This document shows, piece by piece, positions 1-64,000 of a stretch of DNA of 64,000 nt. A program made the position numbers and the translations under genes. This DNA is from Acanthochlamys bracteata (Eukaryota; Streptophyta; Magnoliopsida; Pandanales; Velloziaceae). Under the pieces are notes generated by a model. The model had not been told where the DNA came from and ran no database searches. It saw nothing but the letters and a program-made list of their open reading frames with translations. The stretch lies in NCBI GenBank assembly GCA_019914995.1, contig CM034138.1, positions 4,340,001 to 4,404,000 of the forward strand, in the 5' to 3' direction. Each line of letters starts with the position of its first letter. The first letter of the stretch is position 1.

Positions 1-815
1 ATTTTTTAATTTTTAATATTGTAAAATATTTAGACTCAAATATGTATACCTAAAAAAATTAGTTATATCTCTTTTATGATTTATCTATTTTATGGTTTTA
101 TTTTTTTCTAATCTCCTAATTTATTTAAAAATTTCTATTTATAAATTTTAGTTGTTATTATTATTGTTGGTGGTGGCAATTATGGTGGCAATATTTTAAT
201 TTTTACTGTGATTATTATTACTGTTGTTGATAGTAATGACATAATAAAAATACTCTAATTTTTTATTATGATTGCTATAGCTATTATTATTGATAGTGTC
301 ATTAGCAGTAAATTTTTTACTATAATTATTATTATTAGTTAAAAATGCTTTAATATTATTGACCCGACGGTTCAACCCGAGAACCGTGACCCGGACAGTT
401 TTTCGGTTCGATGTCTGGTCCGGTTCTTACAATTATGCGCACGATACTTGTCTGTATGGTATTCGAGTAGGTCACGCTTACTCACACCAAGAAAAAGAAA
501 AAGAAAAGAAACATGCACATTAGCCTACCAAAGCTAGCCTATGACACGAATAATAACTAGTTAATTGAATAATCTTGTATAATTCTTGCCCACTGTACCA
601 TAACTCCAAACCTCATCATGCATGCAAATACCATTAAATAGGTATACACTTATGCGAGCAAACAAGTTATCGCCAGATTTGTGGTCTAATAGAAAGCAAA
701 TGCAGCATGTTAAAATCAAAACAAACTATCTTATGTGAATTCTTATAGCTACACAACTTGCGAATTGGAATAGGTTTGGCAGCGGATCACGAAATCTTGG
801 CGATCTTCTCTATCT
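1..815. other. AT-rich intergenic DNA, no gene seen
   Basis: Simple (ATT)n-like and GGTGGCAAT-like low-complexity sequence fills the first 350 bases. A short GC-rich island at about 358-430 is built from CCGG, GACCCG and CGGTTC words, like the ends of the hAT-type element at 26843-27510, so it may be a relic of such an element. No coding sequence is supported. Confidence 0.5.
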
Positions 816-849
816 AGTGAATGAGGAGTTTGTTTTGAAATCGTCCGGC

Positions 850-1690
850 CTGCACCCACCCCCCGAGTATATGATTCAATAGGAATCACACAAGGATAGA
901 TTGATAGAAATCTGGTAAAATACCCACCAGTACCCGTAACTCAGCAGATAAAGTACATTACCTAGTCCGTTTTAGGGATTGGCGACTTACCCCCTTCAGT
1001 GACTTTGGCACTGAACGCCCCCAAAGTGGGTACTATCGGGTCGAGTGAATTAGAGAATAGACAGACGTCTGTTGGCGTTGGCATTCCAGCCTTCCTTCTC
1101 CTTTCAGGCCCTATCCGAAAGAGAATCCAGTACCCTTTGGTTGTGAATATCTGAATAGGACGAACCGGCCTCCGTAGATATCTTTGCTTCGGAACAAAAC
1201 AATTAGAATTAGGCTTGGGAAACTAGAATGTGTATTATCCATATGGGAGATCTTCCAATTAAGAAGATCTATCGACCTGAGACGAAGAGAAAGGTCTATC
1301 TATTTTCTTTAGTTATTCAGTTAAACCAATGATTCGTTATTGGAGCAGATAGCAACAACCATTTCATCGGACATGCGTATTTTTGATTTTCCGATGGATT
1401 TCTATGGTTTCATTAATGGAAATTGTTTGATGTAGTGAGTAATAGGCTTTGGTTGTTCGCCCTTCAAGAATTCTTGTTTAGGCAGTTCATATCATCCATA
1501 CATAATATTTTGATCTAAGATTTCAATTCTTCCATGTTTCAGCAGTAGCATATTGTTCCATAGAGCTAAAGTCCGAAATATGGAATAAACAATTGTTTCC
1601 ACGACTCTATCACCCAGCCTATTTTTCTTGGTGGGAGAAATTAAGTAGAACACCTGGGCGGCTGAGATTTTATGCACAAATCAAAAACAC
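850..1690 (-). pseudogene. ycf15: Nuclear copy of plastid DNA (NUPT) with ycf15
   Basis: Read on the - strand, 1492-1600 encodes a peptide with WNNMLLLKHGRIEILDQN and then YELPKQEF, and 1076-1160 encodes QIFTTKGYWILFRIGPERRR then KAGMPT. These are the two halves of plastid Ycf15, which sits between ycf2 and trnL-CAA in the plastid inverted repeat. They are separated here by about 280 bases. From memory, many angiosperm plastomes carry ycf15 with an intervening stretch of about this size, so the interruption was probably inherited from the plastid copy. The GC-richer sequence at 880-1075 fits the plastid spacer downstream. A tryptophan codon expected after MYG reads as stop, as expected for a dead nuclear copy. 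It is a transferred fragment, not a working gene. The outer limits are approximate. Confidence 0.8.
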
Positions 1691-2075
1691 TTGAATGCGC
1701 CTGTTTCTAATTTGCAGTCTGGTATATTACTTTTGTTTTGACTCGTTACTTTAAAATTAACTTAAATTAATAATCTCTTTGTCAAGATGCTGCTTCTAAA
1801 TTAATTGATCAGAGCATGCATCAATTGAATAAATTGATATTTATTTCAAAGAAAGGAGGATCACGAGTTAATTAATTAAATACATTTAGGTTATAAGACT
1901 GAGGTACCGATATAGTTGGGCTTATCTCTTATTACACTATTAGATTTTTCCTATGAGCATAAAGTTGTTATAATTTAAGAAAATAAAATTATGGTGGTAG
2001 AAACATTATAAAGTTTTTATCTTTAATTAATTTGATTTGAAAATATACTCTTCTAAACTCTCGGCGAAAATTAAC
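1691..2075. other. Spacer, nothing recognised
   Basis: AT-rich sequence between the plastid fragment and the first MITE-like block. I see no open frame, RNA gene or repeat that I can support. Confidence 0.4.
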
Positions 2076-2558
2076 GCCGTGTTTGGATGAAGAGTTCATA
2101 AAAAAATAGAAGTAGAAAGAAAAAAAGAGATAAGAAAAGAAAAAGAAAGAAGGAAAGAAGAAAAGTTTGATGGTGTTTGGATAAATTAATAAAGGGAAAG
2201 AAGTAGAAGGATAAATTGTGTTTAAATTAGAAGAAGAATTATAAAAAAAGACAAAAATGCTCTTGTACATGTATTTTTTTATAATAATTGAAAAAAAAAG
2301 ATAAAAATGTCGGAGGAAGAAAAGACACACGAAAACAAGGAGGACGAGGAGAGGAGCTAAACGTCGGAGAGAAAAGTGAGACACGCCGGAAGGAATAATC
2401 AGGTTGCTGTGTGTGAAAACGAGTAGAGAGATGAAGAAATAAGAAGGGCATAAATGAAAAAATAGGCTTGTAAATTATGCTACTAGGTGTACATTTTTTC
2501 TCCCTTCTCTCCCCCATTCTCCTTCTCCTCTAAAAAGCGACTCTTAAACCAAACACAC
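2076..2558. mobile_element. MITE-like element with GTGTTTGG ends
   Basis: The left end reads CCGTGTTTGGATGAAGAGT and the right end reads ACTCTTAAACCAAACAC, which are near inverted repeats of each other. The interior is purine-rich on one side and pyrimidine-rich on the other, with no coding capacity. Ends containing GTGTTTGG are frequent in small non-autonomous plant DNA transposons. I could not fix a target-site duplication, so the superfamily is left open. Confidence 0.45.
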
Positions 2559-2603
2559 AACCAAGAAAAATTGATTCTCCTTCTCCCCATCTCCTTTGGG
2601 GGT

Positions 2604-2888
2604 GTTTGGCACAGCTTACCGTAAACTGCTTATCAATTTTTCTTCATTTCACATTTTCCAATACATATTTTATAAATATATAAAAAATTTATTTAAAAAT
2701 TTAGAAAATGTGTAAAAAAATTCTACAGAGTGAGATCTTTTTATTGTCTCTTTTTATTATTTTTTTGAAAATAAAAAAAATAAAACTTATTTTTTAAAAA
2801 AATAAAAATATCTTTTATTTTAGAAAAATTTTATTTCATAAGCAATTTTAAAAGCATTTTTATTTTTTTTGAACCAAACACAGCCTTA
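2604..2888. mobile_element. MITE-like element, second GTGTTTGG family
   Basis: The left end reads GGGGTGTTTGGCACAGC and the right end reads GAACCAAACACAGCC, an imperfect inverted repeat around an AT-rich core. The core holds AAATTTAGAAAATGTGTAAA and a phrase like TTCTACAGAGTGAGATC, and these recur in reverse orientation in the block at 3625-3870. The two are therefore probably copies of one family of roughly 250-280 bp. No target duplication was recognised. Confidence 0.5.
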
Positions 2889-3624
2889 GACTAAAGACCA
2901 CGTTGATATTTCGGACCAAAAGCAGAGCTGGACAAAGATTGCCCCACCATATGACATGCGTCATAAATTAAATTAGGAAGAAATACCAAGAGTCCTAATA
3001 TTCTACACGCCTCTTGATGGACCCGTTATTCTCTGACTCGACAATTTCACGTGTTTTGCACATGACTTTTGTTCCGTAAATCTCTTCGTATTTTGTGTTT
3101 GGTATTCCTTCTATTTGAGAAAAATTTTCTTTTCTGTTTATTTGGTTTATGAAAAACGAGTGAATTATTAAAGTGAAATGAAAGAAGACAACAATGGAGA
3201 GAAGCGATGTAAGGAATTTTCTGTTAGGGTTTATTCTCCTGGACTGAAATTATTTGATTTTTCTACTTGTTCATTTATGTCACATGTTCTAGTACTAAAT
3301 AATTATATTATTTTTATTCTACATGAATTCATCATTTTATTAAACAAAAAGAGTTTAAATAAATATTTTTTCCTTATTATTTGGCCATAAATATAAATTT
3401 AAATACCTCAATCAATAATTTTTTTGCTGATTTTTTTGATTTTTCATGTTGACACCTATATGAGCACCTTATCTGTTTAAGTAATATAATCATTTAAAGA
3501 ATCATTGAGTTGAAGTTCGATTTAAATGTGTAACCTTAAACAAAATTTTATCATATACTTATTATGCATGAGAAAACATTTTAACCAAAACATGTTTAAA
3601 TGTGTGTAGTATTCAATTATTTAT
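2889..3624. other. Spacer upstream of the starch gene
   Basis: AT-rich spacer. The only motif worth naming is a CACGTG G-box core at 3048-3053. It lies more than 1.2 kb upstream of the likely transcription start of the next gene, so a regulatory role is speculative. Confidence 0.3.
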
Positions 3625-3870
3625 CAAGATCGTTTGGAAGTTCTTATAAAATAAAATTTTTTGAAATGAAAGATATTTTTATTTTATTGAAAAACAAGTT
3701 TTTTTTTACTTTTAAAAAATAATAAAAATATATAATAAAAAGATCTCACTTTGTAGAATTTTTTTACACTTTCTAAATTTTTAAATATTTATAAAATATA
3801 TATTAAAAAATATATAATTAAAAAATTAAAAATAATTTTTTAAAAGATAAACCAAACGCGCTCTAAAGTC
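3625..3870. mobile_element. MITE-like element, inverted copy of the 2604 block
   Basis: It begins near GATCGTTTGGAAGTTC and ends near AAACCAAACGCGCTC. The interior contains GATCTCACTTTGTAGAATT and ACACTTTCTAAATTTTTA, which are reverse-complement relatives of phrases in the block at 2604-2888. It is strongly AT-rich and non-coding. The family link is by eye and the ends are approximate. Confidence 0.45.
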
Positions 3871-4339
3871 TTTGTTCGATTCAAAATTAACTTATAATAA
3901 ATTAATTAACTGATGTATTTAGAGAAGTCAACATTTAAGTTAACAAGTTTTCATATCAAATGTAATTTATAGGTCTAAAAACCGCCTCGAATGAAGAGCA
4001 TTACTCTCCAGAAAATCAAATCTTCATATTCAATCCAAGAAACAGAATGAAAAATGAAGAATAGAAATAAAATGAAGGGGAAAAAGAAGAGAGAAATCAT
4101 GTAAAGTTTGATTTCCCAATCAGTGAAGTTGCATGTTGGGATCTCTGCTTGCACTTGAATCAGAAACACAAACTAACGCTTTTGTCAAGAAAAAGACTTT
4201 GAAAAGTGGAACTAAAAAATCGTTCGATTAAAGTAGAAGTAGACACAAGAAGGGGAATTAACGTGAGTTGCTCACATGGCATGCCATGGCCTGTGTCACC
4301 ATTCACAGTAGTCTCTTTTGGCTCTTTCTACACTCCCAC

Positions 4340-4505
4340 CGTTCATATAGCCCTCTTTGCCTCACCATTGCTTCCCAGTCGTACACCAAACCAAAAAAAT
4401 CTCTCCCCTCATAACCCATTAAAATCCCACCTTTGCATTCTTGATTTCTCACCCCATTTCAAGCTTCTGTATTTCACACTTTGATCAAACTACTTGCTCA
4501 TCAAG
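4340..4505 (+). promoter_or_regulatory. Likely core promoter and first leader exon of the AGPase gene
   Basis: A CATATAG weak TATA-like word at 4344-4350 is followed by a C/T- and CA-rich stretch typical of plant 5' leaders, ending in TCATCAAG at 4505 directly before GTTTGC, a plausible splice donor. No start codon with a long frame lies here. Transcription start is inferred, not shown. Confidence 0.4.
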
Positions 4506-5213
4506 GTTTGCGTTCTGATCTGGGTTCTTGATGATCTGTTATTTTGATTGTTCTGTTTGATATTGGGTGTCGTTGATCTCTAGTTGTTGCGGTTACTTTC
4601 AAAAATCTCTCATTCATTTACGACTTTATTCATACCAATTACTGTATCACCTTTTATTACTTTCTTATTGGGGTTTTCTCTCCATTTTTGCCACAGTTTC
4701 ATCAAGTTTACAAGGTCTCTCATCTGGGTTTTGTTGATCACTGTCTATTTTCCCCCAAGAGCTAGTTTAATTCTGCTTTTCCTTGTGATCATGATCTAGT
4801 AAGTTGTGTTAATTAATTGACACTCCCTTGAGATCAAACCTTGGATTGGTTCTTGAACTCTGTTCTCTTTTCAATTGTTCATCAAGGTTTGCAATTTGGG
4901 ACCTTGTTCAAATCTTTCTCTAGATTGAAGTTTTGTTTTCTTGAACTTAATTGAATGGTTTTCTCATAGTTTTGATAGTTAATGGCATCTTTTAAATGCA
5001 TTCTTGTTTAGGGAAAAAATTGTGTTCTAGCCTCCCTATGCCGCACAAGAGAGGAGGCAACGATCATGGGTTGTTGGATATCGATGGTTTCTTAATCATG
5101 TCTGTGTTTTCTCAGTATTCCAATTTATTGTTTTCAGGATTCAACCACTCTGATCTAGACTTGTATGCATTTTTATTTTAGTAGTACTAATTAGCTGATC
5201 CATGGATTTGCAG
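4506..5213 (+). other. Putative 5'-UTR intron of the AGPase gene
   Basis: The donor AAG|GTTTGC at 4506 and the acceptor TTTGCAG at 5207-5213 would remove 708 T-rich bases and place only about 34 leader bases (5214-5247) before the ATG. A CTAAT branch-like word lies some 25 bases before the acceptor. Leader introns are common in plant genes of this kind. No transcript evidence is available to me. The phrase CATCAAGGTTTGC occurs again at about 4881, so an alternative donor is possible. Confidence 0.5.
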
Positions 5214-5247
5214 GATTGTTTAAGAAGAATTTAAGTCCCAAGGCACA

Positions 5248-8200
5248 ATGATGGGTACTGTGATGGAGTTCAGCAGTTTGGCGATGAAGCCTAGCGAATG
5301 TGTGAGCCAAGCTAAAAGAGGTGGTCTCAGTAGTGTGGAGAGCGGATTATGGGGAAAGGGTTTGGCTGGGAAGAATTTGAACAGCTACATGAGAAAGAAT
5401 GAGAAAATAAAGAGTTTAAATGGAAAGGGGAAAGCTAGCGTTGCATTCTCTGTTCTCACTTCAGATGTCAACAAGGAGACTGTGGTGACTAAACCACCAT
5501 AAGAAAATCTCTATCATGGCTTTGTTGAATTTGTTGTTAACCAACAGAACACAGAAAGAGTTTAATTGATCTATTTATTGGAATGCTTTTTTCACTATTT
5601 GAAGTTAGGAAATGCTTCCTTGGGTGATCATGGTGCTCGTAATTTTGGATCATGTCTAATTCTTTATGATAAAGTTTGGGTTTTTCTTGTTAAAACCTTT
5701 TGTTAAAACTCATTGATAGGTTTAGCAAAGTAAAACAACCACTGGATTGGATTTAAGTAATGAGTGAAATACTATCAATCAGAGTTTCTTTCATGATTTA
5801 TAATTTGCCTATAAATTTTAGCTAAACAAAAGTCTATAAGTTATTGTTGTTTACTGATTTTGGCAATTTTGTTTTGTTTGGTGTGCTTCACATGGAAGTT
5901 TTGAAATCTGATCTTGAAAACTTTCTAGTAAACTGAAAGGGACCAAATACTTAACTTTGATGCGTTCGCTTTTGAAAACCATTCTCATTTTTTTTCTTGT
6001 AGCATGTGAAATTTGATTAACCACAAATCATTGATCAGTATTTCCAGGCACCAAGATTTGGAGGAAAGCGGGCAGATCCAAAGAATATAGCAGCTGTCAT
6101 ATTGGGAGGAGGAGCTGGAACTCAACTTGTCCCTCTCACTAGCACTAGAGCTACACCTGCAGTAAGCATCTGAAAATTTGCATTACCAGTTATATATAGC
6201 TAATAATTTGTAATTTGTAGAGTTTAGATCATTTTAGTTGTAAATAGTGCTGTTGAATCTGACTCTTCAATCTTTTGTTTTAGTAAAAGAATCAAGAAGG
6301 AAATTATCTCCAAGTTTTGCAATATTTTTAAATTTCCAAGATTTAATAGTGGTTCTCAAGTGGAAAACTTTGATTTCTATTATGAGACTTGGTCTTAGCG
6401 TAACTTCATGTTTTAATACATGCATTGGGAAATTATGGGTATGCATAGCGTGAGCCAATTTATCTTAAACTTGAGCTATGCAAACCTCAGCGTACCAAAA
6501 TTTAAAGGTGCCCTTTTGATATACAACTATGGCTTTTCGTTGTAACAGAAAAAGTTATTGAAGCTTGTAGATATATCTTCAGTGAAAAAGTTGCCCTTGG
6601 TATTTATCACACGAAGTGTTCTGCTAAGTACACTTTTTTCCACTTCTGACACCGATTCAGGCACTCCATCATTAGAGTAGTTTGGAGAGCACAGTTCAGA
6701 CCTTTTTACTGTTATTTAATAATTCTTCTCCAAAATAGATTTAGTGACAGCTTGGTCTTAAAAATTATTAGAGTCGAACACGTGACATGCACTAATGTGC
6801 TTCTCTGTTATTCAGGTTCCGATTGCAGGGTGCTATAGGCTTATTGATATTCCTATGAGCAATTGCATTAACAGTGGGATAAACAAGATATTCATCATGA
6901 CACAGTTCAATTCACAGTCTCTCAATCGCCATATTTCTCGAACTTATAACTTTGGGAACGGCATCAGCTTTGGAGATGGATTTGTGGAGGTAAAGTTAGA
7001 CACTCTATTAGTTCACTGTGGAAAGTAAGAGGAATTGCATTGGCTTGTCTCATAACCCTTAATTGTGTTTAGATTTGATGCTTCTAGCCTTTGTTGAATA
7101 TGTTGGCATGGATATGTATTTGTGTGTTTCTTGCAAAGTAAACCAACTTTTGCTGTCAGTCTAACGTGTGAAATGTCTTGTTGCCTAGTGCTGCTGCATT
7201 GTTAGTAGAGTTCTAATTCTTATTGTTTCACAATCTGCGTTTATCTGGACATCATCTCGTTTGACACTTCCAAAGATGCTTGATTTAACTTACTTAGGAC
7301 ACCGGTATAAGGCTAAGTGAATGGTACATACTAATTATGACCACCATCTTAGGGTAACTTATTTTGGAGGAGGTTCTTTTGATTAGGCATTTTGTTTTGT
7401 CTGCCGTGACGAAATATTTGAGTTCTATAATATGAAAAATTGTCAGATAATTTGTTAATAAAGCTATCTAGACCAAGCTCTGCTATATTTATAGAGAACT
7501 CTTTCTTTTATAGTTGGATGCATATTCAAGTCACAATCTCAAAATACACAATTAAGTTGATTTTACTTACCTATTTTACAATGTTTCTTTTAATGTTACT
7601 ACTGACTATTTGAAACTGATTTTGTTACGGCAATATTAAGGTATTTATCTGAATAAGCAGGTTCTGGCAGCTACTCAGACACCTGGTGAAGCTGGGATGA
7701 AGTGGTTCCAGGGAACAGCTGATGCAGTAAGAAAGTTCACTTGGGTTTTTGAGGTGGGATCGTTGGTTGATGATAGATAGCTGTATAATGACACCTTATG
7801 TTTTGTTCTTCCTTACTTCCATGAAGTTTCTTGTATCTCTAAAAAAGAGATTGTTTCATTGTTGCAGGATACAAAAAGCAAACATATTGAGCACATATTG
7901 ATTTTATCTGGTGACCAACTGTACCGTATGGATTACATGGACTTTGTGCAGGCATGTATTTGTTTTATAGTTAGCAGTAGCTGGTGACCAACTTTTCACT
8001 TTACTTGAAAAGTTGTCATGCCTTGTTCAAACATCACATGATCTATTGCATGATTGCAGAAGCACATTTACTCCGGTGCTGATATTTCGATTTCGTGTAC
8101 ACCTTTGGATGATAGGTATTGGGCCTATTTAGTCTATCACTTAAATTGTGTTAGTAAATACATTTGATTAGGAAAATAAATCTTCTATCTATGACTTTGA

Positions 8201-11200
8201 ATTTGGATCATTTACAGGGTATTTTTGATATTTCTTGGTGGGTCTCTTTATGGACATGTGCCGTTTAGGAGTTTTTGCAATTCTAGGATGTAGGAAACAA
8301 AACAGTCATGGTTCCTGAAGTGTTTTGCTTTGACCTCAAGTCACATTATGAAATGACAGCTGAGATTGGTAACACAAACTGAAATACAAGTAAATATCTT
8401 TACAGCCTGAGGCTAAATCTAGGTGACTTTTTCTATTGTAAGAGAGCAACCACTCATTATGAAATCAGTTTCATATTCTTCTGCTTGTCATTGAACTTTC
8501 TCAAGTTTTATGGGTTAATTGAGTTTATAATTCCCCTAAAGCTCTTGTATCTAGCTTGTTCTTTACTATTGCATTGCAGATAGGGAAATCTTTTAGACAC
8601 TCATATTAGAGTCCTTTTGTGCCAGCGGAGATTAGAAATACTTGTGGCTGCACTCGTTCCACTACTCCAATTTTCATTCATTTGGCTTAAAATGGGGTTG
8701 AAAAATCCCCTATTCCATTTTAAGTACACCATATCATACATCACAAAGGAAATCTTCACATGTGTCAATTGTAACGAAATAAAGGTACTAAAAGACTTAC
8801 TTGGTCATATTTGTATGATAATAATTCTAACTTTCTAATGTGGTGCATGATGTGATGCATTGAAATGGCTGAGAATATCTACTCAATGATATTTACATTA
8901 TTTAATATTTTGCTGTGCATCTCATGGTCTGTGCTAACACATTACGCCCACATAAAGAATTTGCCATCTCTTACTGAACTGGAGAAGTAAATTTTTCCAT
9001 TTAAAAAAAATTTGTTTTTACTTTTTTTATTTTATAGATATTTTCTTCAATTGCCTATAAACTATTGCTATTGGCCATGTAATTTTGTTGCCTCCTTTTT
9101 TGCTTTTACTATTATGCGGATAGCTTAGTACAGAGTGTGCTTCATTATTGATTTTGCTTTAATTATATGAAGTCGGGCATCGGATTGTGGGCTGGTAAAG
9201 ATCGATAGAGCTGGTCGGATTGTTCAATTCTCAGAGAAACCTAAGGGTCCTGAGTTGGAGTCAATGGTAGGATCTGCTTGTGCATTTGAATTTTCAATGA
9301 TTCCTTGGATTATGTATTATCTCTACATTGTTACCATTATGTAGTCACGGACCTTGATGGATAATAAATATTTTGTTTTCATGCAGAAAGATGATACAAC
9401 AGTTTTTGGACTGTCTCGTGAAGAAGCCATGCGGTATCCGTATCTTGCATCTATGGGGGTTTATGTTTTCAGAAGAGACCTTCTTCTGAAGCTTCTTACG
9501 TAAGTTCCAGCTCTTCTGATACAGTTTCATTTGCATGCCTGTATTCTGACAATCTTTTGCAGGTGGAGGTACCCAACATCAAACGATTTTGGATCAGAAA
9601 TCATTCCTTCAGCTGTGAAGGAATTCAATGTTCAGGTGGAATGGAACTCAAAATGAATATGCTCCTTTATTTTTAAATTTGTAATCAGATATTCTTTCCT
9701 GCCTGGTCTTCTATGGTTCCTATATTTTACTAACTACTATACACTTGGTTTGTGGGCAGGCTTACTTATTTAGTGATTATTGGGAGGACATTGGAACCAT
9801 CAGAGCATTTTTTGATGCAAATTTGGCTTTAGCAGATCAGGTCATCATCATCTATTAATAAAATAATTGTTATTATGTTACAAAATGAGGACTTGAAATG
9901 AAAAATGGGTTAACCTCATCTTATTTAATTTATTTGGTTCCACATTGTGGCACGTATACATATATCAGAGTTTGTACTTGGATGCATTCTCTTTTATAGA
10001 AGATCGTTATATCTTCTAGCTTTTTCTATTTCTGTAAATATTGTATACCATGCTATTGTTGTAGTATCTTCCTTCTCATGCCCTGAAATTTGAAGTTGCT
10101 GGCATATACAAATGTTTTATGCAGCCACCAAAGTTTCAGTTCTATGATCCCAAGACACCATTCTATACGTCACCACGTTTCTTGCCTCCAAGCAAAGTAG
10201 ACAGATGTCAGGTACGTCAAGGAAAAAGAAGGTACGTTCTATCATGGTGTTAGCTAGGTGATCTTAATGGTTTGCCGGTTTGGTGAACATCTGCAGATCA
10301 AGGATGCTATAATCTCACATGGTTGCTTTTTGCGAGAATGTTCAGTCCAGCATTCTATTGTTGGGGTGCGTTCACGTTTGGAGAGTGGAGTAGAATTGAT
10401 GGTGAGTTTGTGTAACTCGTATTCATTTCAACATTAACACCATGTAATAGTTTCACCTTGCATGGCTTAGATTTGTTAAATACGGAGTAACAGATACAAT
10501 TTGTTCAATTGCCCTTGAAGAAAAAAGTGGTTGTTGGAAACCCAGATTTGATGAAAAATTTTTGAAGATAGTACTAGCTGATGCCTTTACCTATTCCAAA
10601 AGTCTACAAAAAGCATATATTTGCTGTGATATTCTGCTCTGAGACATTATGTAGAAAACCTTGAGCAGTTTGTCTAGGAATGTAAATTGGGAAATGAAAC
10701 AACTGACCTAGGGATAGTTATTAGGTCTTTGTTACTCCCTTTCACATTTGAATATCCCTTTCACATGTACGCAAGTGTGTGCCCGTGTGCGAAATTTGTA
10801 TGCATGTTTTATATTTTATATTTGAGCACAATGCGATAATGGATTTTACAGTTTTATGCAAAAAATTTGGAAAGCATGACATAGCTTGAATAATAGACAA
10901 CTTTAGATCAGTATAATTGGCTCCCTTTCACTGTGCGTACATTGGTTATAAAATCCTTTGCTTCTTTGCCCATACATGTCGAAGCGTCTAGCGTCTAGTG
11001 CGCATTAGTCGATAAGAGATACTTGAACTGACAGTATCTTCTGCCTTACAAGTTACTTTGCATGTTGAGCAGGATACCATGATGATGGGCGCTGACTTCT
11101 ACGAGACAGAATCTGAAATTGCAGCTATGCTGGCGGAGGGGAAGGTTCCTATTGGTGTTGGACAAAATTCAAAGATCAGGTGAGATGGTTCATTTCTTAC

Positions 11201-11512
11201 TAGTTAAATGCATTAAAGAAGAATGCAACAACACGACATGAACCCATCTATATTTTCTTTCAGGAATTGCATCATTGATATGAATGCCAGGATTGGGAAA
11301 GATGTGGTCATTGCTAACAAAGATGTAGGTTTCCTCTATCCTCCATAACTAATTGGTGATTTATGTGTTGGATGGGATTTAACAAGCAAACATGTCTCAT
11401 CTCTATACAGGGTGTTGAAGAAGCAGATCGACCAGAAGAAGGTTTCTGTATAAGGTCCGGAATAACAGTAGTTTTGAAGAATGCTACTATCAAGGATGGA
11501 ACTGTCATATAG
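5248..11512 (+). CDS. ADP-glucose pyrophosphorylase large subunit, plastidial (15 exons, 526 aa)
   Basis: Regulatory large subunit of the starch-committing enzyme, which makes ADP-glucose and PPi from glucose-1-phosphate and ATP in the plastid stroma as a tetramer with small subunits. Exons: 5248-5484, 6048-6161, 6816-6989, 7661-7753, 7868-7951, 8060-8115, 9173-9266, 9387-9499, 9563-9635, 9760-9840, 10125-10211, 10297-10401, 11073-11179, 11264-11324, 11411-11512; all junctions keep frame. Residues 1 to about 70 look like a transit peptide. The nucleotidyltransferase domain follows, with GGGAGTQL at 99-106 (the catalytic small subunit has R where Q105 stands, as usual for large subunits), [17 protein letters not shown] and SGDQLYRMD at 220-228. 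The C-terminal beta-helix ends in IKDGTVI, the normal end. Length is typical. Two positions that are usually Tyr in the family are Cys (258 and 506). Intron 5 uses a GC donor at 7952. The exon 1 donor could also lie three bases earlier. Family assignment is secure; which paralogue is not. Confidence 0.95.
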
Positions 11513-12179
11513 AACACCTCTCACTATCAAAAGAAACAAATTTCTTTAGAGATGCAGCTTAAACTTAGTGAAGTTGAGGTAACGTGAAGCTGGTATCAGA
11601 GATGGGACATGAAGATTGCGAACTACACAAGAACTGTTGATGGTAGATGGCTTAGTGACGTACTGTAGAATCTTGGTGCATATATATTTATAGTTAGCGT
11701 CTTATGGAAAAGTTTTGTAAGGATGATTAAGCTGTTGAGTAGCACGCTGCTATGAGTCTGTAAATAACTTTGGCAGTAAGAATTAGCTTCAAACTGATAC
11801 TTTTACGTATGGTACCTCCTGCAAGGTTTCATTATTAAAGTTCAATGAGTTTCATTATTAGACAAGAATGCTTGACATGAAAGTTCCATGGGTTTCATTA
11901 TTAAAGGTACGATACTTATCTAACTCATTTCAGGAGTTACAATTTTGGTCCTGTCACAGAAAGTAACAGCTTTGCTTTTGGACTACTACATATGCTAAGT
12001 GCATGAAAGGAAAAGGGAAAAAAAAAGAAAATTTTCACGTTACATCTGAATGCATTAATGTTTCATACAAAATTTTAAGTATTCTAAGTTAAGATCATCT
12101 ATTCCTTCTCCTGGATTCTGATAAACACATCACGAGTACCTTTTCCTCTATGGGCCACTAGAAATTTACTCTGTAAAAC
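11513..12179. other. Shared 3' region between convergent genes
   Basis: The AGPase gene (+) and the mannanase gene (-) end tail to tail 667 bases apart. The first 300-350 bases read like an AGPase 3' UTR, with GATTAAGCTG and TTTGTAAGGATG phrases and AT-rich near-upstream words, and the rest would hold the mannanase 3' UTR. A short phrase around GTTTCATTATTA recurs three times at about 11827-11905. No additional gene is visible. Confidence 0.5.
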
Positions 12180-14856
12180 TCAATTTCCTTGATTTCCTCT
12201 ACCTAAATTTGCATTCTGCCACTGGATGTTCCTCTCTCTGGAATACAACTTGGCGAGGTACCGGAGCTTGAGAGATTGATTAGTGATCACCCCAGTTGTT
12301 GATGGCATTTCGTTCATTACAATTTCATACCCGTCTCTTAATGAGTCCATGCCTGGAGTGAGTAATTGCCAAAATAAGCCACCAGCTGCTGCACCTCCAT
12401 GTCTGGCTGACCAATATATCTTTGAATAGACGGTGCTGAACATGGCGTCCCTCTGAGAAGTGCTAAACCCGGGGTCCTTCCATGACTTGCCAAATTCAGC
12501 AAAGACTAGAGGTTTTTTCAGAATGTTTTTTGCATCATTGGTGTGGGTGTCTAGCCAGTTGTTCAAGAAGGCCATCTGTGTCTGATCATTCGAATTGTAC
12601 AACCTGCTCTCGTAGTCAAACTTAAATCGGGGCATAGAAGGAAAATTTTGGAACTTCTATGAAAAATTACTAAGAATATAAGGATAGCTAAAACTATTTC
12701 TATCACTAGGAAATCACATGGAGGCAATGATGTCAAGCCGGTTGTTCAAGAAAAATCACTCGTTGATTGTTTCCATGGACAACTTTTCAGAGTAGTAAAG
12801 TATATTTAAGGTCCTACTAAATCATAGTAACTAATTAGCTGATTCTTGTCTCAGGACTAAAGTCTATTCACTGATTCAAGGTTAAGTGTCTACAGCAAGT
12901 TCCATTCATTATTATTCTCTTCAAGAAGTGTTTCTTACCATTGATCTGGATATGAATGAACTGTTGCAAAATCAATGGCAGGGATCTGATTGTTTGATAT
13001 GAAATCAGTTCCAACTTGAAAACCTGGATTCTTCTGGGATAATCCTGAGTAAAATCCTTCCAAACCAGCTTCAAGCAAGTGATTACTGTCAACTGATTTC
13101 ACATGTGCAGCCATTTCTGTTATCCATGCCTGTAAATTAAGTAATATCAAAGTATGTTTATCAGAATTAGAATCTGTAGAATTTTTTAATTGACAAGATA
13201 AAAACAAAACAATAATCTTAGATATTTGAAATTTGAATATATTTTAATTTTGTTCTCACATGAATACTTTGTCCAGATGGATCTGACTGGCATCTAGGTT
13301 CATTCATAAGCTCCCAAGCCAAGATTGCAGGGTCATCTTTGTAGGCAACTCCCGTAATGGTGTTGATCCTTGTGAGCACAGTCTTTCACATGAAAATAAA
13401 AGACAAAATTATTTATTACATATAGACAAGAATTACCGAAAAGAAGAACATTAACATGACAACAAGTTCTACAGAATTATACAGTTAAACGGCATCCAAT
13501 AACCTTCACAACTTCAATATAAAATACCCTACAGCAAAGCTTTACAGCCAAAACATATGAAAGCAAAAATACTAGAAATTAAAAGTTGTACAGAATTGCA
13601 TATATTCCAAGAAATCAATTAATTCAAAAGTGAAACAGCAAATTGTAGAATCAGGATAACGAAAATTTTGTGAGTATTCTCACATTGATCAGCGAATAGA
13701 AATTGGTTCTCTTATAAGAATATCAATTATTCTAATTAATAAGTTTGTTATAAACTCTCTCCTCTGCAATGAAAATTTACTTGCTATTGTATTCAAATTT
13801 ACAAGAATAACCGTAGCAGTTTCCTGACATGAGCATTTTGTCTTTCTGCTCCTTGCAATTCATATTGTGTGGTAGAAATCTAAACGTGTTATCGCATCTT
13901 CGTTTTCTTTCAGCTTTGAATTGTGATTGTAAATAAACTGCATCTCAAAGGTTGACTCTGCATAAGGTCAAACGAGGAGAACAACAAGGGACTAGGACTT
14001 CTTCAAGGCAAAGTCAATATATAATTAAAATTTTAAGCTAAAACTTCAACTCATTACGACTTGCAGGATTGAACTGAAAAATTCTAGGAATTCTCTAACG
14101 ATGGATTGGTAAATCGGCATAGAACTTGGTTATGAAACTAGATCTTCAACCAAATCTTCACCTTGGATTACTACAAATAGAACAGGTACACAAAGAAAAA
14201 AGAAACTAAAGAGGAAAACTATTCATTTGTTTGTTGTTATACCTTGACATGGTTCTTGTAGAATCCCTTAACAACAGGGTTAGTGAAGAACTCATCATCT
14301 GATCCAATGTTCTGCCCTTGATTCCTTGCCCAATCCACGTACTGCTTCTTCCCTCCAAAGTTTTCATAGTTATTCACCATGCTAAGTATCAACTTGATCC
14401 CATACCTCCTTGCCTCTGCCACCACAAAGTCCAAACCCTGAAACAAGATGAAAAAAATATAAATAGAAAAGTTCATAAATTTTCAGGGGAAAAAAATCTT
14501 GAAAATGGTAGAGACTTCGGTTGTTGTACCTTGAACATTTGCTCATTGTAAGAACCAGGGGATAACTGAAGGGCATTGCTTCCACCATCACTGAAAGCCC
14601 AAGTTCTTGCAACAGTGAGGCCATGGGTTGTAGCTTGTTGGAATGCAGTGGAAACTTTACTCCTTTGTGATTGGTCTGAAGCAATGGCCATGAGCCAATA
14701 AGCATTGAACCCATTTGCAAAGAATGGGTTCCCATGCAACTCAAAGTTTAACCCTCTGGTTCTGACAAAGTCTTCTCTAACCTCTCTGCCCTCAACACTA
14801 CGATATGTTGCCAAGAAAACCACTAACAAGACTGCTAAGGTTCTCATCTTCTTCAT
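12180..14856 (-). CDS. Mannan endo-1,4-beta-mannosidase, GH5 family, secreted (5 exons, 419 aa)
   Basis: Wall hydrolase that cuts internal beta-1,4 links in mannan, galactomannan and glucomannan, acting in germination, fruit softening and wall remodelling. Exons in coding order: 14530-14856, 14243-14437, 13260-13382, 12939-13129, 12180-12603; all junctions are GT-AG and in frame. The N-terminus [20 protein letters not shown] is a signal peptide. The mature start [20 protein letters not shown] and then FNAYWLM is the plant endo-mannanase signature. The acid/base Glu lies in WELMNEP (about residue 202) and the nucleophile Glu in FAEFGKS (about 315); HSYPDQW and GGLFWQLL are also conserved. Length matches the family (about 410-430). 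The start was chosen at the first ATG, though a second Met four codons on would serve equally. A TATA box sits about 60 bases upstream. No defect is visible, so it should be functional. Confidence 0.95.
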
Positions 14857-14916
14857 GTTTGGAATGGGAAGAAAATGAATTTATGTTGTGTCTCTGGCCT
14901 GGTGCTGTTTCTGGTC

Positions 14917-14925
14917 TTATATAGG
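14917..14925 (-). promoter_or_regulatory. TATA box of the mannanase gene
   Basis: On the - strand the sequence reads CCCCTATATAAGACC, a good TATATAA box 60-70 bases upstream of the mannanase ATG. It predicts transcription start about 30 bases further on and a very short 5' UTR. The position fits the gene model well. Confidence 0.7.
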
Positions 14926-14929
14926 GGAT

Positions 14930-17900
14930 GGGAAGCTTTTAAAGGTGTTCATGTGAGGGTGTTGGAGGTCGCATTGTTTAGGCGCAGTTAAAGAGGTTTG
15001 TTGTTGACAGTGGAAGGAAAAGTTTCAAAAGTTAAAAAAAATAGAAAAAGTCACGATCAACATTCAACAGTTCTTCAAGAATAATAAATTCGACTGACAA
15101 AAGAAATGTATTCTTAATGTTAATGGCGTCGAAGAATCTTTGCATCGGGTACCTTTAATTTCAATCGCATTGTATGATTTCATGAAATTTGAAAAACAGA
15201 TATATGGCAAACTAACTCAAAGATGAGTTAACGTCATGCAACTGCTGCTGAAGAAACGTAACCAAACGGGAGAAAGCACTTCAAAAATTGCAAGCTGTGA
15301 TTAAAGAAGTTAAGAGTATATTTTAATTATATAAAATTTATTATATTTTATTTAAATTTAAATTTAATTTTATAAATTTGCTTACTATTAATTAGAACAT
15401 CAGAATAGAGATCAGAAAATTTGATAAAATTAAAAAACTTGAATTGAAGACATTATGGATCTGGCTTATTGCAGCCTGTTCTTTTGTTAAACGACTTTGG
15501 GGATAGTGAGAATTGATCTTGGCTTGTGCCCATACTAACTAATTCTTTATTCAAAGGTTGAAGTTTTCAATAAATTGAATTTCTAATGGAAACTGGCACA
15601 AATTACTTTTTTAAATTATTTTTTATAACAAAAAAAGGCATGCAACTATTATTACCTCCAACATATTATGAATACATATCAGTTCTTAAAAGAACAGAAC
15701 TTGCAAATAAATAAAAACGACATAGCACAAAATAGTAATGATCTATACAAATAAGCATATTGGACAAGTAGCCGGCTACTCTATATAGGAAGCATTTGAA
15801 AATATTTTTAAAATAATATTTTTAAAATAAAAAATATTTTTATATTTTAATTTTAATTTTTTATTTAAAAAAATAAAATAAATAATTATATAAATTTTTT
15901 TATATTTCTTAAATTTTAAATAAATTTATAGAAAATATATTCAATAATGTAAAATAAAAAAATATTTTTAAGTAAGTAACCACCGAACGAACCTTTTAAC
16001 TCTCATCGTCTGTCGTAGCAAGCCACAAAGATTATAAAAAGAAAAAAAAAGAATACAAGAAAGTTACACTCTGATTCGTTCTTTGCTTTGTAGTCGCACA
16101 AGAGCAAACCTTTAACAGTAATCAACAAAACATATTACATACATTAAGAACGATATTATTAATACGAACTTTGGGACCCCAAGCAATTATTTCTTCATTG
16201 TTCTCCGATAAAGAAAATGTTCAGAAATATCTATAATAAAATTTTTTAAAACAAAAAAATATATATATTTTTAACATAAAAAAATAATAAAATTTTTACT
16301 GCATAATATTTTTTAATATTTTTTAATTTCTAAAAACTTATAAATATTATAAAAAATTAAAAAATATAAATAAAAATTAAATGAAAATACCACCGTAGTC
16401 AAGTCAAGAGTACATAAGAATCATTTTGGAATCGATAATTATATATGTAAAACATTTGTCGCAAATCCATCGCATTGCAGCCATCTCAAACCATGTGCAA
16501 CACTCCCATCATTCATTCCGGCGATCATCAAACTTCAATGTATGTAATGTAATGTCATTTGCATATCAACATCTCCTCAGGAACCGCAGCAAACGCACCA
16601 CTTCAAAGTTACAAGCATAAATGAGTAGCAGTTTCTATATTGCATTTGCGTTTTGATTGATGGCATGTGGTTTGTAGGCCACCTCCAATCAATCCCCACG
16701 CTTTCGTTTGTTCTCCATGCTAACGAACTGATGACGACTCATAGAAACAATAGCGATGTTGTTTGTAACTGAATAAAAGCTGTCTATTTTAGCCTATTTT
16801 GATGTCATGGACACAGGGAAGAATCCAAATATTTGGGAAGTGTGGATATTGGATTGGATTAGAACACCCATCTAGGCAAGTTTTATCACTAGGATTTTGC
16901 ATTGTAAGACAACGGTCCAAAAGATGTGCGCTTTTCTTTCTGTTTTTCCTTTTTATCTTCCAGAGCAGGTGTGGCACGGATAAAAAAAAAGTTTAATGAG
17001 AAGAAGGTTATCAAGTTCTATTCAGTCTGGTATACAGCAATGTTGTAAACTTCAATTTTTGATTTAACTCAGAATTTTATTGGATACCCGCGAAGTCTGG
17101 AAAGCTCGGAAACTCATGGACCATAAAAGAGTTTATAGATATCCTTTATAATAACTATATTTTGTTCCTTATTATCTTTTATCCAATAAAATGCAAGATA
17201 AAGTTTAATTTATCCACCAATAAGGATATCGTTATGAAAAAATGAATAGAAGTGTTCCAAGAAGAATTTGTGGAGATTAGACGGTGATCAGCAAAATCTA
17301 CGGAGCAAATCACGGACACCCCAAAGCAGACAAAAGTGTTTTGAGTAGGCAAATTTTGTGGGAAAATAAACAATGAATTCATTGACTTAAAAATTATGTT
17401 CAACTTCAAAGTCGGCTTTAATTAATTGTTTATTGGAATTCAGTTGATTGTTTGACTGTACTCGTAATGGTTCTGGTTAACGCCTAAAAAGAATGTAACG
17501 ACTGCAAGAAACCGATACTGGAAGATTCAAGCCAACGGGAGAAGGAACAGAAATTCAAAAGGATTACAGGTAATTAGCTTCTACGGAATCAACGGAGTTA
17601 ATATCATGTAATTTTCACTGATGCAAAACCTACCGAACATTTTTTCGAAGTCCGAAATTGTGGACTTTGGACTGGGCTAATACTGCTATTTGCTAGTAAG
17701 ACCTAGCGTCACAATATAAATGTCAAAGAGGTAAAGAAGAATACGGCTACCGTATGGACCGTATCAAGAGAATATGCAAGTACGACATTGCTGTATCCAC
17801 ATTGCCATTTCAGAACATTGACCTTTCCCAATGAACAAACTAACAAACTACATGCGGAATATATGAATGAGCTACATAGAATTTCATGGGATGATATAAC

Positions 17901-18110
17901 CCCAGACTGTAGAAGGCTACCCTAGAAATTCAAAATTATGACTGCAAGTCTTAATGTAGAATTCTTTTTGAAGATTTCAATATCTAGAGATATTCAACTA
18001 TGAATACTAAGCTTAACTTAATTCACGTCACATTATATGCATACAAAATTTTGGTGGGCCTACTATAATAGCAAAACTGATCACAAACTTAAGCAGGAAA
18101 TCAAACCATG
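14930..18110. other. Intergenic region with two AT-rich MITE-like blocks
   Basis: Between the mannanase promoter and the end of the Era gene I find no supported gene. Blocks at about 15790-15995 and 16205-16400 are nearly pure A/T with TATTTTTAAAATA and AAAATTTTT words and a relic ACCACCGAACGAACC-like end, resembling the small AT-rich elements elsewhere in the window. The short frames at 16426-16620 and 16799-16996 show no recognisable domain or codon bias. Around 17040-17930 base composition is mixed, but nothing is identifiable. Confidence 0.4.
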
Positions 18111-21100
18111 TCATAGGACACGAATTTGACCTCCATAACCATAATGCTTTAAAAGGTCTTCATTCTGCCTCCAGTTGGACTTGACTTTTACTTCAACCTG
18201 ATTTCATCCATAGAAACAAAATCAGACATCATTTACAATTTATTTAATTGGTGATGGGAACAAGTAAAAGAGCACCTCTAGATATACTCTCTTCTGCAAA
18301 AAGTCTTCAATATCTAGCCTAGCAGCCGTTGCCAACACTTTCAAAGCCTTACCTTCCTGAAATTCAAACAAAATAAACCATAAGCCAATGCAGGGGGGGG
18401 GACTATTGAACAATAGAAACTAACTTAACGAGGTGACAGTAGGCAAAAATCATTGCTATAGCATAAAGGGAAAGATTGAATCTGAAGTTAGACAAAGTGT
18501 CCTGTCCTGAATAATTTTGATATCAAAAGCCTATGACAGTAACTCTTACAGAAGTACCTGTACAATGTCTCTACCTAAGAAGATACATGTACACCTGAGA
18601 CAATGTGTCTGCCAACCCATAAACTAAGCTTGCAACCCAATTATGCAGATAGAGAAACTTGTGAATAAAAGAATGCTAAATGCTCTATCACAAAAATGGT
18701 GAAGCTTTTAGATAAAAGAATGCTAAATGCTTGATCAACAAAGAACATGTTTGCAGTAGGACACTAGAGCATCACCTGGGGAATCAATAGAAGTTAAGGG
18801 ATAAACTCCAAACTCAACATAGGAGAGAAGTAGCCAAAGAACTTTTAGATAAAAGAATGCTAAATGCTTGATCAACAAAGAACATGTTTTCAGTAGGACA
18901 CTAGAGCATCACCTGGGGAATCAATAGAAGTTAAGGGATAAACTCCAAACTCAACATAGGAGAGAAGTAGCCAAAGAAAGCAGACTCCACAAAAAACAAA
19001 TGGCCCTACTTAAGCAGCTAACTGATGTGTCCATGAATATATAGATTTGTGCTACAAAGAAATTCAGAGCCACTATATTCTCATCAAGGAAAGAAGGTTC
19101 TAGTATGGTAACAATTTGCGCTTGGCTATACATAGATTTTCATTGCCCAGAACCACAAAGACTGGCCCAGAGAGAGAAGGACTACAATTCAGAATAAAGA
19201 TGCTGCATTAGTCTTCTTGTTCTTCAAACACTACAATACACAAGAAAACCCATATATGTAACATATACAAATGTTAGAGAGATATAGCGCCCTAAGAGAT
19301 TCTGAATTACTTCCACTGGAATTAATGTTTCTAAATTGATCCATAAAATACACTGGTTACCATGACTACCAGTAAGCAAAAGTCTGTTTGAAGAAGTTTC
19401 GCTTTTAGGATTGCAATAAAATGTCCTCAGTCAATAAACTTTTAATGGCCTTTCAAGTAAGATCATCAAAATAATACTCAACTTCCAAGCCACAGGATGA
19501 AATAGAAACAGTAGTGATTGTCTTGATAGATTCTGAAGAAAATGAAGAATGGCAATGCGAAAGGAGTTGTATATGGGGCTGAACATATGGAACACTGTGT
19601 AATAAATAGCACACCATGACAATCAAGAGCACACCGAAAAAATTGTTAGTAAGTCTTGTCACACTCAAACACATATGAAGTGAGGTTAATTTGTCTTAAA
19701 GGTAGTAAAGCAAAACATACCTTCAGCACCAAAATTATTATTAAAAAAAAGCATGCTATTTAAAGATTCTCTACAAAAAAGAAACAACAAAAGAAAAGAA
19801 AGAAACATCACACAGTGATCTTGAGAGATACCTTGCCAATGAGAATGAGTTTTTGGGACTCCTTCTCAACAACAATTTCAACTTGTATAAAATCCTTTGA
19901 TGTAGACCTGCTAATGTAGTTTACAACATTAACCTGCAGTAATTTCAGGAGATGCTTTGCACATTATGAGGTGATGACAAAGGTCAGTTATAGGACTAAA
20001 AAGACCTCAAATGACAGCATTCACCTGACATGCATATGGTACTTCATTGCGGTATTGCATAAAGATTTTCTCCCTCACAATTTCTGCTACAAAGAACCTC
20101 TCAGGATGTTCACTTGTTATATCCTGCAGAAAAGAATAAGGAATATCATACTACATACAAATAATCCATTGTGCAAAGATATCAATATCCATGCATCTAC
20201 AATTAGTCTGCATAAGGACCTCACTGTGGTGAGATTAACATAATGAAAAGGGAGGAAAAAATCTCAGCAACATGTGTTCAAACAATTCTAACCAAGAATT
20301 TGCTTTCATGAAAAACAATTTGCTAAGTCTCTCAAACTTTTACGTATATGCACTCAACTTGATTCAGTTTTCCTATAGATCATTAAAGTTACAACTAGGA
20401 GTAGCAATATATCATTTGATCCAAAAATTCAATCCGAAAGTGACTCATTTAATTCAGATTAGGATTGACAATTTTGACTCGTGTAAATTCATGGATCGGG
20501 TTAGGATTGAACGAATTTAATCCGGTTATTAGATAGTTTGATCCGAAACCGACCCACCAATCCGAATGTCACTACTAGAAGGAACAACTCTTTTTCGATT
20601 TTCCTTTACGTATAATAAAATTTTGGCAAAAAAAAAAAAAACAATAATAGTAATTTATAAATTATTATAATTTATTGTATTTATAATTAATCGTTTACTT
20701 TTATGTCTTAATAAATAGTGCAATATAGAAATTATAATATTATCGAAAATATTACTATGTATTTATAATAATAAAATTTCAGCTGTCATTACATATTTTC
20801 AAAAAATAAAATAAAAATAAAAATTTCTTGAAACAATTTAAAGATCGATAAAGATACTAAAGAATGCACATTTGACAAACACACACCAGATCCCTTCACC
20901 AAGAACATCGTACAATATTCATTCCAATTGATTTTATAATTTCACTCAAGCTTAAAAATATAGAAATAAAATTAATAATTTTAACTATTAAATGGGTTGA
21001 ACTGAATTTGACTCGTTATTAGATAGGTAGGGTTAGAATTGACAATTTTGACCTATATAAATTCATGAGTTGGATTAGAGTTGAAAGAATTTGATCTAAT

Positions 21101-22664
21101 TATTAAATAAGTCGTCCTAAAACCGGCTCATAAATCGACTTGTCACCCCTCGTTACAACAATCTTAGAATTGAATTAACTACTGCAGATTTACTCATACA
21201 TATGTCCTATACATGCATTTTATACCTTCAAACAAAGTCAAATCACAAGGTTGAACACAAACTTTTTAGCCTTAACTTCTAAGCTTTATATACTTGATCA
21301 ACAGAAAACATTTGCATGTACGGGCAGTTATAGTGCTTAAAAAGAGTACTTATGAGGCAAATACTATTGCTGCCAAACAGTTGAAATCAGATACCTTTGG
21401 GTAATATGGTGGTCCATAGGGAAGCTTTGAAAGTATCCAATCCTTTACATCATCTACTCCATGACCATATTTTGCACTTACAGGAATAACATCATCGATT
21501 TCAGTGAACTTTTCATACCACTGCAGATATATTTAGGATATCAATAGCATGAAAAACAAGAAATACTTCCATTAGCATGAATGGTAATAACCCATGAAGT
21601 GACCTACTGTATTACTAATTCAAATTCCAGAAAATTGTAAGGGTATATGAAAGAACAACACCAGTGACAGGCTTCCGTTTACCTCAAGTTTCTTTTTTAT
21701 TTCGCCAGGCTTAACCAGATCCTTCTTATTTAAGACAAGTAGAGTTGGAAGCTTGGTGTTGAGGCCACCAAGCCCTTCTTCAAGAACTTCATCAACCTAA
21801 AGCTTTCGCAAGAAGTCAGATAGGATACATAAATAGCCAAACAAACACAACTAAGATTAAAGAATACCTTCTCGGGCATTTTGCATGCATCAACAACCAC
21901 CAACACACAATCTGCATTTATAGCAGCAATTCGGACATTTTTCATCATCATGGAATCTAATTTGTGCATCTTCTTTTCGATAACACCAGGTGTGTCAAAA
22001 AGTATCATCTGCAAACTAACCACTCAAAGGAATGAACAACTCAATATCAATTTGGTAAACACTGTCAAGAAAACAACTTCATAAGGCATGAGTGATCATC
22101 AAATATATGATACCTGGTACTCTGGACCAGAACATATACCGAGAATTCGATGACGTGTGGTCTGAGGCTTATCCGTCACAATTGAAAGCTTCTGGCCAAT
22201 CATTTGGTTGGAGAGAGTGCTCTTTCCAACATTTGGTTTACCCAAAACAGCTACATAACCTACATAATGGCTACATTTAAGTAAACAACCTAAAACATAG
22301 GTGCAAAAATTATGACTACATAAGCATATTACTATTGCTAATCACAAGGACCAAAATCAAACTGTTGACTGCGTTATGTATTCAATTACATATTTAGCTA
22401 ATTTTCAAAGTTCTATTGATGAAGAACTTCCAAAGTTGCTTATCTGAAGAGTAGAAATCCAGACTCAATCCCAAATAAAACATTTCATTTATGAAAACAT
22501 CTAGCTTATAAACAGGCGAAAGCTATGCCAAGTAGCAAGTCCTGCTGACGATGTCACCTTCATGAATTTATGAACATTCCTGTATGATGTTGCACTCTCA
22601 AAGTTGATTTTGTTATAGTTTCAGTATGACACGTTAACTACGGCACATAGCCGATTGGATTTTA

Positions 22665-22696
<32 letters not shown>

Positions 22697-23084
22697 TAAA
22701 TAAATAAATAAATAAATATATACATAAACAAATCATCACACAAAAATGAAACCACTGACCACTGCGGTGGTTGGGATTGCTGGATGGATTAGAATCGAGC
22801 TCCTCGAGTTCGTACTCGTCGAGAAGAGTGAGATTTCGGTCCGGTTTCTCACTTAAAGAAAGAAATGAAGACAACTCCTCTTCTTCTTCTTCATATTCGG
22901 ACTCAATTTTGCTCCTGTTTCTTCGGCGACGCGCTGAGGCCCGAGCGAGCACAGCAGCGGGCCGAACAGAAGCCATTAGAGTAATACCGCAGAGGGTACC
23001 TGCAAATTTTCGCTGACGACGAGCTGAGAGAGGAAAAGAAGAAGAACGGATAGAAACGAGCCGGAGAGGGAGAGCGAGTTCCAT
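18111..23084 (-). CDS. Era-like GTPase, plastid (9 exons, 406 aa)
   Basis: Era GTPases bind the 3' end of small-subunit rRNA and help mature the 30S-type ribosome; this form is probably plastid-targeted. Exons in coding order: 22760-23084, 22114-22259, 21868-22008, 21683-21796, 21395-21520, 20025-20123, 19832-19933, 18276-18356, 18111-18197; all joins keep frame. Residues 1 to about 55 are Ser/Arg-rich like a transit peptide, followed by an acidic stretch (about 60-75). G motifs are complete: GKPNVGKS at 115-122, DTPG at 162-165, NKKD at 227-230, SAK at 257-259. The C-terminal type II KH domain has its GxxG loop as GKEG at 350-353, split by intron 7. The end QIRVL is normal for the family. 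Introns 5 and 7 are long; the former holds a transposon and the latter a tandem duplication. Mitochondrial targeting is the main alternative. Confidence 0.95.
18705..18978. repeat. 137-bp tandem duplication in Era intron 7
   Basis: Two adjacent copies, 18705-18841 and 18842-18978, both begin CTTTTAGATAAAAGAATGC and end GTAGCCAAAGAA. By eye they differ at only one base (TGTTTGCAG against TGTTTTCAG), so the duplication is recent. A shorter related phrase, AATAAAAGAATGCTAAATGC, sits just upstream at about 18663 and may have promoted it. It does not touch a splice site. Confidence 0.9.
20388..21159. mobile_element. hAT-type non-autonomous element, copy A, in Era intron 5
   Basis: The element spans 20396-21151 (756 bp) and is bracketed by a perfect 8-bp target duplication GTTACAAC at 20388-20395 and 21152-21159. 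Ends read TAGGAGTAGCAAT and TTGTCACCCCTC, an imperfect inverted repeat of the widespread plant hAT type TAGGGGTGGCAAT. The subterminal regions repeat GATCCGAAACCGACCCACCAA-like words in both arms. The interior is AT-rich with no transposase. It lies wholly within the intron, between exons at 21395 and 20123, so splicing should survive. Confidence 0.88.
22662..22725. repeat. ATT/AAAT microsatellite in Era intron 1
   Basis: A run of about nine AAT units followed by AAAT units lies in the first intron of the Era gene, about 35 bases inside the donor at 22759. It is probably polymorphic in length; no function is implied. Confidence 0.85.
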
Positions 23085-23270
23085 CTTTCATTAGTAGAGA
23101 AGAACACAAGCGAGCACGAGATAAGTTTCAGCTTGGGTTTCATCTTAAAAGAAAGATGAGAAATAAGTGAACATGAAACACATAATAGGACAAGTAAGAA
23201 ATTGACACAGAATCATTGGCTAGTATTGATTGAATAGACAAATTTGTAAAGGTGATGTTAGTTCATCTAA
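23085..23270 (-). promoter_or_regulatory. Upstream region of the Era gene
   Basis: The 186 bases between the Era ATG and the next repeat must hold the leader and at least part of the promoter. I see no clear TATA box, which is common for constitutive organelle-housekeeping genes. The call rests on position only. Confidence 0.4.
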
Positions 23271-23492
23271 GAGCGCGTTTAACTGCTATTTAAATTTTTT
23301 TTTTTTTTTTCAAAATTTATTTTTAATATAAAATAAATAAATAAATTTTTTATCATTTTTTTTAAAATTTAATTTTAAAACTTACTATTAATACAAAATT
23401 ACTATACAAACTTATCTTTATTAAATTATTTTAATTTAATTTTTTAAAATCATCTTAAAAAATTAAATTTATTTCAAAATAAATACGCCCTA
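23271..23492. mobile_element. Small AT-rich MITE-like element
   Basis: It starts at GAGCGCGTTTAACTGC and ends at ATAAATACGCCCT, a weak inverted repeat (AGnGCGnnTTTA) around an A/T-only core of about 200 bp. It resembles the other short AT-rich blocks here, but neither a target duplication nor a family could be fixed. Confidence 0.4.
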
Positions 23493-24812
23493 AATTATAT
23501 TGGAGAATGTTCGTTATAATATTTTTTTTATCCTTGATAAGGTGCCGTATATGAATACGTTATAAAATCATAAGTCTCTTTAAATATAAACAATATGATA
23601 TATTTTAATTAATTTAATATATTAATTATTTATTAAACATTTGTTGTTAAATTATTTATTATGATAAAAACTAACTAATTAAATCTTTAAAAAATCTGGT
23701 CATCTCTTAGTACATATTGACATCTAGATTTTTTCAATTTTATAACATAAAATTTTTTATTCAGAATTGACAAAAAATTAAAAAAAAATCAGGTTTTCTA
23801 AAATAAAATAGAAAAAGTTATATTTGAATTTATTTCTTAATTTAAGTTTAGAAAAAATATTAAATTTTTAGATCTGGAATTTTTTATGTTTCTAAATTGA
23901 TTGTAATATACTATTAATAAATTTTGACAATTAAAATAGAGTAAGAGTTTATTATATTTATTAAATATTATTATTTCTAGCTTATTTATGAAAACTTTAA
24001 AATTATTTATTTAGAGATTTACATTTTCTATTATCATTAGTATAGCCTTTGAAAACTTAAAAATTATTACGTTTTCTATTATCATTAGAGTTAATGAGGG
24101 TTTAATTTAATATGCTAAGAATAATTAAGAAATTTATGTTGGTCGCAGTTTCTTCCACGGATCTCTTTCTGCCACCACAAGAGCCAATATTGGTAAAGAT
24201 ACAATCCTACTTTCTAACCAGTGGTGAATCATTGGATTTGAGTTTTATAATGTGAGTTTACAAGTAAGATATACCCACTAGAAATGCCATATTGATAGTG
24301 AATCATTCGGGCAAGCTATGCAATGCGTGTTTGCAAGTGAAGTGAGCCCATTATTAAGACCGACTTACAAGCACAAGTTCAGTAGCATGGACTAGTCACT
24401 AAGGTGGCTAGTTAGATGAATCTAACTAGACTGAATGACGAAGACAAATGCCTCAATTGTGCTTCCTTCAAAAACGAAAGGAATTAAGATTTTTACTCTT
24501 TTTAGTTTGATTTTACCCGACCAAAGTTTGTTAATCACAAAATGGCAAAGCATTAAATTTTTGTAAATTTTAAATGTAAATTTTGTAAATCAACTTGAAC
24601 TCATACGTCATAATTGTTTGTCACTAAAGTGACGAGCTCTTAAATTTAAATTATATGACTTATAAATTTAATCATTCAAAGTATGTGATGCTTATGATTG
24701 AGATGACATTATATTGTATGTTTTATTTTATTATTGATAATTGAAGTCATGATTATGGATGTTTTTGAAGTGTTCAAAGGCTAATTAGTTTTATAATTTA
24801 TGACAGCAAATT
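23493..24812. other. AT-rich spacer, nothing recognised
   Basis: Mostly A/T-rich sequence. A slightly GC-richer patch at 24140-24480 has no long frame and no similarity I can name. This stretch marks the change from gene-bearing to repeat-dominated DNA. Confidence 0.4.
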
Positions 24813-26303
24813 TGTTAGATAAACTTGTAAAATCAACTCAAAGAGGAGGGATAAATTGAGTTGATAATTAAAATTTTTTTGATTAACAGAAGTTCCTATA
24901 GGTAGCGGTTACCCAGCCAGCTATTTTTATGATAGGTCATGTAGAGAGTTGTTAGCACAACAGATTTTATGGCAAGCAAATTTAACAGTAAATCAAAGTA
25001 ACTCAGGAGATTTATGTGGTTCAATAGACCTTTTTGTCTACATATATGGATGCTCTATCAAAAGAGCTAAATATTCAATAAACTTTTAATAAACTACACT
25101 TAACAAGAGCAAAGTGATTCACCAAGCATACTTGTTCTTAAGGATTTTCTTACACCAAGTAATCATTCACAACCTACTGAACACACATATCTCCTTGACT
25201 GAACAGCTAGCATTGCTACAAAATTAATGAATTTCCAACAAGCTCCTACCAAGCCTCTCCCTCAAGAGCTTCAAGCACTTGGCCTCTGAATTACAGAAAT
25301 TAACACAAGTTATGCACATGATCAATCTCAAAGCAGAAATAAACTTAAACTATTCAAGTGAGATGATCAAAAGGCTGCCAGAAGGTGTGTTTTGAAGTTG
25401 ATCAACAATAATGAAGATTGTCTCTGTTTGAAAGATTTTAGTCTGTGTAATGCTTGTTTTTTCTTCTCTAAATTTCTCAGTGTTTTCCCCTTCTCTTCTC
25501 TTCTGCAACTCTTCTTCTTCTTATACTGTTTCTACTTGCATGAGAGAGCTTCTTCTTTCCGTTGAAAATCTTCAAGTTGAAGTCTCCATATCAACAGCAA
25601 GTCTCAAGATATTTTCATTGCTGCCTTGAAGCTCCCGTTTTTTTTTTATGGCTGTTGATGAAAAATATCCAGTAGTTCTCCAGTTGGTTCATGATTTCAT
25701 TTAGCTAGTCTAGTGCAAGCTTTTCCATCAGCATCAAATGCACCAGTAGAGAAATTCAAAACTCGCACCTGGCTGCTGTCACTTGCTTCAACTGGGTTGG
25801 CTTTTTTTCCTTGATGTGGACCTCAACAACTTATTTCTTATTTTCTACCTTGGAGCTGAGTTGGATGATGAATCTCCTTTGTGAATTTGTTGCTGATCAT
25901 CTTAGTTTTCATAGCTTGACTTATGTATTCTTCTCCAGTGATGTAAATATTATGAATCTTGAGATAATAATTCTCTATTCGTTTTCTGACTTAGGAATAA
26001 GGATTTAGCATCTAGACAGCTGACTGCTCATCTATCTGCGTGTGCTCTATTATCTGGATGCTGTTCATGCATATCTAAAGAAATTTCGCATTCAGGTAGC
26101 AACCAAGTAGCTAGCTGTTAGGTGGCTGTCTATAGGTAAAAAATCTTCTTGTAGCATCGTTGGCATGTTGTCTGCTAGGTGTAGGATAAATCTTTCTAAG
26201 ATCTTGCAGAACTTGATTGTAGTTGATTAGCTCAATTTAAGTCATAAACTATAATTCTTAATTATTATTATCGTCAAAATAAATCTTAGGGTTCCAACAA
26301 TTT
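24809..26303. mobile_element. Candidate solo LTR, probably Copia
   Basis: A block of about 1.49 kb starts TGTTAGATAAAC (24813) and ends GGGTTCCAACA (26299), matching the TGTT...AACA bounds of many plant Copia LTRs. The pentamer AATTT lies at both edges (24809-24813 and 26299-26303), overlapping the terminal bases by one, so the target duplication is suggestive and not clean. No gag or pol sequence adjoins it, hence a solo LTR. The small frame at 25811-26008 is not a recognisable gene. Confidence 0.45.
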
Positions 26304-26834
26304 AGTCTAATTCGAATATATTTATTTATCAAATTAAGATTTTTTTTATCATCATTATATTTTATGCTTGTATGTCATTAATTCACCTAAATGAGAACTT
26401 CCATAGACATTTACTATTGATATGAATTGTTTGAATTTGTGTTATGTATTTAAATTCAAAAATCAAATGTCTTAATGTACGAACATTTATTGATTTTGCA
26501 TCTATTTCTATTTCTTTCTATTAGTATTCTTCGTATATATTACTGTTTAATGGACATAATATATTTTATTGGTGTGAATAAGTTTAGTTTTACTTAGGTG
26601 CATCGGATCTTAATGTAGCAATCTCAATAGAAAAGTTTGCTAACCATACTGATAACAATAACAATGAAAAAGATTTTTGCATATAGTTTGGAAAAGATCA
26701 AACATACTAAATTTAATATTTATGGGAATGAGTGTTGTAAATAACATTAAATTAATTCTTTCTAGCAGAAGTGCTAAAAAATTTATATTAATTTATGCAA
26801 GAGTATTCCTAAACTATTCATAAGTCATTGGGAC
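26304..26834. other. Spacer, nothing recognised
   Basis: AT-rich DNA between the candidate solo LTR and the next hAT-type element. No gene, structure or repeat could be supported. Confidence 0.4.
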
Positions 26835-27293
26835 ACTACGGGCATAATTTAAAACCAACCCGGGATATGACTCGAAAAAGTTACCGGGTCACCGGTTAAC
26901 CGGACGGGTCATCGGGTCGACCCACTTGGTCAAATTAAATTTATTAAATAAATATTGATATATAAATATAATTATATGTATTATATAGTATTTTCGATAG
27001 CAACTATGAAAAAATTACAAAAATAATTACATACGAAAAATATTGAATATATTTTTAAAATTATATTTTTTATTTTTTTCAGCTACAATACTTAAAACAA
27101 TAGTCAAAAAACCTAACATATAGTAAAATCTCTATATTTTATGCATTACAAAAAACAAATTATCTACACTATATTGTATTTATTTATTAATTTCTAATAA
27201 AATATAAAAAATGAGAAAATAAATTAGTAATGAAAGAGTATCCGATAAAGTGCACATTTTAGAGTGCTAATAAAAATATTTTTTTATTTTAAA

Positions 27294-27335
<42 letters not shown>

Positions 27336-27518
27336 TTAAATAATAAAATCGGGTCGACGACCACCCAATAGGATCATCGAAGTCAATTTTAACCGGGTCT
27401 TACCGGGTCGCTTGCGCGACCCAATTTTATATTAACTCGGTCCGGAATCGGTGCCGGATCGTCGATTTTCAGTCCGACCCGGCCGGTCCGGGCCGAGTTT
27501 TAAACCTATGACTACGGG
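26835..27518. mobile_element. hAT-type non-autonomous element with 8-bp duplication
   Basis: The element spans 26843-27510 (668 bp) and is flanked on both sides by ACTACGGG (26835-26842 and 27511-27518). Ends read CATAATTTAAAACC and, inverted, CATAGGTTTAAAACTCGG. The subterminal 90-180 bases are rich in ACCGGGTC, CGGGTCGACC and GGCCGGTCC, while the core is AT-rich and holds an (AT)n tract at about 27296-27332. It has no coding sequence. The 8-bp duplication and the CATRGGTTTAAAAC-type end indicate the hAT superfamily. The perfect duplication suggests a fairly recent insertion. Confidence 0.87.
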
Positions 27519-27719
27519 TACCCTGATCACTATGAAGTTTGATGATTTTCATGTTAGATATAAGCATTTAACTGAAATGACAATCATTGTCATAAAATTA
27601 AATCTTTATAAATGAACATAGATGAGAATTTTCTACGATTTATTATTAAATCCTTACTTTCTTAATACGGTCAATTCCAATAAATTATAATACCATTAAG
27701 GATAAATAGAATGAGAGTG

Positions 27720-28305
27720 AAGTGCACACCATGCTTGTGTAGGAGGAGACAAAACTAAAGAGTTTAAAATCTCATCCGTTCATCTTTTTAATCATCAAGA
27801 TGTTGGAGAGAAAGCCGAAAGGAAAGTAAAAGAGCATTTAAGATAAATAAGTATTCTACTTCAATCCATAAAAACAAAATAATGATAGTAAATGTCGATT
27901 CTATAGGAAACATGTGCGCTATCTGAAAGATTGTCTAAAATGTAAGGAGTTAGTACGAAGAGAAAACCAAGTATTACACTTTTGTATGCTCTAAATCAAA
28001 TTTAGTTGAAATTACTTACAACATTTGGTGGATTGATTCTAATTATACCACTCATATTTTAAATATGAAAAAAGGATTTGATCCAAAACATAAATTCAAA
28101 CGAGAAGTTTATTTTCATTGAAATCGAGTGAAAGTTTCCATTGAAGCCATATTGGATATAAGTTGGACTTGTATCAAACACTATATAACTTCTACTTTTT
28201 GCAATTTAAAATCTTTGTTAACTATGACAAATGAATACCCCTTTAAATTTGAAAATGTGTGTTTTAGTTTTTGTGAACATAATCATACATTAGTTTTGGT
28301 ATCTT
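27720..28305 (+). mobile_element. Ty1/Copia fossil fragment (gag end and protease region)
   Basis: The + strand encodes pieces resembling the zinc-knuckle end of a Copia Gag and the start of protease (a WIDS-like site followed by a TTHI-like motif and VSIEAI). It is a broken remnant with no LTR of its own visible. It stops abruptly where the LTR-like repeat at 28306 begins. The age is old, judged from loss of frame and divergence. Confidence 0.6.
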
Positions 28306-29194
28306 ATTATCACGACCCAACCCAAAAGCCACGATCGGTATTGGACTAAACCAAGCCCAAGCAAAGTCTAGCCTAATAAGCCTATAAAAATTGACTTCAA
28401 AACAATGCGTGTAAGAATTTTCAAAAAAATTTCAGCAGAACTTTTTTTGAAAAATTAAGGAAAAACTTAATTGAAATAAACTAAAACCACAATACCACAA
28501 TTTCTTATAAATAACAACAAGACGAAGTAAAAACACGCAAAAGACTTAACAGCTTATACAACCACTACACGCGGTAATAAATTTCAACAATAAGAGAACA
28601 AATAAACCAACAATAGGGTACAAAGCCGATAATTTACAAATAATAATAAGAACAATACAGTCCTTTGAGTGTTGCAGAGCTAAGTAAATGAAATATGAAA
28701 CAACTAACATACCATGATGTGTCTTTAATCCACAACTGCGGCGTCCACTAAACTTAATTTAAAAATCCTATAAAGACTGAGAGAGGCCAAAGAAAACAAA
28801 GAGAGCAAGCCCAGTCTCAGTGAGGTGAAATAGCAGATGCACCATTTTAACATTTATAATGCATTACCTAATGTTTAATTCATATATTTATAATGTACAA
28901 AAATACAAGGGATTGATCAAGATCATTGCTACCAACTCCTAAATCGTCTCATACTGATTCATTCCTCAGTACGAGAGGATACGATAAGAATGAGATACAA
29001 CACATAACAATTCATTTCTTTTAATGAAGTTATTATGCTATATAGATTCCCTATTTTTTTGTTACACAGCCATACATATGCAGTTAATGTCTCAACTTAA
29101 TGAAAGTTTGCATATGCTTATGCCAGGCAATTCACTGTATACTATTTCAAGGTCATATACATTTTTATGTATGTCAACATACCCATTCACTCAT
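28306..29194. mobile_element. LTR-like repeat, left part (possible Gypsy LTR)
   Basis: It begins TATCACGACCCAACCC, like the TGTCACGACCC start of many plant Gypsy LTRs, and continues with TATTGGACTAAACCAAGCCC. It runs into an (AT)n tract at 29192-29212. The likely continuation lies at 42005-42420, on the far side of three inverted-repeat elements. No coding region is attached. It is treated as a fossil, and the family call is tentative. Confidence 0.45.
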
Positions 29195-29214
29195 ATATAT
29201 ATATATATATATGG

Positions 29215-32200
29215 TAGCAGATATGCGCACACATCAAATTTAGACCGTTTGATTGACACTCGCGTTTTATTTTTTACATAAATACTGTGGAAGAGCACGC
29301 TCGTACATAGTGTTACATGGGTATAAGTGTTTTTTTTTTCTTTAAATTTTTTTTCCCTCATTTCTTCTCCTCCCTATTTCTTCTTTTCTTCACTGGAGCC
29401 AGCTCCATAGCCTCTCTGAGCCGGCGATCGTCGGATTTGGGCAAAAATCTTAACACAATGTTGCCTCCTACTTTCTTCTTCCCTTAATTTGTCATTCAGT
29501 CGTTCCATTATCGCATTCGATCGAAAATCCGACGGCGGGTCAAATCTCGCGTGCCTGCCGACGAGCATCAATTTGGCAAGCAAATCGTGTTTTTTTCTTC
29601 GCCTCCTTCTTCTATTCCTATTTCCTACACTAATTACATCAATTCCAGCCTTGAGCACCGTCAAAACCGTCAATAATGAAGTCGATCTCCGCGGGTAGGA
29701 GAGATCCCCTGCCAGTGAGCCTCAACCCTGCCTAAATAATTCCGATTACTGGTATTCGATGTCTTTAGAGTTTATTATTAATATCTGCTATTTTATTTTT
29801 TGAATAAATTCTTTTTTTTTTCTGCTTTGCATTGTGTTTCCAGTGAGGTGCTAGAGCACTCGTAGGAACACATAGTGAACATGTTAGTATTCAAATTCCA
29901 AATTCATTTGTTTGTTTGTATTTCATTTCTTATGCAGTTTTGATTGTGGGACTGATTCAAGCGACGGATGCAATTTCATTAAATTTTTTTCCTTAGCATT
30001 GTAGTTGGTGATGTGCGCACAAATTTCATGAAAAGTCTTTTCTTTGGTTTTGCTTTCCTATGACCTTTTTTGTTTAGCTTTCAAGTGACGGAGGAGGACT
30101 TGCTTTCCAATGATGAGATCAAAGCATACGAGTGCCGAAGATGGAGCAACTATTATTTTCCAGTGATGAGATGGAATACAACATTGCTTTATTCTTCTTT
30201 GTTTTCTTTTTTTTTTCGCCTTCGTAATTTAGTTCCCTTATGACTACTTCAGCAATGTATGAAGACAGGTATAATGGAAGTGAGTATAAGTGAATGTATT
30301 GCTTTCCAGCAGTGTATGCAACTCTAAAGTGCTTCAACGAAGTGAATATAAGTGAATGTTATGCTTAAGTGGTGTTAAACTTGTGAATGTAATTTGGTAT
30401 AGTGTAATGTTATTGTTGTGAATGTAATGTTACAGTTTTTGAATTCTATGATGAGTTTCTAATGAATTGTGTTGTGAATGTTTTGTGCAAGTTGCCATGG
30501 AGGCTTGTAATGAATGATAGTTGAAATAAAGCCTATGTGAATGAGTAGTCAATGTGGAGTGGTTAATTTATGCAGTGAAGGAGTAGTGAACCTATACAGT
30601 GAGCTATATGTACATGAATGTGGAGTGAATGTTTGCAATGATGGTTGAAAACTTGTAAATTTTTCAATATCTAGCAGTGGTAAGCATAGCTCACTGGTAT
30701 CCTAACAGGTGAATACCTGACAGTAAGCTATGCTAGCTCACTATTAGCAGCAGAGCTCACTGGTCTACTACCAGTGAGCTGGCAGTCTCATGCCAGTGAG
30801 CTCCATTGCTCACTACTGCTAGTGAGCTACCAATGAGCTCACTAGTCAACAGAGCTCACTATTAGCTCCTGACCAATGAGCTTTTCTAGCACACTGGTAG
30901 CTAACTAGTGAGCTAGCAAAGCCAGTAAGGTCTCCCCTACCACCAGTGAGCTATGTTAGTGAGCTGAATAATACATTAACATTTATGAAACATTCACATT
31001 TGTCCACTCCATTCCAATCAGTATAACTCACTAGCATGTTAATTTTGAAATATTCACTTGTTTTTGCAATTAGTAAAACCAACCAGCTTTACCAACCAGC
31101 TTTCACATGTTAATTTTGAAATTATCAACCAACATTACTACCCAGTTTTACCAACCAGCTTTCGCTTGTCCATTCCATTCCAATCAAATTCACATTCACC
31201 AAATACCAACCAACATTACAACAATTACATTCTAGAGACTAGTTTGAATATTTATGAATACAAAACATTCACACGTCGCTACCAGCCAGCATTACATTCA
31301 AATTCACAACTCACAACCTCAGTTTGATGAGAGTCATTCACATTCCATTCAAAATCTCAGCATTACAATCACAAGTTTTCACAAAATATTCCTTTTTGAA
31401 CAAAACATTCTTTTCATTAAACAACTCATTCACAAGTTCAATATCTTACACCATCAAACAATTTAATTCCCAGCAATGGATATACATTCACATTCAAAAA
31501 AAAAAACAAAAAAACAAAAAAGTAGAGCAAAGAAGAAGAAGAAATTAAATTGGCGTCTTCACTGGTCTCCTTCTTTAGTGGTCTCTTGAATCTTTTGTTT
31601 ATACATTTGCATACAACAAAGAAAAACAGAAAAATGAATTAATCTTATAATCGAATCAGTCCCACAATCGAAACTGCATAAAAAATTGAAATCAAAACAA
31701 ACAAATGAATTTGGAATTTGAATACTAACCTGCTCACTATGTCTTCCTACGGGTGCTCGAGTGCCTCACTAGAAACACACTGCAAAAATAGAAAAAAAAT
31801 TCAAAAAATAAAAAAGCAGATATTAATAAAAAAACTCAAAAGACATCGAATACCAGTAATTAAGATTATTTAGGCAGGGTGGAAGCTCACTGGCAGGGGA
31901 TCTCTCTTAGTCGTAGCGATCGACTTTGTCATCGACGGCTTCGACGGTGCTCAAGGCTGGAATTGATGAAATTAGTGTGGGGAATAGGAATAGAAGAAGG
32001 AGGGGAATAAAAAAAACACGATTTGCTTACCGGATTGATGCTCGTCGGCCGGCTCGCGAGGTTTGGCCCGTCGTCCGGTTTTCGATCGAGTGCAATAATG
32101 GAACGACCGAATGACAAAATGAGGGAAGGAGAAAGCAAGAGACAGCATTGTGTTAAGATTTTCGTCGAAACTCGACGATCGCCGGTTTGGAGAGACGATG

Positions 32201-32436
32201 GATCCGGCGCCAGCGAAGAAGAGAAAAATAGGGAGGAGAAGAAATGAGGGAAGAAAAACTTAAAGAAAAAAAAAAACACTTATACCCATGTAACACTGTG
32301 TAAGCATGCCCTTACACAGTGTTTACGTAAAAAAATAAAATGCGGGTAAAATCTGAATCGTTCGATTACAATCGGACGATCCAAATTGGATGTACAGGAT
32401 GTGCACGTATAGTGGCGCGTGTGTGCTTATATGCTA
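29215..32436. mobile_element. Mutator-like element E1, non-autonomous, inserted at (TA)n
   Basis: Arms of about 750-780 bp form an inverted repeat: 29215 to about 29965 pairs with about 31655 to 32436. Shared landmarks include TAGCANATANGCNCACAC ends, ACATGGGTATAAGTGTTTTT, CGGCGATCGTCG, AATCTTAACACAATG and CCAGCCTTGAGCACCGTC. The arms lie directly in (AT)n on both sides (29192-29212 and 32435-32448). There is no transposase. The arms share organisation and a CGACGAGCRTCAA block with element E3 at 35092-41988, so E1 is probably a deletion derivative or sister mobilised by that family. Short frames in the arms are by-products of C/T-rich arm sequence. Confidence 0.8.
30680..30975. repeat. AGTGAGCT/AGCTCACT motif array inside E1
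   Basis: More than 20 near-copies of the self-complementary pair AGTGAGCT and AGCTCACT are packed into about 300 bases, with variable spacing of roughly 5-20 bases and no fixed period. Neighbouring motifs in opposite orientation can pair as hairpins. The same motif recurs in both arms of E3, so it belongs to the transposon family. Confidence 0.8.
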
Positions 32437-32450
32437 TATATATATATAGG

Positions 32451-35058
32451 GGAGGAATATGGGCACTCCTTCCCCTGTAGACACTCCCTTATGACGGTAG
32501 GCACTCCATACATCCAACGGTTGAGATGCAATCACGTCCGATCAGATCTAGTGCTTTACGTATTCTCTCTCCGTGTTTTCTTATCGTTCTTTTTCTGCTC
32601 TTCTTCTTCCTCCTCCGTGCTCCCGACCTTCTTCGGCATTTTTCCTACGGCTTTCTTCTTCTTTCAGTCCCTCTCATTCTCTTTCTTTCTTTTCTTTTCT
32701 TCTTCCTCTCCCGCGAGCTTTCAAGATCAGTCCTTTTCCACCACCGAGTGTAAATTGGATCTCGATTTTTTACCGCTACGAGAGATTTTGAGATTGAATC
32801 TTCGTTTCCCAGCTTTTCTTTGTTTTTGTCCAACTTTGATTTGCTTGTATTCCATTTTCTGTAGTTTTTTTTGTTTTTGAATTTTTTTAATGTATTGTTG
32901 TTTCCTTTGTGGATCTGTTTGTTCGCAACTCTGTTTTGCTTTTAATTCTGCTTTACTTATTCGTTCTAATGTGCTTTGCTTTGCTTCTGCTTTGTTCTGC
33001 TTTTTTTTAATTCTGTGGTAATGAAATCAGATCCACAAGTGTAGGTGGATGTTGTAATCAGCATATGGACAGAATGCTTGTCGATACTTGATTGTTGATA
33101 GCAGCATATTGACATTAATGAAATTAGTGTGCTTGTAACAGAGTGCTGTTGATTATTGTGTTGTAATGAGTGTTGTAGGTGCTGCTAGATCAAAGCACAA
33201 TGGAATATCAAAGTAAAATTTATCAATGTGATCAAGAAGTCTACACTGAAAAATGCTATCAATGTGATGTTAATAAGAAATGTACAACTGAATTTTGTAT
33301 GAAAATTTTTGCGGAAGAGAAATATTACACTATTTATTTTTGAAGTGTTCTTTATATATGTGTAATCTAGTTTAAATTAAAATAGTTCCTCTTTCAATGT
33401 TTGTGTGTTCAATTCAATGTAACAACAATTTATTTTCTAATGCAAAATTTATTTTATGTTCATTCATTAACTTTCTTTATAGATAACATTGCTCACTTAT
33501 GGATAACCATTCAACAACCACTGAGATTAAGAATATATTTATTCATCAGCTATTGAAAGGTAACTGGATGGATCTAGTCAATAAGATTGATCACAATTTC
33601 ATACAATGTTCTCATTGTACATCTCTAGACAAACATTTTCTACATTCTTTCCAATTTATACAAACATTTTCATACATCATTTATAAATTATATCATTTTC
33701 AAGCACAGCCCTTAGCAATACTTCAAGCATTCTTTCAAACTATCAACAAACATGTTACAGCAAGCACACCTGGTTGATGTATTGGGTCTATCTATAGCTA
33801 CTTACAACAGCAAGCACAACCCTCAGCACACGCATCCAGCATAACAATCAACAACACTCTATTACAAAAGCACATCAACTTCATTACTGCTCATGCGCTG
33901 CAGTCAACTATCAACAAGCATCTATCCATGTATTGATTACAACATTCATCAGCAGTCAGCACCTGCCAGATCCGATTTCATTACCATTAAATTAAAAGCA
34001 AAGCAGAAAAAATCAAGCAATACAATATAAAACAAATTAACCAAATCTGTCAATACACAAATAAACACTTCAACCAAATCTTCCAAACATATTAACCATC
34101 ATCGCAACCAAAAATTTGAAAGCTACCAGAGTATCATAAGCTAATCAATCCATTCAAAACAAGTTGTAAGAATCTAATGATAAACCCAAATCAACTGGAC
34201 ACAATTAGATTAAGAAAGAACTGTAAGAAAAGCCACATATCAGCAAGCTAAAAGTTCCATGCAAGCAGATTCACAAATGAAATAACAATCTATTAAATTA
34301 AAAAAAAAAGCTTGTTGATGTTTTGAAGTTTTTTGCTTCTCTTTTAATAGAAATAAAAACTACAGAGCATCAATGAGCTTTTGCAGTGAAGAAACATCAA
34401 TAAGTATTAAAAAGCTAAACATCGGAATAAAAATACAAAATTTCGAAACTAACTTGTTATCTTTCCCACTAATTTCGAACAAGCACAACAGTGGGAATAT
34501 CATATTTTTGAAAAAACATTAAGCAAAATCATCAAAGAAAATCAAGACAGAACAGATAAAATTGTAGCATAGTCGCTCGAGGTCGAATTCGAATTTCTCC
34601 GTCGATGCTCGAAATCGAGACCCATTTCACGGTCGTCTTGGTACGAACTTTGGCCGACAGGGACGAATCTCTTCCCACGGCTGGAAAACGAAGACTCAAC
34701 CTCAAAACCTCTCCCCGTAGCGGCGAAATTGGAAATCCAATTTCTGCTCAGCGGTGGAAACGGACTGATCTTGAAAGCTCGCGGGAGAGGAAGAAGAAAA
34801 GAAAAGGAAGAAAGAGAATGAGAGAGACAGAAAGAAGAAGAAAGCCATACGAAAAATGTTGAAGAAGATCGGGAGCAGGAGGGAAGTCAGGAGCACGGAG
34901 GAAGAAGAAGAGCAGAAAAAAAACGATGAGAAAACACGGAGAGAGAATACATAAAGCACTAGATCTGATCGGACGTGATTGCATCTCAACCGTTGATGTA
35001 TAGAGTGCCTACAGTCATAAGGGAGTGTCTAAAGGAGAAAGAGTGCCCATATCCCTCC
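32451..35058. mobile_element. Fold-back/Mutator-like element E2 at (TA)n
   Basis: The ends are GGAGGAATATGGGCACTC (32451) and, inverted, GGAGGGATATGGGCACTC (35058). The arms stay highly similar for about 400 bp (CAACGGTTGAGATGCAATCA, TCCGATCAGATCTAGTGCTT, CTCTCTCCGTGTTTTC, CCCGCGAGCTTTCAAGATCA) and continue more weakly to about 33180 on the left and 33790 on the right. The right arm carries extra DNA at about 34060-34570. Both edges abut (TA)n. There is no transposase. C/T-rich arm sequence creates spurious Ser/Phe-rich frames on both strands. The end sequence differs from E1 and E3, so it is a separate family with the same target taste. Long arms with little loop fit the fold-back type. Confidence 0.75.
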
Positions 35059-35089
<31 letters not shown>

Positions 35090-35091
35090 CA

Positions 35092-36975
35092 CGAGTGCGA
35101 TATGAGCACACAGGTTACTGTGCGCGCACATCACACACATCAAATATGCTCCGTCCGATTAAGATTGGACGGTCCATACTTAACACCTTACATAAATATT
35201 GTTTTTTTTTCCTTCATTTCTCCCCTTCACTCCCTCAGACTTCTTCGTCCCGCTCCCGACCGATGTCACCGTCGCCGCTCTCGTGATTAGAGAGATCCTG
35301 GTCGAAATTTAACTCAGTGGAGCCTACTCTCTTCTCCTTCCTTCAATTTTAGATTTTTAATCTCCTTTCTCGCAGCCGATCAAGTAACCCTCCTGTGCCG
35401 ACCGACGAGCGTCAAATCGGTAAGAAGTTGTCTTTTTTTCTTCTCCTCATTTTTCTTTTCCTATTCTTCACATCAATTTCATCAATTGCAAGCTCGAACA
35501 TCGTGGAAGACGATTTTTTCAAATTCGTGCGCACCCGAGCTCACCGGACTTCTTTTTCGAATTCGATCATTACCGAGATTGCTGATATTATCCTTACTTT
35601 CAACGTTTACCAATATTTAGTTTTTTATGATGTTTTGCATTTTTTTTTGTGTAGGTGCAATCCGGTATTGGAGCCGGGGTAAGAGGAGATTCATTTGCAG
35701 TTGCAATCTTTTAATTAAAGATATCTTTTATTCTGTGATTAATTTCGTTATTGTTTTTACTTTCTTTTATCTGCTCTCTGTTTTGCAGGACAATCGCACA
35801 TATAGAAGAGATCATCAATATTTTTGCTGCTCTGGAGCTCACCGGATGCAACTGAATGGCTCTGGAGCTCGCTGGAGTGGCTCTAGAGCTCACTGGAGTG
35901 TCTTTGAGCCCACTGGTAATGATTTCTTGTGTCTTTCATTTTTTTTTTGAGTTTCATGAATGCTGATTCTTGGGCAATAAATGAATGTTTGTAAATGTAG
36001 TGTGTATTTAGACTATGAAGACAATGCATACTGCAAATTGTGTTTGCTGTATATGTATGAATGTAACTGTAAGTGTTGTAAACTTGTGAACAAGATTGTA
36101 GCTTTTGTTGTGAATGCAATGTAAAAATTTTTTACAAATTTATGTTATGAATGAAATGTGATTATAATTCTCTAGTTGGTATCTAATCATGTGTGAATGT
36201 GAATGTGAATGTGAAGTGAATGAGAATGTATGAATGTGATGAGAATGTTGTCAATGTTTAAATGTGAAGTATACAAACAACAGTGAGCTGTGTATATGAA
36301 TATGGAGTGAGTATAGACCAGTGAGCTATGTTCTGGCAGATGAATGCTTGCCAGTGGTAGATGTATATATCACTAGTAAGGGAATACATGATAGTGAGCT
36401 ATGCTCATGGCTTGCAGTGGGACACATAACTCACTGGCAGGACCAGTGAACTCCAGAGCTCTCTGGCAGCTGGCCAGTGAGCTCACTGTTAGCTCATTGG
36501 TCAGCTGTCAGTGAGCTCGCTCGTTTCCATCCAGCGAGCTCACTGGTCTCCGGCGAATGAGCTCACTGGACTCGCTCAAATCAAAATAAATTTTAATTTT
36601 AAAACTTTTTTAGTCGGAGTTATACCATGTTGTTTAAATAGATTAAACATAACAAAATTATTTTTTTTACAATGCAACTTAACAAAACCTGTTTTTTTCT
36701 AACATTGAGCTAGCATAGCTCATTGTCCAGTGAGCCTCACTGGACAGTGAGCTCACTCATTTCCAGCGAGTGACCTCACTAGCCAGACCAACCAAAATAA
36801 ATTTTAATGTTAATTTTTTTTAGTCGAAGTTGTACGATGTTGTTTAAATCGATTAAACATAACAAAATTATTTTCTTTAACAATGCAACCTAACAAAACC
36901 TTTTTTTTCTAATATTGAACTATGCAAGCTCACTAGACAGTGAGCTCGCTACTCACTAGTCTCCTGCGAGTGAGC
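35092..36975. repeat. Left terminal inverted repeat of E3
   Basis: It matches the inverse of 40075-41988. The outer 500 bases contain the CGTCCGATTAAGATTGGACGG palindrome-like tract and splice-like signals shared with the right arm: donor GGTAAG at 35420, acceptor GTAG ending 35654, donor GGTAAGAG at 35679, and acceptor TTTTGCAG ending 35788 before GACAATCGCACATATAGAAG. The inner part (36270-36975) carries AGTGAGCT arrays and tandem units. Similarity drops out near 36975. Confidence 0.75.
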
Positions 36976-37170
36976 TCACTGGCCAGTCCAACAAAAAAAA
37001 ATTTTAATTTTAAATTTTTTTTAGTAAGAGTTGTACGATGTTGTTTAAATAGAAATGAACGTAACAAAATTATTTTTATTTTACAATGCAACTTAAACAA
37101 CACTGAGCAATATAGCTTGAACAAATTGAATATAACAAATTATTTTATTTTTTTTAATAAAATGCAACTT
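36560..37170. repeat. Tandem units of about 205 bp in E3
   Basis: Three successive units share ATAAATTTTAATTTTAA, then TAGTCGGAGTTGTACGATGT, TGTTTAAATAGATTAAAC, ATAACAAAATTA and TTACAATGCAACTTAA. Corresponding positions (TAGTCG, TAGTCG, TAGTAA) fall at 36611, 36821 and 37022, so the spacing is 201-210 bases. AGCTCACT words separate the units. Two inverted units are present in the right arm near 40229 and 40474. The units are non-coding and AT-rich. Confidence 0.8.
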
Positions 37171-37239
37171 AAGTAATTTCAGTGAGCTCCAGAGCTAACT
37201 AAAGAGCTCACTAGCCTCCTTCTATTGAGCTCTATAGCT

Positions 37240-39740
37240 CACTGTAGTCCCAAAAAATCCGAAAATACATTCATCATTCTACTCTAGTCGAATAGCTAAG
37301 TCTTCATCTTCAGTATCTTCATCTTCACTTGTATTTTTATTTTCAAAATCATCTCTACCAGTAGCTAGCAAGTACAAACATCATGATAAATATCAAAATC
37401 TTAATAAAAAATTTTACTCTTTTGGAATTAAAACTAAGCAAATGAGTAAATTTACTTGTCTTATTATTTCTATTTGGATTATCAGGACAATTTTGTTTAT
37501 CATGTTTGACACCAGATTTGTTACATACGCATATTTTCGGCCTGCCTTCGTTTTGGCTTTTAAAATGGCTTTCTTCAACTCTCCTTTTATTCTAGTGTTG
37601 CCATTGCAAGCCTTCCTTCTTTACTTCTTTTCTTTGTTTGTGATATGTTAGGATTTAAAAGCAACTTGGGAGGCATCAACTGAGTCTTGTAAATTTTTAT
37701 TGTGTATAAATAAATGGATGATTGGAATCTTATCATGATCATTAGTCTTCCTTACTTTCTTGAGCCGCACCGTTTGTTTATTCCAATGTTTGCAATAAAA
37801 TTTTGTGTACTTCATCGGTTTCAGCAGCCTCATAAATCGTTGAAAACCTTCTAGGATTGGATAGTTCTCAATAGTTCAGCATTGTCATAGCCACTTACTG
37901 AACCTCCATCATACTTATCTCTGTATTTATTGGCACATTTTCTCCATCGTTGCAGAATAAAATGATCAGGTATTTCTATATCTCGAATTTGAAAGACTTT
38001 CACAAGATGTCCACAAAAAATCTCCATAAACTCAAAAAGTTTGCATTCGCAGCTACCTTCTTTTATGGCTGCATTAAACTTCACCTTCCATTCCTGTCGA
38101 TCATCTTCAACACGAAACTTATAAATATAAATCGTGTATCCATCACTATCCTTTTCATTATCATGCAAGATATACTGAGATTGAGCTTTCTCATATTCCT
38201 GTTTGAACTTATTATACACATTTCTCATATACAATTTTACTGCACTTTTCAAGATATCGGAGTTGCCTTCCACAATGTGATATAAGTGTTCAGACACATA
38301 ATCTTTTTTTTTGCTTTCTCAATAATTTTACTCTAACATTTCTCATTCTTCAACACAAACTCTTGAAAAGTTATCGTGGGATGAAAATCTTTTTATAAAT
38401 TCCATTCATACCTTCGGAACGCTCAGTAGTATTAGTGCCGGTATAAAAACTATTCAAATGATAGACAGGTGCCCACTTTTGTAGATTCTCGTATATTATT
38501 AATAGCCATTCATTTTTTGCAACTCATATGTAAACATCAATTCCTCCCACCTTCACATGTGCTAGGATTAAAAGTTTTTCGAAAACACGACTTGGTATCT
38601 TTTTTAAAATTTGACTTCTTAAAATAAATATGCGAAAGCTTTTCGACAAATTTTTTCATAATATACCATAAACAAAATCTATGTCGTGTATTTGGGAATA
38701 CCTTAGCAATGACTACAGTCATAACTCTATTTTGATCTGTGATGATTGAAAATAGAGCACGTTTCACCAAAAAATTTCTTCAGTCTCATCCAAAAGTAGT
38801 GCGCAGACAAATTGAATTGATATATTGTGATGGTTAACTCCAACGAATGAAGCAAATGGCATCTCATAGACATTCTTGTGGTAGGTGGTGTCAAAAAAAC
38901 ACAACGTCACCAAAATAATGATATTGACTACGTGACCTTCTATCCACTCAGAAAAAATTGATTGCTCTTGAGTATTCATCCATCTGTATCGCATAAAGAA
39001 AGTTTGGATCTTCTATACTCTTCCTTTTAAAAAAGTTAAACGTTGCGGTGGCATCACCATTGATAGACTTTTTGTACTCTTTCGAACAACACAAATTGTT
39101 CCAACAATCTCTGTTATCAAAACCATATTGAGATTCGTCAAGAATATCGGCAACCTTAGCCACAGGTATACCTTCATCGTAAAATGAATCAATCAAATTC
39201 TTAATTGCAGTGGGCATATTTTTGCAGACAGACATACGCATTCTTTTTGCCGGACTAATTAGATTGTGATTGTATTGGCCTTCATAACTCACCACTTTTC
39301 ACAATCTACTAAGTTGCTTTCTCACCCTCATTATTGCAAGACACCCGTATTTGGCCGTGCTCGTGCTTCTCTTGTTTTGTACTGATTTTTCAGGTTCCTC
39401 GTCCATTTTTTGAGGTCGATGTCTTTTATGATTTCCAAAGTGGTCACAAGTCATTTGACAAATAATGACTTTGTCTAAAAGAGCACGGATCTTTTGCGTA
39501 GATCGAGTCACTGCGCTAAACCTTTCGGCTTTTTCATAATTTATATAAAATTGCTTCGCATCTTCGAGGCTTACAAATGTCATCCCTAAGCATGGTGACT
39601 TGAGATTATCATTTACTATGTTTGGAGTTGGTTGAGAAGAAGGTCCGGCCCGAGACCTACAAATTTTCAAAGAAAATAATACAAGACAACAAAAATTACA
39701 AATGTTATTGAATGTAACAGAAGTGCCAAAAAGTTTCATA
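37240..39740 (-). pseudogene. FAR1/FHY3-type Mutator transposase, eroded
   Basis: In coding order: a FAR1 DNA-binding domain at 39300-39640 (GMTFVSLEDAKQFYINYEKA, then a C/H-containing MTCDHFGNHKRH), linker at 38950-39300 (YEGQYNHNLISPAKRMR, NFLYAIQMDE), the MULE transposase domain at 38540-38990 (FDTTYHKNVYEMPFASFVGV, LLDETEE, SIITDQN, KVFPNTRHRFCLW), a SWIM zinc finger at about 37990-38060 (CECKLFEFMEIFCGH) and a zinc-knuckle-like tail at about 37480-37560 (RPKICVCNKSGVKHDKQNC). The reading frame shifts near 39297, 38960 and 38767, and about 15 residues expected between DETEE and the ITDQ catalytic Asp are missing, so it is a pseudogene. FAR1/FHY3 transcription factors descend from this transposase type. 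Location between matching inverted arms excludes a host FAR1 gene. Confidence 0.82.
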
Positions 39741-39749
39741 TAATGCCGT

Positions 39750-39960
39750 TGAACTGGTTAGACATGGTGTAGGAGTTTAGATGTAAGAGGAAGAATAAAA
39801 ACAAAAAGAGCAATCCAGTTTATTTCTTATTTGTTGTCGAAACAGAACACCTAAGAACAACATAGCAGAACAACAGAACAGAGAGCCTTCTCTGTTTCCC
39901 GCGTTATAGCTCTCTTCCACTCAAAACAGATGCACCTAAATGGGCAATGAAAAAAATGAC
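39750..39960. other. Unassigned insert upstream of the transposase relic
   Basis: About 200 bases starting near GACATGGTGTAGGAG have a different composition from the surrounding element and resemble neither arm. They could be the original 5' leader of the transposase or a small later insertion. There is no coding signal. Confidence 0.3.
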
Positions 39961-40074
39961 CTCTGCTAAGCTTGTTATAAAATTTTCTCTACTTGGTGTT
40001 GTTCTGTGCTCAATTTTTTTCTTCTTCAAATACAAACATGTGTACAATGGCAGAAAAATCAACGAGAAACCAAT

Positions 40075-41988
40075 GAGCAGCTCGCTAGATAGTGAGCTAT
40101 ATTATGCTAGCTCACTTGCGAGTGAGCTTGCATAGTTCAATATTAGGAAAAAAAGGTTTTGTTAAGTTGCATTGTAAAAAAATATAATAATTTTATTACG
40201 TTCAATCTATTTAAACATCTTACAACTCCGACTAAAAAAAATAAAAATAAAAATTATTTTGGTTGGACTGGCCAGTGAGCTCACTCACGAGAGACCAGTG
40301 AGCTCAATGGCCGAAAACGAGTGATCTCACTGACAGTGAGATTTTCTAGCTCACTTGATAGCGAGTTATGCTATGCTAGCTCAATGTTAGAAAAAAAATA
40401 GTTTTGTTAAGTTGCATTGTAAAAAATAATAATTTTGTTATGTTTGATCTATTTAAACAACATCGTACAACTCCGACTAAAAAATATTTTTAAAATTAAA
40501 ATTTATTTTGGTTGGAGCGAGTCCGGTGAGCTCACTCGCTGGAGATTAGTGAGCTCACTGGCCGGAAACGAGTGAGCCACTGGCAGCTGACCAGTGAGCT
40601 AACAGAGCTCGCTGGTTCTGGCAGTAAGCGTTGTATCCCGTTGCAAGCCATGAGCATAGCTCACTGTCATGTATTTCCTTACTAGTGACATATGCATCTG
40701 CCACTTACAAGCAAGCATTTATCTGCTAGAACATAACTCAGTGTTATATACTCACTCCACATTCATATACATAGCTCACTGCTGTTCTTAAACTTCACAT
40801 TTAAATATTGACAATATTCTCATTACATTCATACATTCTCATTCACTTCACATTTACATCCACACATGACACATTAGATACCAACCAGAGAATTTTAATC
40901 ACATTTCATTCATAACACAAGTTTGTAAAAAAAATTTACATTGCATTTACGACAAAAGCTACAACCTTGTTCACAAGTTTACAACACTTAGAGTTACATT
41001 TATACATATACAGCAGACATAATTTGCAATCTGCATTGCCTTCATAGTCTACATACACACTACACTTACAAACATTCATTAATTACCGAAGAATCGGCAT
41101 TCATGAAAAAGGATAAAAGCACGAAAGACACAAGAAATTATTAGCAGTGAGCTCCAAAGCCATTCAGCTGCATCTAGTGAGCTCCAGAGCAGCAAAAACA
41201 TCGATGACCTCTTCTATATGTGCGATTGTCCTTCAAACAGAAAGAAGATAAAAGAAAGTAGAAGTAACAATGAAAATTAATTACAGAATAAAAGATACCT
41301 TCAATTAAAAGATTGCAATTGCAAATGAATCTGCTCTTGCACCGGCTCCGATACCGGACTACACCTACATAGAAAAAAACAAAACATCATAAAAAGAAAT
41401 AAATATTGGTAAATATTGAAAGTAAGGACAATACCAGCAATCTCAGTAATGACCGAATTCGAAAAGAAGTCCGATGAACTCGGGAAGGCACGATTTCGAA
41501 AAAATCGTCTTCGACGATGCTTGAGCTTGCAATTGATAAAATTGATGTGAAGAATAGGAAAAGAAGAATGAGGAGAAGAATAGAAGACAACTTCTTACCG
41601 ATTTGACGCTCGTCGGCCGGCACAGGAGGATTTTCGCCGCCGTCGGGTTTTTTAATCGGCTGCGAGAAAGGAGATTAAAAACCTAAAATTGAATTAAGGA
41701 GAAGAGAGTAGGCTCCATTGAGTTAAGTTTAGACTAGGATCCCTCCGGTCGCCGGCTTGTAGCGGCGACGGAGAAATCGGGTTGGGAGCGGGACAAAGAA
41801 GTCGGGGGAAGGAGAGGGGAGATTTGAAGGAAAAAAAAAAAAACACCTGTTATACTGTGTAAGAGCACGCGAAATTACAAACATGTCGTTACACAGTATT
41901 TATGTATGGTGTTAAGTAAGATCGGACGGTCCATATTTGATGTGCGCGATGTTCATGCACAGTAACATGTGTGCTCACATTGCACTCG
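40075..41988. repeat. Right terminal inverted repeat of E3
   Basis: This is the reverse complement of 35092-36975, with the same order of blocks: AGTGAGCT arrays (40080-40800), the CATTTATACATATACAGCAG relatives, the leader-like segments around 41220 and 41345-41370, the CGACGAGCGTCAAATCGG block near 41600, and the end TTACTGTGCATG inverse near 41950. Transcription of the transposase would start here and run leftwards. Confidence 0.75.
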
Positions 41989-42004
41989 ATATATATATAT
42001 ATAT

Positions 42005-42430
42005 ATATTATCTATATAAGCTAGTGTATGATAATAATGTATGCAATGTATCAGAAGAGGCCATATAGCTTAACTGAGCGAGTAAGGCCATCTTCAACTC
42101 GCATCATGCCGCTATACATATCACACAAGCATACATACATAATACCTTTATATATCAAAGTCAAACAAACTCGGTGCCCTGTATGCTCTGGAACCTACTG
42201 GCTATTCATATCTCATAGTTCGATGTCGAGTATGTCCTAAGACCCATTGGCTATCTATATATCTCATTGCGCAGTACATCATGAGACCCACCGAAAATCC
42301 ACATCTCATAGCTCGATGCCCAGTATGTACTGAAACCTACCGGCTATTCATATATCTAGCTGTCTAGTATGTCCTGGGACCTAGTGTACGTGTAAGTATT
42401 CATAGTATAGGTTAAAACAATACTTATTAG
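42005..42430. mobile_element. LTR-like repeat, right part, with four ~48-bp tandem units
   Basis: The sequence resumes after the (AT)n tract with CTATATAAGCTAGTGTATG. At 42165-42375 about four imperfect units of 46-50 bp repeat the pattern CTACTGGCTATTCATATCTC / GTATGTCCTGAGACC. Such subrepeats are usual in long plant LTRs. This is probably the far side of the repeat that begins at 28306, split by E1, E2 and E3. The link is inference from order and the shared AT tract. Confidence 0.45.
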
Positions 42431-43735
42431 ATTCTGCATTGTCCCATACCAATACAGTTCTTAACAAATAGATGTAATATAATAGATTTTTACACAATGA
42501 AGATGCTATGTAAAATCTTGTGTTTGAATTGATCAAACATTGCAACGGTTAGAATAAATACGAGGTCAAGATCTAATTCCAACGGCTAGTTTATGTGTTA
42601 TTTCAGCTGCAACTCCTTCTATAAAATTTTCTTTGATTTATTAACTTGGCTAGCTGTTTTATTTCTGATGTGGATCTCTTCTATTATGCCTCCTCAGGAA
42701 GACGTCTTTCAAATCTAAAGTGAATTGGACGTCATATCATGTTTCAAAACAATCCAACGGTTCAAATGCTTCCAATGATTTTTGCTGACATGTCATCCGA
42801 ATATTGTGATAGATTTCATCTAGGAACCAATATGATTTTTTTTCGTAGAATTAATCTCAGGGATGTCGTCCAAAATCTGTATGTAAAGATGATATTAAAA
42901 TTTAAATGGATGACCAAGATATGAGTGTTTAAAGTAGATCTAGTAGGAGATGTATGCATGCCGGATTCTTTCCATTTTTATAGGTATTCTTGATATCTTC
43001 CAATATCCTTTCCATAAAATCTGAAAATAAATATTCTGAATATATCTATTATTGATCTAGCCTCTTTCGAAATCAGCTGCAAGTAATTTGCATGAGTAGG
43101 AAATTAAAAATAACTCAGGCGCACTCATAGATAGCATGGTACTGTCTAGTCTGGAATGTATTTTATCCTGTCACTTTAAGGATTTTTCAAGACTTCTTTA
43201 GTGGATGATTTTGCCTCAAATTTTAACTGTGGATAGACTTTTGAATTAGCTACTAGTACCAAATTCAGATCTTTAAAATGTGATTCGAGCTGAGAGATAT
43301 TGCGTTTGCACGCCGCTGTCCAGAAGAGGTTCACTAGGGTGTATCCGGAGTTGATAGGTGCAAAACAGCGAGATTTTCCGTTTTTTGTAAAAATCATTTT
43401 TTCATGCAATGACCTGAATTTTGGACAATATTAAAGGTGTCTTCTAATTAAAGAAAAGTTTGATCATGAAAGTATTGCTTGACCAGAGATATATTGCATT
43501 TGAAAGATTGCTGTCCGGAGAGCTAGAAGCTAATTTGTAAAGTGTTTATGCGATCATCAACATTAGAAAATTTTTTTGTCGTTGATACTTGATGAAATTT
43601 CTTCAGTTTTGACTTTATTTACTCTTTGACATATCCTCTTTCAACTGGAATAAAGAAATCCCAAATTTATTGACTAAGTTAAAAGTTATTCAGCATAATA
43701 AATAGCTTGCGATAGATTTAGAACACTTAGTAAAA
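42431..43735. other. Repeat-like DNA, unassigned
   Basis: No open frame of note. Phrases such as GCTGTCCAGAAGAGG and GCTGTCCGGAGAGC, spaced about 190 bases apart, suggest degenerate LTR or internal retroelement sequence, but I cannot assign a family or ends. The - strand frame at 43176-43409 has no recognisable domain. Confidence 0.35.
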
Positions 43736-43739
43736 CTTT

Positions 43740-44540
43740 TATCCTTATTTTGTCCATCTACCAAATAATCTTGTCCAAAGCTAAACAATGATTCTCAAAT
43801 ATGTGTTAGCATTAAAACACTTGAAATTTCTAATGATGTATATATAGATGCTGACTGGGTTGGAGCAATTGATAATAGAAGGTCCATCTCAGGTTACTTT
43901 ATATTTGTGTGAGATAATCTAATTACATAGAGAAGTAAAAAATAAAATATCGTAGCACGCTCAAGTGGAGAAGCTGAATTCAGAGGTTTATCACTTGAGC
44001 TTTGTGAGGTATTATGGTTGAGAGATCTTCTGTAAGATTTGGGATTTACATCTAAGCAATCGATTCGATTATATTGTGATAAAAAGATAGCTTGTGTTAT
44101 AGCATATATAATCCATTCCAACATGATCGCACAAATAATATTGAGGTAGACATGTTCTTCATTAAAGAGAAATTAGATAGAAAAGTTCAAGAGTTGTCTC
44201 AGAATTTCATCATAAGATCAGTTTGGCAACATTTCACCGAAACAGTTTTAAAGTATATATTTTTAAAATTTTTAGACAAATTGGGTATGTGTGATATTAT
44301 GCACTAATTTGAGTAAGAGTGTTGACATATTTAATTAGATGTATTTCATACTTTATATTAAGATATTAGATATCTTTCCTAATTTAGATATAAAATATAA
44401 GATATAAGATATCTTTCCTACTTTAGATATAAAATATTCTTCCTATTTTAGATAGTTGTGTCCCATATATATTGTACTCTTCTATTGAGAAATAATAAAA
44501 GTAAATTCTACATGTGATTTTATCTATCATGCCTTAATTT
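43740..44540 (+). mobile_element. Ty1/Copia fossil, RNase H end and 3' LTR
   Basis: The + strand shows Copia RNase H landmarks (DADW, RRSISGYF, VARSSGEAEFRGLS, RLYCDKK) followed by an LTR-like segment that starts TGTTGACATATTTAATTAG at about 44321 and ends near 44540, with repeated GATATCTTTCCTA words. It is a broken, 5'-truncated copy with several breaks. It may be the 3' part of the same Copia insertion whose gag/protease relic lies at 27720-28305, with younger elements between, but that is not proven. Confidence 0.65.
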
Positions 44541-44569
44541 GTTTCATTCTTCATCATTTCGTTATACAT

Positions 44570-44705
44570 ATTTGCAACTATGATAAACATCAGTGGAGAG
44601 AGTTGTATTCCCTACCTGAACCCCCTTGAGAGTTGGATATAGCCTTTAATAAACTATGTGGTTATGTCCATCCGAAGCACCTAACTTTGTATACCAGTTA
44701 TTGCC
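44570..44705 (-). mobile_element. Possible LINE reverse transcriptase fragment
   Basis: On the - strand a short stretch resembles the plant L1-type reverse transcriptase motif RGxRQGxxLSPxLF: it reads SRGFR, a stop, then GIQLSPLMFIIVANMYNEMM. The Gln of RQG is replaced by a stop codon. Only about 45 residues are visible, with no adjoining endonuclease or poly-A tail seen. Low confidence because the match is short. Confidence 0.35.
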
Positions 44706-45403
44706 TCCCATCTCGTGTAAATGACCCACGCCTTATCGACAATCTACACTAGCTGCTTTTGAAGCAAGTACAACTTACACTATTATTTATTTATTTAAAG
44801 AGTTCTACCTTAATTGATGCAAGATAAATGAAATGTATGCAATTCGGAATTGTTTTAGTGGCATGTATGTCACCATTGCTGCACTCGGGTCCAAATCTTT
44901 CACGATTTCTTTCATGCACCATTACCATAAGAATTTTGCTAACTTTCATGCTTTGTTTCTTTGATTCGAGGTCGACCGCTTCTAGCTCTTATGATTCGTC
45001 AAATCTACGCTAGTCTTCGGAGTTCTTCTTTAATTCAAGCTCTTCTTCCGTTCTTTTAGACTCAAGTACATGATTTTGTTATATTTGTTTTAGGTTTTGC
45101 TATTTTGGTGATTAATATCAAAATCTTTCAAGCAGAACGTGCATTATGACTCACTCTTCAATAATTCTCTCACCAGCACCATTTATCCGTTCAGACTGAA
45201 AATAAGGATCTAATAAACAAAAAAAAAAGTAACTTTAGCAACACTAACAAAAAAAATTTCTAAAAGTTCTGAAAAAGAAGAAGAAGAAACTGATTTGATG
45301 TGGGTGTTTGACCGTACTAGATTGGTGAGAGGCAGCATAAGAAGCGTTAGAGGAGACTAGTGGTGCTTCAAAGAACGGCAGCGGCAAAGTGAATCCACTT
45401 GTC
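44706..45403. other. Spacer before the Copia element
   Basis: No recognisable gene. A + strand frame at 44828-45013 and Ser-rich segments near 44990 show no family features. Composition is that of decayed repeat DNA. Confidence 0.35.
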
Positions 45404-48400
45404 TGTTGGGTTCCCTCCTATGTGAGGATCCAAATATATTATCTCGTATCCTACTGATGGTATGTTGTAATTTAAAAATAAAATAAGAAAAGATGAAAGA
45501 AAGATTAGGGAGAGGGTTTTTTGGCAGCGAGATAACTGCCAACCGCAAGAGAAAAGAGAAAAGAAGGAGAAGAAAGAGAGATTGAATAGGAGAGCGAGAG
45601 AAAGAAGGTGAAGAAAAATGGAAGGGAAGAACCCTTGTTAATCTTTGTTGTTGTAGAATCCTTCACCATTTGGCTCAATTTTATCTTCCTCAAACTCTAG
45701 GTGATTTTGTTCTGAACTTTTTTTATTTTGGATTGATCAGACAGTGGATTGATGATAGTGTCTTCCATCATGTGTGGTTAATGACAGATGCTCAAAAATT
45801 GTGGGCAAAATTAGAGAGTCTCTACGAGAGAAAGATAGATCAGAATAAGGTGTTTCTTATTCGAAAAATTGTGAACATGAAGTACAAAGACGGAGGCTCC
45901 ATAGCCGAGCATTTTAGTAGCTTCTAGAATGTAATGAACCGAGTCACAGGCATGGGAATAGTGATTGATTTTGATGTACAAGCTCTCCTATTACTTAGTT
46001 CCTTATCGGACATTTGGAAAACTCTAATTGTCTCACTTAACAATCAGCTCCAAATGACAAGGTAACAATGCAAATGGCGATGGACAGTATATTGAATGAA
46101 GAGAGTAGAATGAAAGACTTAGGCATTACTCACAAATATGATCTACTGGCAATTGAGAGTAGAGGGAGAAATAAATTAAGACACACATATCATTACGGTA
46201 GCAAAAGCAAGTTAAGAGAAAAGTTCAAGTCTCAAAAGAATATTGAGTGCTACTATTACAAGAAACTAGGCTATATGGAGATAGTGTAGAAAGAAAAAAC
46301 ATAACATAACTAGCAAAGGATATGTTGAGAATAATGAAAAAAAGAATGCCACAACAGTTGCATTCAATGGCGATATCACCGTTGTCTATAATGAAGCATA
46401 TGTTAATCTCACTATTGAAGGATTCTTCATGGGTGATTGATTCGGATACTTTTTCCCACATCTCTTGTAAAAAATATCTTTTCACATTTTATACTTGTGG
46501 CGATTTATGTAGACTAAGAATGACAAATCAAGATGTGTCCAAACTCATCGACATATGGATGTATTGTTAGAGACCGACCTTGGATGCAAATTATTTATGA
46601 AAAATATGAGACATTTTTCTAATTTGCGTCTCAATTTGATCTATACTAAAATACTTGATGATGAAGGATATATGCATAGACATGGTGAAGGAAAATGAAA
46701 GCTCAGTAAAAACACCATTGTGGTGGCAAGAGGTTAGAGGATTGGCTCTTTCTATTTTACTCAAGCAAAGTTGTGTACGGAAGAAGTGAGCACAGTTGAT
46801 AACTCATGTACTAATCTTTGGCATATGCGTCTAGGCCACATTGGAGAAAAGGGATTTCAGATTTTCTAAAAAAAGAATCTTCTACTTTTAGATAGTATAT
46901 CTCTTGGAAGTTGCACTCATTGTTTAATAATAAGCAACATAGAGTAGCATTTCAGAAATGACTTTCATCTAGAAGGTCATACATTCTAAACTTAGTACAC
47001 ATGGATGTATGCTCTATAAATGCTACTTCTCTTAGCGGTGCTATATATTATGTTTCTTTCATTAATGACCACTGCAGAAAAGTCTGATCTTCTGTTTGAA
47101 GCCTAAACACCAAGTATTCGAGGTGTTTAAAAATTTTTATTCAAGTGTTGAAAGAGAAACAAGAAAGAAGGGTCAAATGAGTTCGGGCAGGTAATGGTGT
47201 AGAGTACAGAGGATCATTTCAACGATACTATCAATAGCATGGAATCCAGATTGAAAAGACTATTCTTAACACACCTCAACATAATGGAGTTGCCGAGAGG
47301 ATAAATCGCACTATTTGCGAGAGAATTTGGTCATGCTCGCACATGCCAAACTTTCAAAGTCATTTTGGAGTGAAGCAATGCGCACAACGGTGGATGTGAT
47401 CAATCTTTTCCGTTCAGTTCCACTTAACTTTGATGTGTCTCAACATGTGTAGACAAGTAAAGAAGTCTCTTATGATCATTTGAAGGTATTTGGTAGTAAA
47501 AATTTTGTGCATATCCCAAAAGATGAGAGGTTCAAGCTCGATGCGAAATCCAAACACTATATATTTTCTGGTTATTGTCATGAAGAATTTAGCTATAGAC
47601 TTTGGGATCCTGTTGACATGAAGATTTGTCAGAAGCAGAGATATTTTTTTAAACCAAACCATTACAAACTTTGAGAAGAGCAAGAAGTCAAAGTATACTC
47701 CAAAAGCTTACGTTGATTTGGTCCCAAGCACCTCTACACCTATGACACAACATGAAGGGGGAGTTATGTATGATAGTGGCAATGATATTGGTGGTGACCA
47801 TAATGCATCCCATAAAGAAGCTTTGCATGAGCAAGACGAAAACGTCTATCCACCAATTCAGACTCAAGTGAGAAGATTCAATATAGACCCTCAGCCTCCT
47901 ACTAGATATCCTCCTAATTAGTATGTTTTGATTGCAGATAAGGGAGAGCCTGAAAATTATGAGAAGCAATGTCACATTAATGCAAAGGTGAATGGTTAAG
48001 AGCTATGCAAGAGGAGATGCAATCCTTGCATAAGAATGACACATTTGAGTGGTGAAGATACCAAACGATAAGAAGGCACTTAAGAACAAGTGGGTCTTCC
48101 AATTGAAAGCTGAAGAATATAACTCACAATCAAGGTACCAGACAAGATTGGTTGTGAAGGATTTTGGTCAAAAGAAAGTTATTGATTTTGAAAAAAAAAA
48201 TTTCTCCAGTTGCGAAGATGTCCTCAATCCGAGTTTTTTAGACCTTTCGCAAGCATGACCTTAAAAGTGGAACAACTTGATATGAAGACCGCATTTCTAT
48301 ATGGTAATTTAGAGGAGGAGATTTATATGAAGCAACCATAAAAGTTCAAAGTTAAAGACAAAGAGGATATAGTTTGCAAGTTGAAGAAAAGTTTATATGA

Positions 48401-50131
48401 TTTGAAGAAAGCCCAAAGGTAAATGGTATAAGAAGTTTGACTTTTTTATGGCATACCACAGGTATGTAAGAACCATCTTGGACCATTGTGTTTATGTGAA
48501 AATTTTTGATGATAGTGCTTTTGTGATCCTCTTATTTTGTGTGGACGATATATTAACTGTTGGGCAAGACACTACCAAAATTGGCAAATTGAAAAAATAG
48601 CTATCTAAGTCCTTTCATATGAAGACTTGGGATCAGCAAAGCCAATTTTTTTATATGTAAGATTTTTCGTGACAAAAAACGTGAAAAGTTGTGGTTATCT
48701 CAAGAATCTAGAATCCTATATTGAGAAGGTGCTCAAAATGTTTATATAGAGAAGGCAAAGCTAATTGGAACTCCTCTTGGTGGCAACTTCAAACTAAGCT
48801 CTAAACATAGTCCTTCGTGTGACAAAAAAGAAGGAAATGAAAAAGATTTTCTATGGGTCAGCCATAGAAAGTTTAAAGTATGTCATGATGTGTACAAGGC
48901 CCGACATAATATATGCAGTTAGCGTGGTTAGTAGGTTAGTTGCAAATTCAGAAAAGAGCATTGGAATGCCGTAAAGTAGATACTCCGTTATTTTAGAGGC
49001 ACTTCTAAGATATGTACATGTTTTGGAGGTGGTGAGCCGAAAGTTGAAAAGTTTTACCGATGTAGACATGATAGGTGATATTGATTTTAGAAAATCAACT
49101 TTTGGCTACTTATTTACTTTTGTAGGGGAGCAATCTTTTGGAAATCTAAATTACAAAAGTATGTTGCTTTATCTACCACCGAGGCGAGTACATAGCCACT
49201 ACTGAAACTTGCAAGAAAATATTGTGGATGCAAAGGTTCTTAGGTGAGTTGGGCATTAAGCAAAACAAGTTTGTTGTTTTTTGTGATAGTCAAAGTGCTA
49301 TTTATCTAAACAAAAATCCAAGTTTCCACTCAAAGTCCAAACATATTGATGTGAGGTACTAATGAATTTGAGATGAACTTGAGAAGAAAATTCTACATCT
49401 TGAGATAGTTCACACCGACGAGAACGGCGCCGATATGTTAACCAAGAAGTTGACCTTGGAGAAGCATGTCACATACATTGTGAAGGCAGGCTTGATGGAG
49501 CCCTCATCCTCCTCCACATAGTCGAAAAGGAGGATTTGTTGGGTTCCCTCCTATGCGAGAATCTAAATATACTATCTTTTATCTACGTGGCCCTGTGTTG
49601 CAATTTCATAAAAAAAATATGAAAAGATGAAAAAAGGATTGGGATGAGGGTTTTTTGGCAGCGTGACAACAGCCGGCAGCAAGAGAAAAGAGAAAATAGG
49701 GAGAATAAAGAGGGAGTGAATAGGAGAGTGATAGAAAGAAGGTGAAGAAGAAAGGGATAGAAAAATCTCTTATTAATCTTTGTTGTTGTGGAATCCTTCA
49801 CCTATTGGCTCAATTTTATCCTCCTCAAACTTTAGGTGATTTTGGGAATGTTTGAGAGTGCTTTTGAAAAATAATTTTCTGACCTCAAAAAACGAGCTCA
49901 TCTTTTTGGATAAACAAGTTCTAATATTTTGACCTTAAAAAAATAATAAAAATAAATATAAATAAAATTTTACTATGTAGATTTTTTAATATTTTTTAAA
50001 CTTTTAAATAATAAATTTTAAAAAAAATTATAGAAAATTTATTAGAAAGTGTGAACTAGAAAAGCTGAAAAGCGCTATTCGAGAATGCAATCCCAAATGG
50101 TCCCTTTGTTCTAAACTCCTTTTTTATTTTG
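45404..50131 (+). mobile_element. Ty1/Copia retrotransposon fossil with both LTRs
   Basis: LTRs at 45404 to about 45730 and 49537 to about 50131 both begin TGTTGGGTTCCCTCCTATG. The second is interrupted by a MITE at 49841-50100 and resumes as TTTGTTCTAAACTCC. Parts in order on the + strand: part of gag (about 45735-46290), protease (about 46420-46570), integrase (about 46780-47680), reverse transcriptase (about 48050-48600), RNase H (about 49030-49460), and a purine-rich tract AAAAGGAGGATT just before the 3' LTR. This gene order is Copia. The front of the internal region is missing. The element is broken many times (more than ten). By eye the LTRs differ by roughly 15 percent, which suggests an age of several million years. 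Confidence 0.85.
49841..50100. mobile_element. MITE inside the 3' LTR of the Copia element
   Basis: About 260 AT-rich bases, beginning GGGAATGTTTGAGAGTGCTT and ending GAATGCAATCCCAAATGGTC, separate two halves of the LTR. The right end inverted (ACCATTTGGGATTGC) is the typical end of plant hAT-type MITEs. The left end is less well kept. TTTG lies on both sides, but a full 8-bp duplication is not clear. Confidence 0.65.
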
Positions 50132-52340
50132 GCTTGATTATGTGTATTCTCTAATATTATTGTTAGAGATGAGATTATGCTCTAACTATGTACTAGAGAT
50201 GAATGTACCTCTTTATATTGAGATAGTAGAAGATTGTTCTTTTGTGTGGCTACTGTGGTTGAATTATAATTTTATAGTTGATATATAATTTGATTGCACA
50301 AAAAGAGTAGATTTGATCTATAGGTATTTGTCACACGTTTTCGTCACCTTGTGTCATATTCCATTCGCAAAAATTTCACTATGATTCAGCACTTTTATTT
50401 GAATGTTTTTAAATGTTGTATTAGGTTTTTATTTGACATTTCCATTAATAATTTCTATTAGGTATTTATTTGAAATTTTTAAATGTTGTGTGACACTGAC
50501 AGATCATAGTAGTAGGTATGTAATGTATGTTATACAGTATTCTGCTCTGTGAGGATTGTTTATGTTACTTAACATTTTACTATTGTTAATTTTATTTATG
50601 TAATGTACTACCTATCTACCTACTCTAATCGGGTTGTGTTAATGCTTTTTTTTCTTCGCTCTTTGCTGGATGTTGTAGGTTATGTAATGTAGGATATTTA
50701 ACATTCTTCATTCAGCTCTCTGTTCAATTCTGGTGAAATGCTTGTGTTGTTTACTTGTTTAACTTCAACATGTTACATGAAAACATGAAATAATTGTAGG
50801 AAAAAAAGTACATGTTTCTCAATGTTACGGGTGTTGCAAGCATAGTTTTCAGTAGAAAATGTCTTGCAGACTTGCTAGTTCAACTCGAAGCTCTCTAGTT
50901 TCTCAGTAGTTCCACAACATGTTACTTCTATTATGTTCGTAAGTTCATTCAATCATGTTCTTCCAATACTTGTGTTATCTCTAAACAGATTGGAAGCCTC
51001 TATCATTCAAACTCAAATATAAAACACTTTGTACGCTGCTTCTGATGGAATGAAGACAAACAATGAAAGCAACATCATCGGACAGGTAGCTTCATGATCA
51101 TCATTTCTCCAAATAGTCCTTGCACACAATGTAAAAACACTATAATTTTCTAAGTTACAATTTGAACAAATCTTATCTACAAATTTAAAGATATTAAAAA
51201 AAAGTTTTACAACAAATTTATTAATAAATAAAATCTTACCAATGTTACTGAAATTTTAATTTTACGATTCTATATAAAATAATCCTACTTAAAATTTCAA
51301 TCAAAACAAAAACTTTGACGATTGGGCTAACTATGACCTACTTGCATGGAATGATTCAACTTAAATTTCAATGATGACAACTTCGATATTGGGCTAACTA
51401 GGGCCTACAGCTCGGATAGATCCAGCACATCAGTTGATGAACGCCGTCTCTGGCGTTGACTCTGATGAGGTTGACCAGCAGTAGCTGCCCCTAGTGGAAA
51501 TGCTTGTCGTTCTTCTAAGTGTTCCCCGGCAGCATCTTGTCCTAGCTCTTTGCTACTTTCCACTGGAGCTGCCTCCCTTAGTTGAGTATCATACTTTTAC
51601 TTTTGGAAAAATTCCATCATTAAAGTTAGAATTACCAATTGTAAAGTTCTTGTGCATGATAACTATTAACCGACTGGGACTCACATCAGTAGGTAACTAT
51701 CACTAAATTTTCAAAATTAATAATTTTAAGTTAACTATTTGTAAGTCTGTATAATAAAATGTGAATAGTTGGATGTGTTCTAAAATGTTAATATATTATA
51801 TACAAAAAGTTTCAGAAAGTTTGCATCGTACTTTGTACTCCATCAATGCAAATAATGAATGGACATATCTTATCTAATCTCTAGGAACTAAATTAAAGTA
51901 CTGAATTATTTTCTTTCTTTTATGAAAATTTGGTTAGTATAATAATAGATCTAAACCATGAGATAATTAACTGCCTAAATTTTTAAACTTAAAATTGCAT
52001 GCGTTGAACAACAGAGATAGCCACAATAGAGTTAGTAGCTTCAGTACACACTTCCTATATATGCTAGCTCTATTATTTAAGACGCACATTCACCGTTGGT
52101 AAAAATAAAAAGGATTTAAGTATTCACATAATCAATTGTTATACATATAAAATTTTATAGAATTAGATGTAATTTAGCCCATTAAATTCAAGAGATTAAA
52201 TAAGATCCGCTCAATTAGTTTTCTATTTTGATAGAATAAGATGAAAATGATCTAAAATTTTTGAAGTATGATAACAAATCATTTAGATCATATCTAACAG
52301 TTGAAAGTTTATTATAGAAATTTACAAACAATTATTTAAA
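50132..52340. other. Unassigned repeat-like DNA
   Basis: No host gene could be supported except the short coding remnant at 51405-51600 described separately. Repeated phrases such as TTGGGCTAACTA(G/T)G at about 51325 and 51390 hint at local duplication. Composition is AT-rich with occasional TGTAGGTTATGTAATG words. Confidence 0.35.
51405..51600 (-). pseudogene. Unrecognised coding remnant with charged C-terminal tail
   Basis: On the - strand, 51405-51600 stays open for about 60 codons and ends in RQRRRSSTDVLDLSEL followed by a stop. The preceding residues are rich in Glu, Gln, Ala and Gly (REAAPVESSKELG, GEHLEERQAFPLG). It is GC-richer than its surroundings, as expected of a true exon. No upstream exon was found. 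It could be the last exon of a captured or decayed gene, or part of a transposon-borne protein. I do not recognise the family. Confidence 0.3.
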
Positions 52341-54315
52341 TATATGATGGCGGTAATTTTCTGACAATTACTCACGGAGTGTGGTATGCAGTCGATAATT
52401 GGACGCAAAATTCAATCGAAAACTTTTTGACTAAGATGAATTAGAGTCGATAATGCCTACCAATTATTGACTGCATACCTGCCATACCACTTTGCTTCTG
52501 TACACAAAAGATTGTCACTATCATATATTTTAATTAATTATTCTTAATTCTTATATAAAATATTAACTTTTCAATATGATCTAAAATATTTATATATCAC
52601 ATCGAAAATGTTTAGATAATTTTCGTCTTATTTTGGAGTCTATCAAATGGAAATTTAATGGTTTGATTTTGTTTAACAATATCTCTAACAAGTTTTAATG
52701 GGCTAAATCACATGATTGTTGGAATAATAATTTGATTATGTGAACTACAATTAACGTTTTAGATCTTGTTTTACCGCTGCGAATTGCGTGTGTTGAATAA
52801 TAAGCTAATCGATATAGGATGAGTTAGTAGATTTAGTACATTTACTACTCTTCCTATTGTGAAATAAATATACTATTCAACACACGTAATTTTATATGTG
52901 AAAATGAAGAATTTTAACTAAGGGTGGCAATATATAAACCGATCCAAAAATTTAATTCGAAACTGACCTATTTAATTAGGTTAGAGTTTAACTAATTTGA
53001 TCTGATATTAGATGGGTTGATTCAGATCGACCCGAAGTTGACCCACGAACTCGAATTGCCACCTTTTAAAGGAACAACAATTTTCTAATTTTTGTTACCG
53101 TATAAAAAAATTTTCACAATAAAAAAATTAATAATCATAATTTATAAATTATTAAATTATATGTATTTATAGTTAACCATTTAGTTTGATAATTTAGTAA
53201 AATAGTATAAGATGAGAAGTATAATATTATCGAAAGAATTACTAAATAGGTGTTTCTTTAATGACGAATTTGGATTTTGTATAAAAATTTTTATTAAAAT
53301 TTTGTTAGAAAGCTATGATTATCAAAATTATTCGAAATTATTATTATGTCCTTATAATCATAAATTTTTAACTGTCACTATATATTTTTTAAAAATAAAA
53401 AAAAAGTTCTTGAAATATTCTTAGTATTAATGAAGATAATAACGAATGCGCATTCTAATGAACACTCACCATATCTCTTCACCAAGAACATCGTGCATAT
53501 TCATTCCAACTGATTTTATAATTTCACTCAAGCTTAAAAGTGTAGAATTAAAAATTAGTAATTTTAATTATTAAATGGGTCGATCCGAAATAGATCCGGT
53601 TATTAAATATATTGAATTAGTATTTACAATTTTGATCCGTATAGATTTATGAGTTGGGTTAGGATTGAGCAAATTTGACCTGATTAATAAATAGATCGAT
53701 CCGAAACCGATCCACCAATCCAAATTGTCACCCCTAATTTTAACTATATTTCACACTGTAATTTGTTATATACATGAAAATTTGCATCAATTAGGTGTAA
53801 TTTAGCCATCCTATTTGATGCAAAAGATTATCAAATAATATCGTTTCATTGATTTTCTATTATGATAGAGTACAAAATCAGATGCAAATTATGGGTTGTT
53901 TCACTAGTATGATTTATAGATGCGGTAAATCATATTCAACAATTTAAATTTTAATATTTGAATCTTCAAATAATTAATTTCAATAAATAATTTATTTAAC
54001 TGTTTATGATGATCACTAGCTAACAAACTTATTGTTGATATACTGCATCAATTATCGATTGCATTACCATGACAGCGGTAATCTAAAATGATTGCAAGTC
54101 TTTAGTAAGTTTATCGACTGCACAAAATTATGGTCGACAAAGTTATGACTAGAAAATACGTGTCGGTAAATGACGGGGATTAGTGGCTTTCTGTTCCTTC
54201 AGTCGAAAAAGTGGTCATATTTACCAATTATTTCAGTTCCTAGTTGGAAAAATTTAGAAACTTTATTGACTGCTATAGTTTTTTTATTTGCAAAAATTAT
54301 TTTTGTAGTATGTAT
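52341..54315. mobile_element. Possible CACTA-type remnant interrupted by a hAT element
   Basis: Inverted subterminal phrases occur on both sides: GGTATGCAGTCGATAATTGG near 52384 and, inverted, GGTAATGCAATCGATAATTG near 54051, together with several GTCGATAA / TCGACTGC words. The right side ends AATTATTTTTGTAGTATG at about 54312, resembling the TTTTTGTAGTG terminus of CACTA elements. No clear left terminus or transposase was found. The hAT copy at 52919-53736 lies inside, and so is younger if the reading is right. Confidence 0.35.
52911..53744. mobile_element. hAT-type non-autonomous element, copy B
   Basis: The element spans 52919-53736 (818 bp), with the perfect 8-bp target duplication ATTTTAAC at 52911-52918 and 53737-53744. 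Ends read TAAGGGTGGCAATAT and AATTGTCACCCCTA. It is collinear with copy A in the Era intron throughout, sharing TATAATATTATCGAAA, CTTCACCAAGAACATCGT and GATTTTATAATTTCACTCAA. It has no transposase. The short + strand frame at 53212-53424 is AT-rich noise. Confidence 0.9.
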
Positions 54316-54940
54316 GACACGCATTCTCTATCAACTAGATTTATAATATTATAATTATAAACATGTAAAGATGATTGCATAGACGAAATCAAGATATCTT
54401 TTTTAAATAGATGCAGACTATTTTTTTTTTAAATAGAGAAATCTCTAGATCGATATGAGCATTAATGTAATTGTAGTTCTATTGTTTATATATCTCAAAA
54501 TTTTAAAGTGGTAGTACTTAATTTATAATTGTGTTATTTTGATATGATAAACAACTAGCCTAACTATAATTTAAATATATAATGTGTATTTTGAATACAT
54601 AAACATATTTAGGGAATGTTTCAATTACCCTGAATTCTACTTCTTCTATTCAAATTTTGAGTTCGGCACTTCACATGTTTTAATTGCCACTCCGAACATC
54701 ACTTCCGCTTCCAAACCAAATTTTATTTTTACCAAAATTTATAGTGAACTCCACTTCATTTGTTCAAATTATCATTTCGAACTCTATTTTTCACCGACAA
54801 TATTTTTACAAAATTTACTTTTACAAAACTCACTTTCGTGTGATTGATATACATCCTTAAATATTTATGTCACATCTTCCCTACATAGCACGGGCATCAT
54901 GACATTAGTAACTAAAACTCTAACAACTTGATACTTTAAA
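54316..54940. other. AT-rich spacer
   Basis: No gene is supported. The frame at 54584-54847 encodes a Phe/Tyr/Ser-rich sequence without a domain. It begins near GGGAATGTTTCAATTACCC, which could be the end of another small MITE, but the other end was not found. Confidence 0.35.
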
Positions 54941-56290
54941 ATATAGTTGTCAGATTTGGACTGAACCGTCTAGATCGAATAGGAAACAATCGACCCGTAC
55001 AAAAAATTGGTCCAGGTCTGCAAATAAACTGTATATGTAATCGACCTGTTTCGACCCATCTCAATCCGCTTCGATCTGGTATGACCGGTCTGTTCGGATT
55101 AACCCGAGATTGTTAAAAAATTAATAACGAAAAAATAAATCTGACCGCTTTAGACAGTGGCCGAAAAATTCCTAAACCTAACTCCTCTAAACAACGACGA
55201 AGATAGCTTAAAAAATCATAGCTATAAAGCTAAGCATAAGATCATTGTTATCTAACATCAAGCTTTCCTCTTCTTCTTCTCCAAAATCTTCAGCAGCAGC
55301 GGAGAAGAAGAATAAGAACAAGAAGCCACGATAACTCGCACGATCACAAAGTGAAATAGCAACTTCATTACATTCAACGAGCTCCACATTAGATGAATTT
55401 GTGCCCCTAGGACCAACCACACCGATATACGTCCTCCCTCATCACCCACCTCCTCACTACACCATATCTGATGAATTCTACTCCTTCTCTTCATCCGCTA
55501 ATGAAAGTTTGACTTTTGAGCTCTTTAGTGTTCTCGATCTAAATAAAGACGAAAATATCACTGAACGCGTGTCACTGCAGTGTTCTCATTTGCTTCGATG
55601 ATTTTTGTGAAAATGATGATGGAGTAATGATGATTGTTGTGGATCCCTTGAAGCTTGCCGATGCTTGGAGAGAGGACGATCAAACATATTGAAATTAGAA
55701 ACCTACCAACAACCATAAATCACTCATTAAACAAAGCAAAAGAGGACGATCACTAGTATAGATCTACACGTAGATTCGATAAATGGCAACCAATGCTTGT
55801 GCAACCACAAGGGTTTGGATCGATCTCTCTCTAGCTCCTCAAGATTCTAGTACTGTCATTGAATCCTACCTTAAGCTCTAGCAAAATAAACCCTGCCAAA
55901 CAAAAAGAACAACAACAACATATCAATCAATCTGTTTTGTATACCATGAGGGTAAGAGCAGTAGTATAAGAGAAGTAAAGAAGAAGAAGAAGAGCAGCTA
56001 CGCTAGTAGTCAGTGTGAGCTTGAGAGCTTAATGGGTGGGGAATGGTGTTTGGCAGAAGTATTCGATATTTAATAAATTGATAATGTAGTGAGAAAAGAG
56101 AACAAGAGAAAAGATGGTGGAAGGGGTAGACGCTTTTGCTTGGGAGTGTGCCAAACTTTTGTATACACGTTTATTAAGCAGCCATAGAAATATGTGCCAA
56201 AGTTTTAAATAAAAAGAAAAGATTAACCAGCAATTCGACCTGCTGATCCGGTCGGTCGTACTGCGATCTGCCAACTTGGTAAGATTTTCA
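54941..56290. mobile_element. Possible hAT-like remnant with GACCCG-rich ends
   Basis: Both edges carry GC-rich words of the kind seen in the hAT-type element at 26843: GGACTGAACCGTCTAGATCG, CGACCCG and TATGACCGGTCTG on the left, and GCTGATCCGGTCGGTCGTAC and CTGCGATCTGCC on the right. The core has mixed composition with small frames on both strands at 55208-55601, including one with HHPPPHYTISDEFYSFSSS, that I cannot assign. No target duplication was found, so limits and class are tentative. Confidence 0.35.
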
Positions 56291-59094
56291 GGACGATGAA
56301 CGGCTTACAACTTTGCTTTAAAGATCATTGATGCTCAAAGAGACTATGATAAGCATGATCATGTAAATTTTGTTTGAAATGACAAATATATATTTGGATT
56401 TTTTTGAAATGAAAGTTCGTTAATTGTGATTCAAATTCAATCATGATTTTCAATATGATGGTTTAATGAAATCATTTTTGTATAAAATTAGCTCCTCGTT
56501 TTGCCGAAAATGTGTAATTTACAATCCTCTAAATTTATGGATATATTTTGTTCATCAATTGAAAATAATATAAGCTAGGAAGAAAAATACTGTACTACTA
56601 GTCTGCTTAGAGATAGAAAATTACGAATAATTTAAGATCATAAATTTACCTCTTTAGGCTTATGCCTAATTATAATAAGGCTATAAAATGTGCAGCTTCT
56701 CTCCTTGAGCTCTGGAGAGCTCCCAGTCTGGTGTTCAACTGTTCTTTTACCTCACCAATGTCGATAGATTTTAAGAACTAAACTTAGTAACTATTGTTTT
56801 TTCTTTATTAGGGATAATGGCTCCAACTTGCCTACTGATCAAGCAACATTTAGTCCTAAAGTGATAAATTTAAGATAACTTACCCCTATATTGTGGTGAG
56901 TGGGATCCTCTAAGAGGTAAATCAGAATAGCTACACATCAAATTGGTTTTAATATGCAGCAAAACTATGACCACAAAGGTGGTGTTAGGGGTTACTTATT
57001 TTGCTAATAATCTCAAATAAACCTCCAATATTAAATGAAGGTATTTCATAAAGTACTTATAGCTGCTTACTTATAAAATGCATAGTGATCTAAATGATTT
57101 TTATTAGTCTTGACAATTATAAATTGATGCTTGCTTCATTTCCTCATTTTGAACTGAAAAATTTCGTTCGTGCTCCGACCAATAAAATAAATTAAAAAAT
57201 TAAAATTAGAAAGTAATATTATAATAAAATTTTTTATTAGAATAAGTATTTAGATTTTAAATGTTAAAGTTAACAAAATTAAACTATATATGAAAGGATT
57301 TACAATTTAGATATCTCACTTATTATATATATATTCAAGGTCCTTTGAATCATTTTTATTCTCCTTTAGTTTATGTTAAAAATAATTTTTGATCTAAACT
57401 CACTTAGAATATAAACTCTGTATCTTTAAAAATATATCTAAACTCCTTCCTACAAAAAAAATAAACTTCTCAAGCATTTATTTTCGGTATCCTAAATAGA
57501 GATGAAAATATAGGTTGGTCTGCGACTCTAGATACAGCCCGCTTGGTCTATCAACAATGGTCGGTACAATCCGTTTAGACAATTTAGCGCAGACGAACCG
57601 TGGGCGACCCGCCTAGTCACTATACACATTAACCTGTCAACGTTGACATACTTAATATTGATAGTTGACCAAGTCAACATATAATTACAAAATTTAAAAT
57701 TTAAAAATAAAGTGGTCATGCTGACGTCAATATGATCATTATCGTGTGTTACCATTTGCAACCAATGGTAACATACTTATTGGCTACCTTTTCTTTAAAA
57801 AAAATTATTTAAATTTAATTTCACCATTTCACCTATAAATATATTATATTTTCATTCAAATTTCACTCAATAATCTTTCATCTTCCATTTTTCATTCTCA
57901 AACTCATATAAATTTATAAAATTCTTCTTTTTATAACTTCATTAACTACATCATAAGAAGCTTTCATCTTTCTATCTGTATTTGCATATTTTGAATTGTA
58001 TATGAGTCAAGCATTTGCCCCAAAAATTCATCCAGTGTGGATCTGAATCAATGTCTGAAGTAACTTGGCTCAATCTTTACAAAGCCTTATTTCTTTTGGA
58101 ACTTCACGCAACCTACAATTTGAGAATGAACATCCATTGGTGGTGCAAGATTTTGAATGGATTGGGTTCGGAGATTTATGGTTCACATCTAAATTTGCCA
58201 CCTCTAGCTATCCAAGGTATGAAGAATAGAAAATAGAGAAGTTATGATAATAAAAAATGGTGGAGGAAGCATTTTTGCGTTAGTAAAGAGCTATTTAATA
58301 TTACAGGTGTAAATACAGGCCAGCCGTATCGGTCCAATTTGGCTGGACTAAATGAACAAACTAAGCCGAACTAAATCAACTCGGGTCGTAGAGCTGGGCC
58401 TAGTCGGCCCGACCTGCACGTAATTTATTTGATTCGGCCAGACCCGTTTGTCCCTGCAAGTAATTTTTAGAGGTGTTATAGACAGGCTTATGGGTCTTGA
58501 TGCTCTCCCAAACTCAGGCTTAAGTAGAGGAGAGACCGGTAAAAGCTCACACCTCTACCAATCTGCATCAAAATTTGCGTGCAGCGAGACTTTTCTAAGG
58601 TTTTCGATTTGACGGCCTTTCACAAACCTCCACCACTTGCTTAACAATCCTTAACAGTGGGAGAGATGGATGGATTAATTTGATCAAGCTAATAAATGAG
58701 TTGTTACTTTGGTTTTATTAGTTTCATTTTATTTGTGATGAAGTAGCTTCATATATATGAAGCCCTTTAAAGTGATCAATGGGTGAGAAGTCCTGATAGT
58801 GTACATTGTCGGCGATTCTCTATGGTCTTTTCAGTTGGGATATCTCAAAATTAATCTGGTTACACAAAGTTAGGCATAAGTAAATCTAATAGTGCCATGT
58901 TTTCCATGAAAAAATATTAGAGCTTTTATTATAGCTGCTATTCAAAAGAATTTTCATACGGCTAGATGGAGAATTCATGGAAAAAATTTAGAAAGCAAAA
59001 GAAATAAGAGAATATTTGGCTTCAATATATCATTGTTTTAGTTATATCTGAATTTTTGAGAATCATAATAAAAACATTTCATACTTTCAATCAA
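56291..59094. other. Mixed spacer with hAT-like end fragments
   Basis: No intact gene was found. GC-rich patches at about 57500-57620 (CAGCCCGCTTGG, GCGACCCGCCTAG) and 58320-58450 (CAGCCGTATCGG, CGGCCCGACC) look like subterminal hAT sequence. CAGGTGTAAATACAGG at about 58306 resembles a known type of hAT end, but no partner end with a matching duplication is visible. The frame at 58015-58236 is short and unrecognised. Confidence 0.35.
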
Positions 59095-59104
59095 CGTTTT
59101 TTGG

Positions 59105-59285
59105 GATCACTTAAAAGTACAGTAAAATATTTGTTTCAACTAATTTTATGATTTCACTCACGTTGAATGTGTAAAATAGATAAATGATTTTGATATTAAA
59201 TGAGTTGATCTGACTTTGATCCGTTTATTAGTTATGCTGTGTTAGGATTGACAATTGATCCGTATAAATTCATAAGTTTGATGTG
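59105..59285. mobile_element. hAT-type element, copy C, truncated
   Basis: About 180 bases match the right-hand part of copies A and B: GATTTTATAATTTCACTCAA appears as TTTTATGATTTCACTCACG, followed by ATTAAATGAGTTGATC, TTAGGATTGACAATT and TATAAATTCATAAG. The terminal CACCCCTA end and the whole left half are absent, so it is a truncated, older copy. Confidence 0.65.
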
Positions 59286-61780
59286 GCTAAATCACCTAAG
59301 AAAACCTAGGGATTCTAACGTAGTTTATTCAGCAAGTGCACGATTATCGTCTACCGTATAGCAAATAACAGGTTCGATCTACAGGAGCTGATACTAACTC
59401 TAATTCAAAACCAATCTCAAAAAAATATGTAATAGAATTGAGATTTTTAATTAAACTACAAATATCTATGAAAAGTAAATAATCAAACAGCAAAATTTTT
59501 AGAAAAAAGAGGAGAATAATAACTAAAATTCTAGAATCCACCACTAGTTTTCATTATTTGAATCCTTAAACAAGTTTGAGTTTTATTATTGACTAATGTA
59601 TAAATTTCGTATCTAATATCTTGGTCTAATCCTTATGTCATATTTCAATTATGATCTAATCTTGATCCAGTTTAGAATCACCTATCTCTAATTTATTCTA
59701 ACTTTGATCCAGTCTACAATTAAACAAGAAATGCATTAAGAATTGCGAAATCAAAAATCATGCAATCATGTTATCCTTGGTCTAGAAAACACTAATCACA
59801 GTTATTAATTTTAGACTCTTTTATCATGTTACGATTGATCCTCGCAAATACAATTGGACAAATAATTCAAACTTCAAACTAAATATTAATCAAACATTTA
59901 AATTCAAAGTCTAAATTTTAATTAATACAAAAATTAACAACTCATAAAATATTTAAAAATTATTAATCACAACAAAGTTCAAGAATCCAAATAATTTAAC
60001 TAAGGTTTCATCCAAAATTCCAATCAATATGTTTAGCTACTCATATTCATAATACAAGTAGTAAAATCAAATAAACTAAGCATTAGAGAAGAAGAAATAA
60101 AATCTGGAATCAGCAATGCTGCAGTTCGCCGTCTCCGTCTCTGGCTTAGTCTCTCTATCTGGCTTCTGTTCTGTCTTTCTCTGTTTTACTTTTATTCCGT
60201 CTCTACTTGATGCCCTCTCTCCAATTTACTCTCTATTCTTTTTATAATTCTAATTTACTCTCTCCAAAATCCCCCTAAATCAGGAAAGAATCCTCCATCC
60301 ATCAACTCTTTAGATTTCTTTCGAAAAAAAAAGAAAATGAAAAAAAAGAATTCAAATTGAATTGAAATACATGTGCCGATGATTTCATTTTCTGATGAAA
60401 TATAGTGAGAGATGGATTTGCGCTGGTAGGTGAAATCGTGGCTGAAAGATGGATTTAGGGCTTCCAGTAGTCGCTGCTTTCAACCTTTTTGTTATGCTGT
60501 TGTTTTTAATGAATTGATTTTCTAGCAATGAAACAAGTTATGCTGCTGTAGAGTGTCTACCCATTGCCTGATTATATATTGTTTCTGGGTCCAAGTTTAC
60601 AATTTTCGCATTCGCATTAGATTTTTTTCTGTAACTATGTTTAAATCATATTCTACACTTTTTGAGCATAACTTTTTTGGTTAAATGCCTAGAATTTGTT
60701 CTATCTTGGGTATGTTTTAATTGAAAGAAAATTCACAATTTTGAGTTTCGCTATTTAGTGTTTCAGTTATCACTGGCGTTTTGTTTTATTATTACACTAA
60801 AATTTATTTTTATCAAAATCTAATTTTAATCATATGTCACATGTTTTCATTATCACTCACGAGTTGTACTAGCAGTTTTTCTTCTTGCTGTGGTAGAAGT
60901 TGAAAGCTCTTGGTGGGATGCATTGAGTGAATGAGGGTGTTTTGTGTGATTATTTACTTTTTATTGCATTGATGAGTGTGAAAGCTTTTGGCAGTATGTG
61001 CTATTGCATTGATTTCTTTCTATGTTATTGGTGTGATAGAGTGTGTTGTTGCTATTGTTATGTCGATGAGTGTGGTTTAATTTGTAATTATGGTTAAATG
61101 TGTTGCTAATACTATATTATTTGCGCTGTCAGTATTGTTAATTTATTTTTGGTTTGTGCTTGAAAATTTGTCTTTCATAATACTTGTGATTTCATGCCTA
61201 CGACAGAAGGAGTGTCTTATGTTGTTCTTGAAGCTGTTTATGAGTCGACTTTAAGAATAACTCTATGTAGAAGTTTTTTTTTTTCTTTAACAAGGTCTGG
61301 TTTTGAACTTGAAAATTGTTTTGAAGATAGTTATTCTGGTTGTAGATGGTGTGAATTTATTTTTACGAAAAAATCTATTTTCAGTTGGAGCTAACAACTA
61401 TTCTAATGAAAATATTTTTTCTTAAAATTATGATTGAAGAAATATTGTGCTTAGATGTTATATTTTTGAAGTAATATTTTCGTGATCTGTAACAGTGTGC
61501 AGTTTGTAATAGTCCATTAATTTTCTTCTCTTTTTTTTTTTTGTGTTGAGTATTTTGTTACCATAGTAGTCTATTGAGTTTCATGCTTGAAGTTATATAA
61601 AGATAAGTAGCTCAACATAACTAGGGTCAAAGAGTTTGCTTGATTCATAAGTAAATAGTTAAATATAACTCTACAGCTGTGTATTAGAATTTTTCTAATT
61701 GTTGTTGTGATAACTTATTTACGATATCTGAGAGATAAGACTTTTTGATTGGATATATGTTATAATACCTACACCAAAAA
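59286..61780. other. Repeat-like DNA upstream of the Harbinger genes
   Basis: The first part (59330-59400) has GCAAGTGCACGATTATCGTC and GGTTCGATCTACAGGAGC, a motif set found in a dispersed plant repeat (GCAAGTGCAC...GGTCGATCCCACAGGG) whose class I am unsure of. The rest to 60300 is AT-rich with two CTTGATCCAG-type repeats at about 59660 and 59706. From about 60300 to 61780 the DNA is T-rich on the + strand and could be the 5' flank of the Harbinger element. No gene is supported. Confidence 0.35.
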
Positions 61781-61789
61781 AGAAGTGTC

Positions 61790-62630
61790 CTAGTGAGGTT
61801 CCGCATTTGTCAGAAAGTTATTATAAGAAGTTTGTTGAACTTTGCGAAGAAGAAATACGAAAGAATAAAATGCCCATAATATATTTCAATATAGAGGGTT
61901 TGAATAATATCCGTCGTGCATTCATTGAATACTTTATGATGACATATGACAAACAACTATTCAAAAAACCATTGGGATAGTATGAAGACTGACCGGTTCC
62001 TTTATAAGAAATTAATTTTCGTGAGTCACATTTGGGATGGGATGCTGCAAACAATACGATCGTTGCTGATGAGTGGTAGGATGCAAAGATTAAGGTACAT
62101 CAGTTGCTTGTTATCTATAAACTAGTTTATTATTTTTTCTAATATTAGTATCTTGCTGATCTTTTGTTATTTGAATAGTAACTATAAGTTGAAGAAGTTT
62201 AAAGGTAAGAATTTTTTCTTAATTTGTGATCGGTACAGAAGCCTATTTCAGGAAATTATTGTTTCGGGTCGTAGAGAAAGATCAACAACACAAGTTGAGA
62301 AAGATGTTGCAGGTGAAGTTACTCTCAACCAAGAAGACAATAGTAATAGTTATGATGCTTTTGGTGATCAATAGTCACCAGTTGTTGCTACTGAGAAAGC
62401 CTTGTTTCCTTTGAGCTTGAGGTATGTTTCCAATGCAACAAAGAGAAGGCGGTCTCTACATAAAAGTTTGGATACTTTTGTGGTTGTCATAAGCTCGACC
62501 GAGCGGACAACGCATACGGGAGAAGAAGGAGGACCTCCAAAAAATTATAAAAAACGCATGCGTATACATAACGAAATGGTTGGAAATAGAATCGATTCGG
62601 GCACGCGATTCTGAAGTTACATCACAAATC
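61790..62630 (+). pseudogene. Harbinger Myb/SANT-like protein (ORF1), disrupted
   Basis: The + strand encodes SESYYKKFVELCEEEIRKNK, then EGLNNIRRAFIEYF, then HLGWDAANNTIVADEW and DAKIK, the pattern of the Myb/SANT-like DNA-binding domain of plant Harbinger ORF1 and related proteins (family pattern FxxLCxxE...GWxxI...TGLGWDxxxxTIxASDEWW). After an apparent intron from about 62093, a downstream part (62190-62610) has the KRRRSLHKSLDTFV and KNYKKRMRIH basic stretches. Stop codons fall inside the domain (after KKPLG, after YED, after PVPL, and at the second Trp of the EWW motif), so it is not functional. Confidence 0.65.
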
Positions 62631-63219
62631 TTCTAATTAAACAAACTAATCATTATCCCTTTTCAGATGAGCCAGATGACGCAAGTCATTTCGCATTGTT
62701 AGAGTTTACTTATAAGGAGTATTTGAGAAGAACATCGTGAGACGGTGTTATTTGTGTTGACATATTATGAGAAGTTTAATTTGTTTGTATCTTTATGATT
62801 GTTTAGCTGTCAGCATACTAATTATTTTTTTTTACCTTAATGAACTAAGTTTTATGTTTGCTTGTTGAATTAGAATTTGTCCTTATAATAATATTATTTA
62901 AAACGAATGTTTGTTTAATTAATGAAGAGTTTGTGGTAATTTTATTGTTTGTTTTGCGATTATTTCTTAATACTGATTAATGTATTTATATTTGTTGTTA
63001 AATGAATCGTTCAGATGATGCGATGGATATTTCCATGCCTTTGTGGATGAAATGGATATTTGCATGGCTTCATATTCAATTTCTGAAAATGATGAGAATA
63101 ACTAAAGCGAAATATTGATGGACACAACTCATGAATGAGGTAAGTTGTCATGCAGTGACTATATGTGTTGACAGAAAGATGAAAAATCGGTACTATACAT
63201 TCATATGCATAGATCATTG

Positions 63220-64000
63220 ATTTATTTCAGAAACATTTTTGGATGAGGAAAGCCCTTTTTCAAGCATTCTACCAATGCTTGAGAGATGACTATGGTTTAC
63301 AACCAACTAGATCAACACCGAGAAAACCGTTGCAATATTTCTTTGACTTGTGCCATACCTTTGCAAATATATTACTTCAATAGATGTTTAATCATTTAAA
63401 AGAAATAATTTCTAGCATTTTTGTAATGTGTTGGAAACTATATTACAATTATCAAAAGATTTATTTAGAGCACCTCCCTGATATAATGAAAAGATTTATC
63501 ACAAACTAGATAATACACAATATCTTCTGTGGTGTCAAGTAAATATTTTATTTTGCCATGATATCAACGACTATTTCTTATGATGCGAGTAATTTATTTT
63601 TGTTAATTTGAATATTGAATATTTTATTGCAAGACTGTATTGTAGTAATCGACGAGACTAATATAAAGACTATACTACAGCTTGTAAAGCAGATATCTTA
63701 TATTGACCGTAAAGAATATGTTATTTAGAACATTCTCGATGTCTGTGATTTTAGTATTTGCTTCACATTTGTATTGGCTAGATGAAAAGGAAGTGCTCAC
63801 GATACAAATTTTAACGAAGCATTATGTAACACAGGGCATGAATTTCCTCGTTCTTTAGACACAAAGTATTATCTAGTGATGCCTGTTATGGACACAGATC
63901 AGTTTATATGGCGCTCTATACAAGTGAAGGCATAAGATTTCATCTGATCGACTTTCGATGCACAGGTACAGCTCAGCTGTTGAAACTAATGGGTCCAAAA
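63220..64000 (+). pseudogene. Harbinger DDE transposase (ORF2), disrupted and incomplete
   Basis: The N-terminal part encodes HFWMRKALFQAFYQCLRDDY, then NNVLETILQLSKDLFRAP-like sequence (about 63390-63480). After a probable intron ending near 63632, DCIVVIDETNI stands where the family has DCIGAIDGTHV, followed by QISYIDRKEYV, LDVCDFSICFTFVLA and GSAHDT, the regions around the first two catalytic Asp residues. The YYLV and GIRFHL motifs follow near 63870-63940. Several stops and frame changes are present. The second and third conserved blocks are recognisable; the end lies outside the window. Confidence 0.7.

Follow-up and report, generated by a model that had tools for sequence, protein, structure and literature searches.

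How do several long inverted-repeat transposons come to stand in one row, none of them inside another, with TA repeat at every boundary? This question is raised by three elements, E1, E2 and E3, which follow one another in the 64-kb stretch of DNA that was analysed here (the window). Our best explanation, to which we assign a probability of about 0.72, is an un-nested array of three Mutator-like elements (MULEs) that target TA microsatellites, in which E3 would be a dead element of the Jittery type, E1 its gene-less kin, and E2 a member of another family. The evidence base is one locus, with one copy each of E1, E2 and E3.

Three elements and the TA tracts between them

By inverted-repeat detection and self-BLAST of the window, we have found three consecutive long inverted-repeat elements, whose structures and junctions can be read directly: E1 (29213–32434, 3.2 kb), E2 (32449–35058, 2.6 kb), and E3 (35087–41988, 6.9 kb). 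A perfect alternating TA tract occupies each of the four junctions, i.e., (AT)10 at the left outer junction (29193–29212, 20 nt), (TA)7 between E1 and E2 (32435–32448, 14 nt), (AT)14 between E2 and E3 (35059–35086, 28 nt), and (AT)10 at the right outer junction (41989–42008, 20 nt). No element interrupts another. The locus shows one of the features by which an array of the SaTar type is recognised, namely several TIR elements in a row, un-nested and joined by microsatellites. The earlier note had described three separate long inverted-repeat elements at TA tracts, which is borne out by the four perfect junctions and the lack of nesting, and its element coordinates agree with ours to within 5 nt.

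Exact alternating A/T tracts of at least 10 nt number seven in the 64-kb window. Five of these reach at least 14 nt, and four of the five are the cluster junctions. The fifth, (AT)18 at 27297–27332, is the longest exact TA tract of the window and lies 1.9 kb left of the cluster; among the pairs listed, no long-arm element adjoins it, the listed pairs being the tract's own palindrome. When the outer flanks (26000–29192 and 42009–46000) were compared with each other by BLAST against the window, the only matches among those listed were TA-tract matches to 41989–42019. Just right of the cluster, at 42170–42381, there are short, imperfect direct repeats that align over 75 and 61 nt (77–79% identity).

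In BLAST alignments, the inverted arms show 85.4% identity over 706 aligned nt in E1, 86.1% over 381 nt in E2, and 80.5% over 1824 nt in E3, the last including internal sub-repeats. Among the longest 25 of 63 inverted pairs, 24 lie within one element (80–97% identity) and one links E1 to E3 (74%). The E1 arms align poorly over the outermost 45–90 nt, since the left end is without a 23-nt and a 19-nt stretch that are present at the right end, and the BLAST arms end at 29258 and 32347. For this reason the exact ends of E1 have been set by the end motif shared with E3 together with the TA junctions. Arm divergence amounts to 0.175 ± 0.018 substitutions per site in E1 (outer 740 nt), 0.125 ± 0.021 in E2 (outer 370 nt), and 0.144 ± 0.013 in E3 (outer 1100 nt). 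An insertion order drawn from these values was rejected as uninformative, because the arms of long-TIR elements may already differ when the element inserts, and because the three values lie no more than 2 standard errors apart.

As a control for long-arm elements outside the cluster, the two outer parts of the window were treated apart, with arms at most 10 kb from each other. The best 25 of 29 pairs were judged in the left part and all three pairs in the right part, and among the pairs listed none was judged comparable with E1–E3. The longest (2646–2780 and 3699–3833) measures 135 nt at 73% identity, is A+T-rich, and has further short pairs adjoining.

Several other features of the window may be recorded. 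A+T-rich inverted pairs at 2639–2836 and 3648–3833 (at most 135 nt, 73–83% identity, ~0.8–1.1 kb apart) possibly represent a small inverted-repeat element. A 137-nt unit stands in two tandem copies at 18705–18978 (99% matches), and the direct repeat at 45404–45709 and 49537–49844 (~309 aligned nt, 84% identity, 4.1 kb apart) perhaps consists of copies of a small element. A reading frame at 14473–14856 on the minus strand has matches among endo-beta-mannanases whose structures have been solved (best E 4.2e-28), while no Pfam family is matched by it at E 0.01.

Kinship, transposase remains and terminal motif

The arms of E1 and E3 share 71–77% identity in four sub-terminal stretches of 111–224 nt each (BLAST), and judged from their sequences the two elements are of one lineage, with E1 as a diverged relative of E3. 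They also share an 8-mer, AGTGAGCT/AGCTCACT, with 46 sites in the window, 13 of them in E1, 33 in E3, and none elsewhere; the mean in 30 Markov sequences is 1.5 per window. The arrays extend over 30598–31884 in E1 and 35887–41176 in E3, and could be putative sub-terminal repeats for protein binding. In E3 the sites lie on both sides of the coding region, while 12 of the 13 sites in E1 are found in the middle of the element (30598–30958). This arrangement suggests an origin of E1 from an E3-like ancestor that lost the gene between its two arrays.

E2 gives no BLAST match with E1 or E3 at E 1e-4. A transposase gene was detected neither in E1 nor in E2: the six transposase pieces of E3 reach a best E of 0.30 against E1 and 0.58 against E2, and of the 19 reading frames of at least 60 aa that overlap E1–E2, the two of 116 aa and 153 aa (the latter at 32419–32880) have no Pfam match near the cut-off. 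With its long TIRs, its terminal motif, and no gene found, E2 is a putative non-autonomous, MULE-like element of another family.

E3, on the other hand, retains the remains of a transposase gene at 37854–39757 on the minus strand, in six pieces, between which the frame changes four times and one in-frame TGA occurs; neighbouring pieces overlap by 62 and 13 nt or are separated by gaps of 16 and 55 nt. Its domains are directly visible in Pfam comparisons. The MULE domain PF10551 is divided between two reading frames, with scores of 39.6 and 32.4 bits against a cut-off of 27.6, and a SWIM finger lies C-terminal to it (21.0 bits, cut-off 19.6). The FAR1 match, with the stop read as X, covers positions 1–89 of 90 at E 7.6e-06, and its 27.0 bits are just below the cut-off of 28.1; without read-through of the stop it falls to 19.7–19.8 bits. 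The 50-aa piece at 38374–38523 has no Pfam match and was assigned from its position and by visual inspection. Since the gaps of 16 and 55 nt are below the typical size of plant introns, we take the gene as dead. Compared by domain layout only, the order FAR1, MULE and SWIM is that tabulated for the plant sub-group of Jittery elements (PMC6446971), and E3 is probably a formerly autonomous element of the Jittery type that is now dead. The FAR1-type transposase which the earlier note had attributed to one of the elements is supported, as a broken gene in E3. In IMG/VR, a pattern search with the 155-aa SWIM piece returned seven stretches, none confirmed as a relative, and the E3-end pattern returned no match. 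The E2-end pattern hit one contig (L001), an 18-mer without TA repeat in 131 bases, which is best taken as chance.

All six ends carry a terminal motif, RTRTRNGCACNC, which begins 2–13 nt from the element end. It is located at 29221–29232 (plus strand) and 32421–32432 (minus) in E1, at 32457–32468 (plus) and 35041–35052 (minus) in E2, and at 35100–35111 (plus) and 41969–41980 (minus) in E3, and the only other match in the window is at 20344, which makes seven. Both ends of E2 have the form ATATGGGCACTC, 6–8 nt from the TA junction, which is close to the end motif of E1 and E3. The pattern RTRTRNGCACNC was written after all six ends had been viewed, which is its weak point, and a fairer motif was built from E1 and E3 only. 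On that motif each end of E2 agrees at 10 of 12 positions. Sites with at least 10 of 12 number 29 in the window, i.e., the four defining ones, the two of E2, and 23 others; from these 23 background sites and 15 offsets, the chance of the E2 match is ~0.003, the two E2 ends being counted once as copies of each other. A chance value of 0.00035 belongs to threshold 11, which E2 does not reach. A further control, based on 2000 segments drawn at random from the cluster, gave 0.0075, from a pool that contained the ends themselves.

On sequence grounds, the end types of E1/E3 and E2 may be distant variants or may reflect a common recognition site. The earlier note had spoken of two unrelated end types; as E1 and E3 form one lineage and E2 bears a similar motif at both ends, the word 'unrelated' is not secure. 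A bolder idea, which we put forward only tentatively and consider doubtful, is that RTRTRNGCACNC is a signature common to differing MULE families, and that one FAR1-type transposase both moves them in trans and directs them to (TA)n. If this were true, one targeting machine acting on several families would build arrays. As a separate observation, the 7-mer CACGCGC occurs at 32415–32421 on the minus strand, near the right end of E1. It equals the binding site of the FAR1-type factor FHY3; as a single 7-mer, its occurrence here is likely due to chance.

How the row may have formed

MULEs are described as moving by cut-and-paste, with duplications of 8–11 bp (PMC5907723, PMC6446971). In our preferred explanation, a MULE transposase probably put each element into a tract of (TA)n. 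By splitting the tract, every insertion would leave TA on both sides, so that the site would stay attractive and later elements would land beside, but not inside, the earlier ones. The row could grow without nesting in this way, because the TA that remains on both sides after each insertion can be hit again. A target duplication of 9–11 bp, if any, would be concealed within the TA repeat. As is expected if the duplication sits there, the 45-nt flanks of each of the three elements, and those of the whole cluster, contain no exact non-TA repeat of 9–11 bp. For the targeting, for the sequential history, and for the transposase that moved E1 and E2, we infer rather than observe; a history of sequential hits fits this single locus.

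The same architecture would also result if circular copies, with microsatellite filler between their ends, recombined homologously with a genomic TA tract, which stacks elements without cut-and-paste. Such a model was offered in PMC5907723 for SaTar arrays, because many flanks there are unlike target duplications, and at our cluster a target duplication is likewise not visible. However, a duplication inside TA would be invisible anyway, so its absence says nothing about recombination, and related families do show 9–10 bp duplications at copies outside microsatellites (PMC4486113, PMC5907723); we regard recombination as unlikely. Another counterpoint to targeting is that the TA tracts might have expanded later or might belong to the elements. 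If the repeats are parts of the elements, or are generated by them through ends that seed repeat growth, they would reveal little of target choice. The tracts here are perfect despite an arm divergence of 0.125–0.175 substitutions per site, so that their present lengths are probably not the original ones, and according to PMC5907723 the empty sites of maize elements are short TA stretches that were enlarged after insertion. On the other hand, MuTAnT empty sites averaged nine TA repeats (PMC4486113), and PMC5907723 reports that, of 51 rSaTar2 sites on rice chromosome 1, 20 correspond in the other subspecies to empty TA tracts whose length varies. In addition, E1/E3 and E2, which are unlike beyond the end motif, would each need to carry TA. 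An origin of the tracts from the elements appears improbable to us, and it overlaps with our preferred explanation if the targets were short TA sites.

Arrival of the whole cluster as one composite block, in a single event, is compatible with a single locus and with the common lineage of E1 and E3. Against it, identical clusters were not found in pineapple, from which the authors concluded that whole clusters may not move (PMC8449440), and the arm divergences of the three elements differ (0.175, 0.125, and 0.144), though not decisively; we consider such an arrival very improbable. Finally, the window has an A+T content of 67%, and ordinary MULEs in such AT-rich DNA might abut TA repeats by chance. 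However, 30 order-1 Markov sequences contain no tract of at least 14 nt, and the 51.2 kb outside the cluster contain one. The chance for a junction to fall within 2 nt of such a tract is accordingly ~2e-4 each, a rough figure since it is based on a single tract, and there are four junctions; coincidence is hardly credible.

Comparison with known systems

Stacking of TA-joined MULEs is already published in several plants, and the locus described here is a fresh example of it. The earlier note had referred to TA preference in grasses. This precedent does exist, as Micron of rice and TAFT of maize are flanked by (TA)n (via PMC4486113, PMC5907723), and the TIRs of Micron are described as similar to those of an autonomous MULE (PMC5907723); the preference is also known outside grasses, i.e., in Medicago, guayule, citrus, and carrot. 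The phrase 'TA microsatellites' also occurs in the text of a paper on arthropod MULEs (PMC13359780).

The closest likeness in architecture is offered by the SaTar elements of PMC5907723, with 15 families in guayule and further ones in rice, sorghum, and citrus, where different MULEs form multimeric, un-nested arrays flanked by microsatellites, often (TA)n. More than 300 guayule clusters are reported there with no element interrupting another, some families have long TIRs, and the arrays include defective autonomous members with TA flanks. The sizes differ, however, since non-autonomous SaTars measure ~0.23–1.9 kb as compared with 2.6–6.9 kb here, and AgS-MULE1 has 5.3 kb with TIRs of 400 bp, while the inverted arms of E3 reach ~1.8 kb. 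The terms FAR1 and Jittery are absent from the main text of that paper.

MuTAnT, a TA-targeting MULE family of the eudicot Medicago truncatula, resembles our elements in its foldback-type long TIRs and in having a Jittery-like transposase (PMC4486113). Of its 218 copies, 14 lie outside perfect TA microsatellites and have 9-nt duplications, and the autonomous, Jittery-like AutoMuTAnT is flanked by 59 and 27 TA repeats. In contrast to the present elements, 90% of the MuTAnT copies are 200–300 bp long, and no multi-family rows are described in the main text of PMC4486113. The search mask for MuTAnT TIRs matches the six ends here at 9 of 16 bases at best (15 offsets each), which does not place them in that family. 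The link between a FAR1-type transposase and TA targeting in a eudicot, proposed in the earlier note, already follows from published work: TA targeting in Medicago was connected with a Jittery-like transposase in 2015 (PMC4486113), and the transposase of Jittery has FAR1 as its N-terminal domain (PMC9569675). Within the collection of papers searched, we have found none that joins microsatellite targeting, FAR1, and transposon in those words.

Among shorter elements, the Ac-mMITEs of pineapple form 4024 microsatellite-joined, un-nested clusters, in which almost pure (TA)n joins the members and two families are alike in their distal TIR segments (PMC8449440). Unlike E1–E3 they are short MITEs (510–570 bp in Ac-mMITE-1), and the authors report that no autonomous element was found. 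The carrot MiMs comprise 15 families with more than 2000 copies in TA stretches, with putative autonomous Mutator relatives for three families; they are MITEs as well, and multi-element rows are not among the features described in the relevant parts of PMC8227079, where it is stated that the way in which such elements reach TA repeats remains unclear. The Jittery group, for its part, is like E3 in having a MULE domain and a C-terminal SWIM (or CCHC) motif, and its N-terminal FAR1 has a probable counterpart in E3 (PMC6446971, PMC9569675), but the TIRs of its plant sub-group are 39–292 bp or lacking, i.e., shorter than the E3 arms (PMC6446971); the word microsatellite is absent from PMC6446971.

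Overall, to the pattern known from SaTar, MuTAnT, and mMITE elements this locus adds large members and, inside the row, a recognisable coding remnant of the FAR1/Jittery type. A genome that holds both this coding element and its stacked relatives would be a test bed on which the transposase can be set against recombination as the steering agent.
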